Shown here in pieces: positions 1 through 64,000 of a stretch of 64,000 nt of DNA. The position numbers and the translations under genes were made by a program. The notes under the pieces were generated by a model. It was not told the origin of the DNA. It saw only the letters and a program-made list of their open reading frames with translations, and searched no databases. The number at the start of each line of letters is the position of its first letter. The stretch's first letter is position 1. The stretch is from Diacronema lutheri (lineage: Eukaryota > Haptophyta > Pavlovophyceae > Pavlovales > Pavlovaceae): assembly GCA_019448385.1 (NCBI GenBank), contig JAGTXO010000021.1, positions 248,001 through 312,000 on the forward strand. Direction: 5' to 3'.

Positions 1-1966
<1,966 letters not shown>

Positions 1967-2239
1967 GTCCCGTCCACCCCCGCCGACTGGGCTTGTCTCC
2001 CGTCTGTCGGACCGAGACACTACTCTCATCAATCACTTGAGCCCCAGTAGAAGGACAAAACCGCCGTGCGTTTCCGATCCGGACGCAGTCCCATCAGCAT
2101 TGAGCTCGTCTGCGCGACAATCACGAGCCCCACCACTTGCTCCGCGACGGTCCCAATTCCCGCCGCTTGCCGAGCGTGGGCCCGCCCGCCCGTCTGGAGT
2201 CTGGACGGCCTCACACGTACAGCGGCGCCGGGCGCGCCG

Positions 2240-4273
2240 CTAGTAATTGCGCGAGTAGGTCTTGATCTCGGTCATGATGGTCGAGATCGTGATCATGTAG
2301 CGTGCGAACGGCGCGCCATCGGGGAAGAGCTTCTTGACGATGTCAAGGAAGCGCGTGTGGTAGAGGAGGAGCTGCGTGAGCGTCTGCTTGAGAATCTCCA
2401 TCCCATTTTTGAAGTTTGCGAACGACTTCATCACCTCCACGTTGATCTCCTCGATCCCGCGCTTCCAGTGCGCGTGGAACTCCTTGACAATCGGCTCGAG
2501 CTGGCGGAATTCCTCAAGCGTGCGCACTGTCGCCTCGCCTCCCGGCTGCGCGAGCACCTGCTCCGTCGCCTTGACGAACCGGATGAGCCGGCCGTACGGC
2601 GCTGCAAGGACCTCCTCGACGAAGGCGCCCTTATTCTGCTCAAGAAGCTCCTCAAACATGCGCCCGTCGTCGCCACCGCCCACGCCGTTCTCGCGCAGCG
2701 TCGCGAGCACAACGTCCGCATTGTTGATCAGCAGGACGGCTTGCCTCTTGCGAGAGCCGCGTAGCACCTGCCCGAGCCGCCCGACGAGGAGGTTGTGCAT
2801 CGCCGCGCGGAGCGTGGAGAGCGCAGCGTGCACGCGCTGCTCGACGCCACCGCCCGCGAGCGCCTGGAGCGACGAGGCAAACTCTGCGTACCTGCGCACG
2901 ACGGGCAGTGGGTGCACGTCGAGCGAGGCCGGCGGCGGGTTTGCCGTCCGCGCGATGGACTGCTGCTGGTGCTCAATCAGCACGAAGAACTTGTCCCACA
3001 AGAGCTTGGCGACATGCGCGAAGAAATCGCCCAGCCCGCTCACACCGCGCGCGACCATCACACGGTCGTGCGCGAGCGAGATCTTGAGGAGCAGCAGCAC
3101 GCCGATCGCGTCGTACGTGCCCGCGATGAAGGCCTGCCGCGCTCAGCGCAGGCGCGCGGCGGGCGCGCGAGCGCGGTCAGGTCAACGCGGCGCGGCGCGG
3201 TGCGGCGCGGCGCGGCACGGCGCAACGCGCGGCGCGCGCCTCGAGGTGCTCAAGCAGATGGATGAGGGTCTTGCCAAAGATGTTCTCAAAGCTGCCGCCC
3301 GCATGCCTGCCCGCGCCTGCGCCAAAAAAGTCGGCGCAAAAGCCATACCTGCGCTCAGCAAAGGCGGCACAGCTCGCACAGCGAAGCCGGTCAGCGCGAG
3401 CTGCGGGTGCAGCCGCGGTAGCGCGTGCCGACGGCGCACGGCGCGCGGTGCGGCACGGCCGGCGGGGCGGGCGACCTGGCGCGCCTGGCCCCTAAGCCCG
3501 GACCCTAGCTCTGCCCTGCGCGCACTCAGACGAGACGGTATCCACAAGTAGCGTGCACGTGGATGACCAAATTGACTCTTCGTACACAGCCGCTCCCTGC
3601 TTCTGCACGATGGCCGGGATGATCGGCGTGCTCGATTCAAGTACGGACGCGCGCTCGCCGAGCTTGAACGCGCCCTCGCCCTTGGCTGGGCCCTTTGAGA
3701 AGAGCGAACTCATCGATTCTGCCTCGTCACCGAGCACGTGCCCGCGCGCCGCGCACCTGCGCGCCGCGGACGCGCAGCGCGAGAGGCGCGGACGCGCGCA
3801 GCGCGGCGCGGCAGACCCCGTCACGCGGCCTGGGCGAGCGCAGGCGCAACAAGCGGCGCTGGAGCTGCGCAGCACAAGCGGGAGCAGCGGCCTCCGCGCA
3901 CATGCATGCATCGCGCGTGGCGCACGCACTCGACCCTGCACTTGGCCAGGTCGGCGACGTGCGCGCGAAAGTGCCGTAAGAAAATGGCGGACATCGTCGT
4001 GTTGTACGCCTCGGCCACCTCCGCCGCCTTGTCGGGCGAGTGCTCGAGAAGGAACGCGTAGAAGGATTTAAACTTGAGCAGCACCGCCTGCTGCAGGATC
4101 TGCACGTTCGTCATCCGCTTGCGGAGGGTCGCTGCGGCGGCGGGCGAGCGGGCGGGCGAACGAACGCGGCGGCGCAGTCGCGACGAGAATGGGGTGTGTG
4201 GGGTGTGGGGTGTGGTGTGGGATGTGGTGTGGTGTGGGGTGCTGTGTGGGGTACGCTGTGTGCTGGTGTGTGT

Positions 4274-4304
<31 letters not shown>

Positions 4305-6045
4305 GGAGGAAGGAGTTGGGCATAGACGATTGAGATGCAGCATGCGCACTGCTGCCCGCCCCGATCCCCGCACCCCAACCCTACCCCGAAGTAGGCAAGG
4401 CGCTCTTCGCGGGCCTTGCCTCCTTCGGGCTAGGGTGACTCGCGCATCTCCCGCCCCCGTACCACGCCAAAGCATTGCCACATGCCTCTCAAACGCGCCG
4501 CCCACTGACGCACAGAGGCGCGCCGCCGCGCTGGCGCACAGGGGCGCACTGCCGGCACGCACCGATCTTCTGAAGGAGGAAGTCGCGCATGCGCATTGAC
4601 GCGCGCTGGCGCAGCTTTTCAATATCGGCGGAGATGTCGCGGTACGCCATCGTGCGCTGCGAGCTCTCCTGCTTGCAGAAGCGCACCTGCGCGAGCAGGC
4701 GGCACGCGCGAGCGAGTGCACGCCGCCCGCCACGACGTCAGCTCGGACGGCTCCTGGCGTGCCTCGAACAGCTCCTGGCGTCGCTCGAACGGCGCACCCG
4801 TGCGCGCAGAGACGCCCGAGCGGCACGTGCGCTCGCATGGAGCCTTTCCTCCGAGCACTCTTTCTTCCAAGCGTTTTTTGAATGTTCCCTCGAGCACCCA
4901 CGCCCGCGCGCGTGCGCCCGCGCGCGCGCGTGCCACTGCGGCGCGCGTCTCCGTCTCACTTTTGAATTCAGCTCGAGCACGTACTCGATGTAGGCCTCGT
5001 TCACCTGAGGGGGCAGGGGGGGGGGGAGGGGGGGCGGGGTGGGAGGTCGGAGGTGCCGGGAGACTTGCGCCGGCAGCGGGGCACAAGGCGGGCGCGGGCG
5101 GGCGCAGGCGGGCGCAGCGTGCAGACGTTCGTGCGAACTCGTGCGAGCGCGGCCGGCGTGGCGAGACGGCGGGGTGGGCGCAGGGCGCACGAGACGCGCT
5201 TGCAGGCTGTGCGCGTGTGGCGGCGCGCGCGCCTCGGAGGCGCAGATCGCCGTGACGAGCTGTGGTGGGATCACGGCCTGCGTGATGAAGTCGGAGAGCT
5301 GCGCGCGCGGGCACACGCGCGATAGGTTGGCCGGCACGCAGTCAGGCGCGCGCCACGCGCAACTCGCGATGCGCGCGGCATCGGAGCGGGCCGGGTTGGC
5401 CGATCACGAGCGTCGAACGGCGTGAATTGGCTGACGGACGGCCACGGCCGCGCACGCGCTGCCATGCGCGCGCCCGCGTGCGCACTCGCACACGCTGCGA
5501 GCTGCGCGCCGTCGCGCAGCCAGCCCGTCAACCGGCGCGTCGCTCGGCCCAGGGCACGGCGCACGCCCCAGCTGCCCAGCGGCCCGCAGTGCGCGTCCAC
5601 GTTGAGCCTCGCCCGCGCCGCTCCCAATGACACGGGCCCGCCGCACCTGCCCCTCGACCGCTTTACGATTGCGCAGCCGGATGTTGATCGAGATGCTCTC
5701 GTCCTGCAGGTGCTTGATCTCATTGGAGATGTTGGCAAGGTCGCCCTGGAAGCCGGAGAGCATCGACTCCATGTTGTCCAAGATCGAGTCGCACTGCTTG
5801 ATCTGCGTGTGCAGCGTCGCGAGCTCCTCCGCCTCGGCGATGTAGTCCATGATCGAGTCGCGCTCCACCTGCCGGAGCTCGTCGTCGACCGACTTGCCGT
5901 ACTGGCGCAGGTCGACACCCTTGGCGAGCGCCGCCTTGACCATATCATCCTGCTCAAACGAGCGCAGATCCTCGTCGATGTACTCGAGCACCTCCACCTC
6001 GTCGCGCGCGCCCTCGCCCTCGGCGTCGGCCACGGCCGCCGACAT
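2240..6045 (-). CDS. VPS52: VPS52, GARP/EARP tethering complex subunit
   Basis: Vps52 subunit of the GARP/EARP complex, which tethers endosome-derived vesicles at the trans-Golgi network. Exons read on the minus strand are: 6045-5647 (133 codons, coiled coil, MSAAVADAEGEGARDEVEVL start), 5298-5233 (LSDFITQAVIPPQLVTAIC), 5004-4960 (VNEAYIEYVLELNSK), 4686-4563 (ends RMRDFLLQKI), 4131 to about 3925 (starts TLRKRMTNVQ), about 3756-3520 (KLGERASVLESSTPIIPAIV), 3348-3240 (GFCADFFG to IHLLEHLE) and 3133-2240 (FIAGTYDAIGVLL to the C-terminal TYSRNY). Joined, they give about 690 residues, close to the usual 640-720. Three introns (after 5233, 3520 and 3240) need GC donors; the 4131-3925/3756 junction is not settled. 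The start codon is 12 bp from the divergent TFIIIC6-like start. Confidence 0.9.
4189..4308. repeat. GT-rich tract, (TG)n and poly-G run in a VPS52 intron
   Basis: GTGTGG-type repeats pass into about ten TG dinucleotides and then about 20 consecutive Gs. The tract lies wholly within the intron between the 4686-4563 and 4131-3925 exons. Confidence 0.9.
4378..4440. repeat. Imperfect hairpin with 24-bp arms
   Basis: The segments starting ACCCTACCCCGAAG and ending CGGGCTAGGGT are reverse complements over about 24 bases with two mismatches, enclosing a GC-rich loop. It lies in the same VPS52 intron as the TG/poly-G tract. It could be an RNA hairpin or the relic of a small inverted-repeat insertion. 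Confidence 0.7.
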
Positions 6046-6057
6046 GGTCGACCCACG

Positions 6058-6621
6058 ATGGGGCCTGATGACGATGGCGGACAAGCAGGCACCACGGACG
6101 AGTACGTCGTCGTCACGGTGGAGGATTGCGCGCAGGAGCTGCTGCGCAACAGCACAGACTACGAGATCACGGTGCGCGCCTAGCGCTTTCCGGCACAGCG
6201 CCGGCGCGCGCGGGGCAGGAGCGGCGTGCAGCCGCCGCGCGCCTGCGCGGCGCGCGCGGGTGCCACGGGGCGCGCGCGGATGCCAAGATGCTCGCGCCGC
6301 GTGGGCCGCGTGCGGCTGCCAGGGCCTGGACACGCCCAACCCGAAGATGAGGCTGGGCGGGCACGAGCTCATCGGCACGTACGAGGAGGAGACGACCGCG
6401 ATGATGTTCAGTGCGCGCCGCGGCTGCATTCAGTGCGCGCCCGCTGCTCATGCTCACCTTGCTCAAACCTCCGCGCAGCGGCGCGGCGCGCGGTCGCAGG
6501 CGAAACGGCAGACGCCTCCGGGGAGGATGCGCGGCCGAACATGGCGCTGCACAGCATGACCAATCTGCGACTGAACTTTCGCTTCGCGAGCACGGCCGGT
6601 GTCGGCGAGAGGCCGGTGTGA
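6058..6621 (+). CDS. TFIIIC subunit 6-like protein (tau55/GTF3C6 family), three exons
   Basis: Predicted small subunit of RNA polymerase III factor TFIIIC. Exons 6058-6171, 6323-6410 and 6500-6621 have GT-AG borders and matching phases (0, then 1) and give 107 residues. The first exon has DEYVVVTVEDCAQEL. The second carries GLDTPNPKMRLGGHELIGTY followed by EEETTAMMF, which matches the family core (a Gly-Leu/Ile-Asp-Thr strand, then G-x-Y/W-E-D/E leading to T-x-L/M-F). The third has MTNLRLNFRF, matching the closing strand. The protein is shorter than animal homologues, as fungal and algal ones can be. The ATG faces the VPS52 ATG with 12 bp between, so promoter and leader sequences must overlap the neighbouring gene. 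Confidence 0.75.
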
Positions 6622-7026
6622 CCGCCGGCCGGCGATGCTGGCGCCGCCTGCGAGCCCCCTTCTGGTCCTGATCCTGGTCCGTCCGGGCGGCGGCCAAGCC
6701 CTGCCGATCACAAGGTCAGAGTGAGCCAATCCGCACGTTCGCACAGCTGGTCACCGGTGCCCATGATCCTGCCAGAGCCGCAGCCGGTCAGGCCGCGCGT
6801 ATTTCCATCCAGCTCACGGAACACAGAGGGCAGGGCGCACGCGGCCGCAACGGAGCGTGTTGATGGCGCGGCCGTCAGAACCAGACGCGCAGCGCAGCGC
6901 CAAGCGCGCGCCGAACACGCGCTGGGCGTGCGCCGGGCGCGCGAGCGCGCTCACGCGCTGTACGAGCGCACGACGGACGGGCGGGCTGCTCGCCGGCGCG
7001 CGCGCGCGCGTGCCGGCCGAGCCGCG
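6622..7026. other. Intergenic gap between convergent genes; nothing recognised
   Basis: These 405 bases lie between the ends of the TFIIIC6-like and UBX genes. I see no coding signal with family resemblance, no repeat and no RNA gene; presumably 3' untranslated sequence of both. Confidence 0.6.
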
Positions 7027-8178
7027 TCAGACGAGTTGTTGGCTGATTGCGGCGCCCTGCAGCCCCGCCTCCTCAATTGTCTGGTCCATGAGCTCGAGCG
7101 GTTTTGGCGGGAAACCGGCGAGCAGGCGCTGCCGGTCGCGCGTGCCCGCGACAGCGGCGCTGACGAAGTCGTGGAGCTCGCGCACGGTGTGCCGTAGGTT
7201 AAGCCGCATGCGCAGCCGCGTGCCATCCGCGAGCCGCAGCTGCAGCGTCGTGGTGGGCGCGTTCTCATCGAGCACCGGCGCGGCCGGCGGCGGCGCGCGC
7301 GCCGCGTTCGCGTCGCGCGTCGCGGGCGCGGGCGAGGGCGAGGGGAGCGGTCCGGCCGGCGCGCGGTCAACACCGTCGGCGTCGCTTGCGCCGCCTCCGC
7401 ACCCATCGCCGCTGCCGCCCGCGCCGGCGCCCGCCGCGCCGCCGAGCGTCCGGCCCTCGCCGCCGAACGGCGAGAAACGCGGCTTGGGGGGAGGCTCGTA
7501 TGCACGATGGCGGTGATCGGCGAGTTGGATCTCGACGCGGACGGGCCTGCCGTGCTCGTCGAGCTGCCTCAGCTCGGGCGGCAGCACCTTGTGCTCCAGG
7601 CTCTGCAGGAAGCGCTTGCTCTCGTCTGACTTCGGATCGCGCAATGGGCCGTCATCGACAGTGAAGCCGTCGCGCCAGAACGTAAGGCGTACGGAGCGCG
7701 TGCGCAGCTCGGGCGTCGAGTCGTCGGCGCTCGCACCCGCAGCGCCGTGTGCCGCGGGCGCGCCGGCCGCCGGCTCGACGAGCCCACCCGCGAGCGAATA
7801 GCCCGCGCCTTGGAAGGCGCGCAGCGCGGCCGACGGCCGCGGCGCGGCGCGCGTCGCGTCGCGCGCGGGCGGGGCGACGGCCTCGGCCGAGTCGAGGAGC
7901 CGCTGTGCGAGCGGTATGGCGCTCCGCGCGCCGCCCGCCTCATCCTTGGGCTCGCGCCCGAGCGCGTCCTCCGCATCGTCGGCGTCGGCATCGCCTCCGT
8001 CGTCGTCGTCATCATCATCGTCGTCGTCGCCGTCGCCGCCGCCCGCCTCGAAGAAGGTGCTAAGCGCAAGCTGGACATCCCACCTAGATGACTCCAGCAA
8101 GAAGCGCGCCACCTCGTGGTCCGCGCCCGTCGCCTCGATGAACGAGGCGACCGCCGCGCTCTGCGCGTGCTCGTCCAT
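7027..8178 (-). CDS. p47/NSFL1C-like UBX protein (UBA-SEP-UBX), Cdc48/p97 adaptor
   Basis: Adaptor for the AAA ATPase Cdc48/p97. The N-terminal UBA-like domain (ATGADHEVARFLLESSRWDV) starts a few residues after the ATG at 8178, as in p47; an in-frame ATG six codons upstream (8196) is less likely. An acidic run (poly-Asp) follows. The SEP domain is at about 165-235 (VRLTFWRDGFTVDDGPLRD, then FLQSLEHKVLPPELRQL), and after a Pro/Gly/Ala linker the UBX domain takes the last 80 residues (TTTLQLRLADGTRLRMRLNL, then LLAGFPPKPL). The length, 383 residues, is normal for p47. Its start is 149 bp from the divergent PutA gene. Confidence 0.9.
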   Translation of the reverse strand: MDEHAQSAAVASFIEATGADHEVARFLLESSRWDVQLALSTFFEAGGGDGDDDDDDDDDDGGDADADDAEDALGREPKDEAGGARSAIPLAQRLLDSAEAVAPPARDATRAAPRPSAALRAFQGAGYSLAGGLVEPAAGAPAAHGAAGASADDSTPELRTRSVRLTFWRDGFTVDDGPLRDPKSDESKRFLQSLEHKVLPPELRQLDEHGRPVRVEIQLADHRHRAYEPPPKPRFSPFGGEGRTLGGAAGAGAGGSGDGCGGGASDADGVDRAPAGPLPSPSPAPATRDANAARAPPPAAPVLDENAPTTTLQLRLADGTRLRMRLNLRHTVRELHDFVSAAVAGTRDRQRLLAGFPPKPLELMDQTIEEAGLQGAAISQQLV

Positions 8179-8327
8179 CGTGATCACGCCCAGCAACTCA
8201 GCAACTGGATGCCTTTCCTGATGCTTGCCGTTTTTGAAAGCAGTCGTCGAAGCTCTCTCATCAGCAAAGTTTGGGGAGACGCCCTGCTGCCGCCAAACCT
8301 CGCCCGTCCGTCAAGACTTCGGCGGGA

Positions 8328-11300
8328 ATGCGCGCGCGTTTGGCCGCTGGCGCGCGCGGCGCGCGGCGCGCGCTCTCCGCCTCCCCGTCGGGCGCGGTGG
8401 TGGCGGCACCCACCACCGCCATGCCGCCCATCGCGCCGCCCGCCGCGTGGACGCGCTCGCCCGGCGCGGCGCTCGGCCGCGAGGCGGCCGTGTGGCATCT
8501 GGAGGGGCGCGGCGCGCCGGACAAGTCCAAGCTGCGCGCGCGCCTGTGGGCGGACGAGGTGGAGGCGAACCGAGCGAATTTGTTCACGCTTAGGAGCATC
8601 GGCGGTGTCGCGCTCTCCGGCGCGTCCGCCGAGGAGCGCGTGCGCGCGGATGCGGCCGCGCTCGTGCGCGCGTGCCGCGCGCCCGGCGCGCGCGGCGCCA
8701 CGTCGCCCGTGCAGGCGTTGCTGCACGAGTACTCGCTCTCGTCGCGCGAGGGCGTGACGCTGCTCGGCCTCGCCGAGGCGCTTCTGCGCGTCCGCTCGCC
8801 CGAGGGGCGATCGCGCCTCATCGCCGACAAGCTCGCCGCCGTCGGCCGGCCCGCCCAGCTCGTCGCCGCATCCGCCGCCGCCGCTGCCGCGGCGGCCGGC
8901 GACGGCGGCGCGCGGCCGGCCGCGTCGTGGACGGCCGGGCACATCGGCACGTCAAAGCCGCTCATCGTCAACGCCGCCGCGACCGCGCTCGCCGCCGGCG
9001 AGGCACTCGTCGGCGCGCGACACTCGTTTTCGACGCATTTTGGCGCTCACGTCGGCGCGCCGCTCGGCGAGCTCGTCTCGCGGATCGGCGAGCCGGCGGT
9101 GCGCATCGTCGTCACAGCGCTCATGCAGAAGCTCGGCGATGAGTTCGTGCTCGTGCGCGCGCGCGCGCGCGCGCCGAGCCCCTCCGCGCTGCCGTCACGC
9201 CGTTACGCGCTGCCGTCACGCCGTTACGCGCTGCCGTTACGACGAGCGTGCGCGCGCGCGTTACGTCCACTCCCGCGCGCCGCGCGTCGCAGGGCGAGAC
9301 GATCGAGGGCGCGATCAGGCGCGGCGCGTCCGACGCGTCCGCGCACGCCGCCTCCTCGCCCACCGTCGCGCGCCATTTGACATTCTCATTTGACATGCTG
9401 GGAGAGGCGGCGAAGACGCGCGAGGATGCGGAGGGCTACTGGGCGGCGTACGCGCACGCGATTCGAGCCGTGGGCGCGTCGGCGGCGGGTTCGGCGACGG
9501 CGCTCGTCGCGCCAGGGCTGTCTGTCAAGCTCTCTGCGCTCGACCCGCGCTTCGAGCCATCCCACCGCGCCGCACTCCTCGGCTGCGCGGGCGATAGCGG
9601 CAGCGGCGCGCCCGACGGCGCGCGGCGGCACGCGCTCGTCGAGTCGGTCGCGCAGCTCGCCGAGCTGGCGGCGGATGTGGGCGTCGACCTGACGATTGAC
9701 GCAGAGGAGGCCTCGCGACTCGAGCTCCAGCTCGACGTCGCCGCCGCCGTCTCCGCGCGGCTCGCGCGCACGCGCGCCGGGTGGGATGGGCTTGGGATTG
9801 CGGTCCAGGTCTACCAGCGGCGGGCGTCGGCGGTGGTGGACTGGCTGGCGGACGTTGCGCGGCGCGACGGGCGCAGGCTGCGCATGCGGCTGGTCAAGGG
9901 TGCGTACTGGGACTCTGAGATTAAAGTCGCGCAGGCGCACGGCCTCCCAACCTTCCCCGTGTACACGCGCAAGGAGGCGACCGACGTCTCCTTCGCCGCG
10001 TGCGCCGCGAAGGTTCTGAACGAGCACGCGGACGCGATCGTGCCGGCCTTCGCGACGCACAACGCGCGCACGCTCGCCGTCGTCGCCGCGCTCGCGCGCG
10101 CGCGCGGCTGGGCGCCCGCTGACGCGGCCGGCGCGACCGGCGCGTTCCCGCTCTCCTTTGAATTGCAGCGGCTGCACGGGATGGGTCAGGATCTGCACGA
10201 TGCGGCGACGGCGGCGGGCGGCTGCCTCGCGGGCGTGCCCGTGCGTGTGTACGCGCCCGTCGGCCACCACGACCAGCTGCTCGCCTACCTCGTTCGTCGG
10301 CTCCTCGAGAATGGGGCGAATTCGAGTTTTGTGCATGCCCTCGCCGACGAGCGGGTTGACGTCGCGCAGCTCGTCGCCGACCCGGCGGCGGCGCTCGAGC
10401 ACGCGCACGGGCTGAGTGCGCACCCTCGGATCGCGCCGCCACGCGAGCTCTTCTCCTTCGCGCGCCGCGCGCCGCCCGCCCCATCGGCCGCACCCGCGCC
10501 GCTCACCGACGCGCGGCCCGCGCCGTTGCCGGCTAGCGCTGTTGGCGCCGGCGACGGCGGCCGACCCGCGTCCGCTGGCTACGACCTTGGCTACGACATC
10601 GCCGCGCTCGACGCGTTCGCGTTGGGCATGTGCACCATCGACGTTGCCGTTGAAGGCGCGGCGGGCGGTAAGCCACCCGTCACCACAGCACTGGCCGCTC
10701 TCGGCGCATGGCGCACTGCGCTTCCCACGTCGCGCGGCGCGGCGCTCGCGCGGCGCGGCACGGCGCGCGGCGCGGACAATTCGGATGTGCGCGCGGTGAT
10801 CGACCCGTCGACGGGTCTGGCCGCGGGCGTCGTCTCGCCCGCGACGGCCGACGACGTCGCGTGCGCGCTCGACGGCGCGGCAGCCGCCCAGCCGGCGTGG
10901 GATGCCGCCGGCGCGCGCGCGCGCGGCGCGATCCTGCGGCGCGCGGCGGACGCGTTCGAGGCGCACTGCGCGCCGTTGTGCGCGCTGCTCGTGTCCGAGG
11001 CGGGCAAGACGCTGCCCGACGCGATCGCCGAGGTGCGCGAGGCCGTGGACTTCCTGCGCTACTACTCGCTCGACGCGGAGCGCGCGCTCGCGCCCGCGCT
11101 GCTCGCCGGCCCGGTCGGCGAGCGCAACGAGCTCGCGTACCGAGGGCGCGGCGTGTGGGCGTGCATTTCGCCGTGGAACTTCCCCTGCGCCATCTTTGTC
11201 GGCCAGGTCGCCGCCGCGCTCGCCGCGGGCAACGCGGTCGCCGCCAAGTCGGCCCCGCAAACGCCGCTGTCGGCGGGTGCGGCCGTCGCCCTCCTGCACG

Positions 11301-12304
11301 CCGCCGGCGTGCCGCGCGCCGTGCTCGCACACCTGCCGGGCGGCGCGGAGGTTGGCGCCACGCTCGTCAGCGACGTGCGCGTCGACGGCGTCGCGTTCAC
11401 CGGCTCGGGCGGCGCGGCGCGCGAGATCGCGCGCGCGCTCGCCAACCGGCCGGCGGACAGCCCGCTCGTGCCGCTCATCGCCGAGACCGCCGGCCTGAAC
11501 GCGCTTATCGCGGACGAGTCGGCGCTGCCCGAGCAGCTCGTCGCCGACGCGATCCGCTCCGCCTTCGGCTCGGCCGGCCAGCGCTGCTCGTCCGCACGGC
11601 TGCTCTGTGTGCCGAACGCGAGCGCGGACGGCATCGTGAAGATGCTGCGCGGCGCGATGGCTGCGCTTGTCGTGGGCGACCCGGCGCGCCTTGATACGGA
11701 CGTTGGCCCGCTGATCGACGTGGACGCGGCCGCGCGCGTCGACGCGCACGTCGCGAGCCTGCTGAGTGTTGATGGCGTCCGACTCATCGCGCGTGCCCCC
11801 GCGCCAGCCGCGCCGCGCGCGCCCGCGCTCGCGCCGCCTGCCGCGCGCGGCGCGCCCTCGCCGCCGCCGCTGCCCGCGGATGCGCGCGCGTCCTTCGTCG
11901 CGCCCGTCGCGCTTGAGCTGCCGTCTCTCGCCGTATTGCCGCGCCGCGAGTGCTTCGGTCCCGTGCTGCATGTGCTCCGGTACGACACGCGCGACGCGCG
12001 CGCCCTCGAAAAACTGATCCAAGAGATCAACGCGCTCGGGTACGGCCTGACGATGGGGTTGCACTCGAGGCTCGACTCGGCGCACACGATGGCGCGCGCG
12101 GCGACGGCCGCGGGCAATCTCTACATCAACCGCGACACGATTGGCGCGGTCGTCGAGTCACAGCCGTTTGGCGGCACGCGGCTCTCGGGGACAGGCCCGA
12201 AGGCCGGGGGCCCAAACTATGTGCGCCGCTTTGCTGTCGAGCACGTGGTGTGCACGAACACGGCCGCGTCGGGCGGCGACCACGAGCTGCTCTCGCTCGC
12301 GTGA
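8328..12304 (+). CDS. putA: Bifunctional proline dehydrogenase / P5C dehydrogenase (PutA-type fusion)
   Basis: Oxidises proline to glutamate: an FAD-dependent proline dehydrogenase fused to an NAD-dependent 1-pyrroline-5-carboxylate dehydrogenase. Two exons, 8328-9152 and 9293-12304 (phase 0, GT-AG), give 1,278 residues; the junction reads DEFVLGETIEGAI, matching PutA. PRODH motifs are FSFDMLGEA, RLVKGAYWDSEIK, FATHNARTL, FELQRLHGMG and RRLLENGANSSFVH. ALDH motifs are WNFPCAIFVGQ, AFTGSGGAAREIA and GSAGQRCSSARLL with the catalytic Cys, then NRDTIGAVVESQPFGG. The first 35 residues (MRARLAAGARGARRALSA...) are Arg/Ala/Ser-rich, consistent with mitochondrial targeting. The bacterial DNA-binding N-terminus is absent. 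Most eukaryotes have two separate enzymes, so bacterial transfer followed by intron gain is likely. Confidence 0.93.
9153..9292 (+). other. PutA intron with short tandem repeats
   Basis: GT-AG intron of 140 bp. It contains three copies of a unit like GCGCTGCCGTCACGCCGTTA (9186-9240) and an alternating GC tract near the donor. Confidence 0.8.
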
Positions 12305-12490
12305 CGCGCGGTCGCTCGCGGCCGGCGTAGCGCAGATGCGTTGTCACGAAGTTGTTTGGCTGCCGGCGGGCATGGCGCGTTGTCTCCGACCGGGGCGGCG
12401 AGGTGCGCTGCCCCTTGACTCAAGCCAAGGGGAGGGACCAAAGGCGTACAAACACCCTCCATACGGCTTTTGGACCGTCCCGGGCATCCT

Positions 12491-12928
12491 TCAGACGCCC
12501 TTTTTGCCGTCGCCCGCTTGGCTCGCGTCTGCGAGAGCCGAACGGAGGAGCACGAGCGCGCACATGATCTCGTATGCGCCGCCGATTGCGACGGGCTCGC
12601 GCACGACGTCGGTCACGTAGTTGAAGACGAGCAGCGAGCCGATCACAAGCTTGGCCGCCGCCACGATGCACACGACGTCGGCCATCGCGCCGAGCGGCCG
12701 TGCCTTGCTACGCGCCCACACGGCGACGAGGATCGCCGCTAGGAAGAATTGCGCCGCCCAGAAGCACGTGGCCCACATGCGCGCGATGCCGCACTCAGAT
12801 TGGCACTTCTCTGAAACGGGGTGCACGATCTTGTGCGCGATGGGCGACCGCTTGTTGAGGAGCACCTTCACCAGATTGAGCGGCGCGAGGACCAACCACG
12901 GCGTCGACATCAGCGCTAGGGCCGCCAT
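12491..12928 (-). CDS. Small multi-pass membrane protein, unknown family
   Basis: About 145 residues from the ATG at 12928; the frame stays open to an ATG at 13012, but that N-terminal stretch is not hydrophobic and looks untranslated. Four hydrophobic segments are visible: around MAALALMSTPWLVLAPLNL, CFWAAQFFLAAILVAVWA, MADVVCIVAAAKLVIGSLLV and YEIMCALVLLRSALA. Two Cys lie in EKCQSECGIARMW between segments one and two. I do not recognise the family. It is encoded in tandem behind the methyltransferase on the same strand. Confidence 0.6.
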   Translation of the reverse strand: MAALALMSTPWLVLAPLNLVKVLLNKRSPIAHKIVHPVSEKCQSECGIARMWATCFWAAQFFLAAILVAVWARSKARPLGAMADVVCIVAAAKLVIGSLLVFNYVTDVVREPVAIGGAYEIMCALVLLRSALADASQAGDGKKGV

Positions 12929-13086
12929 TATTGTTGAAGTCGGGGCCTGCACTTCCAGTCGACGGAAGACGTCAGCAGTACGCACTCCGGTTCCCGACTC
13001 ACCAGTCGCCACTCCACCGCGAATTCGAATGGCGCGCGACAGACGGGCCGCGTGTCACGGTCTGGAGCGCAACCGGCGCCTTCCAC

Positions 13087-14043
13087 CTACAGCTCGCCGC
13101 CGTCGGGCTTCACCGCGCGCACCACGACGAAGCTCACGGCCGCGCGCTCGCGCATGGCTCGGATGAACCGCCCCGCGATGCGCACGCCTCGCGACTCGGA
13201 ACGGGCCGCCCAGGCGGCAAAGCCGCCGAGCACGTGCTCGCTCACGTCCTCCGTCAGCACGTCCTCAAAGCCCACCTCGCGCAGCCGCTGCGCGTACCCA
13301 GCCACGCCGTACGCCACGTTGGCAGGCGGGATGCCCGCGATTGCACAAAACGCCGCGCGTTGCGCGCGCACCGCGAGCGACGGCGCGCCGCACGCGCTCA
13401 CCACGTCCGCGGCGGCAAAGCGGCCGCCGGGCCTCAGCGCGTCGTACGCGCCGCGCAAGAAGCGCTCGCGCGTGTCGAAATGGTAGCACGCGTCGACGGA
13501 CACGACCGCGTCAAACGTACCGCCGCGCAACTTGTCGGGCAGCGCCGCGCCGTCGGCGCACACGACTTCCGCGCGCGTGTCCTCGCCAAGCAGCTCGCGC
13601 GCAGCGCGCACCTCGCCCACGGATGCGTTCACGCCGACGACGCTCGCCGCGCCAAACTTGGCGGAGAGCCACAGCCGCAGGCTCTCGCCAAGGCCACAGC
13701 CAACGTCAAGGACGGCGGCGCCCGCGCCGATGCCCGCAGTGCGGCCCACGTGCGCGGCGAGCGCGCGCGCCGCGCGAACGTACGAGAGAGCGGGCCAGAG
13801 GCCGAGGTTGAGCCAGCGCGCGTGCGCAGAGCCGTTAAGCGCCAGCGCGAGCGACGCGACTGCATGCGACACGCGCGGCACGCCGACGCGCGCGAGCAGC
13901 GCGAGCGTTGCGAGCGTGGCGAACGCGACAATGAGCGGATTCGCAACGTCGAGAACGGACCGCATGTCAGGCGCGCGCGCGGGCAGCGCCACGTGCGCGA
14001 TGCGCTGGAGCGACGTGGGAAAGTCCATGGCGTGTGTGGCCAT
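13087..14043 (-). CDS. Membrane-anchored class I SAM-dependent methyltransferase
   Basis: Single exon, 318 residues. Residues 30-50 (VANPLIVAFATLATLALLAR) form a likely membrane anchor. The SAM-binding core has motif I VLDVGCGLGE (about 117), an acidic loop at VVGVNASVGEVR, motif II VCADGAALPD and motif IV FDAVVSVDACYHF, then LRPGGRFAAADVV. This pattern is typical of small-molecule (lipid, sterol or tocopherol-type) methyltransferases rather than protein or RNA enzymes. The substrate cannot be read from sequence. It faces the IQ-motif gene with 145 bp between starts. Confidence 0.85.
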   Translation of the reverse strand: MATHAMDFPTSLQRIAHVALPARAPDMRSVLDVANPLIVAFATLATLALLARVGVPRVSHAVASLALALNGSAHARWLNLGLWPALSYVRAARALAAHVGRTAGIGAGAAVLDVGCGLGESLRLWLSAKFGAASVVGVNASVGEVRAARELLGEDTRAEVVCADGAALPDKLRGGTFDAVVSVDACYHFDTRERFLRGAYDALRPGGRFAAADVVSACGAPSLAVRAQRAAFCAIAGIPPANVAYGVAGYAQRLREVGFEDVLTEDVSEHVLGGFAAWAARSESRGVRIAGRFIRAMRERAAVSFVVVRAVKPDGGEL

Positions 14044-14045
14044 GC

Positions 14046-14159
14046 ATCGTTACATACTCATTCGTAAATCGACGACATTGGTGGCTACTCGATTCCCCCG
14101 CAGCTGGTGCTGACCCCGCTGTCCTGACGTAAGCGCCGTTAGTACATACTCATTCGTTA
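14046..14159. repeat. Direct repeat in a divergent promoter region
   Basis: The 14-mer ACATACTCATTCGT occurs at about 14046 and again at about 14143, one copy near each start codon of the divergent methyltransferase and IQ-motif genes. Two copies in a 145-bp shared promoter could be a regulatory site. Confidence 0.5.
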
Positions 14160-14188
14160 CGACGTATGGCATGGTACCATAGTGGGGC

Positions 14189-15034
14189 ATGCATCCGCCC
14201 CAAAGCACGACGCGCGGTCGTGGCTTTGTGCGCGCGAAGCGGCGCGTTCGCCGCTCGGCGCGGCGCAAGCCACGTGAACTCTCGCGCGACGACGCCGCGC
14301 GCATGATCCAGCGCGCCTTCATCTCGCATCGCGAGGCCGTGCTCTTCCAGCTGATCCGTACGGAGCTGCGCCGGGTCGAGTACGCCGACGGCACGGGCGC
14401 GCTCGCAAAGGTGCGCCCGGCGGAGGCGCGGCTGATCGCCGACCCGGCACTGCAGGCGCGCGTCCGCCTGCGCCTCGGCGGATCGAGCTTCCCGCCGCAG
14501 GTCTACTACCGCGTTTTCACCAGCGGCGCGCATGCGCACCAGCTCGACGGACGGCAGCTCGAGCTCGAGCCGCGCGCGCTGCGCGACGCGCGCAGGATGA
14601 TGGGCGTGCAGCGCTTTGCGGACGTGCACGGTGATGCCAAATTTGCCCACGCGCTCCGCGCGCCGGCCGGTCCGCGGGCCGCGCACCGCGGCGACGGCGG
14701 CGGCCGGAATGATGGCGCCGGTGCGCGATTCGCATCGCCGTCCGTCGACCGCTGGCACCGACTGAGCGGCGCGGACAATGCGCTTGCCGGACTTCGGCTC
14801 GCACCTGGGCTGGACGAGCGCCTCGACTTGCTTGTGCGCGATCGGCCCGACCCGCTCCCACGCCGCCTCGGCCCGGCCCACATGCAGTGGCAGGTGGGGC
14901 CGACGCCCGTGCGGTCGCTTGGCGTGCGCAGGACGGCGCTGGGCGGCACGTACGGCTTCACGGGGCAGCCGCTGCCGGCGAGCGCGCGGCCGAGCCGATT
15001 CAGCTCGGCCATTTCCATGCACACCTGGGCCTAA
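14189..15034 (+). CDS. IQ-motif protein, C11orf65/MFI-like
   Basis: Single exon, 281 residues. A basic N-terminus is followed by an IQ-like helix, ARMIQRAFISHREAVLFQLI (about 33-55), then ALAKVRPAEARLIADPA and FPPQVYYRVFTSG (about 100-112). The combination of an IQ helix and a PPxxYYxxFT segment resembles the C11orf65 (mitochondrial fission factor interactor) family found in ciliated eukaryotes; function here is inferred only from that likeness. The second half is basic and low in conserved features. It converges with the CS-domain gene, with 72 bp between stops. Confidence 0.6.
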   Translation: MHPPQSTTRGRGFVRAKRRVRRSARRKPRELSRDDAARMIQRAFISHREAVLFQLIRTELRRVEYADGTGALAKVRPAEARLIADPALQARVRLRLGGSSFPPQVYYRVFTSGAHAHQLDGRQLELEPRALRDARRMMGVQRFADVHGDAKFAHALRAPAGPRAAHRGDGGGRNDGAGARFASPSVDRWHRLSGADNALAGLRLAPGLDERLDLLVRDRPDPLPRRLGPAHMQWQVGPTPVRSLGVRRTALGGTYGFTGQPLPASARPSRFSSAISMHTWA

Positions 15035-15106
15035 GTGCGCTGCCGCCGGCAGGGATGCTGCAAACGGCCCCGTGATCATTGGCCGAGGCGCGCAGCACGC
15101 CTTGGG

Positions 15107-16126
15107 TCACGCCCCGGGCAGCGTAAGCGCGGCCCACGGCCGCGCGTCCGCCTTGGGCATCGTGACGACCACCTCGCCGCCGTCGAGCGTCCACGCGCAC
15201 TCGTCAGGCAGCACGGGCGCAAAGAGCGGCGCGATGCTCACGACGGGCGGCGCGCCGTCGTACGAGACCGTGAGGCTCGAGCCGCGACCATACGCAACGG
15301 TGACGCGCTTGGACGCGCCCTTGCCCGTGGGCGCGCCGCGCACGCGCACCTCGACCTCGTCGTCTGTCTGCGACCACGAGAAGGCGCCGCCGTCGCCGGA
15401 CGCGAGGTGCTCGTCCGCACCCAGTCCGGTGCGCTCGGCGGCGCGCATGTGCGCGCGGCGCGCGGCGACGACCCACTCGGTGTCGTGCGCCAGCTCGGCA
15501 AGGCCGAGCGAGCAGTTGGTCTCGCCGCCGAGCGTACCGCTGCCGAGCCTGTCCGGGCTTGCGCGCTCCGTCCGGCCCACATACGCGTCGCCGTGGATGG
15601 CGAGGCCAGCGAGCCCGGCGGCGGCCGCGAGCGCCTCAGCGCGCGCGTTGCGCGGGCGCGCGCGCAACGCGCCCACCTCGTCAATATACAGCCGCACGCC
15701 GCGTCCGCCGTTCTCGCCAGACGGCTGCGCGAGTGGGTAGGCCTCGCATGCGCCGCCGGCCGCTTGCGCCGCCATCGCCGCGGCGGACGGCGCCTTGAGC
15801 GCACTCGCGGCGCCGCCCGAGTGGAGCATGCCCTTCATGCGCGCGGCGGTCTCACGCGCGACTGTGGCCTCGTCCATCGCCGCATCGTCCGCGAAGCGTG
15901 GCCGCAGCAGCGCAGGCAGCACGTCCGAGCCCGTGGCGCTCGCGGCCGTCTCGACGGACACGGGCACGGTTGTGTCGGCGGGGATGCAAACAAAGGTAAA
16001 GGCGGGGCCCGCCGCGGGTGCGGGCGCATGTGCGCCGGCGCGCCGCTCGCCTGGCAGCTCAACCTCCACGCCGCGAGCCCTCAAGAAGGCGATCCGCTCC
16101 TCCTGCGTGGTGAAATCGGCTGCCAT
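15107..16126 (-). CDS. CS-domain (p23/NudC-like) protein
   Basis: 339 residues from the ATG at 16126, giving MAADFTTQEERIAFLRARGV; the open frame continues upstream, but that part is Arg/His-rich noise. The C-terminal 100 residues form a CS domain: FSWSQTDDEVEVRVRG, a lysine-containing strand SKRVTVAYG, LTVSYDG, then CAWTLDGGEVVVTMPK ending PWAAL. This is the arrangement of NudC-type co-chaperones. The middle third is Ala/Gly-rich with LAIHGDAYVGR. It is probably an Hsp90-linked or dynein-linked co-chaperone; the exact orthologue is unclear. Confidence 0.75.
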   Translation of the reverse strand: MAADFTTQEERIAFLRARGVEVELPGERRAGAHAPAPAAGPAFTFVCIPADTTVPVSVETAASATGSDVLPALLRPRFADDAAMDEATVARETAARMKGMLHSGGAASALKAPSAAAMAAQAAGGACEAYPLAQPSGENGGRGVRLYIDEVGALRARPRNARAEALAAAAGLAGLAIHGDAYVGRTERASPDRLGSGTLGGETNCSLGLAELAHDTEWVVAARRAHMRAAERTGLGADEHLASGDGGAFSWSQTDDEVEVRVRGAPTGKGASKRVTVAYGRGSSLTVSYDGAPPVVSIAPLFAPVLPDECAWTLDGGEVVVTMPKADARPWAALTLPGA

Positions 16127-16421
16127 GCGGACGAGGAGAGGAGAGCGCGGAGTGGCGCGAAAGCGTGACTCAAACATCGCAAAAACCGAGGCACCGAGCC
16201 CGAGGTCGGCGAGGGGACGGACGTCTGCGTCGGAAAGGAGCTGCAATCCAAGGCCGAGAGCGCACCGCACAGGATGACGCGGGCACACGCGCCTAAGAAA
16301 ATGGCCGCGCTGTGCCTGCGCGAGCACCACGCGCAATCCGGGCGCGAGCGCGCGCGAGGCTTGACCACACAAAGCCGTGCCAGACCGACTCACACCGCAA
16401 CGTGATCCGCGCCGCGTTACG

Positions 16422-16749
16422 ATGCCTGCCAAGCGAGGAGGAACGCGTGCGGTGAGCGCTACGCCGGCCGCAATCGCGCCAACGGCGGCGTCAATGGCAG
16501 TGCCGACGGCTGCGGCGGCGGCGCCACGGTGGCGCTCGCGAAACCGATCGCGGCGGCGATGGGAGGCGCGGCGGCGATGGCAGGCGCGGCGGCTACGGCC
16601 GCGACGTCGGCGGCGGTGCGCGCGACGGTGCGGGCGGCAGCGGCGGCAGGCGCGGTGGTGGTTGGCGTCGAGGTGGTGTTTGCGCCCCAATGGACACGCC
16701 TACGCCGACCGGCAGCGGCGCTGCCCGCCGGCCAGGCAGCGCCGACTAG
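16422..16749 (+). CDS. Possible small RGG-box protein, two exons
   Basis: ATG at 16422 gives MPAKRGGTRA, then a good GTGAGC donor at 16452. After a 49-bp intron the frame resumes at 16501 in phase. Exon 2 runs to the TAG at 16747 and is rich in GDGRRGG, GGYGRDVGGG and GRRGGGWRRGG units. RGG boxes bind RNA, so an RNA-binding role is possible. The very small first exon and absence of a folded domain make this tentative; GC-rich DNA can yield such text by chance. Confidence 0.3.
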
Positions 16750-16899
16750 GCGCCCAGAGCCTCCCACGACTGCGCGCCGCCACGATCACCGCCGTCGTCG
16801 TTCGGTGAGACGCTGCCGCCAACCAGGTACGTCGCCACGCGCGGCGGGCTAGACGACTTTTGCTCTTCACGCTCAAGGGCCGCATCGCGAGCGCCGACA

Positions 16900-17260
16900 C
16901 GTCGCTATATAGGGCGCGGTCCGGGCTGGTCCGGCCAGTGTAAGGCTGAGAGTACGACCCGGGTCGTACAATCAATGGTTAAAAGCCAGCCAATGAGCGC
17001 TCGAGGGGTCGGGGCGAGGCTTATGACGAGCCTAGGACCGAGACACCCTCCTGACCGGCCGATTTGGAGTAGAATTCGGGGTCGAGCGGGCGCGGCGGAC
17101 GGAGGGCCCGAGCCGGGCCGACGGAGGGTCCGACCCCGGAATGCGGGCGACCGGAAGGGCTTGGGTGATTTACGCCTAGTAGAATAGAATGGCGGATTCC
17201 GGGGGGGCTCGCAACTGGCATCGCGCAAGCTGAGGCCCCCTGACTGACCGGACCGCGCCG
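16900..17260. other. Gene-poor stretch with TATA-like motif and inverted repeats
   Basis: CTATATAGG occurs at about 16903, rare in this GC-rich window. Around 17078-17145 the sequences ATTCGGGGTCG and CGACCCCGGAAT form inverted arms, and AGTAGAAT occurs at about 17070 and 17179. No credible gene was found. Confidence 0.4.
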
Positions 17261-17599
17261 AGTGCGCGTGCACCCCGTGGAGGGCGCGGCCAGTCGGACA
17301 CTCTTCGCGACTGAGCTCGCCGCGGCATACCGTGCGCTGCGCCGGCGCGCTACTTGCCGTTGGCCGAGCTGCGGGTGTTGCGCACCGCCGTGTTGCGCAG
17401 CCAGCGGCTGGATGCGCCGGTGGCCGGAACCTTGGCGCGCTTTGGCTAAGCGACCTCGGCCTGCACAGACTCGAACGCGTGCGTAAACTCGAGGCGTTGC
17501 AGGTGGCGAGCACGTGAGTTCGCGTAGGAGGTCTTGTACTCGGTGGCCTGACTGTCGACCGACGAGAGCTTGGGCGAGTTCGGCGGCACGTTGGCTCAC

Positions 17600-17623
17600 T
17601 TGGGCTCGGTGCGCGGCTCTGCC

Positions 17624-17656
<33 letters not shown>

Positions 17657-17906
17657 CTTCGGACTCGCTGCCCGGCTCTGCCTGTGCGGGCGCGATGCAC
17701 TCGGACTCGATGCCCGGCTCTGCCTTCGTGGGCGCGGTCGCGGGCACGGGCGCGCCCTCGACCCCGTCGCGGTTGAAGACATCGAACTCGACGCACACGC
17801 CGTGGTCCTTGAAGTCGGTGGCCTCGCTGTCGTTCGCGTAAGCCTCGGGCGAACTCGCAACGAGCGACGACATCTCGGCGTGGAGCCAGCACATCTCATG
17901 CTGCAC
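17600..17906 (-). CDS. Low-confidence acidic ORF fragment
   Basis: From the ATG at 17906 the text MQHEMCWLHAEMSSLVASSP, then EAYANDSEATDFKD and VEFDVFNRDGVEG, has natural protein composition, followed by acidic repeats (AEPGIESECIAPAQ, AEPGSESEAS) and a Pro-Arg tract. Another frame just downstream has SPKLSSVDSQATEYKTSYAN, which echoes the first part and suggests a duplicated, frame-broken gene. No family is recognised. Confidence 0.25.
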
Positions 17907-17968
17907 CGCGTGTTCAGGTTCTCGAGCGCTCCGTTGAAAGAGTCACTCTCACCGAGGCGCTCGCTGCA

Positions 17969-18594
17969 TTACACCAGATAGCCATCGAGCTTGTGAGCGT
18001 GCTCGTGCGCCCGTGCGAGGTCCTTGGAGAGCGCGTCGGCGCGCGCGCACATGCCGTCGCATGACTTGGCCGGTGTCATGCTGTGCTTCCAAGGCCTGGT
18101 GCTCGGCGTTGAGCGTGTCGTGATCCTCGCGAACGAGCTGCAACCAGCTGCAGCAGCCGCGCGACGCCGCTGTCGCCGACGATGCGCTGGAGCATGTGGC
18201 CCATGAGGTGTGCGCGGCACGTGGCGAGCGCCACATTTTTGCGCAGCAGCGCGAGGATCCGGGCGCCGCGGACGAGCCGGCCCATGCACTTGAGCGCGTA
18301 GATTCGGCCGCACATGCACGCGCCGACGACCGAGTCGGCGGGCCCGCCGTCGAGCCAAAAGTTGGCCTCGGCCGCATCGCGGCGGCGGGCGACGCGCTGA
18401 AGGATGCGCACGCGGTAGTGCCGGTCGACGAGCAGCTCGTCGCCGAAGATCTCGTCGGGCAGCAGCTCGGAGACGTTCTGGGGGTACATGCTGTGCGAGC
18501 GTGCACGCGACGAGATCTCGTCGGGCGTGCCGTCCGTTCGTTCAGAGCAGAGCGCGTCGGACCGGCAGACAGACGATGCAGCGCGCGAAGGCAC
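17969..18594 (-). pseudogene. Frame-broken coiled-coil protein gene
   Basis: One frame gives MYPQNVSELLPDEIFGDELL, VDRHYRVRILQRV and GRIYALKCMGRLVRGARILA up to ARLLQLV near 18135. The text then continues in another frame as LVREDHDTLNAEHQALEAQH and in a third as DALSKDLARAHEHAHKLDGY before a stop at 17969. The last parts are heptad-like coiled coil. Two frame changes within 150 bp without splice signals indicate a decayed gene; an alternative is unrecognised tiny introns. Family unknown. Confidence 0.4.
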
Positions 18595-18904
18595 CTGCGG
18601 CGCGCGGCGTGGCCTCGCGTGCCGTCACGAAGCCGCCTGCGCGCACTGCGGAGGCGGCGAGCGCGACGAGGGCGGGCGCGGACGAGGTGCTGAGCGGCGT
18701 CACGTACGCGCCCTCGCTCGCCGAGCTCGACGCCGCGGCGCTGACGATGCGCGCGGCGTACCACACCGACCGCCCCTGAGACGATGCGCGGCGCCCGCGG
18801 AGGACTGGTCCGTTGGCGCGCAAACCGTGGGCGAAAGGGCGCGAAGCCAACGGCCGTCCGCGCACGTTCAAACGCGCGCATACGGGTGGCATCCTCCCAC
18901 CTTC

Positions 18905-19226
18905 GGCGCCGCTTTCCAAAAGGGTGTAGGGTGTAGGGTGTAGGATGCAAAACAAGCCCTCCCCACATTTGGGCCCGACGTCATTCCTTCTTCGAAGCCG
19001 TGACGTTACTCACATACGAGTACCTTTACTTAGTGTAGGATGGATCTATTCTCTAAGTATTTGCATAGTGTAGGGTGTAGGATACGTACGGTTATGAAAG
19101 TCCCATAGGGGGGAGAAGGAATGACGCTGTGACGAAAGAAGGAATGACGTCGGGCCCAAATGTGGGGAGGGCTTGGTTTGCATCCTACACCCTACACCCT
19201 ACACCCTTTTAGAAAGCGGCGGCGCC
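18905..19226. mobile_element. MITE-like or fold-back element with about 88-bp inverted arms
   Basis: The left arm 18905-18992 and right arm 19136-19226 are reverse complements: one mismatch over the inner 75 bases, and one mismatch plus a 3-bp indel in the outer part. The arms contain three tandem GTGTAGG units and the stretch CCCCACATTTGGGCCCGACG. The 143-bp centre is unusually AT-rich for this window and repeats TAGTGTAGG again. It encodes no protein. It sits directly upstream of the helicase relic. Confidence 0.75.
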
Positions 19227-19349
19227 TCGGAGCATGGCGGCTCGACAGCATGGCGCCTCGACAGCATGGCGTCGTCCAGCGTCACGCCGCGTCGTGGTCC
19301 TGCCGCTCCTCCGTGGCGCACGGATGGCGCTCCTCCGTGACGCAGCCGA

Positions 19350-21467
19350 ACGACGCCGCGGCGTCACGGCCCGGGCGCAGTCGCCATCCTGGACGCCACG
19401 GATGGCGAACCGGTCGACGAGATCCGGCACGAGGACGTCTGCGCCATCGCCACGCAGCTCGACTGCGTCTACACGGGGCTCACGGGCTCGATGTTTGGCA
19501 CCAAGTGGAACGTGTGCGGGGTCATGCTCCCGAAGCGCGCCGAGCAGCGGCCGCAGCCCGGCTCGGACGCCTTCGCCTCGTACAGCGTGGCCGCCTGGGC
19601 CGACACGTTCGACTCCACGGGGCTGTACGTGCCCGACGAGCGCGAGCGCGCGGCGGCGCTCGCGGCGGTGGCCGGTCTGCGCACGGCGCGCGCGCCGGCC
19701 GGGCCGGGCGGGCGCGAGCTCGCGCGCGCGCAGGGCTACGATCGCGCCGAGCAGGCTGCGAGCGCGGCGGCGGCGCGCGCGGCGATGGCCGAGACCGGCC
19801 AGCAGCGCGCGCTCCACGGCGCGGTCGTCGACTCGGCGCTGCGCGGCGTGGGCGACCGGCTGCACTTTTGCGACGCGCCGGGCGGCACGGGCAAGACGTT
19901 CGTCGAGCGCGCCATCATCGCCGCCGTGCGCGCGGATGGGCACGCGGTCGTCGTGTGCGCGTCCTCGGGCGTCGCCGCCACGCTGCTGCCCGACGGCCGC
20001 ACCTTCCACTCGACCTTCAAGGTGCCCGTCGGCGCCGACTCGGACGGGCAAGCCGTTCAATGGCGTGCCGCGCTCCGAGCGCGGGCGCTCCGTGGCCGCC
20101 GCGGCGAATGATCGTGGGGGACGAGGCGCCGATGCAGAAGCGGGGCCGCCTCGACTCGCTCGATCGGTGTTTGCGCGACGTGACGGGCGTCGACGAGCGC
20201 TTCGGCGGCAAGACGTTGCTGCTCGCCGGCGACTTTTGCCAGTGCTTGCCGGTGGTGCGGCGCGGCTCGCGCGCGCAGATCGTGCGCTCCTGCCTCGAGT
20301 ACTCGGCATCGTGGCAGCACGATCGGCCGTACGCCTTGGTCGAGAACTCTCGCGCCTCGAACGCGGCGCGCGACACGGGCGACGCGCTCGGCGCGGGCGA
20401 GTGGGCGAAGCTGCCGCGCAGCCTCGGCGACGGCGCCTTTCCCGCGGCGGTGCCGCCTGCGGGGGCCATGCCCGGCGCATTCCCGCTCGATCCCGTGCAG
20501 CTGCCCGAGGCGTCTCGGCCTACCCGGCGGAGCTCGTAGCCACTCGCCTCCTCTCGCTCGGCGAGGGGCTGTGCAGCGGCACGCGGCTGGTCGTGCGCGG
20601 CGTGCGCGCCGGCGGCCGGCTGCTCGAGTGCGCGCGCCCCGGCGCGGCCGCCGGGCGCGACAGCACCGTGCTCATCGCGCGCATCGACCACCACTCGCCC
20701 GACGAGGGCACGTTCGCGTTTGCATGGCTGCACCGCCAGTTCCCGGTGCGGCCGGCGTAACAAGGCGCAGGGTCAAGCGCTCGGGTGCGCGGGCGTGTGG
20801 CTCGCCGAGCCGTGCTTCACGCACGGCCAGCTCTACGTGGCCGCTTCGCGCGTCGGGCACGCGTCGCGCATCCGCTTTGCGCTTGGCCCGGACCATGTGA
20901 CGCGCACCGTCGTCTTCAAAGAGGTGCTCCGCGCGGTCAGCGGTGGCGAGGCGGCGGCGGCGGCGGCGGCATTCGCCGCGGCCGCCGTCGCCGCCGCGCG
21001 CGAATGCGCGGCGGCGGCGCGCGGTGGCGGCGGGCGCGGCGGGCGCGGCTCGGACGGCGCGCGCGGCGCCGGCGGCGGGCGGCGCGCTGGCGGCGGGCGC
21101 GACGCCGGCGCGCGGTGCTGCCCAGCACCCGCCGGCGCGACGCCCGTCGCGCCGCTCGCGGCCGACACGCAGCCGGCGGGTGCTCGCCAACACCGCGCGC
21201 CGCGCGACTGGCCCGCGTACCTGCGCGCCCTTCTAGGGCGCGCAGGGCGGCGCCAATGCGGCCGGCAAGCAGGGGCCTCAAGCCGGCGCGCTGCCCGACG
21301 CCGCGTGGGTCGCCGCCGCGCGCGTGCCGTCGGCGCTGCCGCCGTCCGGCGTCGCGCTCGCGCCGCTGCCGCAACCTCAGCCGCCGCCGCCGCCGCCGCC
21401 TGCCGGCAAGCAGGGCAAGCGCGCAGCGGCGGCGACGGCGGTGCGCGGCCCGGCGAGCAAGCGGTAG
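19350..21467 (+). pseudogene. Pif1/Helitron-type helicase relic
   Basis: Segments of a superfamily 1B helicase occur in order but in different frames: ILDATDGEPVDEIRHEDVCA (about 19390); Walker A FCDAPGGTGKTF (about 19870) with VVCASSGVAATLLPDGRTFH; Walker B IVGDEAPMQKRG (about 20110); FGGKTLLLAGDFCQCLPVV (about 20205); GLCSGTRLVVRG (about 20570); FPVRPA (about 20740); and NKAQGQALGCAGVWLA with HGQLYVAASRV (to 20850). The pattern, ending in a QLYVAxSRV motif, is that of Helitron/Pif1 helicases. Frames change near 20050, 20107, 20510 and 20757, with codons missing at the last, so the gene is broken. A Gly/Ala-rich tail ends at a stop near 21467. No Rep nuclease was found. Confidence 0.7.
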
Positions 21468-22630
21468 CGGTGCCGCCGAGCCGGGGGCGGGCTCCGTGGG
21501 CGACGCGGCTTGGCCCGCCACTCGCACCACTCGCGCCGGGCGCGCACAACGCGCCGTGGTCCGCTGCGTGGCCGAGCGAAAATGCGGTCCTGGCACGCCA
21601 TGCGGGAGAGGCCGTACAGCGCGTGAGCTTGGGCCCGTGATTTATTACTCATGGATTTATTACTCATGCCATGGCGTCGCGCCACGATTACGCCCGTGGC
21701 CCCGGCCGCCAGCCTCGCGCCGCTACGCCGTGTCGTCGCGGCCGGCGCACACAGCGAACTGTGTGTCCGCGGCACATGCCCGGCTGCTCGCGAGCTGCAA
21801 GCTTGCCGAACTGCTCGCGCTAAAATGGCGCGTTGCGGGCGTGCCCGCGCACCGCGCGTATGTTCCGCGCGTTCCAGGCGCGCCGCGCCGCGCGCCGAAG
21901 CGGCGCGCGGCGCACGTGCGGCCGCGAGCCGAAGAGGGGCCGGCGCGACCGGCCGCGAGGCAGACGCAGACGCTCGGCGTGCCGGTCGACGCGTCGTCCA
22001 AATCCGCGTCGGGCGGATGCGCGCCTAGGCCGGCGCTGCGTGCAATCGGCGCGGGTCGCCGCCGCATGACGAAGCATGCTTCCATCCGGTGCTCGGCCAC
22101 GCGCTCGGGCGTAACGTTCGCGCCTGTTCGGCCGAGGCGCACTCGCCGTCCCCTCGCGCCGGCAATGCGCGTGCGTGCCAGCACGCCGGCAGCGGAGGAT
22201 GCCACGGCAGCGGCGAGCGGGTCCCCGCCGGTGTGCCGCTCGGCGCCCCGTCACGCGCAACGCGCGCGCCGCCCGCTGAACGCGCACAATTGCCTGGGCA
22301 AGATCGTCCCGCGCTCACGCCGCCGTCGCATCGTTCCATGCATGGCGCCCGGCTCGTCCGTACCGCTTTCGGGCAGTGCCGCGACGCCCTTTTTCAAAGG
22401 CGGGTGCCGCGCTGATTCGTCATCGGCCACCATCCATCTGGCCCTCTAAAGCCGGTTTGCGCGTGGGCGCCCGTCCGGTGCGAGAAGCGGCTCGCGTCCT
22501 CGCGCGGGGCGCCTCCGCGCCAGGCGCCCGGCGCGCGCTCGTCTTGCCGCGCCACCACGCTGATCTGCGCCCAACCCTCGCTCGCCTATTCCCCCGTCGT
22601 TTCTGCTGCGTAGCCCGCAACAGCGCGCGC
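21468..22630. other. Gap with no recognised gene; one perfect tandem 15-mer
   Basis: GATTTATTACTCATG is repeated back to back at 21639-21668, the only AT-rich spot here. The rest is GC-rich with no family-like protein in any frame. It could hold the promoter or a missed 5' exon of the giant polyprotein gene: the context at 22858-22860 (GCGCAG then GC) could be a splice acceptor. Confidence 0.5.
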
Positions 22631-25600
22631 ATGACGCGTGCACGGCGCAGCGCCTGGAGCAACTTCCGAGTCGTCGGCCGGCAGCCTGTGGGGGGCGCGT
22701 TCATCGGCCCGATGTGGCCGGTGAGAGTGCCCGACGTGCCGCGTGGTGAGCGCCTGCACGGCTCGCCGGGTTCGGCGCGTTCCCAGTCGGCCTCTCTCCG
22801 ACCCGCCGTAAACCTTGCGTGCGCACCCCGCACACCCGGCGCTGCGCGGCGCGGCGCAGGCGTGAAAAACGAGGGCAACGCGTGCTACGTGAACGCCCTT
22901 GCGCAATCGCTCGTCGCCTTGAACGTGCTCCGTCCGATGCCCCGCTCCGCTTCGCGCCGTGCGGGAAGAGTCGAGAAGGCGCTTTTTCGGGACTTTGGCA
23001 CGCTGCTCGAGGACACCGAGGCGCCGGCACAGCTGTGTCTTGTGTCCGTCGTCGACGTCATCTTGGGCCGTGGCACGCGAGGGACGCAGCAGGACGCTGC
23101 TGAGTTCTTCCAGATGCTACTCGGCCGAGTGCCCGGGCTCGCTGCTGCCTTCGAAGACGACAGACGCGTAGTGCTCGAGCCGATCGCTGTGGCCTCGAGC
23201 GAGCGCGGTGAGGGCATCGCCATCCTCGTCAGCATTGGCGGCGATGCGGCGCGCACGCTCGCACACGCTCTGGGGGGCGTCGCTGGGCCGCCGCAGGGTG
23301 GCAGCCCGGACGCGTGCCGCTCGGACGTGCTCATGCCAGCCAGCATTGCCGTCGAGGTGCCGCGCACGACGCGCGGCAATGGCTCGCAGTGCAAGAACAA
23401 GCACGCGTTCGTGTGCGCGCCGCGGCTGCTACTCGGCGGGCGCGACTACCTCCTCGTCGCCGCCGTCGTGCACTTGGGCGAGGAGTCGACGAGCGGGCAC
23501 CTTGTCGCCATCGTGCTCCGCAACGGGGCTTGGTTTCTGTGCGACGACGACAACGTGCGGCGGCGCGCACGGCCGCTTGGCGCCGCGACCGGCGGTTGAT
23601 CGCAGCCGCAGCCGCCCCGTCCTCCCGCGCGGCACGCGCGCGTGGCCTGAAAGCTCGCGCCGCGCGCCTGCCGCACGCACGCGCGTTGCCCGCGCAGATG
23701 CACAACTTGTCTCAGTCCGACGCGCTGGCGTGGGCAAGTGGTGCGAGCATGCTCTTCTACAGCCGGCTCGACGCGGAACCGTTGGACCCGGCGCTGGGCT
23801 CAGCGTCACCGCCGTCGGCCGCATCGCCTGCGTGGCCGAGCTCGGCGCCCGACGCGCCGACCCTGTCGGCAGCCTGGTCGCGGGTGCGGCAGATGGCAGC
23901 GGTGCCAACAGATGCGACGATCGGCATCGCGGAGACGGCTGCAGACACCTCTGCGGCGGCGATCGGCCCAGCTGCGTGCGAGGCCCGCCAAGTTGTCTCC
24001 GCGACGCGCGCATTGCCAATGGCGGTGAGTGCCTCGCACGCGCACGCCGTCCGCTGTCCACAGCGTGGCGCCCGGCGCTTGCGTTCGCGCCAGGTAAAGT
24101 TTGCGCGTATAGCGTGCAGCACCCTCACGCATCCCCTACGCCTCCCGCCCGCCCGACCTCTTGCCCGCCGGCCGCGCGCAGGACCAGCGCACGCCAATTG
24201 TTGGGCGCGGCCAAATCTGGGCATGCGCAAATTTTGAGCCGGCAGCGGAGGGCGGGGATGCGCAGCACAACTGGCGCAAGCGCACGTGGTGCCCGCAGCA
24301 CGAGCAGCGCGAGCAGCGCGAGCAGCGCGAGCAGCGCGAGCAGCGCGAGCAGCGCGAGCAGCGCGAGCAGCGCGAGCAGCGCGTGCAGCGCGTGCAGCGC
24401 GAGCAGCGCGAGCAGCGCGAGCAGCCCTGGCAGCCAGCGCGGCCAGGCCTCGGCGCGGGCGCTGGCGTTCGGCCCGCTGCTCTGCCGCCGAGCCATCCGC
24501 GCGCCAGCATGCGCGCGAGCAACCGCTTCGAGCCGCTCTTGTTGGCCGAGGCGGACGTGCCCGCCACCGAGCCCGCCGCCGCCCAGCCCGCCGCCCAGCC
24601 CGCCGCCGAGCCCGCCGCCAAGCCAGCCGCTGCCAAGCCCACCGCCGAGCCCGCCGCCCAGTCCACGGCCCAGCCTCCCACCGTGCCTGACGCCAAGCCA
24701 GCCGACCAGCCCGCCGTCAAATGCGCTGCCGCCAAGCGCGCTGACGACCGCATTGCTGCCGCTGAGGTAGGCGCCGTCGCCGCCACGCTTGCCGCCGCCA
24801 CCGAGCCTGGCGGCGTTGCCGAGCTCGCCGCCGCCGCCGACGAGGGCTGCAGGGCGCGTGCCGACGCGCTCGCCAAGCGCGAGACCCGCCGCGCGCTCCA
24901 CCGCGAGCAGCTTTTTCGCGAGGACAAGCGCGCGGCCGGCCGCCTGATCGAGCAGTGCGCGCTGGGCTCTGCGGACGATGCAGCGCGCGCGCGCGCCCTG
25001 CTCGAGCGCGTCAAGGCGCGTGGCCACGCGCTGCCTCCGCACCTGCTGCGGTCGCTGCGCGACCTCGCGTCGCCGCGGCTCGCGCTCGCCGCTGAGGCGG
25101 CGGGCGTGCTCGCCGCGTCCGAGATGGGCGAGGCGGACGCACCTGCGGAGGCGCGCGCGCTACTCATGCACGCCGAGGCCGTGGGCGCCCACCTGCCCGC
25201 GCACACAGAGCTCGCGCTGCGCCGCGCCTGCATCCCCACCGCCGAGCAGGCGGAGCTGCTCGCGACTGCGCGCGAGCTGCTCGCGCCGCGCGACCCCGAA
25301 GGCTCGGTGGCTCCGGCGGGCGCGCGTGCCGAGTGCGACGGCGCCGCGCTCGGCACTCGCGCGCGCGAGCTCCTCTCGCGACTCGACGAGGCGCACCTCG
25401 ACGTGCAGCCCTGCATTGCGCGGCAACTGCGCCGGCTCGCCGCCACCGAGCCAGACGCAAGTTCGAGCGCTGCGCTCGCCGCCACGCCCGGCACCGCCGG
25501 TCGCGCGGCCGCCGAGCCGCGGCGCGCGTGGCGCCCGCGCGGGTGGCGTCTCGCGGTAGGCGCAAAGGGTGCGCGCGCGCGCGCGCGCGCCGCGGCTGCT

Positions 25601-27474
25601 CCGCTCGACACGGCGCCGCCCGCGGCGGCCGGCGCCGTCCCGCCGCTCGAGCCGCAGCCCGAGCGCCGTGCAGCCGACGCCGCGGCCGCCGCAGCGGCGC
25701 CGGCGGCCGGCGACGACGGCGTGGCACGCGCGCTCGCAGCCGCAGCGCGCGGCGACGGCCTCGACGGCGTCGATGGCGCCGACGACCTCGTTTGCGCGCC
25801 GTGCGACCGAGGCTGCGCGCACGCACGCGACGGCGGCTGCTGCGAGCCTGCCGCGCGCAGCTCGCCCGACCAGTGCCCGCGCGCACCGCCGCGGCGCGCA
25901 CGGCGGGCGGCAAAGCGCGCGCGCGACCGGCTGCGGAGATCAATCGACAGGTCAGAGCGGGCTGTCGGCCGCCGATTGCGTGGCGGCGACGCGCGCCGCG
26001 AGCGCAAGCGCAGGTGCGCGACGGGCGGCCAGCACGCACCGCAGCCGCTCCGCCGCGCGAGTCGCAGCCCGCCGTCGCGCACCGATCGGCCCTCGGCCGA
26101 GCATGCCGCCGAGCCTGCCGCCGAGCCCGACAGCCCCCACCGCCGCCCGTGTGCCGGTGCCGCCGTCGCCGTCGCCACTGTCCGGTGCGCCGTCGGCATC
26201 TTCGCGAGTGTCGTCGCCGCCTCTGCCGTCCGGGCCGCCATTGCTCCGGCCGCTCGCCCGTCTGCAGCCACCGCCTTTTGGCTCGTCGCCGTGTGCTCGG
26301 CCGCCGCATGGGCCGCCTTCGCCTCCGCCGCCCGCCCGACCGCCGCCTTGGCCGCGCCGCAGCCTGCCACGCAATCGTCGGCCGCCGAGCCCACCGCCGC
26401 CGCGCCAGCCCCCGCCCAGCCCGCCGCTGCCGAGCCAGCCGCTGCCCAGCCCGCCGCGGCCGAGCCCGCCGTGGCGCAGCGCGACGTCCAGTCCGCCGCC
26501 CCGGCGCTGCTCGCGTGGGCGGGCGACGCGGCTGCGCTCCGGCTGGCCGATGCCGCCGCGCGCGCCGGCATCCCGCAGGCAGAGGTGGACTGCATTGCGG
26601 GCGGCGACATGCTCGCCTCCACTGTGGACGCTTGCTGCGAGGTCGTGCTGCGCGTGCACGGGCAGGCCGGCGAAGGGCGCGTCTGCCACGTACCGCTTGC
26701 CGCTCAGCCCGCGGTGTTCCAGGACGGCGCCGAGCGCGCCGCGCTGCTGCACCGCCTGCACAGCGAGGCGACGACGCAGGCGGTCATCGGCATGTGGAGC
26801 CCGCCGGGCGGGCGCGGCGGTGCGGGCAGTGACGATGGCACGCCGCCCGCCTCCGGCCATTTCACCGCGTTGCGCCTCGTGCGCGTCGCGCGCGCGGGCG
26901 AGCATCGCTACGACGCGGTGCTTGTCGACACGCTCGCGTCGCCGAGCAGGCAGGCGCTCAAGCGTGCCAGGTCGATAACCGCCACGCTGCACGCGGCGGG
27001 CCTCGACGTCTTGCCCGTGCGCCGCGCGCGGCTGCTCGACAACGCGGCGCAGCGTGGCGCGACGTGCGGCCTCGCCGTGGTGGGCGCGCTCAACGACGCC
27101 GCGCTCGCTGCGGCGGGCGGTGCATCCGCGCCGCGCACGTTCAGCGTGGCGGACATGTACGCTGTTGGCGAGCACCTCCGCGTCGCGTTGACTGGCGCGG
27201 TCAGCGGGCGTGCGCCGAGCGGCGCCTGCGCCGGGGCGGGCGCGGTGCGCGGCGGGGGCAGCCGCGATCGCGCTGCCGAAGCGCCGCGGCAGACGCGCGG
27301 CGCCAAGGCCGCCGCAGACGCCGCCGCCGCTGCCGCCGTTCCGCCGCCGCCGCCACCTCCGCCGCCCGCGCTGGGCGCCGCCGCCGCCACCACCACCGCC
27401 GCTGCCGCTGCTGCCGCCGCCGTGGCCGCGCCGCCACCGCCGCCACCGCCGCCGCGTGCCGGCGACGAGGGCGA

Positions 27475-27517
<43 letters not shown>

Positions 27518-30500
27518 GCCGCGCGCACGTTCTTGAAGCTCGCGCCCAGGGCGCGCGCGGCCGCCTCGGCGCGTGAGGCGTTGCGCGCCGCGTGTGCGCG
27601 CGCGGACGCGGCGGCGTCGTCACACGCGTCGGCGCCGCACGCGCCCGCCGGTGCGCGCCGCCGGCGGCGCGCGGGCGCAGGCGAGCTGGCGCTCGCGGCT
27701 GCGCGCGCGCTCGCCTCGACGGAGCACGGCGATTTGACGGACGACGCGCTCGAGGCCGCCGTCGAGCAGGAGCTGGGCGACGAGCGCGGCCAACTGCTGC
27801 TGTGCACGCGGGGCGCAGCGGCGCAAAGGCCCGCGCTTTGCCGGCTCCTGAAGCACGCGTGCGCGTCGGCGCGCGCGGCGAAGCGCGCGCAATTCACGGT
27901 GTTCGTCGTGCGCGCGGCCACGCGCGGCGAGCGGGGGGGCGCCGCCGCGAGGCGCGTGGACTCGGTGGTCGAGCTGTCGTGCGCGCTGCACGAAAAGGCG
28001 GGCGCGCTCGGCGGCCTCCAGAGCGTCTGTGTGCGTGGCTTCGCCCTCGAGCGCCGCCGGACACTCGACGGTGGCGCCGAGGCCGGCGCGTCCGCCATCG
28101 GCCAGGACGAGCAGGTCGAGGCAGAGGCGGGCGAGGCGTGCGTCGCCGGCGTGACGATGGCCAAGCAGCTGCGTCAGTTTGCCGAGCAAGCTGCCCGCGA
28201 CGACGTGCTCTTCCGCGTCGCCGTGTCCGAGGCCGACGCCCACGCCCGGCTGGCGCGCGTTGCGGGTGACGATGTCGGCGCGTACAGCGTCGTGCTCGCA
28301 GTCGCCGGGCTCGTCTGGCTGGCCAAGGCCGACGAGGTTGCGCCGGCGGCCGCCCGGTCCGCCGCCGCGCCGCCCGCCGCCCCGCCTGCTGCCGCCACGT
28401 CCGCCGACGCCGAGCGCGACGCCTCGCCTTCCGACCGCCTGCGCGCGCTGACGCTCGCCGTGCGAGTCGCGCTCGCGCGCGGCGTGCTGCGCCACCTCCT
28501 CGCCGACGCGTCGCCGGGCGCGTCCGCGACCGCTGGCGGTAGTTGCGCGACGCCCGTCGAGGCGGCCACGTCCGCCGCCGCGCCGCCCGCCACGGGCGTC
28601 GTGACGAGTGGCGTCGCGGCGGGCGCTGTGGCGGCCGCACCGGCTGCTGCGGGCGGTGCGACGGCGGGTGCATCGCCCATCACGCGGCCGGCGAAGCGCG
28701 CGCGGCGCACGCTCACCGCCGCTCCAGCCGCCTCGGCCGTTGCGGCCGCTGGAGGCGCACGCGCGGGCGCACGCGGCGCGGCCGGCGCGCCTCGCGCGCG
28801 CGCCGCGCGCGCGCCGGCCGAGTACGTCTGGCTTGCCATCGCGCGCCGGATGCTGGCGGCGCGACACGCGGCGGCCGCGGGCGGCGACTTTGTCGCGTCG
28901 TGCGTCGCCGCGATGCAGGCCGAGTACGGCGACGGCTGTGCCGTCGTCGTCGGCGACGCGCCTGATGACGCCTTGGTCGAGGCTGCGGCGGCGGCGCTGC
29001 TCGAGGGCAAGCACGCGGCGGTGAGCCTCGGCTGCGTCGACCGGCCGGCGGTGCTCGTCGTGCAGCGCGCCGTGGACGCGCCCACGTCGCGCGTGCACGG
29101 GTGGTGCGCGCACGCGGCGGGCGCCGCCGAGTTTGACGAGGGCGCCGCGCACGGCGTGTTCAACGCGATCGTCGAGCGCGCGTGGGCGCTGCGTCCGGAC
29201 CCGGCTGACGGCAGCCCGCCGCCCACGCGCACGTGGGAGGTCGAGCAAATCGCTGGCGACGCGCCCGACCAGGCGGGCGTGGCCGCGCTGCGCGTGCTCT
29301 ACGCGCTCGTCGCGGCGCACGGCCGCTACCGCTCGGCCGCCGCGCTCTTTGGCGCGCTCGCGCAGCTGCACGCGCCCGACGCCGCCGGCGCGCGCGCGGA
29401 GGTCGTCGCGGCGGCGTGCGCGGTGCCGCACGGCGCGCGGCCGGGCGCCGCGCCGGCGGCCGCGCGGGACGACGCGAGGGAGCGCGCATGGGAGGGCGCT
29501 CAGATCGCCGCGCTCGCCGTCGGCGCGGACGCTGCGCGCAGGCGTGTCGCGCCCGTGCGCGCGCTCGTCGACGCGCTCGGCACGCCACCGACCTCGGCGA
29601 TCACGGGCGGGCCGGCGGTCCGGCTCGCGGGCGCGGGCGACGGCGGCCACGGTGCACGGTGGGTGGGCGGGCAGGCGGCGACGCCCGCCGAGCAGCTGCC
29701 GAGGGAGCTGCTGCGCGCCTACCACGAGGCGGTGCTGTGCGTCACGCCCGGCAGCCTCCAGCTCGGCCCGGCGGCGCTCGACGCGGTCACGCGGCCGCGC
29801 GAAAACGACACGCTGGAAGGCCTCCTCGCGCGCGTCAGCTGGCAGTGCGGCGCGAGGGCGAGCACGTGCGCCATGCTCGCCACGTTTTCCGAGCAGGCGG
29901 GCACCGGCTCGCGCGTCGCGCTCAAGGCCCTCCGCACGAGCTCCGACCTGGCCGGGCTGACGGCGGCTGCGGTCGGGCAGCAGGCGCCGCAGACGCCGCC
30001 GCCGCCGCTGCTCGTGATGCTCGGCCGCTGCCCCAGCCCGCTCGTCGGCGGCGGCCTCTTCCCGCCCGACCGCGCGACGGGCGAGCCGGCGGTGCACGCG
30101 GCGACGTCCGAGCTCGCCGTCGAGCTGCTGCGCGACGCGCGCGCGCTGGCCGGCACGGACGGGCGGCTCGTCGTGCTGTGCCTCGAGGCGTCCAACCCGC
30201 TCTGGTTCTGCCCCAAGGTGCGCGAGCTCGAGCTGCCGCGGACGCGGTCGGACGGCGTGCGCGCGTCCGGCTGCACCTGCCCTGCGACGTGCAGCGATGC
30301 GCGCGGCGCGGCGGGTGGCGCTGCCCGCGGCGCATCGACGCGGCCGGCGGCGCGCGCGATCAACAAGGCGGTGCTCGACCACTTCGTCGCGCTTTTCGGC
30401 CGCGAGGGCTTCGCGACCTTTGAGTTTGCGGGCGGCGGCGAGGCGAGCTGGCTGTGCGACAGCGCGGCCGGCACGACGACCGTCGCGGCGTGCGCGTCGC

Positions 30501-33500
30501 TGCCGCCGCGCATGGGCGATGGGCAGCTGGCCATCCGGCGGCACACGCTCGGCACGGGCGCCGACGCGCCGGCGCACGCCGTCGTCTCGCTCCGCGTCGC
30601 GCACGTGAGCCACGCCATCCGCCGCGCGGCGGACGACGGCGGCGCGCGCGCCGAGCGGATGGCGCGCGCCGCGCGCGCGTTTTGCGATGTGGCGGCCGCG
30701 CTGCGCGTCGACGCGATCCTGGCGGAGGTGCCCGAGGACCGCCCGACGGGCACGCCCTTCCTTGGCGGGCTGCTCGAGTTTTGGAACAAACGCCACGGGA
30801 GCTCGACGGCGCCAGCCACGCTCGCGCTCGGAGACGTGCGCGAGGTGGCCAAGCGGACGGCCGACGCAGCGGCCGGCCGAGCGGACGAGGTCCCTGCGGC
30901 TGGCCGTCCGCAGGTCGCGGCGCGCGCGTGCGCTGGCGCGATTGGCGGCGGCGCGGGCGCGGCGGGCGCCTCGGACGCTGCGCCCCGTGCACTGGCGGGC
31001 GCGTCGGGTGCGCGCACGGACGGCGGCCCTGCCGACGCACCGCGCCAGCTGGAGAGCCGCTACGGCGAGGCGAGCAAGCTCGACCTACCCCAAGATTCCA
31101 CTACGGGCTGCGTCCTCGACGCTCGCGAGGCCCAGGACCGCGCGCGCGTGCCTGCTGCGCCCGACGGCACAGCGCTGCGCCGCGTGCTCGACGCCGTCGG
31201 CGCGGGCGCGCCCGCGCAGCGCAGCCCGCGCTGGCACGACGAGCGATGGGAGGAGGTCACGGGCAGCAAGGTTGGCGACGTCGTGAACGACAACGCCGGC
31301 GTCGCGCACGAGACGCTCACCGACGAGTACGTGCACCGGCGGCGGCGCGAGGTGCGGACCAAGGCGACGACCGCGGGCATCCTCGGCGAGGCCGTCGCGC
31401 TGCGCAAGCTGGCGGCCGCGTACGGCATCACCGTCGTGTGCAACCTGCCGATGGTGCGTGCGGACCCGCACGACAAGAGCGCGCCGTTCGCCTTCTCGCC
31501 GGACGGGCTCGCCATCCTCCCCGAAGACAACGAGCAGGTCCTCGTCGAGGTGAAGACGCTCACCAAGGCGGACGCCAAGGCGCACGAGGACGGGCCGCCG
31601 CAGCCGCACCGCGATCAGCTGCAGCTCGGCATGCACGTCCTCGGCGTGCGCAAAGCGCTCTACGTGCAGTACCTCAGGCACGAGGACCGGATCGTCGTGC
31701 ACGTCGTGACGCGCGGCGTCGGCTGGCTTGCATTCGCGCAGCCGAGGGTGCAGGCCTTCTGGGCGCGCGTCGTCGAGCGGCGCGCGCGGCTCGAGCGCGC
31801 GCGCGCCGACCACCCGGCTGCGAGCCGGCGGCACCGGCGGCAGCAGACGCCGGCCGGGCCGCCGCTCGTGCTCGCGCTGGACGGGCGCATCCCCGCCGCG
31901 CGCGCCGCCGCGCTGCACGCCGTCGCGCACGGCACCGCGAGCGCGGCGGCGGTGACGGCGGCGGCGGCGACGGGCGACGCGACGGCGTTGCAAGACGCGA
32001 TCGCGGCGCTGCGCGCGCCCGTCGGCAATGCGGCGATCGACAGCGCAGCGCGTGCGGAGGGCGCGGCCGTCGAGCGGGCGATCGCGTACCTCGGGCAGCC
32101 GGCGGGCGACGCCGCCGCCCGCGGCACGGCCGAGGCGGCCGAGGAGGAGAGGACGGTCGACGCCGACATCTGCGCGTTGCTGCACCAGCTCGGCGCGAGC
32201 GTGGCGCACGTGCACGTCGAGGACGCGGATTGCGTCACGCGTGAGCACTGGGGCGAGGCGGTGCTCGCTGCAGCGGACGACCCGTCGAGCGCCCCCGCCA
32301 TTTCGAGCGTCATCGTCGCGCACATCGTGCGCCTCGCCGGCTTTGGCGTCGAGCTCCCGCAGTCGATTCGCGTCGCCCCCAGCACGGCCGACTGGCACGA
32401 GGGCTGGCTCGACGTGCAGTGCGTGCTGCTGCGCACGCGCCGGCGCGGGCGGCGCGACGACGACTTTGTGGCCGTCGTCAGGCGCGGTGGGCGCTGGTTT
32501 GCGTGCGAGCCCGGCCGCGCGCGGCGGCTGCAGTGGCGGTCGGTCCTACGCCGCGCGCGCGGCGGCGTCGACGGGACCGGCGAGGAGGCGTTCGCGATCG
32601 TCTACGTGCGGCGCGGCGACGCGGCCGGCGACGCGGCTGGCGACGCGCAGGCCGCACGGGCGCGCGGCGGGCGCGCGCGCAGGCGCACGCGCGGCGGCAC
32701 GCGCAAGCGCAAGCGCGGCGCCTCCGCCGGGCTCGAGGCGGCCGCGCCCGCCGGCGCGCCGGCTGCCGCGCCCGCCGGCGCGCCGGCGGGCGCTGCTCAC
32801 CGCCCGCCCGCCATGCGCGCCACGGTCGCCGCGCGCACCACGCGCTCTGTGACCGACGCGCTGCACTCGGCGCCTGCCGCCACGGTTGCACCTGTCTTCG
32901 ACTGGCGCGCCGGCCGCCCGCCCCCCGCCGCTCGAGCCCGCCACCCGCGGCCGCGTGGGCGCGCGCCACCGGGCAAGGCCTGGGACAGCGTCTCGGGTGC
33001 GTGGGCGGACAAGCCGACTGGTGCTGCCGTCGCCGCCGCGCCGCCGCCGCTGCCGCCCGCCGCCGCGCCGCCGCCCGCCGCCGCGCCGCCGCCCGCCGTC
33101 GCGCCGCCGCCCGCCGCCGCGCCGCCGCCCGCCGCCGCGCCGCCGCCGCCGCCGCCACCGGCGGCGCTCGGCCGCCGGCAGCACGTCGGCGCGGGCGGCA
33201 GCGCGGCGGGCCGGCGGCTCGCGGCCATCGCACGGCGGCAGCGCGGCGTGCGCGCGCCGCCGCCCGCCGCGCGCTTCCTCGCCACGCTGCCGCCACCGCC
33301 ACGCGACGGCCTCGCGCGCACGAGCAAGCAGGCGCGCGCGAGGCGCAACGCGGACGGACGGCCGGCGCACGCGCGCGCGGCCAACGCGCGCGCCTTCTAC
33401 CGCGGCGTGGAGCTCGGCGTGCACGCGACGCGCGCCATCGTCGACGCGCGCCACGCCGACCTGCCGCAGGCCGTCTTCGTGGCGGAGGCGCGGGCGATCG

Positions 33501-36500
33501 TCGCGCGCTCCGCCGGCGGCGGCGCGCTGCTCGCGCCGGACGACGTGCGCGACCTGTGCGACGCGCAGACGGACGCCGATCGCGCTGCGATCTGGGCGTC
33601 GGTGGGCGCGCACGAGGCGACGCGCATCTTCGCGCTCGTCACGCGCAACGCGAGCTTGGCGGGCGCGGCGCTGCTCGTGCTGCACACGCCGGCGGGCGCG
33701 CCGGCGCGCGCGCTCGGGCTCGTGGCGACGCGCTCGCGCGCGCCGTCGACGGGCGCGCCGCGCGACGCGCACAGGGCGCTGGTGCAGCGGTTGGACGTGC
33801 TGATGGACGCGATCGCCGCGGCGCGAGGCGCGTCGCCGCTCGAGCTCGAGCTCGCGCTCGCGCCCGAGCCGCAGAGCGCGTGCAACGCGCGTGCGGCCGC
33901 GCTGCTCTGCCTGCAGGCCGTCGCGGACGCGAGCGGCCGTCCCGCCGCTGAGGACGCGCTGGCCGCGCTCGACGACGCGCGCGGCATCGACCGGCACTGC
34001 CACGCCGTCCGGCAGCAGATCGAGGCGAAGCTCGCGTGGCGGCGCGCCGACGGCGCCGTCGGCGTTGACGGCGCCGACGGCGCGCCCGCGCTCGCGCCTG
34101 CCGCCGCACCGCCGGCGTGCGCGCCGGCGCACGCTGCCGGCGAGGCGGCGGTCGACCAGGCGATCGTCACGCGGGTGCGCGACGCGCTGCGCGCGTGGGC
34201 GACGACTGGCACCGCGCCCAGCGCGGCGGTGCTCGACGACGCCTGCGCCGCGTACACGGCGCGCGCACGCGCGCGCAAGGACGCGCGCACGGCGCTGGGC
34301 CCGACGCGCGCGGCCGAGCTGCTCGCCGCGGCCGCGCGCGGCGGAGCCGACGGGGCGGATGCCGCGCGCGCGCTGCTCGGCGGCACGCCGCGCCTGCTCG
34401 TCGTGCTCCTCTGCGTGCCCGTCGCCGCGCCGTCCGGCGAGCCGCCGCGCCCGGTCGGGCTGCTCGTCGCCGACCGGCCGACGGACGACTCGCGCCCGGC
34501 CGCGCTCGTGCGCTACGACTTTGCGCCGCTCGACGCGGACGTGGCCGTCGCGGTCGGCGCGCATGCCGTCGCGCTGGCCAGTGCGATCTGGCCGCTGCTC
34601 GCGGCCGAGGGGGAGCCGCGGCCATCGCCCGTCGTGCGCTCGCAGCCGCGCGGCGGCGACGATGGCGCGCGTGCGCTCGCAACGTTCGCGTGCCTCGACG
34701 CGCTGATGACCGCCAGCGTCGGCGCGCACGGCCTCGCGGGCGGCGCGGGCATGCTGCCCGCGCTGGTCGCGCGAGGCGCCGCGGCCGCCCAGCGCGAGCG
34801 GCAGCTGCGCGCGGCCGCCGAGAGGCTGGGCGGCACGGTCGCTGGGTGGCCGGACACGGGCGCGAGCGCGGCGGGCGCGAGCGTCGACGAGGAGGCGCGC
34901 ACGTACGAGGTCGAGGCGGTCGTCGACGAGCGCCGCAAGGCGGGCAAGAAGGTGACGTTCCAGTTCCGGATCAGGTGGCGGGGCTACGACGAGAGCGCCG
35001 ACACGTGGGAGCCTGAGGCCAACGTGAGCAGCGACCTCGTCGCCCAGTTCCGCAAGACGCGCGACGAGCAGAAGCGGCGCGCGGGCGTATCGGGCAGCGG
35101 CAGCGGCGGCGCGGGCGCGGCGTCGGCATTGGCGTCGGCGCCGCTTCGCGCGCACGGCGAGTCGGGCGCCGCGGGCAAGCGCGCCGCGGCGGGTGCCGCC
35201 GCGAGCGCGCGCGACGCCGCGGGCGCGCGCGCGCCGAGCGTTCCCCGCGCGCGCGGCGTCGAGCGCGCGCGCGTGGACGAGCCCGCTGCGCCGAGCGCGC
35301 GCGCCGCCGGCGGCGCGACGGCGCGCACGCGCGTCAGCGTGCTCCCGGGCTTCGTGGTCAAGCGCTCGACGCTCAACGCGGGGCCGCAGGCGGTGACGGC
35401 GCAGCCCGGTGCGCGGAAGGAGCTGCGGCGCATCGCGGCGGCCGTGCACAGGCTCACGACACAGGCGTACCGCGTCATCAACAAGGTGGTGCGCGACGAG
35501 GCTGCGGTGGCGAGCGCGCAGGCCGTCGGCGCGGCGTCGGGCGGCCCGTCGACCAGCGTGCACACGTCGACCACGATGGACAAGGGAACCGTCCGTGCGA
35601 TCTTCTCGGCCATCGGCTGGCACAAGGACGAGAGCACGTACGGTGCAGCGCCCCGAGGCAAGCCCGCCGAGCAAGCCGCCGCGCAGACCAAGGCGGCGAC
35701 GGCGCGCGCCGTCGGCGAGATGGCCGAGGGCGTCCAGCCCGTCTGCGCGGTGGGCCTCACGGAGATCCTCGAGGCGGAGGCGACGCAGGTGTCCACCGCG
35801 TGCCTGATGCATCCATCGCGCGTCGTGAACGGGCTGCTCCGCGACGTCGTCCGCGCGGCAGTCGAGCGCGACGAGGCGCTCGTCGCGCTGCCCGAGATGC
35901 AGCGAAACGCGCGCGTGCGCGAGCTGTGCGAGCGGCTGCTGCGCGGCGACGTGGAGGGCGCGCGCGTCGGCTGCCCCGCCGCGCTCGACCGCCACCTGCC
36001 CGACATGGTCCTCCACAAGATCGACTACAAGTGCACGCCCACGAAAAGGTGGAACTACGACCGGCACACGACGCGCTACTTCCTCGTGCAGATCCGCACC
36101 CTGCAGCACGTGGCCGAGGGGCAGGCGCTGCTCTGCCGGCTCGCGCACATCCACACGCAGCTGACCGGACGGCCGCCGCGGTACAATGTGGCGCCGCTGC
36201 GCACGCACAATGTGCGCGCGAGGCGTGGCTGCCGCTGCCGCCGCCGAGGGCCCAAGCGCGCGCGCGCCGCCGCCGTGCGCGCCGCCCCGCGGCCAGGTTG
36301 GTCACGCGCCCGCGCGCTCGCGCGCCGCGCGCTGCGCGCAGGTGCCGCGCAACGTGCGCTTCGCCGCGAGCGCCATCTGGGTGACGCTTTCGGATGACGA
36401 GCGCAAGGAGCTGCGCGCGCGGCTCAAGGCGCTGGACCTGCGCGACCACGATGGCGAGCCGATCAAGTGGACAGGCACAAACGGCAACACCCCGCCGATG

Positions 36501-38066
36501 TCGGACGTGCGCGTCAGGTACGCGGTCTTTGCGACGCGCTTCGACATCTCCAACCGCGTCTTCGACTACGCCGGGCGCGAGCGGCCGCCGGCCGATCTGC
36601 CGTGGCACGCGCGGCGCTCGTGGGTTGGCCTCGCGCCGCTGCCGCGCGTGCCGCTCCCGGGCCGGCAGCCCGTCAAGTCGGTGGTGACAGATGGCGTCGC
36701 CGTGCACGCCGTCGGGACCGTCCTCGTGCCGAAGGCGCAGGCGCCGGCCGGCGGCTCGGGCGTCCTGCACCGCTGGCGCCGGCCGGACGGGCGCATCGCC
36801 GTCGCGCTCGGCTCCGAGCTGCGGCGGGCGATCGACGTCGAGGCGGCGGTCGTCGTCGCGGCCGACCCGAACATGGGCAACATCACCACCTACTCTGCGC
36901 ACGTCGGGCGGGCGGCCGTCTGGCGGCAGTTCACGCAGCGCGCGCGCGCGCGCGCCGCGGGCTTTGCGCGCGAGACGGCCAAGACCAACGCGGCGCGGCG
37001 GCGCGTGCGCAAGGACGGGCGCGGCGAGGAGTTCAGCGTGGAGGCGGACGAGGCGCGGCTTGGCGAGGCGCACAGCGCCAAGGTGCTCGGCGAGGGCGAG
37101 TTCCACGCCTTCCACCGCGAGAGCGCGCGGGTGCGCGAGCGCGCCGCCGAGCACGTGTACGACGCGCCGGCGCGCCGGAAGGAGCGCTGGCGGCGCGACA
37201 GCGGCGGGCGGTCCAACGCGGCGCGCGTCGCCGAGGCGCTCATCGCGGCGCACTGTGTCGACGGCGTGACGCGCGACCGGCTGCTCGTGTGCGTGGGCAA
37301 GTGGCTGCGCGACCACAAGGGCGCGCAGCCCAAGGGCGCGCCGCCCGCCTTCCAGGTGGGGCTGCTGCGCGAGCTGCGGCGGCGCGGCGTCGCGGCCGTC
37401 TTCGTGCCCGAGCCGTACACGTCGATGCACTGCTCGATGCCGCGGCTCGCCAAGGGCGGCAGGCTGCAGCGCTGCGGCGCGGAGCTCGCGCAGAACCCGC
37501 GCCTGCCCGTGGCAAAGGGCGGCACGCGCACGGTGCACGCGCTCGTCATCTGCCCGGCGTGCAACGGCGGCAAGAAGCCCGTGCACCGCGACTACAACGC
37601 CGCGCGCAACATCTTCTACGACGTGCACGACATGGCGGCGCACGCGGCCGGGCGCGACACCACGTCGACGCCTGAGCGCTTTGCCCTCGTGCTCGCCTGG
37701 TGGGCGCGCGGCGAGGTGTGGGAGCGTGAGGAGCGCATGGTGCACGGCGAGGGCGACGACTGCGACGACGAGTGCGACGGCGACGACGAGGGCGACGACG
37801 AGGGCGACGACGACGACGACGACGATGGCAGCGGCGACGGCGGCGGCGGCGAGGGCGACGGCGACGGCGACGGCGACGGAGGCGGCGGCGGCGACGACGA
37901 CGATGACGGCGGGGGAGGCGGCGGCGGCGACGGCGGTGGCGACGACGGCGGCGGGCGCGGCGGCGGTGGCGGCGGCGGCTCTCGCGCCCGCACCCCCGCC
38001 CGCGGAGCTGCCAGCGCCAGTGCCGGCGGCGGCAGCGCGCGCGGGCCGAAGCGCGGCCGGCGTTGA
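22631..38066 (+). CDS. Giant polyprotein: USP - C48-like protease - PD-(D/E)XK nuclease - chromodomain - Fanzor
   Basis: Exons 22631-23554, 23698-24093, 24182-36211 and 36342-38066 join through three phase-0 GT-AG introns (the second has a strong CAG|GTAAAG donor and a pyrimidine-rich acceptor) into about 5,024 residues. In order: USP-like domain (Cys85, His290); REQ repeats (481-522) and Ala/Pro-rich linkers; Ulp1/C48-like module (His1333, Asp1356, Gln1397, Cys1402); related modules that lack some of these residues; YqaJ-like nuclease (Glu2843, Asp2881, Glu2896-x-Lys2898); polyproline; chromodomain (4015-4063); Fanzor nuclease (about 4160-4900) with Asp4625, Glu4807, Asp4867; acidic/Gly tail. 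The exact start is uncertain (22631 is the first ATG of the frame; 22712 is possible). I infer a mobile-element or domesticated polyprotein; whether it is cleaved, or made as separate proteins, is unknown. Confidence 0.65.
22860..23800 (+). other. Ubiquitin-specific protease (C19)-like domain
   Basis: First domain of the giant gene. The Cys box is VKNEGNACYVNALAQSL (Cys codon 22883), followed by GTQQDAAEFFQMLLGRVPGL. The His box is GHLVAIVLRNGAWFLCDDDN (His codon 23498). After a 143-bp intron the closing strand ALAWASGASMLFYSRLD matches the usual A-Y-x-L-F-Y end of USPs. The finger region is very short, so this is a minimal USP fold. Catalytic Cys and His and a following Asp are present, so activity is plausible. 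Confidence 0.75.
24300..24425 (+). repeat. 9-bp tandem repeat encoding Arg-Glu-Gln
   Basis: About fourteen copies of GAGCAGCGC, two with GTG variants, in the frame of the giant gene. The product is a highly charged helix-forming linker. Confidence 0.9.
26500..27230 (+). other. Ulp1/C48-like cysteine protease module (candidate)
   Basis: Within the giant frame: SGHFTALRLV (His codon 26858), AVLVDTLASPS (Asp codon 26927) and AAQRGATCGLAVVGAL (Gln 27050, Cys 27065). The order His-Asp-Gln-Cys with Gln five residues before Cys is that of the SUMO/adenain-type protease clan, which processes ubiquitin-like proteins or polyproteins. Overall similarity is low, so the assignment rests on the motif pattern and spacing. 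Confidence 0.45.
31240..31820 (+). other. YqaJ/lambda-exonuclease-like PD-(D/E)XK nuclease domain
   Basis: Residues in order within the giant frame: GILGEAVALRKLAAAYG (Glu codon 31388), FAFSPDGLAI (Asp 31502), QVLVEVKTLTK (Glu 31547, Lys 31553), then HRDQLQLGMHVLGVRKALYV. This is the E...D...ExK...Q pattern of YqaJ/lambda exonucleases, which resect DNA ends or serve in recombination. All catalytic positions are present. Confidence 0.7.
34895..35060 (+). other. Chromodomain
   Basis: TYEVEAVVDERRKAGKK, VTFQFRIRWRGYDESADTWE and PEANVSSDLVAQF form a complete chromodomain: the aromatic cage positions Tyr (YEVE), Trp (RWRGY) and Tyr/Trp (DTWEP) are kept. Such domains bind methylated histone H3 tails and steer chromoviral integrases to heterochromatin. 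Here it directly precedes the Fanzor part. Confidence 0.85.
35335..38066 (+). other. Fanzor (eukaryotic TnpB-like RNA-guided nuclease) domain
   Basis: C-terminal part of the giant gene, split by the intron 36212-36341. The N-terminal half has KELRRIAAAVHRLTTQAYRV, KIDYKCTPTKRWNYDRHTTR and RYNVAPLRTHN. RuvC I is VAADPNMGNITTYSA (Asp codon 36864), RuvC II is VFVPEPYTSMHCSM (Glu codon 37410), RuvC III is VHRDYNAARNIFYDVH (Asp codon 37590). A zinc site lies between II and III: Cys at 37431 and 37473, then CPAC at 37551 and 37560. All catalytic and zinc residues are present with no stop, so the nuclease looks functional. The last 110 residues are an acidic Asp/Gly tail, then basic. Family members use a guide RNA made from the element's own end to cut matching DNA. 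Confidence 0.85.
37741..37975 (+). repeat. GAC/GGC trinucleotide-rich coding tract
   Basis: Encodes the Asp/Glu/Gly tail after the Fanzor nuclease core (GDDEGDDE and GGGGDGGG types). Probably flexible and fast-evolving. Confidence 0.85.
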
Positions 38067-38470
38067 CGCACGGCCGAGCCGCGCAGCGGTCGACGCTTTG
38101 CGGGCTCTGCCCAGGTCGCGCGCGGCTGGCGACGCGTGCCGCGCGCGGCACGACCGTGCACGCCGCCACCCGTGGCCGAGCGCGCCGCACCAGCCAGCCC
38201 GCTCCAACCGCCGTGCGGATCACGGACGCTCGCTACGGCTCGTCGGCGCGCGTCACCTGCGCCGGCGGCCACGGCGCCGTCTGCTCCGGCCTCGTCGCGA
38301 GCAGCCCGACCGCTGCTCGCCGCCCGCACGCCGCCGCAGCAACGCTGCGCGTCGTGCTCCCCCGCTCGCCAAACGCGAAGAGCTCCCTCACAAGGACGTC
38401 CTTCCGAACGGCCCGCGCTGCACTCGGGGCGCGATCGTGCCCCTGATCGGATTTGGCTTGACCATCTATA
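38067..38470. other. Gap after the Fanzor stop; candidate site for guide RNA and element end
   Basis: These 404 bases lie between the Fanzor stop and the stop of the convergent TIR-like/LRR gene. No protein is recognised. In Fanzor and TnpB loci the guide RNA usually overlaps the 3' end of the nuclease gene and reaches the element's right end, so both would be expected here. I see no clear terminal inverted repeat. Confidence 0.35.
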
Positions 38471-40802
38471 CTAAAGGTTCACACGCTCGAGCGCCGACTT
38501 GTCGGGCGGCTCGTACGCGGCATTGAGCACAGCCTCCTTGGCCTCCTCGTCCAACGCGTTCTCCCTGCACACGCGGAGAGCGCGGAGCGCGCGTGAGCGC
38601 ACAGACAGCATGGGGCGAGCGCGTCGGGCGGAAGGTGCAGCCGTGCACATGCCCAGCCAGCGACGGCCGCGTGCGCGCTCCGCCGCGCCCGCGCCGCCGC
38701 GCGCACGAGAGGTCGAGGTGCAGCAGAGTGCGCTGGCCCTGCAGCGCGGCGGCGATGGCGCGGGCGCCCGCGCTCCCGAGCGCGTTGCGCTTCACGCTGA
38801 GCGTCGTCAGCGATGCGCTCGCGCGCAGCGCGCCGGCGAGCGCGCGCGCGCCGTCCGCGCCGACCGCGTTGCCCTCGAGGTCGAGCGTGCGCACGCTCGC
38901 GCCGTTGGCGCTTGCAGCGTCGGCGAGCGCGACCACCTCCGCGTCGCCCAACGGGCGGGGCTGGCAGTGCCGCAATTGCACGTGCAGCAGCTGGCCGGAG
39001 CGCACGAGCGCGCCGACGCGCTCGGCGAGCTCCGCTGGGAGGCCGTCGAGGCGCAGATCGGCGAGCGTGGCGGGCAGCGCGCGCGCGAGCGCGCGCGCTC
39101 CGTCCGCCGAGGTGGCGCCGTGCGCGCGCGCCAGGCTGACGCTCAGCTTGCGCAAGCATGAGAGCTCGAGATCTGCGAGCGCGTGGCGCACTTTGGCCGT
39201 AGCGTCGACAGCAACGGAACGCTCGGCTGTGCGCGCGCCGGCGTCTGGAACGTCACCGTCAGCAACGCGCGCCGGCGCGGGCGTAGACTGTTGCGGCTGC
39301 TGCTGCGCGGGCTCCGCGGGCAAAGCGCGCGCGAGCAGCTCGCCCAAGTCGAGTGCGGAGAAGCGCACACGGAGCGTTGCCTCAAGCTGCGCCCCCTCAT
39401 CGCCGATCGCATGCACGATGGCCGCGAGGTCTGCAGGCTCGGACGCTTCCGCGCGCTCGAGGGCAAAGCGCTGCGAGTGGGCGATCAGCTCGCGCGGGAA
39501 AGGCGCCTCGCGCCGCGCCTTGTTCTGCGAGAAGAAGAAGTCGCGCTCGGCAAAGCCGTCGAGCAGGCAGACCGCTGGCACCTGCGATTTTCAGATTTCG
39601 GCGGATTTCGAGGGGTGTGGCAGGGACAGCGCCGCATGGACATCAATGATGGGCCGAGATTGATGTTGAGTGGGGCGCACGCCGTGTGCCATGGGGGGCG
39701 ATGACGGCGACGGCGAAGGCAGAGGCCACGAAGGGGCGGGCAGCGACGCCGAGCGCGCGCGCGCCGGCGCGCACACCACGCTGCCACGCCGATCGGTGAG
39801 CCATGGCGTCGCCGTCGCAATGTCGTGCAAGAACGCAGGCCTCGAATCGACAAGGCTCTTGTACAGCTCAAGCAGACACCAGGCCCTTTGAAAGTAGGTG
39901 CCGGTGCGATCGAGCACCGACACGGCGCCGTCTGCGAGGAGGAGCGCGCGCTCAAACGGCGAGGCGCCGATGCCGCCGCGCAGCTCCGCGCCCAGGTCCC
40001 ACTGCCGTAGCGCGTACGCGCACACCTGCGACACAGCGGGCGCACGCGCACGCGCCGCATGGGCGGCGTAAGGGCGGTCGGCTTGCAGCCTTGACTTGTG
40101 GTATATACGACCCCTACGGGGCGTGCGTGCGTGCGCGCGCACCCAAAAGTTAGTCGTCTCCTCGGGCAGCGCGCGGTCCTTGAGCAGCCGCTCGAGGCAT
40201 GCGATGAAGTCGCCGACCGGCTCGCCCCACCAATGGCTGACGAAAAGGCGTGGGGGCTGCGGGCGCGCCGCGACTAGCTCGGCGGCCGAGCAGTTGGCGC
40301 GCTCGGTCGCGGGCTTGATGAGGTGCGCGACGAGGTCGTACAGATTGAGGCCCGCGGCCGTGACGCGATCGCCCGTCACCGCCGACGTCCATCCCTCCGC
40401 CGCGCACAGTTCGCGCGCGAGGGCGTAGATGGCACGCAGCTGGGGCACCGTGACCCCACGCGCGGCAGTCTCGTGCACCCAGCAGCCAACGGGCCCGGCG
40501 AGGAGGAGGGCCGCGTATTTGGAACTCGTGCTGGGTGGAGGCGCGGGCGTGCTGTCGGACGACGGCAAGGGCGGCGTGCCCGCGCCGTTCGCGTGCCACG
40601 CGGCCACCGCGGCGCGCCACGTCCGCCACGCGGCCGCGTCGCTGCCCTCGGCAGGCGGCGGCGAAGCCGCGATGAAGTCGCGCACGCGCGCGACAGGCAC
40701 GTTTTCGTCATCGACGAGACCGCGGACCGCCGCGGCAAAGCGGTTGGGCTGCGGCTGCTCCGTCGCCGGCCGTCGCGGCGGCGGCGCGCAGGCCGCACCC
40801 AT
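38471..40802 (-). CDS. TIR-like (SHWW) domain plus leucine-rich-repeat protein
   Basis: Four exons on the minus strand, 40802-40143, 40025-39777, 39581-38707 and 38564-38471, with GT-AG borders and matching phases, give about 625 residues. The N-terminal half has PRLFVSHWWGEPVGDFIACL, then, across intron 1, NFWVCAYALRQWDLG, SPFERALLLADGAVSVLD and QRAWCLLELYKSL: a TIR-like fold seen in many algal proteins, with a conserved R-x-WC-x-x-E. The C-terminal half has ribonuclease-inhibitor-type repeats: VRTLDLEGNAVGADGARALA, LTTLSVKRNALGSAGARAIA and LLHLDLSENALDEEAKEAVL. The architecture recalls NLR-type sensors without an NTPase; an immune role is a guess. Its start is 42 bp from a divergent gene. 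Confidence 0.75.
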
Positions 40803-40844
40803 GGCTGTTACCTTCAGCGCGTAACGGCGTCTGTTTGGCTCAAG

Positions 40845-42142
40845 ATGCCAGGCCTGCACGTCCAACTCGGGGGCGGGACCCTGGGCGCAGGCCTGGCGGC
40901 TGCTCACCACACGCCCGCGCCACAGCCGCTGCGGGGCTTCCCGGCGCGCAAAATGACGCCGCGCGGTGGCCACCAATCGCTCGACGTGCCGCTCGCTGGC
41001 GCCATGCCGCCGGTGCCGGCCGCACCCGGCGCGGCGGGCCCGCGCGCGTGGCCGCACGCGCATCCCGGCGCGCAGCACGTCGAGCCCGGGACGCCGCTGC
41101 TCATCGGGCCGTGGCAGGAATATCGGCTGGGCTCGCTGATTGCGGCGCGCATGGGCGCCACCGACGCCGCCTACGCCGCCGAGGAGCGGCTCGAGCTTGG
41201 CACCTCCGGGGTGCGGGACGCGCGCGGCGCGATCGAAGGTGGCGGCGGCTCGATCGCCGTGGAGGCGCGGCCACCGCCGGGTGGGCGCCCGCCGAGCGCG
41301 TCCAACAGGCGGCCCGATGCGCGCGAGGTACGCTCGCCCGCTGCCATCGTCATCTCCACGGGCGTCGCGCACGCCGCGGCGGCCGGCGCGCGCGCGTTGC
41401 CGGCGGCCGACCCGCATGAGCCGCGTGCCGCCGGATCGGACGCGCGCGCGGACGGCGCGAGTGTGCGCGACCTCAAATCGACGCGCCTGCTCAGTCGCGT
41501 GCGCGACGCCTCCGCGTACGTGTGCGCGCTGCGCGAGCACCTGTGCGCGCCCGCCGCCGATGTCTCCGCGCGCTCGGCCGAGGGCTACATGCGGGTCCTT
41601 ACGGGCGCGGACTCGGCGTTGCGGAAGCTCCTCATCGCGCTCGAGGCGGACGCGCCGTCGGGCGTGGTGGCACCGTCCGTCGTGGCGTTCGACGCGCCGG
41701 TGGCGTTGTCCGCCAGCTGCGAGGCGCCCGCCGACGTGCCCGCGCCGCGCGCGTCGAGCCCGGCGGGGGGCGGCGCCGCGCGCGTGGGCAGGGCGCTCGA
41801 CACGTGGGCAGCAGCGCCGCTCGCGAACGTCGCGGCCGCTGCCGCCGGCGTCGCCGGCGCGGCGCGCGCCGCGCCGCGCGCGCCGGCGCGCGCGGCGCTG
41901 CAGGCGATGGCGGCGGATGTGGAGGCGGTTGCGGGCAGTCTGTTTCATCTGTTACAGCCAAGCGGGCTGAGGGCCATCGCGCAACTCGCGCTCGCCGAGG
42001 CGGCGGCGACGTGCGGCGTGGACAGCGGCGGCGGACGGCTCAGCATGGCCGCCTTCTTTCGACTTGACCGCAAGGCGCGCGCGCTCAGCGCGGTTGCCAC
42101 GGACGTCTGGGACACGGACGGCAGCAAGGCGGACGATGTCTC

Positions 42143-42173
<31 letters not shown>

Positions 42174-44057
42174 CGGTGGCCCGCGACGGGCGCGCCCGCG
42201 CTCGCGCAGCGTCTGGGCCTTGGTCTCGTTGGCACCGCCGCGTTTGAGCAGCGTGTGCTCCTTGCGCGACGCGCCGGCGCTCTACGGGCGTACGATGGCG
42301 GCGCGGACGGTGAGATGCTGCGCGATCGGGCAGCCATGGCTTTGCCCGTGCACGCGTCGGCTTTCACCGACGGCCCGGCCGCGCCGATTGCCGGCGTGTT
42401 GCTGCTCGTGTGGCAGCCGGGGGGTGCACCGAGCGCGCAGACGGTGACAGCGTTACGCGTACTTATTGAATGGCTACGTTTATCCTTCGAGCGGTCCGGC
42501 GGGCTCGCGGCGCTCGCGCCAAGCGGCGCAGGCGGTGGCGGGCGCGTGGGCTGCGGGGCCGCGCGCGCATTTGGTGATGGCCGCTGCGGCGTCGGCGTCG
42601 GCAGCGCTGCTGGGCACGAGCTGGGCGGCGACGCGCGCGCGAGCTGGGCGGGTACGGGGGCGCAGCTTGGCGACGCGGTCGACGCGTTCGTCGCGGCGGG
42701 GTGCGGCGGAGGTGAGAGCGGCGGCGCTGGCGTGGCCGGCGTTGGCGGCGGTGCAAATGGCGCCGCGAGCAAGGAGAGGGCCAAATCAAGGATGCGCGCG
42801 CAGTTTGCAAAGATGATCGCACACAAGCCCAGTCTCATCGGGCGGCTTCCCGAGAGTCCGGTCGGAGGCGCGTCGGAGCGTGCGTCGGACCAGCCTTTGG
42901 AGCGCGAAGCACTCGGACGCGCATTGGACGACTCGCAGTCGGCGACGAGCGCTCATGTTGCGGAAGCGCTCGCCAAGGGCGCGCTCGAGACGGCCGACCC
43001 GAGCGCAAGCGATGCAAAGGCGCCCGCCAAAAGCGAGGCGCGCTCAAACGGCGGGCGTCGGCGCGTAGGGGCCGACCGAGCGGCTGCACGCGGCGTGGAT
43101 AAGCAGCCCGGCAGCTCGCTCGCGCCCGCGTCGGAGGCGCACGGCGATGCCGTCGACGCCGCGCCCGAAACCGCGCGCATGGCGGCGGCGGCGGCGGTAT
43201 CAGCTGCCAAGCTCAACGAGGCAAGTCTCCTTGCAGGGTCGATCTCAGCATGGCCGCGCGTGCCGCGCACGCCTGAGCGTGCGGTCGAGGGCGCTGGCGG
43301 GTCGGCGGTGCGCGTGACGGAGCGTGCGCGCAGAGCGCCTGCGAGCAGGGCGCCCGCGGCGCGCCACAGGGCGGCGCGCGCTGGTCCGTCCGGCGACAAT
43401 CCGGCGGCGCACCAGCGCGAAGCAGGCTTTGCGGGAGCGCGCGCTGCGATCTCAAAGACCGCAGCCTCAAAGGCCGAGCCGGACGCTGCCAGTGTGCCCT
43501 CCGCAGCGGCCGGTGACGAGCCGTACGCCCTCGCGCCAGCGTGTGCGCCAGTTGACAACGCGTCCTCCACGCTCGCCCCCACGTCCGACCTCCCTGGAGG
43601 CGGAGAGACGGCGGTCCTGTCCCTGGACGAGCGCGCATACGCCGGGAGCCCGTCCTCGCCAGACGGGATCGAGCCGATGCGCGGGCAGCTCAATACCCTC
43701 GACGAGCGCTTTGACGCGGACGGCTCACGCGACGACGTGCTGCGGCGTGGCGGGGGCAGCGCGCGCGCGCACGCCGGCAGCGTCGACGCCGCGTGGCCCG
43801 AGACTGTGCTCGATGCTGCGCTCGGGGCTGCGCTTGAGCCTGCTGCGATGGGCGCGCCGCGCGCGGAGGCCGCGTGGGGCGAAAATGGCGCCGGCGACGC
43901 GCGAGGCGTGCCTGGGTGGGCGGGAGCGGCGCTTGGCGCGGCGGCGGACGACTTTGAGCCCGCACTAGTGATGCATGGCGGCGTGGCTGGTCTCGCGCAA
44001 CCGATGATCGTCGCGATGCCCTCGCACGACATGGCCGACGAGGGCGCGCGCCAGTGA
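40845..44057 (+). CDS. Long unrecognised Ala/Gly-rich protein
   Basis: A single frame of 1,070 residues from the ATG at 40845. Ordered parts include GTPLLIGPWQEYRLGSLIAA (about 85-105), STRLLSRVRDASAYVCALRE and EGYMRVLTGADSALRKLLIA (about 210-270), LFHLLQPSGLRAIAQLALAE (about 365), and a stretch with MALPVHASAF and IAGVLLLVWQPGG to VLIEWLRLSFERS (about 495-550) that faintly resembles the end of a GAF domain. A poly-Gly run follows DDVS at 430. The C-terminal 500 residues are disordered Ala/Asp/Ser-rich with KMIAHKPSLIGRLPESP. No family is recognised. The C-terminus meets the fold-back fragment at 44.1 kb. Confidence 0.6.
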
Positions 44058-44111
44058 TGAGCTTCAAGAGTCTGTGCATTCTCCCTTCTTCCTGTCCACG
44101 CGCGCGCGCCC

Positions 44112-44194
44112 ATCGACGCAGCGCCGACGCGGTCCGGTGTGTGAGCCACGTGTCCACACTGTGAGCCACCGGACCGCGTCGGCGCTGCGTCGAT
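44112..44194. repeat. Inverted repeat with perfect 28-bp arms
   Basis: Arms 44112-44139 and 44167-44194 are exact reverse complements, with a 27-base spacer. A further copy of the arm core (GCCGACGCGGTCCGGTGGCT) occurs at 44221. All come from the 3' end of the glycosyltransferase-like segment matching 63907-63943. Confidence 0.9.
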
Positions 44195-44219
44195 TGGCTG
44201 AGAGCGGCGGCGCTGGCGT

Positions 44220-44640
44220 GGCCGACGCGGTCCGGTGGCTCACAGTGTGTGCCGCCAAACACGAGCCCGTGGCGCTGCATCTTGCACACGTCGAGCACGT
44301 CGCGCGAGCGATGGAAGCTCTGGCCGACCAGGGCGCTGGCCGGGAAGCGCACGCCGCCCACTGCCTCGATGCGCGAGACGTTGACGATCTCGTCCGCAGG
44401 GATGGTGCGCGCGCGCGCCACGTGCTCGTAGCATGATGCGCAAAAGCTCGCGCGCTTCGCTTCCGGCACGTTTCGGTGCTGCTCGACGAGGTTGTCAACG
44501 ACGAACGGCGGGATCCAGAATGGGAGGCCACCAAGGTCGTGCGCCAGCGCGGCCGCGGCGAACAGCGCAAGAAGAGAAGCTGGTTTGAGAAGCCATCCAC
44601 GGGGCACGTGGAGAAAAAGCGGGACGCGGCTTGACATCAA
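44220..44640 (-). pseudogene. Truncated copy of the glycosyltransferase-like gene at 63.4 kb
   Basis: On the minus strand this matches 63480-63915 at high identity: ALAHDLGGLPFWIPPFVVDN, LVEQHRNVPEAKRASFCA, ARTIPADEIVNVSRIEAVGG and VCKMQRHGLVFGGTHC. Compared with that copy, the 5' part has a deletion that drops the segment around the translation-start region and shifts the frame, and the 3' end breaks into inverted repeats. It is therefore a non-functional duplicate flanked by palindromes on both sides. Confidence 0.8.
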
Positions 44641-44708
44641 ACTTTGCGAGGCAGCCGTTGCTCGGCAACGGCTGCCTCGCAAAGTTTGATGTCAAGCCGC
44701 GTCCCGCT
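44618..44708. repeat. Perfect palindrome, 44-bp arms and 3-base loop
   Basis: 44618-44661 and 44665-44708 are exact reverse complements around TCG. The arm sequence contains GGCTGCCTCGCAAAGTTTGA, also present once (one base different) at 63460, in the 5' coding part of the related gene. Such a structure would extrude as a cruciform. Confidence 0.95.
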
Positions 44709-44738
44709 TCCTCTCCCCTCGCGCGGCCACGTCACGAG

Positions 44739-46298
44739 TCACGAGACCGCACACGCCACATTCGGCCGGTCCGGGTCCCCACCGCCGCCGCTCTGCTCAA
44801 AAACGGACGAGCACGGCAGCGGCCGCACGGCGAGCGCGTCGAGCAGCAACTCGTCTCCGTCGAGCGCGCGGCGCTCAAGAGCCTCGAGAACGCGCAGCGC
44901 GGCGCGTGCGCTCGGCCGGCGCGCGGGCTCGGCAGCGAGGCACGCGCGCAGCAGAGCGCGCAGCGCGGGCGGCCAGACGGGCGGCAGATACGGCCGCATC
45001 CCCTTGCGCGCGACGAGCTCGGCGATCCGCTCGGGCTCGGCCGTCAGGTCAGCGTACGCAAGCCGCATCGTCAAAAGTTCCCACGCGGTTACCGCGAACG
45101 CGAAAATGTCCACCTTCTCATCATACGCGCCAGCGGGCATCCACAGTTCGGGCGCCATGTACGCGAGCGTGCCCGTCCGTGCAGTCAATTGCGGCGCGGC
45201 GGGCGTCGCCGCCGATGTCACGCCGCCCTTGCTCGGCGATGGCGGCGGCTCGGCGGCACGGCGCGCGATGGCGGCGCTGCTGCGCGGCGGGAGAAACCGC
45301 ACGAGGCCAAAGTCGCACAGCTTGGCGGTGCCGTTGGCATCCTCGAGCACGTTGGCCGGCTTCACGTCGCGGTGCACGATCCCAAGCGCGTGCAAGTGCG
45401 CGAGCGCGCGCGCGACGCCGACGAGCCAGCCGAGCGCGCGCGCGGGCGGGTAATCGCGCGCGTCGAGCCGCTCGCGAAGCGAGCCGCCTGGAGCATACTC
45501 GAGAAGGAGCGCACAGAGCCGGACGGCCGGCGGCGGCTCGGCGGCCGGCGGGATGGGCGCGTGCGCGCGCGCGTTGGCCGCGTCGGTCGCGCCGGCGGCG
45601 CCGAACGCGCCAATCGCACCATCGCAGCCAATCAGATTAGGATGGCGGATGGTTCGGAGGAGCGCGCCCTCAGCCATCAGGCTCGCGACCTCAAACGCGC
45701 GCACGTCGTCGGCGGTGGCGTGCGCGGCGGCGGCTGGTGGATGCACGGCGTCGGGTGAAGGCGCGAGAAGCCGCTTGACCGCATACAGCGCGCCCGCAAG
45801 CCGCGGCGAGTTGGCCGAGACGCGCCGCAGCTCGATCGTCGAGAACGCGCCGCGGCCGAGGAGCGCGGACGGCGCGTCGAGCTCGGCGAGCGAAAGGTCA
45901 AAATCGGACGCGGCGAGGGTGCACAGCGCATGAAAGTCGGCATCCTCCGCAAGCGCGCAGCCCGCCGCTGTGCTCTCGCTGTGCCGCTTGATCCGAAGCG
46001 CGTCGGCGCCCATCGCCGCGCGCAGCACGTCGAGCCGACGCGCACGCTCCACCGACAGCTCAACATCGTCGGGCGCGGCGAGCTCGTCGTCGACCTGCGC
46101 CGAGTCGCGCAGGAGGGCACGGCGGAAGGCAGGCCAGGCCATGCGCAGCGCGAGGCATGCGAGCGCGAGCGCGAAGCCGACAAACCATGCGCCCGGCATC
46201 GTGGTCAAGCCCCCGTCCTCTTGCATCACTCTCAGTGGACGGGCAGGCAGCCATTTTGGAGGGAGGAAATTCAAAAAAGGCTTTATGAACAAAACCAA
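44739..46298 (-). CDS. Membrane-anchored TKL-type serine/threonine kinase
   Basis: 519 residues if started at 46298; an ATG at 46226 ([15 protein letters not shown]) is equally plausible. One transmembrane segment, [19 protein letters not shown], lies near the N-terminus. Kinase motifs are [15 protein letters not shown] (Gly loop), LYAVKRLL (Lys), [40 protein letters not shown] (catalytic loop), [10 protein letters not shown] (DFG), [11 protein letters not shown] (APE), [16 protein letters not shown] and a final [14 protein letters not shown]. All catalytic residues are present. It is probably a signalling kinase on a membrane; the ligand is unknown. It follows the large membrane protein gene in tandem, 60 bp away. 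Confidence 0.9.
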
Positions 46299-46357
46299 CG
46301 ATCTGAAAAAAGTAAAAGACTAGTTTTAAAAAAGCTTTTCCCCAACCCCACCCCGCG

Positions 46358-49300
46358 CTACCCGCTGCCCGCGAGCGGCGCGAAGAGCGGCACGCTCGGC
46401 GTCGCCATGCCGCGCGCGAGCTCGGAGCGCGTGAGCTCGTAATGCTCCGACGCGCGCCGCGCCGCCTCTTGCCGCAGCCGCGGCACATCGGCGGGCCGCA
46501 GCCAGCGCTGGTCGGCGAGAAGGTCGAGGAAGCGCACACGTACTGCGTTCGGATGGCGCGGGTGGTACGCCGGCGCCGCGCGCCGCGCCGCGCCACTCGC
46601 GACGGCGCGAGACACGCGCTCGGCGCGCGAGTCGGGCAGAACAAGAAGACGTATCTTCGCGCCGCGCGCGTCCTGCGCCCAGAGCGCGCGGTACGCGGCG
46701 GCGAGCAGGCTGGTCGCGAGCGCGCGCCGGACGCCAAAGCGCTCGGGCTGCTGCAAGATCAGCCGGAGGTGCTCCGACGCCGTGCAGTCCTCGGAGACGA
46801 GGGTGGCAAGGATTCGATCGCGCGCTCCGGGCGGCTCGAGCGGCGGCGCGATGACGTTCAAACGCGACACTGCGAGGAGCGCGCACGCGTTGTCGAGCGC
46901 GTTCTCGTCCGTGTACACATGAAGCGCGTGCATCTCGGCTGCGGTGTGGGGCGCGCACGGCGCGCGCGCGGGGCGAAAGTGCGGCAAGCGCGCCGCGGGA
47001 GCCCATCGGTCGGGGTGCTTGCGTGGCTGCCGGCAGGTGCTGGCACTGGGGCGGCCGGCAGCGCTTGCGTGGCTGCCGGCAGGTGCTGGCACTGGGGCGG
47101 CCGGCAGCGCTTGCGTGGCTGCCGGCAGGTGCTGGCACTGGGGCGGCCGGCAGCGCTTGCGTGGCTGCCGGCAGGTGCTGGCACTGGGGCGGCCGGCAGC
47201 GCTTGCGTGGCTGCCGGCAGGCGCTGGCACTGGGGCGGCCGGCAGCGCTTGCGTGGCTGCCGGCAGGCGCTGGCACTGGGGTGGCCGGCAGCGCTTGCGT
47301 GGCTGCCGGCAGGTGCTGGCACTGGGGCGGCCGGCAGCGCAGACCGGCGCCGCATTCGCGCGGGGGCAGCGCGGCGGCGGGCGCGCGGCGTGCGCGCGGC
47401 GCGGGCGCGGCGTGCGCGCGACGCGGGCGCAGCGCAGCGCAGCGCGCGCGCGCGCGCGCGCGCACGTAGGTCGAGAAAGCCCGCAAGCATGGCGTCGACG
47501 TCCTCGGGGGAGAGGCCTCGCCCGTTGGTCGGTATGACCGCCGCGTCGAGAAGCGAAAGGACGAGAAGCAGCTCGCCGAGCTCGCCGGCGGGGCAGCAGC
47601 CGTGGGCGAGGTGCACGAGCGCCTCGTGGTCGTTCAGCGGGCGCGGCGGGCCCGCCTCCGTACGGCTGTGGTGCGGCCTGTACTCATGCGGTGGCGCGCC
47701 GACGCGCCAGTCGGTGGCGCCGGGTGAGCTGCCGCCCGGCGAGCCACGCGCCGCGCCCTCGGCCGAGCCCGCGTCCGAATGATGCGCGCCGGGCGTGCCG
47801 AGGGCGGATGGGTGGCGTTGCACGCTCGCGTCGCCCGGCGGTGGGTTGGCGCCCGCCCCTGCGCTGCTGCTGGCCGCGCTCGCGGGCGCGGAGCGCGCGT
47901 CGACGCGCAAGGCGGCGCCCGCGACGAGCGCGGCCGGGACAGCGGGTGTGCCCTCCAGCCCCGCCGGCGAAGGCGCCGCAGCCGCGTCCGAAAAGGCGTC
48001 CGGCAAGACGTCCGGGAAGGCGTCCGGCAAGGCGTCCGGGAAGGCGTCCGGGAAGGCGGCGCCCGCGCGCGCGCACGCATCCCGCGACGGCGTCTGCCGC
48101 GCATCGTGCGGCACGACGACGATCACGGGCGGCGGCGCGCTGCCGTGGGCAGCGAGCGGGCTCAGCTGCAGCGGCATGCCCACGCCGCGCGCGCCCTCGT
48201 CCGCCTTGCCTTCGTTCGCCGCGTGCGCCGCGCGGTCGTCGCCGTGCGCTCGCGCGCCCGGCGGTGCGCGAGCGCGCGCGTGCGCGCCTGTTCCGTCCGA
48301 AGTTGGCGAGAGGGGCGGCGAGCTGAAGCCATCCGCGAGGCTGCGCGGCGCGGCTGGTGCGCCGTGTGCGACGCCACCCACGCCGGCAGCGTTGCCGCCG
48401 CCGCTGCCGCCGGCGCGCGCGCGCCGAATTTCAAAGATGGGCAGGCCGGGCGCCACGAGTTGACACGTGCGCGCCTCGAGGCGTTCGGCGGCACGCTCGG
48501 CGGCCGCCGCGACGCGCTCGGCGCAGATGCGCGCGGGGAGGGCGACGACGCCCTGCCGCTCGACCAGGTAGCGCGCGAGCTCCAACCGCTGCGTGCGCTG
48601 CCGCATCGGGTGTACGGCGAGCACGCCCACGCGCGCGCGCGCGCCCGTTGGAAGCGGTGGTTGCGGCGCGCCGGCTAGCGTGTCGCCTTCCGCTGCCGAC
48701 ACTCGGCGCGATGCGGCCCGCGAGGCGGCGACGGCAGTGGCGTCGAGGTGCGCGCTCTGCGCGAGCGGCGGGCCGACGACGCGCAGCACTGCGCGCGGCA
48801 GCTGCTCGCCAGCGAACACGACCAGCTCGAGCTTTGCGGACAGTGGCGACGCGGACAGTGGCGACGGATTTCTGTCCCAGAGAGAGGTGTAAAAGGCTGC
48901 GATGAACGTCTCGACAAGCTCGCGCGTGACACCGAACGCGGCGGGCTCCGAAAGCAGGAGCTGCATGCTCGCACAGCCGTGCGCCTCCGGCGCGCGCAGC
49001 AGCCGCAGAAGGGGCGCGCGCTGCTCGGCGCGCGGTGCGCGCACGTCCAGATCGCCCGCCGCGCCGCCGAGCGCCGCGTGGAGCCACGCGGCGGCACGCA
49101 GGTCGGTCGCCATCGTGAAGCGCCGAACGGACGCCTCGGAGACATGCGCTTCGAGCAGTCGGCGCATCCGACCGAGAGAAATGGCGCCGGCGGTGCGCGC
49201 GAGCAGCGAGATGTGTCGCAGCTTCTCGCTCTCAGACGCGCCGCGCGCGAGCGGCGCGCGCAGCAAGTCGGCAGCGTCGCGCTCCGCGGCCGCGTCGTCG

Positions 49301-50205
49301 GGGCGCGCGCGCGCGGCGGCGTGCAGCCGCGCGGCCTCGCGCTGCGCCGCGCCGAGCGCGAGGATGAATTCCGCCGCGTCCGCGCCCGGCGTGCATGCAC
49401 ATCGCCTCCGCTCGCGTGAGTCAGAAGCGGACAGTGACGCGTCGGCCGCGCCAAGCGCGGGCGACGTCGCGGCGGTCAGGAAGAGGCGGAGCGTCGGCTC
49501 GTCGAGCGCGTGCGCGGCGATTGCGGGCGGCAACAACGGCGCCCGCCCGTCCGCACCCGTGGCCGCGGCGGGCGCGACGGGGACGTGGCCAATCAGCTGT
49601 ACGCGCCATGGGCGCAGCTCGGCGGGCGCGGCCGGCGGCGTGGCCGGCGTGCAGCCGCGCGGGCAGTTGGGCGTACGCGCATTTGACGCGGACCCGTCCG
49701 CGTCGGCGCGCGCCTGTGCGAGCTGCGCCTTGCGCGCGTGCTCTTTGAGGGAATCCTCGACGTACGGGTGCGCGCGCAGCGTGTCCGGGCCCAAAACCCA
49801 CGCCTGCAGGCGCGCGGGCATGGTCTCATGCACGTGCGCCTCGCGCTTTGTGCGCCGGCAGCACAGGGCGTACGCGCAGCACGGCAGCGCGCAGAGCAGC
49901 AGCAGTACGAGCAGCATGAGGAGGAACGTGAACACATCGACGACGCATGTATCAGCCGTGCCGCCCGGGCAGCGCGCGCCTATCTTGAATGAGTCGAGAG
50001 CGGCTTCAACGGAGGATGTTGACGCCCAACTGTCGGGCCAGGCAAAACGCAGCTCGCCCGCCACAAAGACGGACGTCCACACCGCCTCGCTCATGCCAGC
50101 GGCCACGGCGCTTTCAAAGCGTAGCCCGCTGCAATTCGCGATATACTGTAGCTTCATTTTTAAAAATGGCTTTACGTAGGTAACTACCATAAGGAAACGA
50201 CTCAC
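46358..50205 (-). CDS. Large single-pass membrane protein with internal duplication
   Basis: Two exons, 50205-47466 and 46938-46358 (phase 1 to 2, GT-AG), give about 1,106 residues; the start could also be the ATG at 50157 (MKLQYIANCSGLRFESAVAA). A transmembrane segment, VFTFLLMLLVLLLLCALPCC, at about 91-110 is followed by a Cys/Arg-rich border (AYALCCRRTK). A cytosolic repeat occurs twice: LLLSEPAAFGVTRELVETFI with FYTSLWDRN and LELARYLVERQGVVALPARI in exon 1, and LILQQPERFGVRRALATSLL with AYRALWAQDA and FLDLLADQRWLRPADVPRL in exon 2. A long disordered stretch separates them. No family is recognised. It is oriented head to head with the Tudor-like gene, 87 bp apart. Confidence 0.65.
47030..47340. 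repeat. 46-bp minisatellite in an intron
   Basis: Nearly seven copies of a 46-bp unit (starting GGTGCTGGCACTGGGGCGGC) with one or two variants. The unit is not a multiple of three and lies wholly in the intron 46939-47465 of the membrane protein gene, so it is not coding. Confidence 0.9.
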
Positions 50206-50499
50206 GGTTCAGGGGGGAGACCGATTGGCGACGAGAGATCTCGCGCCCGGCTGATGACGGGGACGCGCTGCACAGCGCGCGAGCGGCCGCCCATGGACGT
50301 CGTGGGCAAGCGCTGCCGCGTCTGGTGGCCGTTTGACCGCGAATGGTACCCCGGAACCGTCGCGCACTGGACGCTGAGCGCGCCCAAGGCCGTACGCAAC
50401 GCGATCGCGGTGGGCGCGACGGCCGACCCGGCGAGAGGGTGGTACCTCGTGCGCGCGCGCGACCGCGCGCGCGCCTGCGTAACTACCCATAAGGAAACG
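50180..50499. repeat. Spaced direct repeat of a 20/21-mer
   Basis: GTAACTACCATAAGGAAACG at 50180-50199 recurs with one extra C at 50479-50499, 300 bp on. The first copy overlaps the N-terminal codons of the membrane protein gene, the second lies in the first intron of the Tudor-like gene. Confidence 0.7.
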
Positions 50500-50800
50500 C
50501 CTGCGTATGCGCGCGCGGGCGAATGCCTCGCGTGGGCGCATCAGGACGATCCGCGAGCAGTGCTTGCGCGGTGTGCCAGGACCCCCCCCCCCCCCCCCCC
50601 TCGGGCTCTTCCGCTGCAAAGCTCGCTCGCCGCCTAAGCAAGGCGAGCGTTTGGCCTCGCAGTGCCCAACTTGCAGGCCGCACGAAGCGAGCGGCAATCC
50701 GGACCCAAACGTGCCGCGTGAGCGCTGCGCTCACCCGCGCCGCTTGCGCTGCCCGCGCCCGCGGCAGATCATTTACGACGACGGCGAGCACGAGGTGGGC
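50293..50800 (+). CDS. Tudor-like domain exons, 5' end of a gene
   Basis: Exon 1, 50293-50448, encodes MDVVGKRCRVWWPFDREWYP, GTVAHWTLSAPK and DPARGWYL. A GT donor follows and an acceptor at 50766-50767 opens exon 2 in phase with IIYDDGEHEVGAF. The pattern V-G-x-x-x-x-V-W-W-x-x-D-x-x-W-Y-x-G-x-V, then I-x-Y-D-D-G-E-H-E, is that of plant/algal Tudor/PWWP-type readers of methylated lysine or arginine. The gene may continue into the AlkB-like gene downstream, but I cannot trace exons through 50.8-51.7 kb. Confidence 0.55.
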
Positions 50801-50810
50801 GCCTTTCCGC

Positions 50811-51290
50811 GCGCGCGGCCGCTCCGCCCAGCTGCGCGCCGCGCGTCAGCTGGCATGCCGCCCTGCTTTTCATCTAATCAAAATGCAGACGGGGCATCTC
50901 GCTCACGATCTACGCGCGTCCGCACGCGCCACCCGCACGCCGTGCGAACGCCGCGCGCCATCCGCGCGCCATCAATATTCTCTCTCGCCATGCTTCGTCC
51001 ACTCGTGCCCACGTGCCCAGTGGAACCAGCTGACCGACCACTCCGTCATCGTCGGCTCGCGCGCCTCACTGCCGAGCGCGCCGCGCGGAGGCCCTGAGGT
51101 TCGCGCGCGTGCACGGCGACGACGGGCCCGTCGCTCATGTGCCCTGCGCCGTGCGGCGGTGCAGCGGCGGTGGTTGGCCGTGCGCACTTGTGCGTGTCGC
51201 TGTGTGTCGGGCGGTGGTTGGGCGTGCGCACTTGTGCGTGTCGCTGTGTGTCGGGCGCACGCCTCTTTTTGGAAGGTGTGCGTGTGTGTG
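50811..51290. other. No recognised gene; GT-rich repeats
   Basis: From 51170 a 38-bp unit (containing GCGTGCGCACTTGTGCGTGT) is present twice, followed by GTGTG-rich sequence. Probably intronic if the Tudor-like and AlkB-like parts form one gene. Confidence 0.4.
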
Positions 51291-51304
51291 GTGTGTGTGA
51301 TTGG

Positions 51305-51610
51305 GGGGGGGGGGGGGGGGGGGGGGGGGTTAGGCGTGCATTTGGCGGGGCGTACAAGCTGCAGGGGGCTGCAGGGGGCTGCAGCTTGCACAGCGCAGGG
51401 CAGGGCAGCGCAAGGCAGGGCAGGGCAGGGCAGGGCAGTGCAGGGTGCTGCCCTGCGCTGCAGCCCCCTGCACCCTCTCTTTGGAGGGTACCCTACGCTG
51501 CCCTGCGCTGCCCTGCGCTGCCCTGCGCTGCGCTGCCCTGCCCTGCTTTGCCCTGCCCTGCCCTGCCCTGCCCTGCCCTGCCCTGCCCTGCCCTGCCCTG
51601 CCCTGCCCTC
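51305..51610. repeat. Poly-G run and oppositely oriented GGGCA / CCCTG arrays
   Basis: About 25 Gs at 51304-51329, then pentanucleotide GGGCA units at 51398-51440 and CCCTG units at 51495-51607. The two arrays are complementary, so a transcript would fold into a long hairpin, with CTGCAGCCCCCTGCA between them matching the GCAGGGGGCTGCAG copies at 51360-51382. Confidence 0.85.
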
Positions 51611-51775
51611 CACTGCGCTGACTGCTAAGCCACCCGCCCCGCCCCGCGTGCCCCCCGCGGCGCACGACGGCGACTACGCGGTGCGCGTGCACACGCTGCT
51701 GCGCGCTCGCACACGCAGGCGCGCACAGAGCACGCGGCGGGTGGCGCGGCGGGTGGCGCGGCGGGTGGCGCGTGC

Positions 51776-54700
51776 TTGGCGCTGGCCGCGCGTGGCGGGT
51801 GCGTGGCGAGCGCGCAGCGCGGCGTTGGCGCATCCGACGCGCCAACGTCCATCCGGACTGGCGCGCACGCGGCCTTGGATCCGGACGGCGCGTGCGTCGC
51901 GCGCGGGGCGCCGACGCCGACGCCGCCGCCGACGACTTTCGATGCGGCGGGCAACTGCGCGCGCGCGCAGAACGTTGGGGCTACCACGCTCGCAGACGTG
52001 TACGTTGAGCCCGCCTTGTCGGCGCCTGCGCAGGTCAGAGGCGCACAGGCACGGGCAGCCACCTTCGCGGCCTTGTCGCCTGCGTGGCCACTTTCAAATC
52101 CGGCGCCTCCCGCTGCTTTGAGCTCCGCCGCCATCGATGCGATGCTCGCGCGCTCGGGTTCGGGGCAGTGGTCATATTACCGACCGTCACCCCCGCGCGC
52201 GCTGCCCCCCGTGACACCCGTCACTGCGCACGCCGTCACTGCGCACGCCGTCACTGCGCACGCCGTCACTGCGCACGCCGTCACTGCGCACGCCGTCACT
52301 GCGCACGCCGTCACTGCGCACGCCGTCACTGCGCACGCCGTCTTTGCCGCCACCGCCGCCACCGCCGCCGCCGCCGTCACGGCCGCCGCGCAGGCGGAGC
52401 ACTTGGCGGCCGCGGCGCAGCAGCAGCAGCAGCAGATGGAGCAGACGGGCGGAACGGGAGGCGACCGAACGCCGGTTGTGCGTCTGCCCACCGCTGCGGA
52501 GGTCGAGCCCGCAGGCGCGGCAGGCGTGCCGTGCGCACCGCTGCACTTTGCGCCTGCTACGCACGGCTCGCCAGCCACGCACGGCTCGCCTGCCAGGCAC
52601 GGCTCGCCTGCCAGGCACGGCTCGCCTGCCAGGCACGGCTCGCCTGTCACGCACGGCTCGCCTGCCAGGCACGGCTCGCCTGCTACGCACGGCTCGCCTG
52701 CCAGGCACGGCTCGCCTGCCAGGCACGGCTCGCCTGCCAGGCACGGCTCGCCTGTCACGCACGGCTCGCCTGCCAGGCACGGCTCGCCTGCTACGCACGG
52801 CTCGCCTGCCAGGCACGGCTCGCCTGCCAGGCACGGCTCGCCTGCCAGGCACGGCTCGCCTGCCAGGCACGGCTCGCCTGTCACACACGGCGTCAAGCGC
52901 AAAGCCTCCGGAAGCTCGCCGTGGCCCTGGGACGGCGGCGTCGACCGCTGCGAGAAACAGGCCGTGGCCTTTTCCGCCGTTCGTCGTGCAACGACCGACG
53001 TATGCTCCGGCGCCGCGCGCGCCATGCCGCCGTTCGCACGGGCCGACCAGCCCGCGCCGTTCGCACAGGCTGGCCAGCCCGCGCGCGCGAGAGACGCCTC
53101 GCACGATTGCGACGAGGCAGGCGGCGGGCACCATCGCGGTGGCTGCGACGAAGGCGCGCGCGACAAGGATGGCGCGCGACCAACGTGGCCGGACGACGAC
53201 GGCGTAGGTGAGCACGGACGCCGCGAGCGGCGCGAGGCCCTCGTGCGCCGCGTCGAGCAGCGCGAGCAACTCTGCGACTCGGGTCGTAGGAGCCCGTGTG
53301 ACTCGGGTGCGCGGCGTGGCGCGGCGACCAGCGGCACCGCGTCTCGGCTCACTTTGCCGACTGATGATGCGGCAGCGCAGACGCTCTCGCCGAGCGCCGA
53401 TCCCGCGGCCGTGCCCGCGCTCCCACTCGCCGCGCTCGGCGTCGGCATCGGTGCGCGGTCGGACGGCATGTGGCATCGCCGCTCGTCGCGCGTGACGCAC
53501 GCGGGCGACCCGGCGGACACGACGGAGCTGTCGGGCGCGCTGCGCCACTTTTTGAATGTTTGGCGCGGCCCAAACATCCCGGCGGAGGAGCGCACGCTCA
53601 TGGTGTGCGCGCGCGACACCCCGCGCGGCGCGCGCGGGCGCCGTGCGCCCGCCGGGCTCCATCGTGAAATGCGCGCGCTGCGGCCGATCGCCCCGCGCGC
53701 CCGTGCGCTCGCGCGCACGGGCCCCGCCGGCGCTGAAAGTGCGACGCGACGCGCGCTCGCCGCCCGCGCCGCTGCTCCCACCGCCGCACCTGCGCCCGCG
53801 CCTGCGCCCTCGCCCTCGCCCCCGCCCCCGCCCCCGCCCTCGCCCCCGCCCTCGCCCCCGCCCCCGCCCCCGCCCCCGCCCCCGCCCTCGCCCCCGCCCC
53901 CGCCCCCGCCCCCGCCCCCGCTCTCGTGCCCGCGCCCGCGCCCGCGCTTCGCCCTCAGACGAACGCATCCGGCATCGTGGGGCTGCACGTCTGCGCCGCG
54001 CTCCTGTCGGTGAGCGAGGTGCAGGCGCTGCGGCTCATCTTCGCCGCGCACAAGGCGTGGAGCCAGTACATCTACGGCTCGTCGCCCGCGCTCGAGCAGC
54101 GCGCGGGCTCGCGTCTCGACTCGGTGTTGCAACGGATCGATTTCGGCCCCCATGGCTGCCATCCAGAGGGCGTGGTCGCGCACCAGTCGCCCATGTGGCC
54201 GCTGCACGGCGTGCGCGCGCGGCTGCTCAGCCTGCTGCAGGCGCGCGTGCGCGCGGCGTTTGGCAACCTCCTGCCGTGGAGCGACGAGGTGGGCGGGCAG
54301 GCGGACATGATGCAGATGACGCAGATGCGCCCGTCGGAGGAGCTTGCCCCCCACGTCGACTCGAGAGACCGGTGGGGCGAGGGCATCGCGTCGATGGCGT
54401 GGGGGCAGGCACGCGCGCGCCGCGCCATCAACCCCTCCGCCCGTCTGCCCCCCCCCCCCCCCCAACCCCCCACCCCCGCTGCAGCCGCTTTTGTCCCTCC
54501 GTCCGGCGGCCGTTGTTGGGTACCGCTGCAGCCCGCGCGCCGACCCCCCTCCTTTCCCCCTTTCACCCTTTCCCCCTTTCCCCCTTTCCCCCTTTCCCCC
54601 TTTCTCCCACGTATCTTCCGGCGCTTGCGCTTGCGCCGCGCCCGCTCGCGCCGGGCCCGCGTCGGCGCGCAGGGCGAGGGCCTCACGTCCGCCGCGGGCG

Positions 54701-54957
54701 AGGCGTGGACGCTGTGCATGCGCCGCGGCACGGGCAAAGCGGCCGAGGACCGCGTCGACATTGCGCTCCCGGCCGGCGCCTGTTACATCATCACACGCGC
54801 GGCGCAAGGGCGGACGGAGCACTGCCTCGCCAACAAGGTGGCGCACCAGCGCTGCAGCTGCTGCTGGCAGCACGGCGTGCAAACCGATCGGAACGGCTTC
54901 GTCACGCGCCAATCCATCACGGTGCGCGTCTTTGCCAGGTGGCCGCACGACAGGTAG
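51776..54957 (+). CDS. AlkB-like 2OG-Fe(II) oxygenase with long repetitive N-terminal region
   Basis: Exon 51776-53602 (5' limit uncertain, no clear ATG) is low complexity with VTAHA and HGSPAR repeats, ending SGALRHFLNVWRGPNIPAEE. Then, after a CCCGCC-rich intron, exon 53959 to about 54404 carries GIVGLHVCAALLSVSEVQAL and LAPHVDSRDRWGEGIASM; the His-x-Asp iron ligands are at 54352-54360. After another intron, exon 54673-54957 carries LTSAAGEAWTLCMRRGTGK, LPAGACYIITRAAQGRTEHC and RQSITVRVFARW (the Arg that holds 2-oxoglutarate). AlkB enzymes demethylate nucleic acids or proteins. The donor near 54405 is not canonical GT and was not resolved. It may share one transcript with the upstream Tudor-like exons. 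Confidence 0.65.
52213..52341 (+). repeat. 15-bp coding repeat (Val-Thr-Ala-His-Ala)
   Basis: Eight or nine perfect copies of GTCACTGCGCACGCC in frame with the AlkB-like gene. Confidence 0.95.
52556..52890 (+). repeat. 18-bp coding repeat (His-Gly-Ser-Pro-Ala-Arg/Thr)
   Basis: About eighteen copies of CACGGCTCGCCTGCCAGG, with ACG and GTC variants arranged in a higher-order pattern, in frame with the AlkB-like gene. Confidence 0.95.
53785..53935. repeat. C-rich CCCGCCCC/CGCCCT repeats in an intron
   Basis: A polypyrimidine tract immediately before the acceptor at 53957-53958. Confidence 0.85.
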
Positions 54958-54966
54958 CTAGCGGAG

Positions 54967-54990
54967 GGGGGGGGGGGGGGGGGGGGGGGG
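54967..54990. repeat. Poly-G run between convergent genes
   Basis: About 24 Gs between the end of the AlkB-like gene and the FSH1-like stop. Confidence 0.95.
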
Positions 54991-55033
54991 CGGCCAGGTC
55001 CCTCACCTCTCGCATCCAGGCTTCGAACCCGTG

Positions 55034-55891
55034 TCAGGTGTCACCATTCGCGGCCGCGGGTACTGCGCTGGCCGCATTGGGCCCCCCCGCCGCGGTTGTT
55101 GCCTGCACGCGCTCAGCGGCGGCGCCCGCCTGCGCTGGTGCCGCCGCGGGTGCCGCTGCGGGTGCGCGGGCGGGCGCCGCGCCCGCATTGGCCGCAGCAA
55201 AGGGGCCCTCGACAAACGCGCGCGCCGCACTGCGGAACTGCGCGTTGCCCGGCACCGCGTGCCCGCCGTTGTGCCTAAAGATGAGCGGCGCGGCGAAACA
55301 CGCAGAGAGAGCCTCCGTCGCGCCGGGCGGCACGAGCGCATCGGCATCGCCGCAGACGTGGAGGGTGGGCACGGGGACGTGCGGGCCGTTCCGAAGGAGC
55401 GTGCCGACCTGCTCGTCGCGCGGGAGGAAGCCCGAGACAAGGATCGCAAACGCGGGCAGCGCACTCCTGGCCCCTTTGGCATTGAGCGCCGCGAGCAGGA
55501 TCGCGCCGGCGGCCGCGCCTTGTGAGAATGCGAGGATGCCGTCGAAGGGGCCCTGCGCCTCGACGATGCGCTCAAGCAGGCAAAGCGACTCGTCCCAGCC
55601 AACGTACACCTTGCTCTGCGACGGGCGCACGCCCTCGCCGTCGTCCGACGCCGCGTTCCACCACGCGAGCTTGGGACCCGTTGCGTCGCCGTCAGCCGCA
55701 TCGGGCGTGGCGAGCCACGCGGCGGTCGCCGCGTGAGGTGCGTCGACAAAGGTGAACTCGCACACGCCTTTCAGGCCCTTGCGCAGCGCGCCCGTGCGTG
55801 CGCGCAGCACGTCGCCGCACTGCCCATACCCGTGGAGACACAAGACGCGCAGCAAGCGCGGAACCGCACTAGACGAACTGGCCGGCGCCAT
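55034..55891 (-). CDS. FSH1/OVCA2-type serine hydrolase
   Basis: 285 residues, single exon. The alpha/beta-hydrolase core starts LLRVLCLHGYGQCGDVLRAR; the nucleophile is Ser in DGILAFSQGAAAGAILL (about 125), Asp is in LHVCGDADALVPPGATEAL and His in FRHNGGHAVPGN. This is the FSH1/OVCA2 family, soluble esterases of short or medium acyl chains. The last 55 residues are an Ala/Pro-rich tail. The ATG at 55891 faces that of the small basic gene 36 bp away. Confidence 0.88.
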   Translation of the reverse strand: MAPASSSSAVPRLLRVLCLHGYGQCGDVLRARTGALRKGLKGVCEFTFVDAPHAATAAWLATPDAADGDATGPKLAWWNAASDDGEGVRPSQSKVYVGWDESLCLLERIVEAQGPFDGILAFSQGAAAGAILLAALNAKGARSALPAFAILVSGFLPRDEQVGTLLRNGPHVPVPTLHVCGDADALVPPGATEALSACFAAPLIFRHNGGHAVPGNAQFRSAARAFVEGPFAAANAGAAPARAPAAAPAAAPAQAGAAAERVQATTAAGGPNAASAVPAAANGDT

Positions 55892-55927
55892 TGTTCGACG
55901 AACCCTCTTCGTGGAGACACGCGCACG

Positions 55928-56350
55928 ATGGGGAAAGCACAGAAGAGGGCGAGATGCGTGCGCGCGCTTCCGTACGCGCGGCCCGAGAACGCGATGGACA
56001 CGGATGAGGCCCTCGCGCCCGTCGACAAAGCGGGCAAGCCGCTCTCCGCGCACATGCAAAAGGTCGTCGAGCGGAAGCGGCTGCAGGCGCAGATCAAGGA
56101 CATCGCGCTGCAGCGGCGGAAGATCAAGGGCGGCGACAAGAAGGTGGTCAAGATGAAGAAGAAGGAGCTTTCGAAGCAGATACAGAGCTCCAAGATGCAG
56201 CGCCAGAGCCTGCAGTCCTTCGTCCAGGCGCAGCGCGCGCGCGAGGCGGAGGAACCACGCGCTGCAACCGCGGGCGACGCGGGCTCCTTCCAGTTCAGCT
56301 TGCCGCTCAAGCCCGTCGCCATCGACCCGGAGTTCCTGCCCGCACGATGA
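55928..56350 (+). CDS. Small basic coiled-coil protein, unknown
   Basis: 140 residues from the ATG at 55928 (MGKAQKRARCVRALPYARPE). The middle is a Lys/Arg-rich helix (MQKVVERKRLQAQIKDIALQ, KKVVKMKKKELSKQIQSSKM), the end is FQFSLPLKPVAIDPEFLPAR. Composition suggests a nuclear or nucleolar protein, for example a ribosome-assembly factor, but I do not recognise the family. Confidence 0.7.
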   Translation: MGKAQKRARCVRALPYARPENAMDTDEALAPVDKAGKPLSAHMQKVVERKRLQAQIKDIALQRRKIKGGDKKVVKMKKKELSKQIQSSKMQRQSLQSFVQAQRAREAEEPRAATAGDAGSFQFSLPLKPVAIDPEFLPAR

Positions 56351-56500
56351 CCAGCCGCGGCGCGGCGCTCGGCGTGCGCCTGCGGACGCGGGCGGGTGCC
56401 GGCCGTGCATGGGCCTGTACGTGTACAATCAAGAGGCGGACGGGGCACGTGAACGTACGAAAATAGGTACAGTCAGAATTCTGAATTCAAACCGTTCGCC

Positions 56501-59500
56501 ATGGCGGAGGGCGAGCCCGCGGGCTCGTCCTTACACATCGGCGGCGTGCGGGTGGCGTTCCCGCGGCAGGCGTACGGCGCGCAGCTTGCGATGATGGGCC
56601 AGATCATTCGCGCGTGCACGCGCCGCGAGCATGCCCTCCTCGAGCTCCCAACCGGCTCGGGCAAGAGCCTCGCGCTGCTGTGCGCATCGCTCGCATGGCG
56701 CGCGCATGAGGCCGAGGCGCTCCGGGCCGAGCAGCCGGCCGGGCGCGCGCGCGCCGCGCCGCGCGTGATCGTCGCATCGCGCACGCACAGTCAGCTCAAG
56801 CAGCTCGTGCGCGAGCTGCGCTCCACCAGCTATCGCCCGCGCGTCGTCGTGCTCGGCTCGCGCGAGCAGCTGTGCGTGAGCAAAAAGGCGCGCGCTGACG
56901 CAACTCGGCGCGGCTGCAGCCTCAACGACGCATGCCAGCGCGCATTACTCGAAGGGAGCTGCGGACACGTGCACGCGGCCTCAAAGCTCAAGTCGGCGCC
57001 CGAGCTTGAGCCGCCCGCGCTCCCGGACCTCGAGGACGTCGTCGCTGCCGCGCGCGGCGCGAGGGCATGCGCGTATTTTGGCACGCGTCTACGCACGCCA
57101 CGCGCGGAGCTGGTGCTCTGCCCGTACAACTACTTGCTCGATCCGCAGGTGCGCGCGTCGTCCGACCTCGACGCGCTGCTCGACGGCGCCGCCATCGTTG
57201 TCGACGAGGCGCACGCGCTCGAAGACGCGTCGCGCGAGGCGGCGAGCGCCCAGCTCACCCTCCGCGCGCTCCGCGACGCTGCGGCTGCGCTTGAGGGCGC
57301 GCGCGACCACGAGGCGCTCGCCGAGCTGTCGGACGAGGTGGCGGTGCTGCACGACCTCGCCGACGCGCTGTGCAGCTGGCTGATGGCCACGTCGCGCACG
57401 CTGCGCGCCACCTCTTTTGAAACGGAGTCGCGATGCTGGACAGGCGCCCGCGCGGCGCGCTCGCAGCTCGAGGAGGTCGGGCTGCGCGCCGAGACGCTCG
57501 AGCTCGTCAACGGCGCGTGGACGCGTGTGAGCGCCAAGCTCGCCGAGCGCGGCGGTGGCGAACACGAGGAAGATGAGCGCGCGCGTGGCGCACGTGCGCG
57601 CGCGCGCGCGCCAGGCGGAGCGCGCGGCGGAGGTGGCGACGGCGGCACGAATGGCGGCGAAGCGGAGGAAGTGCTGCCGCGCGGCGTGCTGTCGACGCTC
57701 GGGACGCTCTTCACTGCCATTCGCTTCATGTTTCGCCTCGGCCATGGTGGAGACCGGGCTGGCGCGGCCGGCGCGGGCGCGGTGGGCGCGGGCGCGGCCG
57801 GCGCGGCCGGCGCGGCCGGCGCGGGCGTGGCGGGCGCGGGCAGCATGCTCGGCTTTGTGGAGAGTGGTGCGCAGAGCGGCGCGCACGATGACGCGCTCGC
57901 TCACTTCTCCATCGCCGTGCTTCGCCAATTGGGCGGCGCGCGCGCCCGTGCTGGCGCGCGCGGTGCCGCCGGCGGCGGTGGCGTCGGCCGCGGTCTTGGC
58001 TCGGCGATTGGAGACGGCGCTGACGGCGGCGATGGCGGCGATGGCGGCGACGGCACTGACGGCGATTCGCTCAGCGTCGCCTTTTGGTGCCACCACGCTG
58101 CCGTCGCGTTCGATACCGTGCGCTCGCGCGCGCGATGCGTCGTGCTGACGTCCGGCACGCTCTCGCCGCTCGCGTCGCTCGAGTCCGAGCTCGGCGTGCG
58201 GTTCCCAATCCAGCTCGAGGCGGCGCACGTCGTGCCGCCGGACCGCGTACTTGCGCTCACGCTCGGCGTCGCGCCCGTCGCGCTGGCGGACGCGGTGGAA
58301 GGCGCGGTACAGCGCGACACGTGCGAGGCGCGCGCGTCGCTCTGCGGCACGCCGCTGCTCGCTGACTTTGGCAACTCCGAGTCGGCCGTCTTCCTCGACG
58401 GGCTCGGGCTGCTCGCGCTGCGCGTGTGCGAGCGATCGCCCGGCGGCGTGCTTGTCTTCGTGCCGTCGTATGCTATGCTCGAGCGGTTGAGCGCGCGCTG
58501 GCGATCGACCGGCGTCGAGGCGGCGCTGCTCAAGCGCAAGGCCGCCGTGCTCGCCGAGCCGCGCAAGTCGGACGCGCTCGCGGCGGTGCTCGGCTCGTTT
58601 TACGCCGCCGTCGACAGCGGCGGCGGCGCGCTGCTCGCCGCCGTCTTCAGGGGCAAAGTTGCGGAGGGCCTCGATTTTAAAGATGATCACTGCCGCACAG
58701 TCATGGCGGTCGGCCTGCCCTTCCCGCACGCCAAGGACCTGCGCGTCACGCTCAAGCGGCAGCACAACGACGCCGTGCGCTCGGCCGCACGCGCGCAGCC
58801 GAGCGTCGCACAACGATGGCTACCGTCGACGCCGCCAGCGAGCGCCGCTGGCGGCTTCATCCATGGCGACGTGGGAGCGGATGCCGCGGCGGCGCTTGCA
58901 GCGGATGCACAGCGGTTACTACGCGCCGGACTGTCCGGCAGCGAGTGGTACGCGCAGCAGGCATACCGCGCAATCAACCAAGCGATCGGCCGTTGCCTCC
59001 GCCACCGGCGAGACTACGGCGCTGTCCTGCTCGTCGATGCGCGCTTCGCGCGCGAGGAGCGGCGGATTCTTCCCGCGCTTTCGCGCTGGGTGCGCGATCG
59101 TGTGCGCCACGCGCCGAACGCGGAGCATGCACTCGATTCGCTGGGCGATTTCTTCGCGCGCATCCGCGCGGCGGAGTCGGAGGACGCGCGCGCGCGCGCC
59201 TCTGCCGGCGTGGCGTCGCTACACGCCGATACGACGCTCAAGCACCAGACTGGCAGTGGCCGCGCGCCGCTCGTCGACAGAGCGTCACAGCCGCCTCACT
59301 CGCAGCCGCCCGCGCGCGCCACGCCCAGCAATGGCGTGCCGGCGGCGACGCACCAGAAAACGGCAGGCGCGCGCGGCGCACTGCGCGCGCCGACGGAATG
59401 CGCGCGCGCCTCGCCCTGGTCGCTGTGCGTACGCGCCTCGACCGGTGCTGGCGCACGCACCGGGTCCGCGCGCGCTCCGCCGTCCGGGGTGTCCGGCGCT

Positions 59501-59926
59501 GAACCCGCCGTGACGCTTGGTCGGCCGTCCGCCATGCTGGACGATGGCGCGTGCGAGGGAGGATCCGAGCGGATTGAGAGCGTGCGCTTGCCGACGGTGC
59601 GCTCGCCAGTGCGATTCGCTCGCGCGCCGGCGCTTCGCCCCAGGGCGCACGGTAGCGGGCGCGCGCAGAAGGCGTGCTCGATGCCAACGTCCACGCCGGC
59701 GCCCTCGACTCATGCACGCGCCTCGACGGACGAGGCGCACGCGCACGCGTCCGCGACGCGCGACGGCCATGGTGCTTCGGCCGCATGCGGCGCGGCGCAA
59801 GGGAACGACAGCGACGACGACTTTGACCTACGGCGCGCGCCGGTGGCCTGTCGCAAGCGCAAGGCGGACGGCAACGCACTGAAGCCAACCGCCCCGCCAG
59901 CAACCTGCCAGCAACGCCAAAGTTAA
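56501..59926 (+). CDS. FANCJ/BRIP1-like Fe-S DNA helicase (XPD family)
   Basis: 1,141 residues, single exon. 5'-3' superfamily 2 helicase for interstrand cross-link repair and G-quadruplex unwinding. Q/Walker A region: FPRQAYGAQLAMMGQII and LLELPTGSGKSLALLC (about 48). Motif Ia: ASRTHSQLKQLVRELR. Four Cys of the Fe-S domain: REQLCVSKK, LNDACQ, GSCGHVH and RACAYFGTR. DEAH box: AIVVDEAHALEDASRE. Later motifs: VVLTSGTLSPLASLESELGV, GGVLVFVPSYAMLERL, FRGKVAEGLDFKDD, VGLPFPHAKDLRVTLKRQ and QAYRAINQAIGRCLRHRRDY. The extended RGKVxEGxDF and WY-QAYRA-NQA-GRC-RH text favours FANCJ over RTEL1 or XPD. The last 250 residues are disordered. A Gly/Ala-rich insertion lies before LSVAFWCHHAAVAFD. Confidence 0.9.
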   Translation: MAEGEPAGSSLHIGGVRVAFPRQAYGAQLAMMGQIIRACTRREHALLELPTGSGKSLALLCASLAWRAHEAEALRAEQPAGRARAAPRVIVASRTHSQLKQLVRELRSTSYRPRVVVLGSREQLCVSKKARADATRRGCSLNDACQRALLEGSCGHVHAASKLKSAPELEPPALPDLEDVVAAARGARACAYFGTRLRTPRAELVLCPYNYLLDPQVRASSDLDALLDGAAIVVDEAHALEDASREAASAQLTLRALRDAAAALEGARDHEALAELSDEVAVLHDLADALCSWLMATSRTLRATSFETESRCWTGARAARSQLEEVGLRAETLELVNGAWTRVSAKLAERGGGEHEEDERARGARARARAPGGARGGGGDGGTNGGEAEEVLPRGVLSTLGTLFTAIRFMFRLGHGGDRAGAAGAGAVGAGAAGAAGAAGAGVAGAGSMLGFVESGAQSGAHDDALAHFSIAVLRQLGGARARAGARGAAGGGGVGRGLGSAIGDGADGGDGGDGGDGTDGDSLSVAFWCHHAAVAFDTVRSRARCVVLTSGTLSPLASLESELGVRFPIQLEAAHVVPPDRVLALTLGVAPVALADAVEGAVQRDTCEARASLCGTPLLADFGNSESAVFLDGLGLLALRVCERSPGGVLVFVPSYAMLERLSARWRSTGVEAALLKRKAAVLAEPRKSDALAAVLGSFYAAVDSGGGALLAAVFRGKVAEGLDFKDDHCRTVMAVGLPFPHAKDLRVTLKRQHNDAVRSAARAQPSVAQRWLPSTPPASAAGGFIHGDVGADAAAALAADAQRLLRAGLSGSEWYAQQAYRAINQAIGRCLRHRRDYGAVLLVDARFAREERRILPALSRWVRDRVRHAPNAEHALDSLGDFFARIRAAESEDARARASAGVASLHADTTLKHQTGSGRAPLVDRASQPPHSQPPARATPSNGVPAATHQKTAGARGALRAPTECARASPWSLCVRASTGAGARTGSARAPPSGVSGAEPAVTLGRPSAMLDDGACEGGSERIESVRLPTVRSPVRFARAPALRPRAHGSGRAQKACSMPTSTPAPSTHARASTDEAHAHASATRDGHGASAACGAAQGNDSDDDFDLRRAPVACRKRKADGNALKPTAPPATCQQRQS

Positions 59927-60013
59927 AGGCGATGCGCGCCGTTGTCAGCGCGCGTGTGCCAGCGAAAAGGCCTAGCGCCGACAGGTGCCCTCCGGCCGCC
60001 ACCACCGTCCCCC

Positions 60014-61675
60014 TCACGCCGTGCGCACGGCTGGCGCCACGCCGCATGGCGCCTTGGCGGGGTGAACGGCGTCCGTCCGCCAAAACTCACATGCGGGTTC
60101 AGAGTGCGCGCACAGCACAAGCTCAAAGGTGAGCGTGCGCGTCATCGCATCGGGCGTACCACGCGCATCGACGCCGCCGATCGCGCCCGCCGCCGCACCA
60201 GGCGCCGCTTCGCGCGCCACGACGACGTGCACGTGCACGCGCGAGCCGACGGCGTCGCGCTCCTTGGCACCATGCGCCGCTCCCGCCGCCGGCGCGTGCT
60301 GCTCGCCATCGCCCTCCACCGCGCCGTCGTCGTCGTCGGCGACGCGCGCCATCCAGCCCGAGCCGGGAAGCAGCGCATCGTACGGGTCCATTTTTAAAAT
60401 CTGCGCAAAGCGCTCGGCGGTGCGAAGGCGCGCGCGATTCGCGCCCGAGTTGAGCGCGAACGCGCCGCGCACGTCGCCCGCGCGCAGCGCGGCGAGCTGC
60501 GCGCGGACAACGTCGCGCGGCGTCGCCTCGGCCGGAAGGTTCGGTGCTGGCATTGCTTCCGCACCAACGGCCGCATTGTGCGCGCCCAAGTCCGCGGCCG
60601 CCGAGCTGGCGGATGGCGCGAGCCGCAGGCACTTGCGCACGGGCTCGGCGCCATCGCGCGAGACGAAGGCGTCCAGCTCGTCCAACCGGACCCACAGGTT
60701 GCCGTGGTGGCCCCACAACCCGACGAGCCCCGGGTCGCGCGCCGCCGCCGCCGCGTCGTTGTCGCCGTCGCCCGTCGGCGGTGCGCGCGGTGCGTGCGCG
60801 AGCTCCGCGACGATCTCAGCCGCCTGCACGACGGTGCACGCGGAGCGGTTGAAGTGGCGGTTGCCGTCGGCAATGTACACGCGTCGCGCGCGCACCGCGG
60901 GCAGCGCGCGCCACGCCTCGTCATCGAGCAGCCCAATCGCGCGTAATTCATTGGCTGAGCGCTCGATTGTGAAACCGCACGGGGCGATGATGATCGCGTC
61001 GGCGCTCTCGAGCGCGGCGAGCGGGATGAGCGGCGCGCTGCCGCCGCGTGAGCCGGCGATCATGCGCGCGCCCGCCGCCTCGCACAGCTCCGCCACCCAG
61101 TACCCGGAGCCCATGAGCGGCTCGAGCCACTCGAGGTGCGCAACGCGCGGCGGCGCGCGCGCGGCCGCGCCGACGGCCGCCGAGACGATCGCACCGATAG
61201 CGGCGAGCTGCGCGCGCATCTTGGCTTCGAGGCGTGCGCCGCGCTCGGGCACACCCAGCGCCCCAGCGATGACACGCACGTCGCTGAACACATCGTCGAG
61301 CGTCGTCGGCTGCACGCTTACGACGCGCGCGCCGCCGAGCGCCCTGCACGCCGATTGGAGGTCGTCGGCGGTCACGGCGCAGATGCGGCACTGGCTCTGC
61401 GTGATAATGACGTCGGCGCGCAGCGACTCGACGAGCGCGGCGTCGATCCTGTAGACCGGCCCGCCGCTCGCCGCCTGGTCACGCACCGCCGCGTCCAGCG
61501 CCGCGCTCGGCAGGTTTGGGTCGACGTTGGGCGCGGTCACGACCGGGACGGAGCGCGCGAGCTCGGGGTAGTCGCAGCCGTGCGAGCGGCCGACGAGGCA
61601 ATGCGCCATACCCAGCCGGCAGACAATGTCCGTCGTCGCCGAGAGCAGCGAGATGACGCGCGGCTCGTTCGCCAT
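60014..61675 (-). CDS. BtuF-like cobalamin/metal-binding protein with C-terminal DUF4864-like domain
   Basis: 553 residues, single exon. The N-terminal half is a class III periplasmic-binding-protein fold: RVISLLSATTDIVCRLGMAH, CLVGRSHGCDYPELARSVPV, ADVIITQSQCRICAVTADDL, PRVAHLEWLEPLMGSGYWV and VYIADGNRHFNRS. The text strongly resembles bacterial soluble cobalamin-binding proteins. There is no signal peptide, so it is probably cytosolic. The C-terminal part (VRAQLAALRAGDVRGAFALN, then FAQILKMDPYDALLPG) resembles the DUF4864 family. A role in corrinoid handling is inference. It is head to head with the REI1-like gene, 50 bp apart. Confidence 0.75.
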   Translation of the reverse strand: MANEPRVISLLSATTDIVCRLGMAHCLVGRSHGCDYPELARSVPVVTAPNVDPNLPSAALDAAVRDQAASGGPVYRIDAALVESLRADVIITQSQCRICAVTADDLQSACRALGGARVVSVQPTTLDDVFSDVRVIAGALGVPERGARLEAKMRAQLAAIGAIVSAAVGAAARAPPRVAHLEWLEPLMGSGYWVAELCEAAGARMIAGSRGGSAPLIPLAALESADAIIIAPCGFTIERSANELRAIGLLDDEAWRALPAVRARRVYIADGNRHFNRSACTVVQAAEIVAELAHAPRAPPTGDGDNDAAAAARDPGLVGLWGHHGNLWVRLDELDAFVSRDGAEPVRKCLRLAPSASSAAADLGAHNAAVGAEAMPAPNLPAEATPRDVVRAQLAALRAGDVRGAFALNSGANRARLRTAERFAQILKMDPYDALLPGSGWMARVADDDDGAVEGDGEQHAPAAGAAHGAKERDAVGSRVHVHVVVAREAAPGAAAGAIGGVDARGTPDAMTRTLTFELVLCAHSEPACEFWRTDAVHPAKAPCGVAPAVRTA

Positions 61676-61725
61676 TGCCTTCCCGCGTCCGCCTTTTCAC
61701 AGCCGCGGGCCATCCTCCTCGTGGC

Positions 61726-63353
61726 ATGGACGTCAGCCCGCCAGCGACGGGCTTCACGGCCTTCACGGCGCCCGGCGTGGTGTTCGAGACGGATGAGGCG
61801 CTCAAGGCGCACTACAAGTGCGACGCGCGCGCGCTCTGCGCCGTGCCTAGCTTTCGGCCCCTGCGCGAGGCGCGCGCGCGCCGTGCCGTTCCGCGCCGCC
61901 GTTTGACCGCGCCGCCCGCGCGTCTCGCGCTCTCGCGCTCGCGTCTCGCGCAGGACGGAGTGGCATCGGCACAACCTGAAGCGCAAGGTGGCCAACTTGA
62001 AGCCGCTTTCCAAAGAGGCCTTCGACGCGCGCCAGCAGGCCGCCGCCGCCGCGGACACCGCGTCCGCGGGCGGGAAGCGATCGGGGCAGGCGCGCAGCGA
62101 CGCCAAGCACGGCGGCGGCGGCGGTAGCGCGGTCAGCGGTGGCGCGGTGGACGAGGCGATGGGTGATGCAGTGCGGCGTGCACACCCGCAGTCCAAGGCG
62201 GCCTTCTACCAGCGCGCCGCCGAGATGACCGACGACGAGATCATCGAGCAGCGCCTCGCGCAGCTGCCCGCAGGCGGGCTGACGCCTGGGACCGACATAT
62301 TCTCTTCGCACGAGGCCGAGTCGCTCGAGGCGAACCTGGCGCACATGGCGCACGCGCACGGCTTCGTCGTGCCGTACGCCGAGTACGTCGTCGACCTGCC
62401 CGGCCTCGTGCGCTACCTGCAGGAGAAGGTCTGGGTTGGCTGCACGTCGCTGCTGACGAACCATGTCTTCCACTCAGCGGCCAGCTGCCAGGCGCACATG
62501 GTGCGCGCACGCGCGCGCGCGCACGCCGGCGCGGCGGGCGGCAGTTCGCGAGCGCCGCGCAAGTGAGGGCCGCGTCCGCCCGTTCCGCCGCCACCGCCTT
62601 GCATCGGCCCCGCCTGACGCGAGCGCGTGGGACCCCGCGCGCTGGACGCCCGCGAACACGCGCCGCGCGCCGCGCCGCGGCGCCCGCGCGTAGAAAGACA
62701 AGGGCACGTGCCGCTTCGAGCTGGAGGGGCACGAGGACGAGTTTTACGACTATTACGACCTGCACGCGTTGGCGGATGATTCGCCCAATTGGCACGAGGA
62801 GCTGCTTGCGCCCGGCGAGGCCGCAGCTGAGGATTTGGACATGGAGGCAGCGGCGGAGGCGGCCGCTGCCGAGGACGCGGCGGCCGGGGAGGCGGGCGAG
62901 GAGGGTGGCGTCACGCGCGCGCACGACGATGCCGAGTACGTACGCGTGCGCGTCGTGTACAGGCCGGCCGCCGCCGCGCCGCCGCCGGCGGGCGGCTCGG
63001 GCGCCGGCGCCGGCGCGGCCGCGGCTGCACGCGCGGAGAACGCGGTTGCCCTCGTCGTCGGCGGCGGCAGGGAGCTTGGCCACCGCTCGCTGCGCCGGTA
63101 CTACGGACAGAGCTACCGGGCAGCGCAGCCCGAGCGCGAGCAGGTGCAGCGCCTGCTGCTCGCGTACCAGCAGATGGGCGTGCTGCGCGCCGCGCCACAG
63201 CAGGCGGGCGTGCGCGGCGGCGCGGGCGCGCGTAGCGACCGCGCGAGGCGCGACCTGACCAAGCAGCAGCGCTCGCAGCTGTCGCTCGGCGTGAAGGGCA
63301 ACATGCTCATGCGCAAGCGCGGTCAGCCCTCGCAAAACATCATTTTCGGTTGA
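61726..63353 (+). CDS. REI1/ZNF622-like 60S biogenesis factor, zinc fingers degenerate
   Basis: Three exons, 61726-61817, 61954-62500 and 62694-63353, with GT-AG borders and matching phases, give about 432 residues. Hallmarks: HYKTEWHRHNLKRKVANLKP (across intron 1), EANLAHMAHAHGFVVPYAEY, VVDLPGLVRYLQEKV, KDKGTCRFELEGHEDEFYDY, GHRSLRRYYGQSYR and the C-terminal KGNMLMRKRGQPSQNIIFG. REI1 recycles Arx1/Alb1 from cytoplasmic pre-60S subunits. The zinc pairs are lost: FTAFTAPGVVF where the family has FTCxxCxxxF, TDIFSS where CLFC is expected, and GCTSLL where CLxC is expected; the second finger is absent. His residues partly remain. The fold may be kept without zinc, or this may be a specialised paralogue. 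Confidence 0.85.
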
Positions 63354-63439
63354 GTGCAGAGATGGGCGCGGCCCCACTGTCATGATGATCATGTTACTTA
63401 CATCCTGGAGACCCCGGCGTGACATGCAACACAGACGCG

Positions 63440-64000
63440 ATGCCAACACCGGGCGACGGCTGCCTCGCAAAATTTGATGTCACGCCGCGTCGCGCCGGCT
63501 CGAGCCCGAGCGCGCCATTCATGCCGCCGTCGAAGGCATTCCTCTCCACGTGCCCCGTGGATGGCTTCTCAAACCAGCTTCTTGCGCTGTTCGCCGCGGC
63601 CGCGCTGGCGCACGACCTTGGTGGCCTCCCGTTCTGGATCCCGCCGTTCGTCGTTGACAACCTCGTCGAGCAGCACCGAAACGTGCCGGAAGCGAAGCGC
63701 GCGAGCTTTTGCGCATTATGCTACGAGCACGTGGCGCGCGCGCGCACCATCCCTGCGGACGAGCTCGTCAACGTCTCACGCATCGAGGCAGTGGGCGGCG
63801 TGCGCTTCCCGGCCAGCGCCCTGGTCGGCCAGAGCTTCCATCGCTCGCGCGTCGTGCTCGACGTGTGCAAGATGCAGCTCCACGGGCTCGTGTTTGGCGG
63901 CACACACTGTGAGCCACCGGACCGCGTCGGCGCTGCGTCGATGGGCGCGCGCGCGCGGATCGCCGCGCAGGGGGCGGCCACGTATGCCTGCGTACGCGAG
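63440..64000 (+). CDS. Glycosyltransferase-like protein (fucosyltransferase-type N-terminus), partial
   Basis: The frame opens at the ATG 63440 (MPTPGDGCLAKFDVTPRRAG) and runs off the right edge (187 codons visible). CPVDGFSNQLLALFAAAALA with HDLGGLPFWIPPFVVDN resembles the nucleotide-sugar-binding start of O-fucosyltransferase-type GT families (G-x-x-N-Q-x x-A-L-x-L-A). Then LVEQHRNVPEAKRASFCALC, ARTIPADELVNVSRIEAVGG and RVVLDVCKMQLHGLVFGGTH. The family call rests on one motif and is weak. A broken copy lies inverted at 44.2-44.6 kb, so this gene has been duplicated within the region. Confidence 0.5.
   Translation, partial: MPTPGDGCLAKFDVTPRRAGSSPSAPFMPPSKAFLSTCPVDGFSNQLLALFAAAALAHDLGGLPFWIPPFVVDNLVEQHRNVPEAKRASFCALCYEHVARARTIPADELVNVSRIEAVGGVRFPASALVGQSFHRSRVVLDVCKMQLHGLVFGGTHCEPPDRVGAASMGARARIAAQGAATYACVRE

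Follow-up and report, generated by a model that had tools for sequence, protein, structure and literature searches.

Which genetic unit encodes the Fanzor nuclease in this part of the Diacronema lutheri genome, and how might it have spread? The natural role of Fanzors is described as unknown (PMC10432273; papers are cited here by PMC identifier). The window, a stretch of 64,000 nucleotides of contig JAGTXO010000021.1, contains an element of 21,567 bp (21.57 kb; 16905-38471, plus strand) that has sharp ends and is dispersed across the D. lutheri genome. The first-pass annotation described a polyprotein gene (22631..38066) within it, but overlooked the encompassing element. Fanzor-bearing transposons are already known. 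Unusual here, as judged from the sequence, is the apparent position of the Fanzor behind a chromodomain in one huge predicted protein. The literature searched on Fanzors and chromodomains, in its available parts, contains no such fusion. Table 1 lists the features of the element.

Table 1. Features of the mobile element (positions in the window)
Feature	Position	Strand	Description
5' terminus	16905..16926	+	CTATATAGGGCGCGGTCCGGGC
Internal inverted repeat	18904..19224	.	arms 18904-18992 and 19136-19224, 97% complementary
PIF1-type helicase relic	19800..20443	+	frame 0, then frame 2; PF05970
UCH/USP-type ubiquitin protease ORF	22631..23599	+	322 codons from Met at 22631; apart from giant ORF
Giant exon of polyprotein	24509..36211	+	3,901 codons from first Met of the frame; open frame, codon usage, genomic copies
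C48/ULP1-like cysteine protease candidate	26573..27217	+	H, D, Q, CG motif order only
YqaJ-type (lambda-exonuclease-like) PD-(D/E)XK nuclease domain candidate	31232..31639	+	PF09588, SPDG...VEVK motif
Chromodomain	34904..35056	+	PF00385; same open frame as N-terminal half of Fanzor
Candidate intron	36212..36341	+	130 nt, GTGCGC...GCGCAG; in-phase GT-AG joint where coding frame changes
Fanzor C-terminal exon	36342..38066	+	RuvC D (codon 36864), E (37410), D (37590); zinc finger; acidic/Gly tail
3' non-coding end	38067..38471	+	candidate omega-RNA scaffold, by position (Fanzor stop to element end)
3' terminus	38449..38471	+	GGATTTGGCTTGACCATCTATAC

The limits of the element were set where similarity between copies at unrelated sites stops at both ends. 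The 5' boundary was defined in loci L032, L037 and L045. The 3' boundary is visible in 18 of 20 loci, with the remaining two running into contig ends, and identity at the 3' end amounts to 99.4-99.97% among the 20 loci read. The 5' terminus pattern TATATAGGGCGCGGTCCGGGCT occurs at 76 places in the genome, 58 of which are preceded by C, and the exact 3' end pattern GGATTTGGCTTGACCATCTATA at 202 places, followed by C in 194. Genome-wide, 202 exact 3' ends stand against at least 88 5' ends. Loose candidates from a first look were nearly equal in number (284 for the 5'-end query, 279 for the 3'-end query), so that part of the 3' excess may consist of variant 5' ends. Paired ends fall into size forms near 21.6, 26.3 and 31.0 kb. 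Of 15 stretches examined at a distance of 10-20 kb upstream, three are free of element sequence.

TATA is present at both ends (5' C/G-TATA-TAGG, 3' CATC-TATA-C). A terminal inverted repeat was not found, and five sites with both flanks available showed no target duplication except this common TATA. The gene frame across the insertion site in the window permits no choice between target duplications. When four pairs of joined flanks were used to look for an empty insertion site, no place in the genome extended more than 6 nt across the joint. The 5' flank of C2 is itself a dispersed repeat. A target preference for A|T or TTTT was seen neither in 17 tabulated 3' flanks nor in the 5' flanks read, and inspection by eye of five sites yielded no common motif before the 5' junction. 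The element's 3' end has no poly(A) or simple tail, and no LTRs were found at the ends read. We regard the element as a representative of a large DNA transposon family of D. lutheri that is high-copy, near-identical and recently mobile, either by itself or moved in trans. The proposal of a Fanzor-bearing mobile element is supported by the sharp ends and the dispersed near-identical copies.

A single frame is open between 24113 and 36397 (4,094 codons). Its first Met is residue 133 at nt 24509. Log-odds of codon usage, calculated in 600-nt windows after training on two host genes, rank this frame best in 16 of 20 windows across 24105-36104; an antisense frame scores best in the other four (24105, 25905, 27105, 32505), where simple repeats are located. 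Sister copy L044 is free of stops in this frame over 3,333 codons, whereas its other two forward frames contain 25 and 16. Of 146 genomic chromodomains that were scored and taken as element copies, 102 lie in a frame that stays open for 4,000 codons or more. Codon usage, stops in the other forward frames and the open copies rule out a chance open frame. Over 36105-37904, the codon-usage signal shifts to frame 0. The candidate intron located here was picked among 32 in-phase candidate joints for the look of its splice sites, and it is kept in 19 loci aligning through 34.9-38.5 kb. Counted from this first Met as the presumed start, the predicted polyprotein would comprise about 4,475 residues, most of them without a Pfam match. 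An internal duplication of protease domains was considered and rejected: the segment-versus-segment search gave only one weak match (E 9.1e-5) in Pro/Ala-rich stretches.

The ubiquitin protease ORF lies apart from this frame. It matches PF00443 (UCH; E 7.3e-15), and its Cys and His boxes align with USP chains, with USP46 as the best (E 1.8e-5). The ORF ends at 23599, directly after the His box. Codon usage gives no clear coding signal over 23505-24104, and in the 31-kb form, about 3.4 kb separate the UCH ORF from the next coding stretch. For these reasons, one protein reaching from UCH to Fanzor is not supported by the sequence. At least 60 in-phase GT/GC-AG joints could connect the UCH ORF with the giant frame, as expected by chance in such sequence. 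The USP-like protease reported earlier is real, but has its own ORF, and a place in the Fanzor protein, conceivable by splicing, lacks support. From the postulated polyprotein of about 5,000 residues with three in-phase GT-AG introns, the giant frame, a candidate second exon and one candidate joint (36212-36341) can be retained, but the length is nearer 4,475 and the UCH linkage lacks support. The location of a YqaJ-like candidate, chromodomain and Fanzor in one open frame agrees with sequence, codon usage and the 102/146 copies.

Comparison of the forms revealed nine indels in 26391-34889. Five have a length divisible by 3, and the remaining four constitute two adjacent pairs with sums of 6 and 33 nt, so the reading frame is preserved from one form to another. 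Substitutions in 26391-27890 are distributed 44/40/58 over the codon positions, i.e. with little third-position bias, and the UCH frame (22551-23450) displays 18 synonymous versus 67 non-synonymous codon changes. These figures do not demonstrate amino-acid constraint between the forms.

The Fanzor, called intact in the first-pass annotation, has its RuvC acidic residues in place, and PF07282, the TNB zinc-ribbon of Fanzor/TnpB/Cas12f, matches 37374-37613 with E 2e-6 and 28.3 bits (cut-off 26.3). The Fanzor motif D-X(125,275)-[TS][TS]xx-[C4 zinc finger]-X(5,50)-RD (PMC3627910) is satisfied by D234, 184 residues to TS..C, Cys 423/437/463/466 and RD475-476. All 94 scored genomic copies of the exon are 99-100% identical, and one has an internal stop. 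The chromodomain, too, is confirmed. PF00385 scores well above the cut-off of 25.1 (46 bits, E 4.9e-12; E 3.7e-13 in a second scan), and the domain matches CDYL, HP1 and CBX chains. From these domain families, we infer that the protein may combine RNA guidance with chromatin reading. In viral contigs, neither the Fanzor exon nor the YqaJ region had a confirmed relative.

Two further candidates are located in the giant frame. The YqaJ match (PF09588) covers 2-146 of 150 positions, but remains with 15.9 bits (E 0.016) below the cut-off of 22; in L044, E is 0.013. The PD-(D/E)XK exonuclease candidate draws on this sub-threshold match and on the SPDG...VEVK motif in the translation; its AlphaFold model has pLDDT 38.1, too low to interpret. 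The C48-like region is 82% identical between two forms, and H127, D150, Q191 and C196 are kept in the alignment. It has no Pfam match and a poor AlphaFold model (pLDDT 42.6); with only the H...D...Q....CG order, a C48-like (SUMO) protease could not be substantiated. The AlphaFold check that the first-pass annotation had suggested was uninterpretable for both regions.

In the 5' part of the element, PF05970 matches in two frames with E 1.4e-17 and 2.4e-22 (2.7e-23 in another scan), and by eye, helicase-like motifs apparently run on as far as about 20880 in frames 1 and 2. At the first frame break, no GT-AG joint preserves the DEAPM box; one 56-nt GC-AG joint would. The region 19405-20511 has no indel against the 31-kb form, and in neither form does the PIF1 gene look intact. 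Pfam read-through scans comprised six frames over 16905-24200 and the forward frames of L031. Apart from PIF1, AAA_30 and UCH, they yielded just weak noise (DGF-1_N, DUF755), and no Rep/HUH domain. A single genomic match to Helitron_like_N was found, in C63. In the frames scanned, neither a transposase nor profile matches to a reverse transcriptase or the serine recombinase TnpA, a Fanzor2/IS607 trait, were detected. Recombinases including tyrosine recombinases gave no profile match at E up to 1 in these frames, which leaves room for distant homology.

How are the copies made? We tentatively favour, at somewhat less than an even chance, a DNA transposon copied in a Helitron-like manner from its 3' end, with the Fanzor of the ~4,475-residue polyprotein aiding retention. 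Replicative copying from the 3' end is proposed on three grounds: the surplus of exact 3' over 5' ends, the lack of a terminal inverted repeat and the PIF1 relic near the 5' end; the relic and the 3' excess point weakly to Helitron-like transposition. The sharp ends, the element-free upstream stretches and a precedent are in line with this: Chlamydomonas Helitron2 elements CRe-1,2,3 carry Fanzor1, have intact 3' ends and frequent 5' truncation, and lack a TSD at full-length copies (PMC3627910). The PIF1-type relic, the lack of a terminal inverted repeat and the excess of exact 3' ends recall Helitron/Helitron2; in the five sites with both flanks, no target duplication beyond the TATA was seen. 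Unlike Helitrons, the element has no Rep in the scanned frames, an apparently broken helicase, no A|T or TTTT target and no asymmetric terminal inverted repeats above chance (the longest match, 6 nt, was reached by 379 of 500 shuffles). The 3' excess depends on exact end patterns, and the lack of demonstrable amino-acid constraint also speaks against this reading. In the proposed mechanism, the Fanzor would be loaded with RNA of the element's 3' end and guided by flanking host DNA; the element's last 150 nt, however, fold no better than expected by chance (z -1.13). By cutting empty or sister sites, the Fanzor would, like TnpB, help the element to persist and spread. The chromodomain might tether the machinery to marked chromatin, and the proteases could release polyprotein parts or strip ubiquitin/SUMO. 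An improbable reading is an RNA-guided transposon for which chromatin serves to select or shield the target sites: the chromodomain would bring a Fanzor-exonuclease polyprotein to marked nucleosomes, the YqaJ-type nuclease would resect the RNA-guided breaks, and copying into these breaks, starting at the 3' end, would proceed without a conventional transposase.

A cut-and-paste or recombinase-driven transposon, e.g. a Crypton-like one with a diverged tyrosine recombinase hidden in the polyprotein, is possible but rather unlikely. The TATA at both ends would suit it: CryptonF and CryptonS end in direct repeats of 5-6 bp, and a C48 peptidase is found in some of them (PMC3212892). The protease-like region, the absence of a visible target duplication in the five sites and the large portion without Pfam match also resemble or would accommodate a Crypton, and Cryptons are listed among the transposases accompanying Fanzor1 (PMC10711439). 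Against it stand the failure to detect a recombinase in the scanned frames and the excess of exact 3' ends, which, if real, it does not explain by itself. Improbable, too, is a break-and-replicate cycle of the element's own, in which the Fanzor breaks the target, the YqaJ-type nuclease resects and a PIF1-type helicase powers break-induced replication starting at the 3' end, making a transposase unnecessary. Nuclease, exonuclease and helicase families meet in one element, no transposase appeared in the scanned frames, and 5'-incomplete copies fit replication that begins at the 3' end and stalls. However, the element's PIF1 seems to be defective in the two forms compared, guidance by its own flank would take a Fanzor back to where it already sits and does not by itself account for new sites, and the five 5' junctions share no motif by eye. 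The surplus of exact 3' ends and apparent 5' truncation would also be compatible with a target-primed retroelement, but this is very unlikely given the missing reverse transcriptase in the scanned frames, the absence of a poly(A) or simple tail and the candidate intron present in 19 loci. A domesticated host defence or genome-editing gene, as previously considered, is scarcely credible: catalytic residues are present and the frame is open, but it is contradicted by near-identical copies dispersed in at least 94 places, by the 202 exact 3' ends and by the unrelated insertion sites. Domestication is unsupported because this is a high-copy, near-identical and recently mobile repeat.

By motifs and position, the nuclease resembles Fanzor1 (SpuFz1, CRe-1,2,3): it has a C-terminal RuvC D..E..D, a C4 zinc finger, a location at the element's 3' end and, like SpuFz1 (D383/N385), D-x-N at the first RuvC motif. 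As in the Chlamydomonas Fanzor1 elements, which are 3'-intact and often 5'-truncated (PMC3627910), exact 3' ends exceed 5' ends. In contrast to Fanzor1, it forms the tail of a predicted ~4,475-residue protein, behind the chromodomain and the YqaJ-type candidate, and the element spans 21-31 kb instead of the about 2.1 kb of SPu-1. Chromoviruses, i.e. chromodomain LTR retrotransposons, also have a chromodomain inside a transposon polyprotein (PMC6338049), but the element lacks LTRs at the ends read and reverse transcriptase/integrase matches in the scanned frames. An RNA-guided retention logic is presumably shared with IS607/IS605 TnpB; unlike there, no TnpA was found and the nuclease is fused into a eukaryotic multidomain protein. 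The host is an alga grown in culture, and its 43.5-Mb genome holds at least 202 exact 3' ends of the element. This Fanzor-chromodomain polyprotein element therefore offers a system for testing the role of Fanzors in transposition and the chromatin targeting of an RNA-guided nuclease. If confirmed, a natural chromodomain-nuclease fusion would be of interest for genome engineering. As a minor observation, the 31-kb form contains further copies of the internal inverted repeat.

The giant frame of the element is open from stop to stop at window positions 24113-36397 and comprises 4,094 codons. Antisense frames of 1,154 and 1,251 codons are located in the same region, and long frames are cheap in a GC-rich genome. 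Therefore, codon usage was scored using two host genes of the window as reference, a single-frame, PutA-like proline dehydrogenase/aldehyde dehydrogenase fusion (9143-12304) and a DEAD_2 helicase gene (56453-59926). Over 24105-36104, the giant frame ranks top in 16 of 20 scoring windows with values like those of the host genes; the other four start at 24105, 25905, 27105 and 32505, where simple repeats are found. In the scoring windows over 36105-37904, the signal passes to the Fanzor frame. The first methionine of the frame, residue 133, is encoded at nt 24509. Splicing of the candidate intron (36212-36341) would give a predicted product of 3,901 + 574 = 4,475 residues. Of the polyprotein of about 5,000 residues proposed in the first-pass annotation, the giant open frame with host-like codon usage stands, but the predicted length is smaller and the UCH domain belongs to a separate upstream ORF.

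Domain assignments are compiled in the table. The chromodomain in the giant frame is supported by a PDB sequence search (best chain CDYL, E 7e-9). The same type of search supports the USP family for the protease (best USP46, E 1.8e-5), which had been correctly recognized but is located in an ORF of its own. For the proposed PD-(D/E)XK exonuclease, a YqaJ profile match was obtained, but at a subthreshold value, and the nuclease is retained as a candidate. The C-terminal end is a Fanzor as claimed: In addition to the TNB match, the Fanzor exon (36342-38066) satisfies the Bao and Jurka signature. A PDB search with this exon yielded three chance-level matches, the second of them a Cas12f1 chain (E 0.2). 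The first RuvC motif reads D-P-N, similar to the pair D383/N385 known from SpuFz1 (PMC10432273). The N-terminal Fanzor half is assigned by continuity only to the stretch from chromodomain to intron; in a Pfam scan of 34904-36211, the chromodomain alone matched.

Pfam domains of the giant frame, the Fanzor exon and the upstream ORF
Domain	Window position	Pfam E value
UCH	separate ORF upstream of giant frame	7.3e-15
YqaJ nuclease candidate	31232-31639	0.016 (below cut-off)
Chromodomain	34904-35056	4.9e-12
TNB	37374-37613	2e-6

The 3' boundary was determined with 20 loci, the top 20 among 94 scored matches to the Fanzor. For 19 of them, the alignment with the window covers 3.57-3.60 kb at 99.4-99.97% identity, and for one rearranged locus 2.1 kb. 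Similarity stops at 38471 ± 1 base in 18 loci, with unrelated flanks beyond, except that one alignment of locus L010 extends 19 nt further; the remaining two loci run into a contig end. The stretch 10-20 kb upstream was examined for 15 of the 20 copies: three (L030, L035, L043) lack element sequence there, and L034 matches the long form only. The 5' boundary is located at 16905-16906 in L032, L037 and L045. The copy on contig C27 (L037+L047+L018) agrees with the window form over its whole length. On C29, a copy (L045+L031+L044+L021) comprises 31,074 bp and has 16905-19282, 19405-24035 (short gaps, 84-96% identity) and 26391-38471 in common with the window, while about 10.2 kb replace 24036-26390. 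A further coding frame, 1,345 codons long (L031:4255-8289), is located in this segment. It has no Pfam match; by eye, it displays protease-like and PD-(D/E)XK-like stretches. An inverted repeat at 18904-19224 (89-nt arms, 97% complementary, 143 nt apart) has more copies in the 31-kb form.

Over 26391-34889, the window form and the C29 form differ by 172 substitutions and 9 indels, and the indels jointly preserve the frame. The substitutions show little codon-position bias, here as well as in the UCH and PIF1 regions. The reading frame is thus kept, but amino-acid constraint does not follow, perhaps because the copies are too young or are mosaics. A C48-like protease is a candidate suggested by the residue order H-D-Q-CG, which is conserved between two forms with 82% identity.

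An exact pattern search of the genome (43.49 Mb in 103 contigs) found the 5' terminus 76 times and the 3' terminus 202 times; reversed control patterns of both gave no match. C precedes the 5' TATATA in 58 of 76 cases and follows the 3' TATA in 194 of 202. The first 100 of the 202 3' ends were compared within 45 kb with 88 known 5' ends (the 76 exact ones merged with those from a 5'-end DNA search). Thirty-six were paired, with sizes of 21.46-21.59 kb (9), 26.2-26.3 kb (4), 30.99-31.07 kb (14) and others (9). Among the 64 unpaired ends are false ones: seven lie less than 32 kb from the start of their contig, and three (C10, C34:612942, C35:114251) point to a contig end that is closer than 31 kb. 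The copy at C27:168000 has its full length, but its 5' end is a variant. A loose first look (40 scored for each query) yielded 284 candidates for the 5' and 279 for the 3' query, and these similar numbers count against 5' truncation. Incomplete copies exist; their share is uncertain. For the chromodomain, 150 of 260 candidates were scored. The first four, which have higher scores and other frames, were set aside, and the other 146 were taken as presumed element copies on the strength of their nearly identical scores; the copy in the window itself is absent from the list. In 102 of the 146, the frame is open over at least 4,000 codons (12 at 4,080-4,120, 6 at 4,185-4,260, 60 at 4,470-4,525, 9 at 4,575-4,620, 15 other), and in 44 it is shorter. 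Ninety-three of the 94 scored Fanzor copies are without stops.

How does the element move? In the frames scanned, which for 24200-38471 are the coding ones, no match to a transposase, a recombinase, Rep or a reverse transcriptase reached E 1. Pfam assigns the helicase relic to PIF1, and its motifs presumably resemble those of Helitron helicases. This gene looks broken: it runs through frames 0, 2, 1 and 2 in succession, the DEAPM box is not preserved by any GT-AG joint at the first break (one 56-nt GC-AG joint would preserve it), and over 19405-20511 the 31-kb form shows no indel. At the five sites with both flanks, neither terminal inverted repeats nor target duplications were found; the exception is a TATA present at both ends, which could belong to the element or to the target. 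As a precedent, the Chlamydomonas Fanzor1 Helitron2 group comes closest; its 3' ends are described as intact and its 5' ends as often truncated (PMC3627910). Based on this movement evidence including the precedent, replication of the Helitron type, perhaps with enzymes supplied in trans, is tentatively favoured; a hidden recombinase is a less likely alternative, and break-induced copying seems improbable. Helitron_like_N matches a single place in the genome, on contig C63 (G000:C63:35738-36019, E 8.3e-23), from where Rep might be provided in trans. In the C2 copy, the 5' flank (G000:C2:68486-68605) is itself a dispersed repeat found at more than 20 other places.

Chromodomains bind methylated histone tails, Fanzors cut DNA guided by RNA, YqaJ/lambda-type nucleases resect DNA ends and USPs remove ubiquitin. 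By analogy with these families, the chromodomain would tether the element to chromatin, the Fanzor, guided by RNA, would cut the empty or sister site, resection would follow, and the element would then be copied. The fused parts fit this order. The final 150 nt of the element are predicted to fold no better than chance, and no shared motif next to the 5' junction was seen by eye in five 5' flanks; both results are neutral with respect to RNA guidance.

The earlier statement that no described Fanzor is known to be fused to a chromodomain, exonuclease and deubiquitinase-like modules agrees with our literature search for Fanzors with a chromodomain or in a polyprotein, which met no such fusion among the papers listed or in passages of PMC6338049. 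A Fanzor-bearing transposon was already known; polyprotein architecture and size were not met in the literature searches. The published assembly of D. lutheri NIVA-4/92 comprises 43.503 Mb in 103 contigs (longest 3.042 Mb, N50 852.26 kb, 73.25% GC), 22.9% of it repetitive, and words starting with 'transpos' do not occur in the main text of this paper (PMC8379373). Along the window, GC amounts to 67-81%. Because contigs stop at or just inside the 3' end of the element (e.g., C1, C12, C13, C26, C32), the family may limit assembly contiguity. A minus-strand leucine-rich-repeat ORF (38466-39590) adjoins the 3' end in the window, and the insertion may sit near the end of this gene. A second, distinct Fanzor family with closely similar copies is present in the same genome (L001-L008 on C1, C4, C9, C11, C25 and C69); its equal-score matches carry open frames of up to 1,779 codons.
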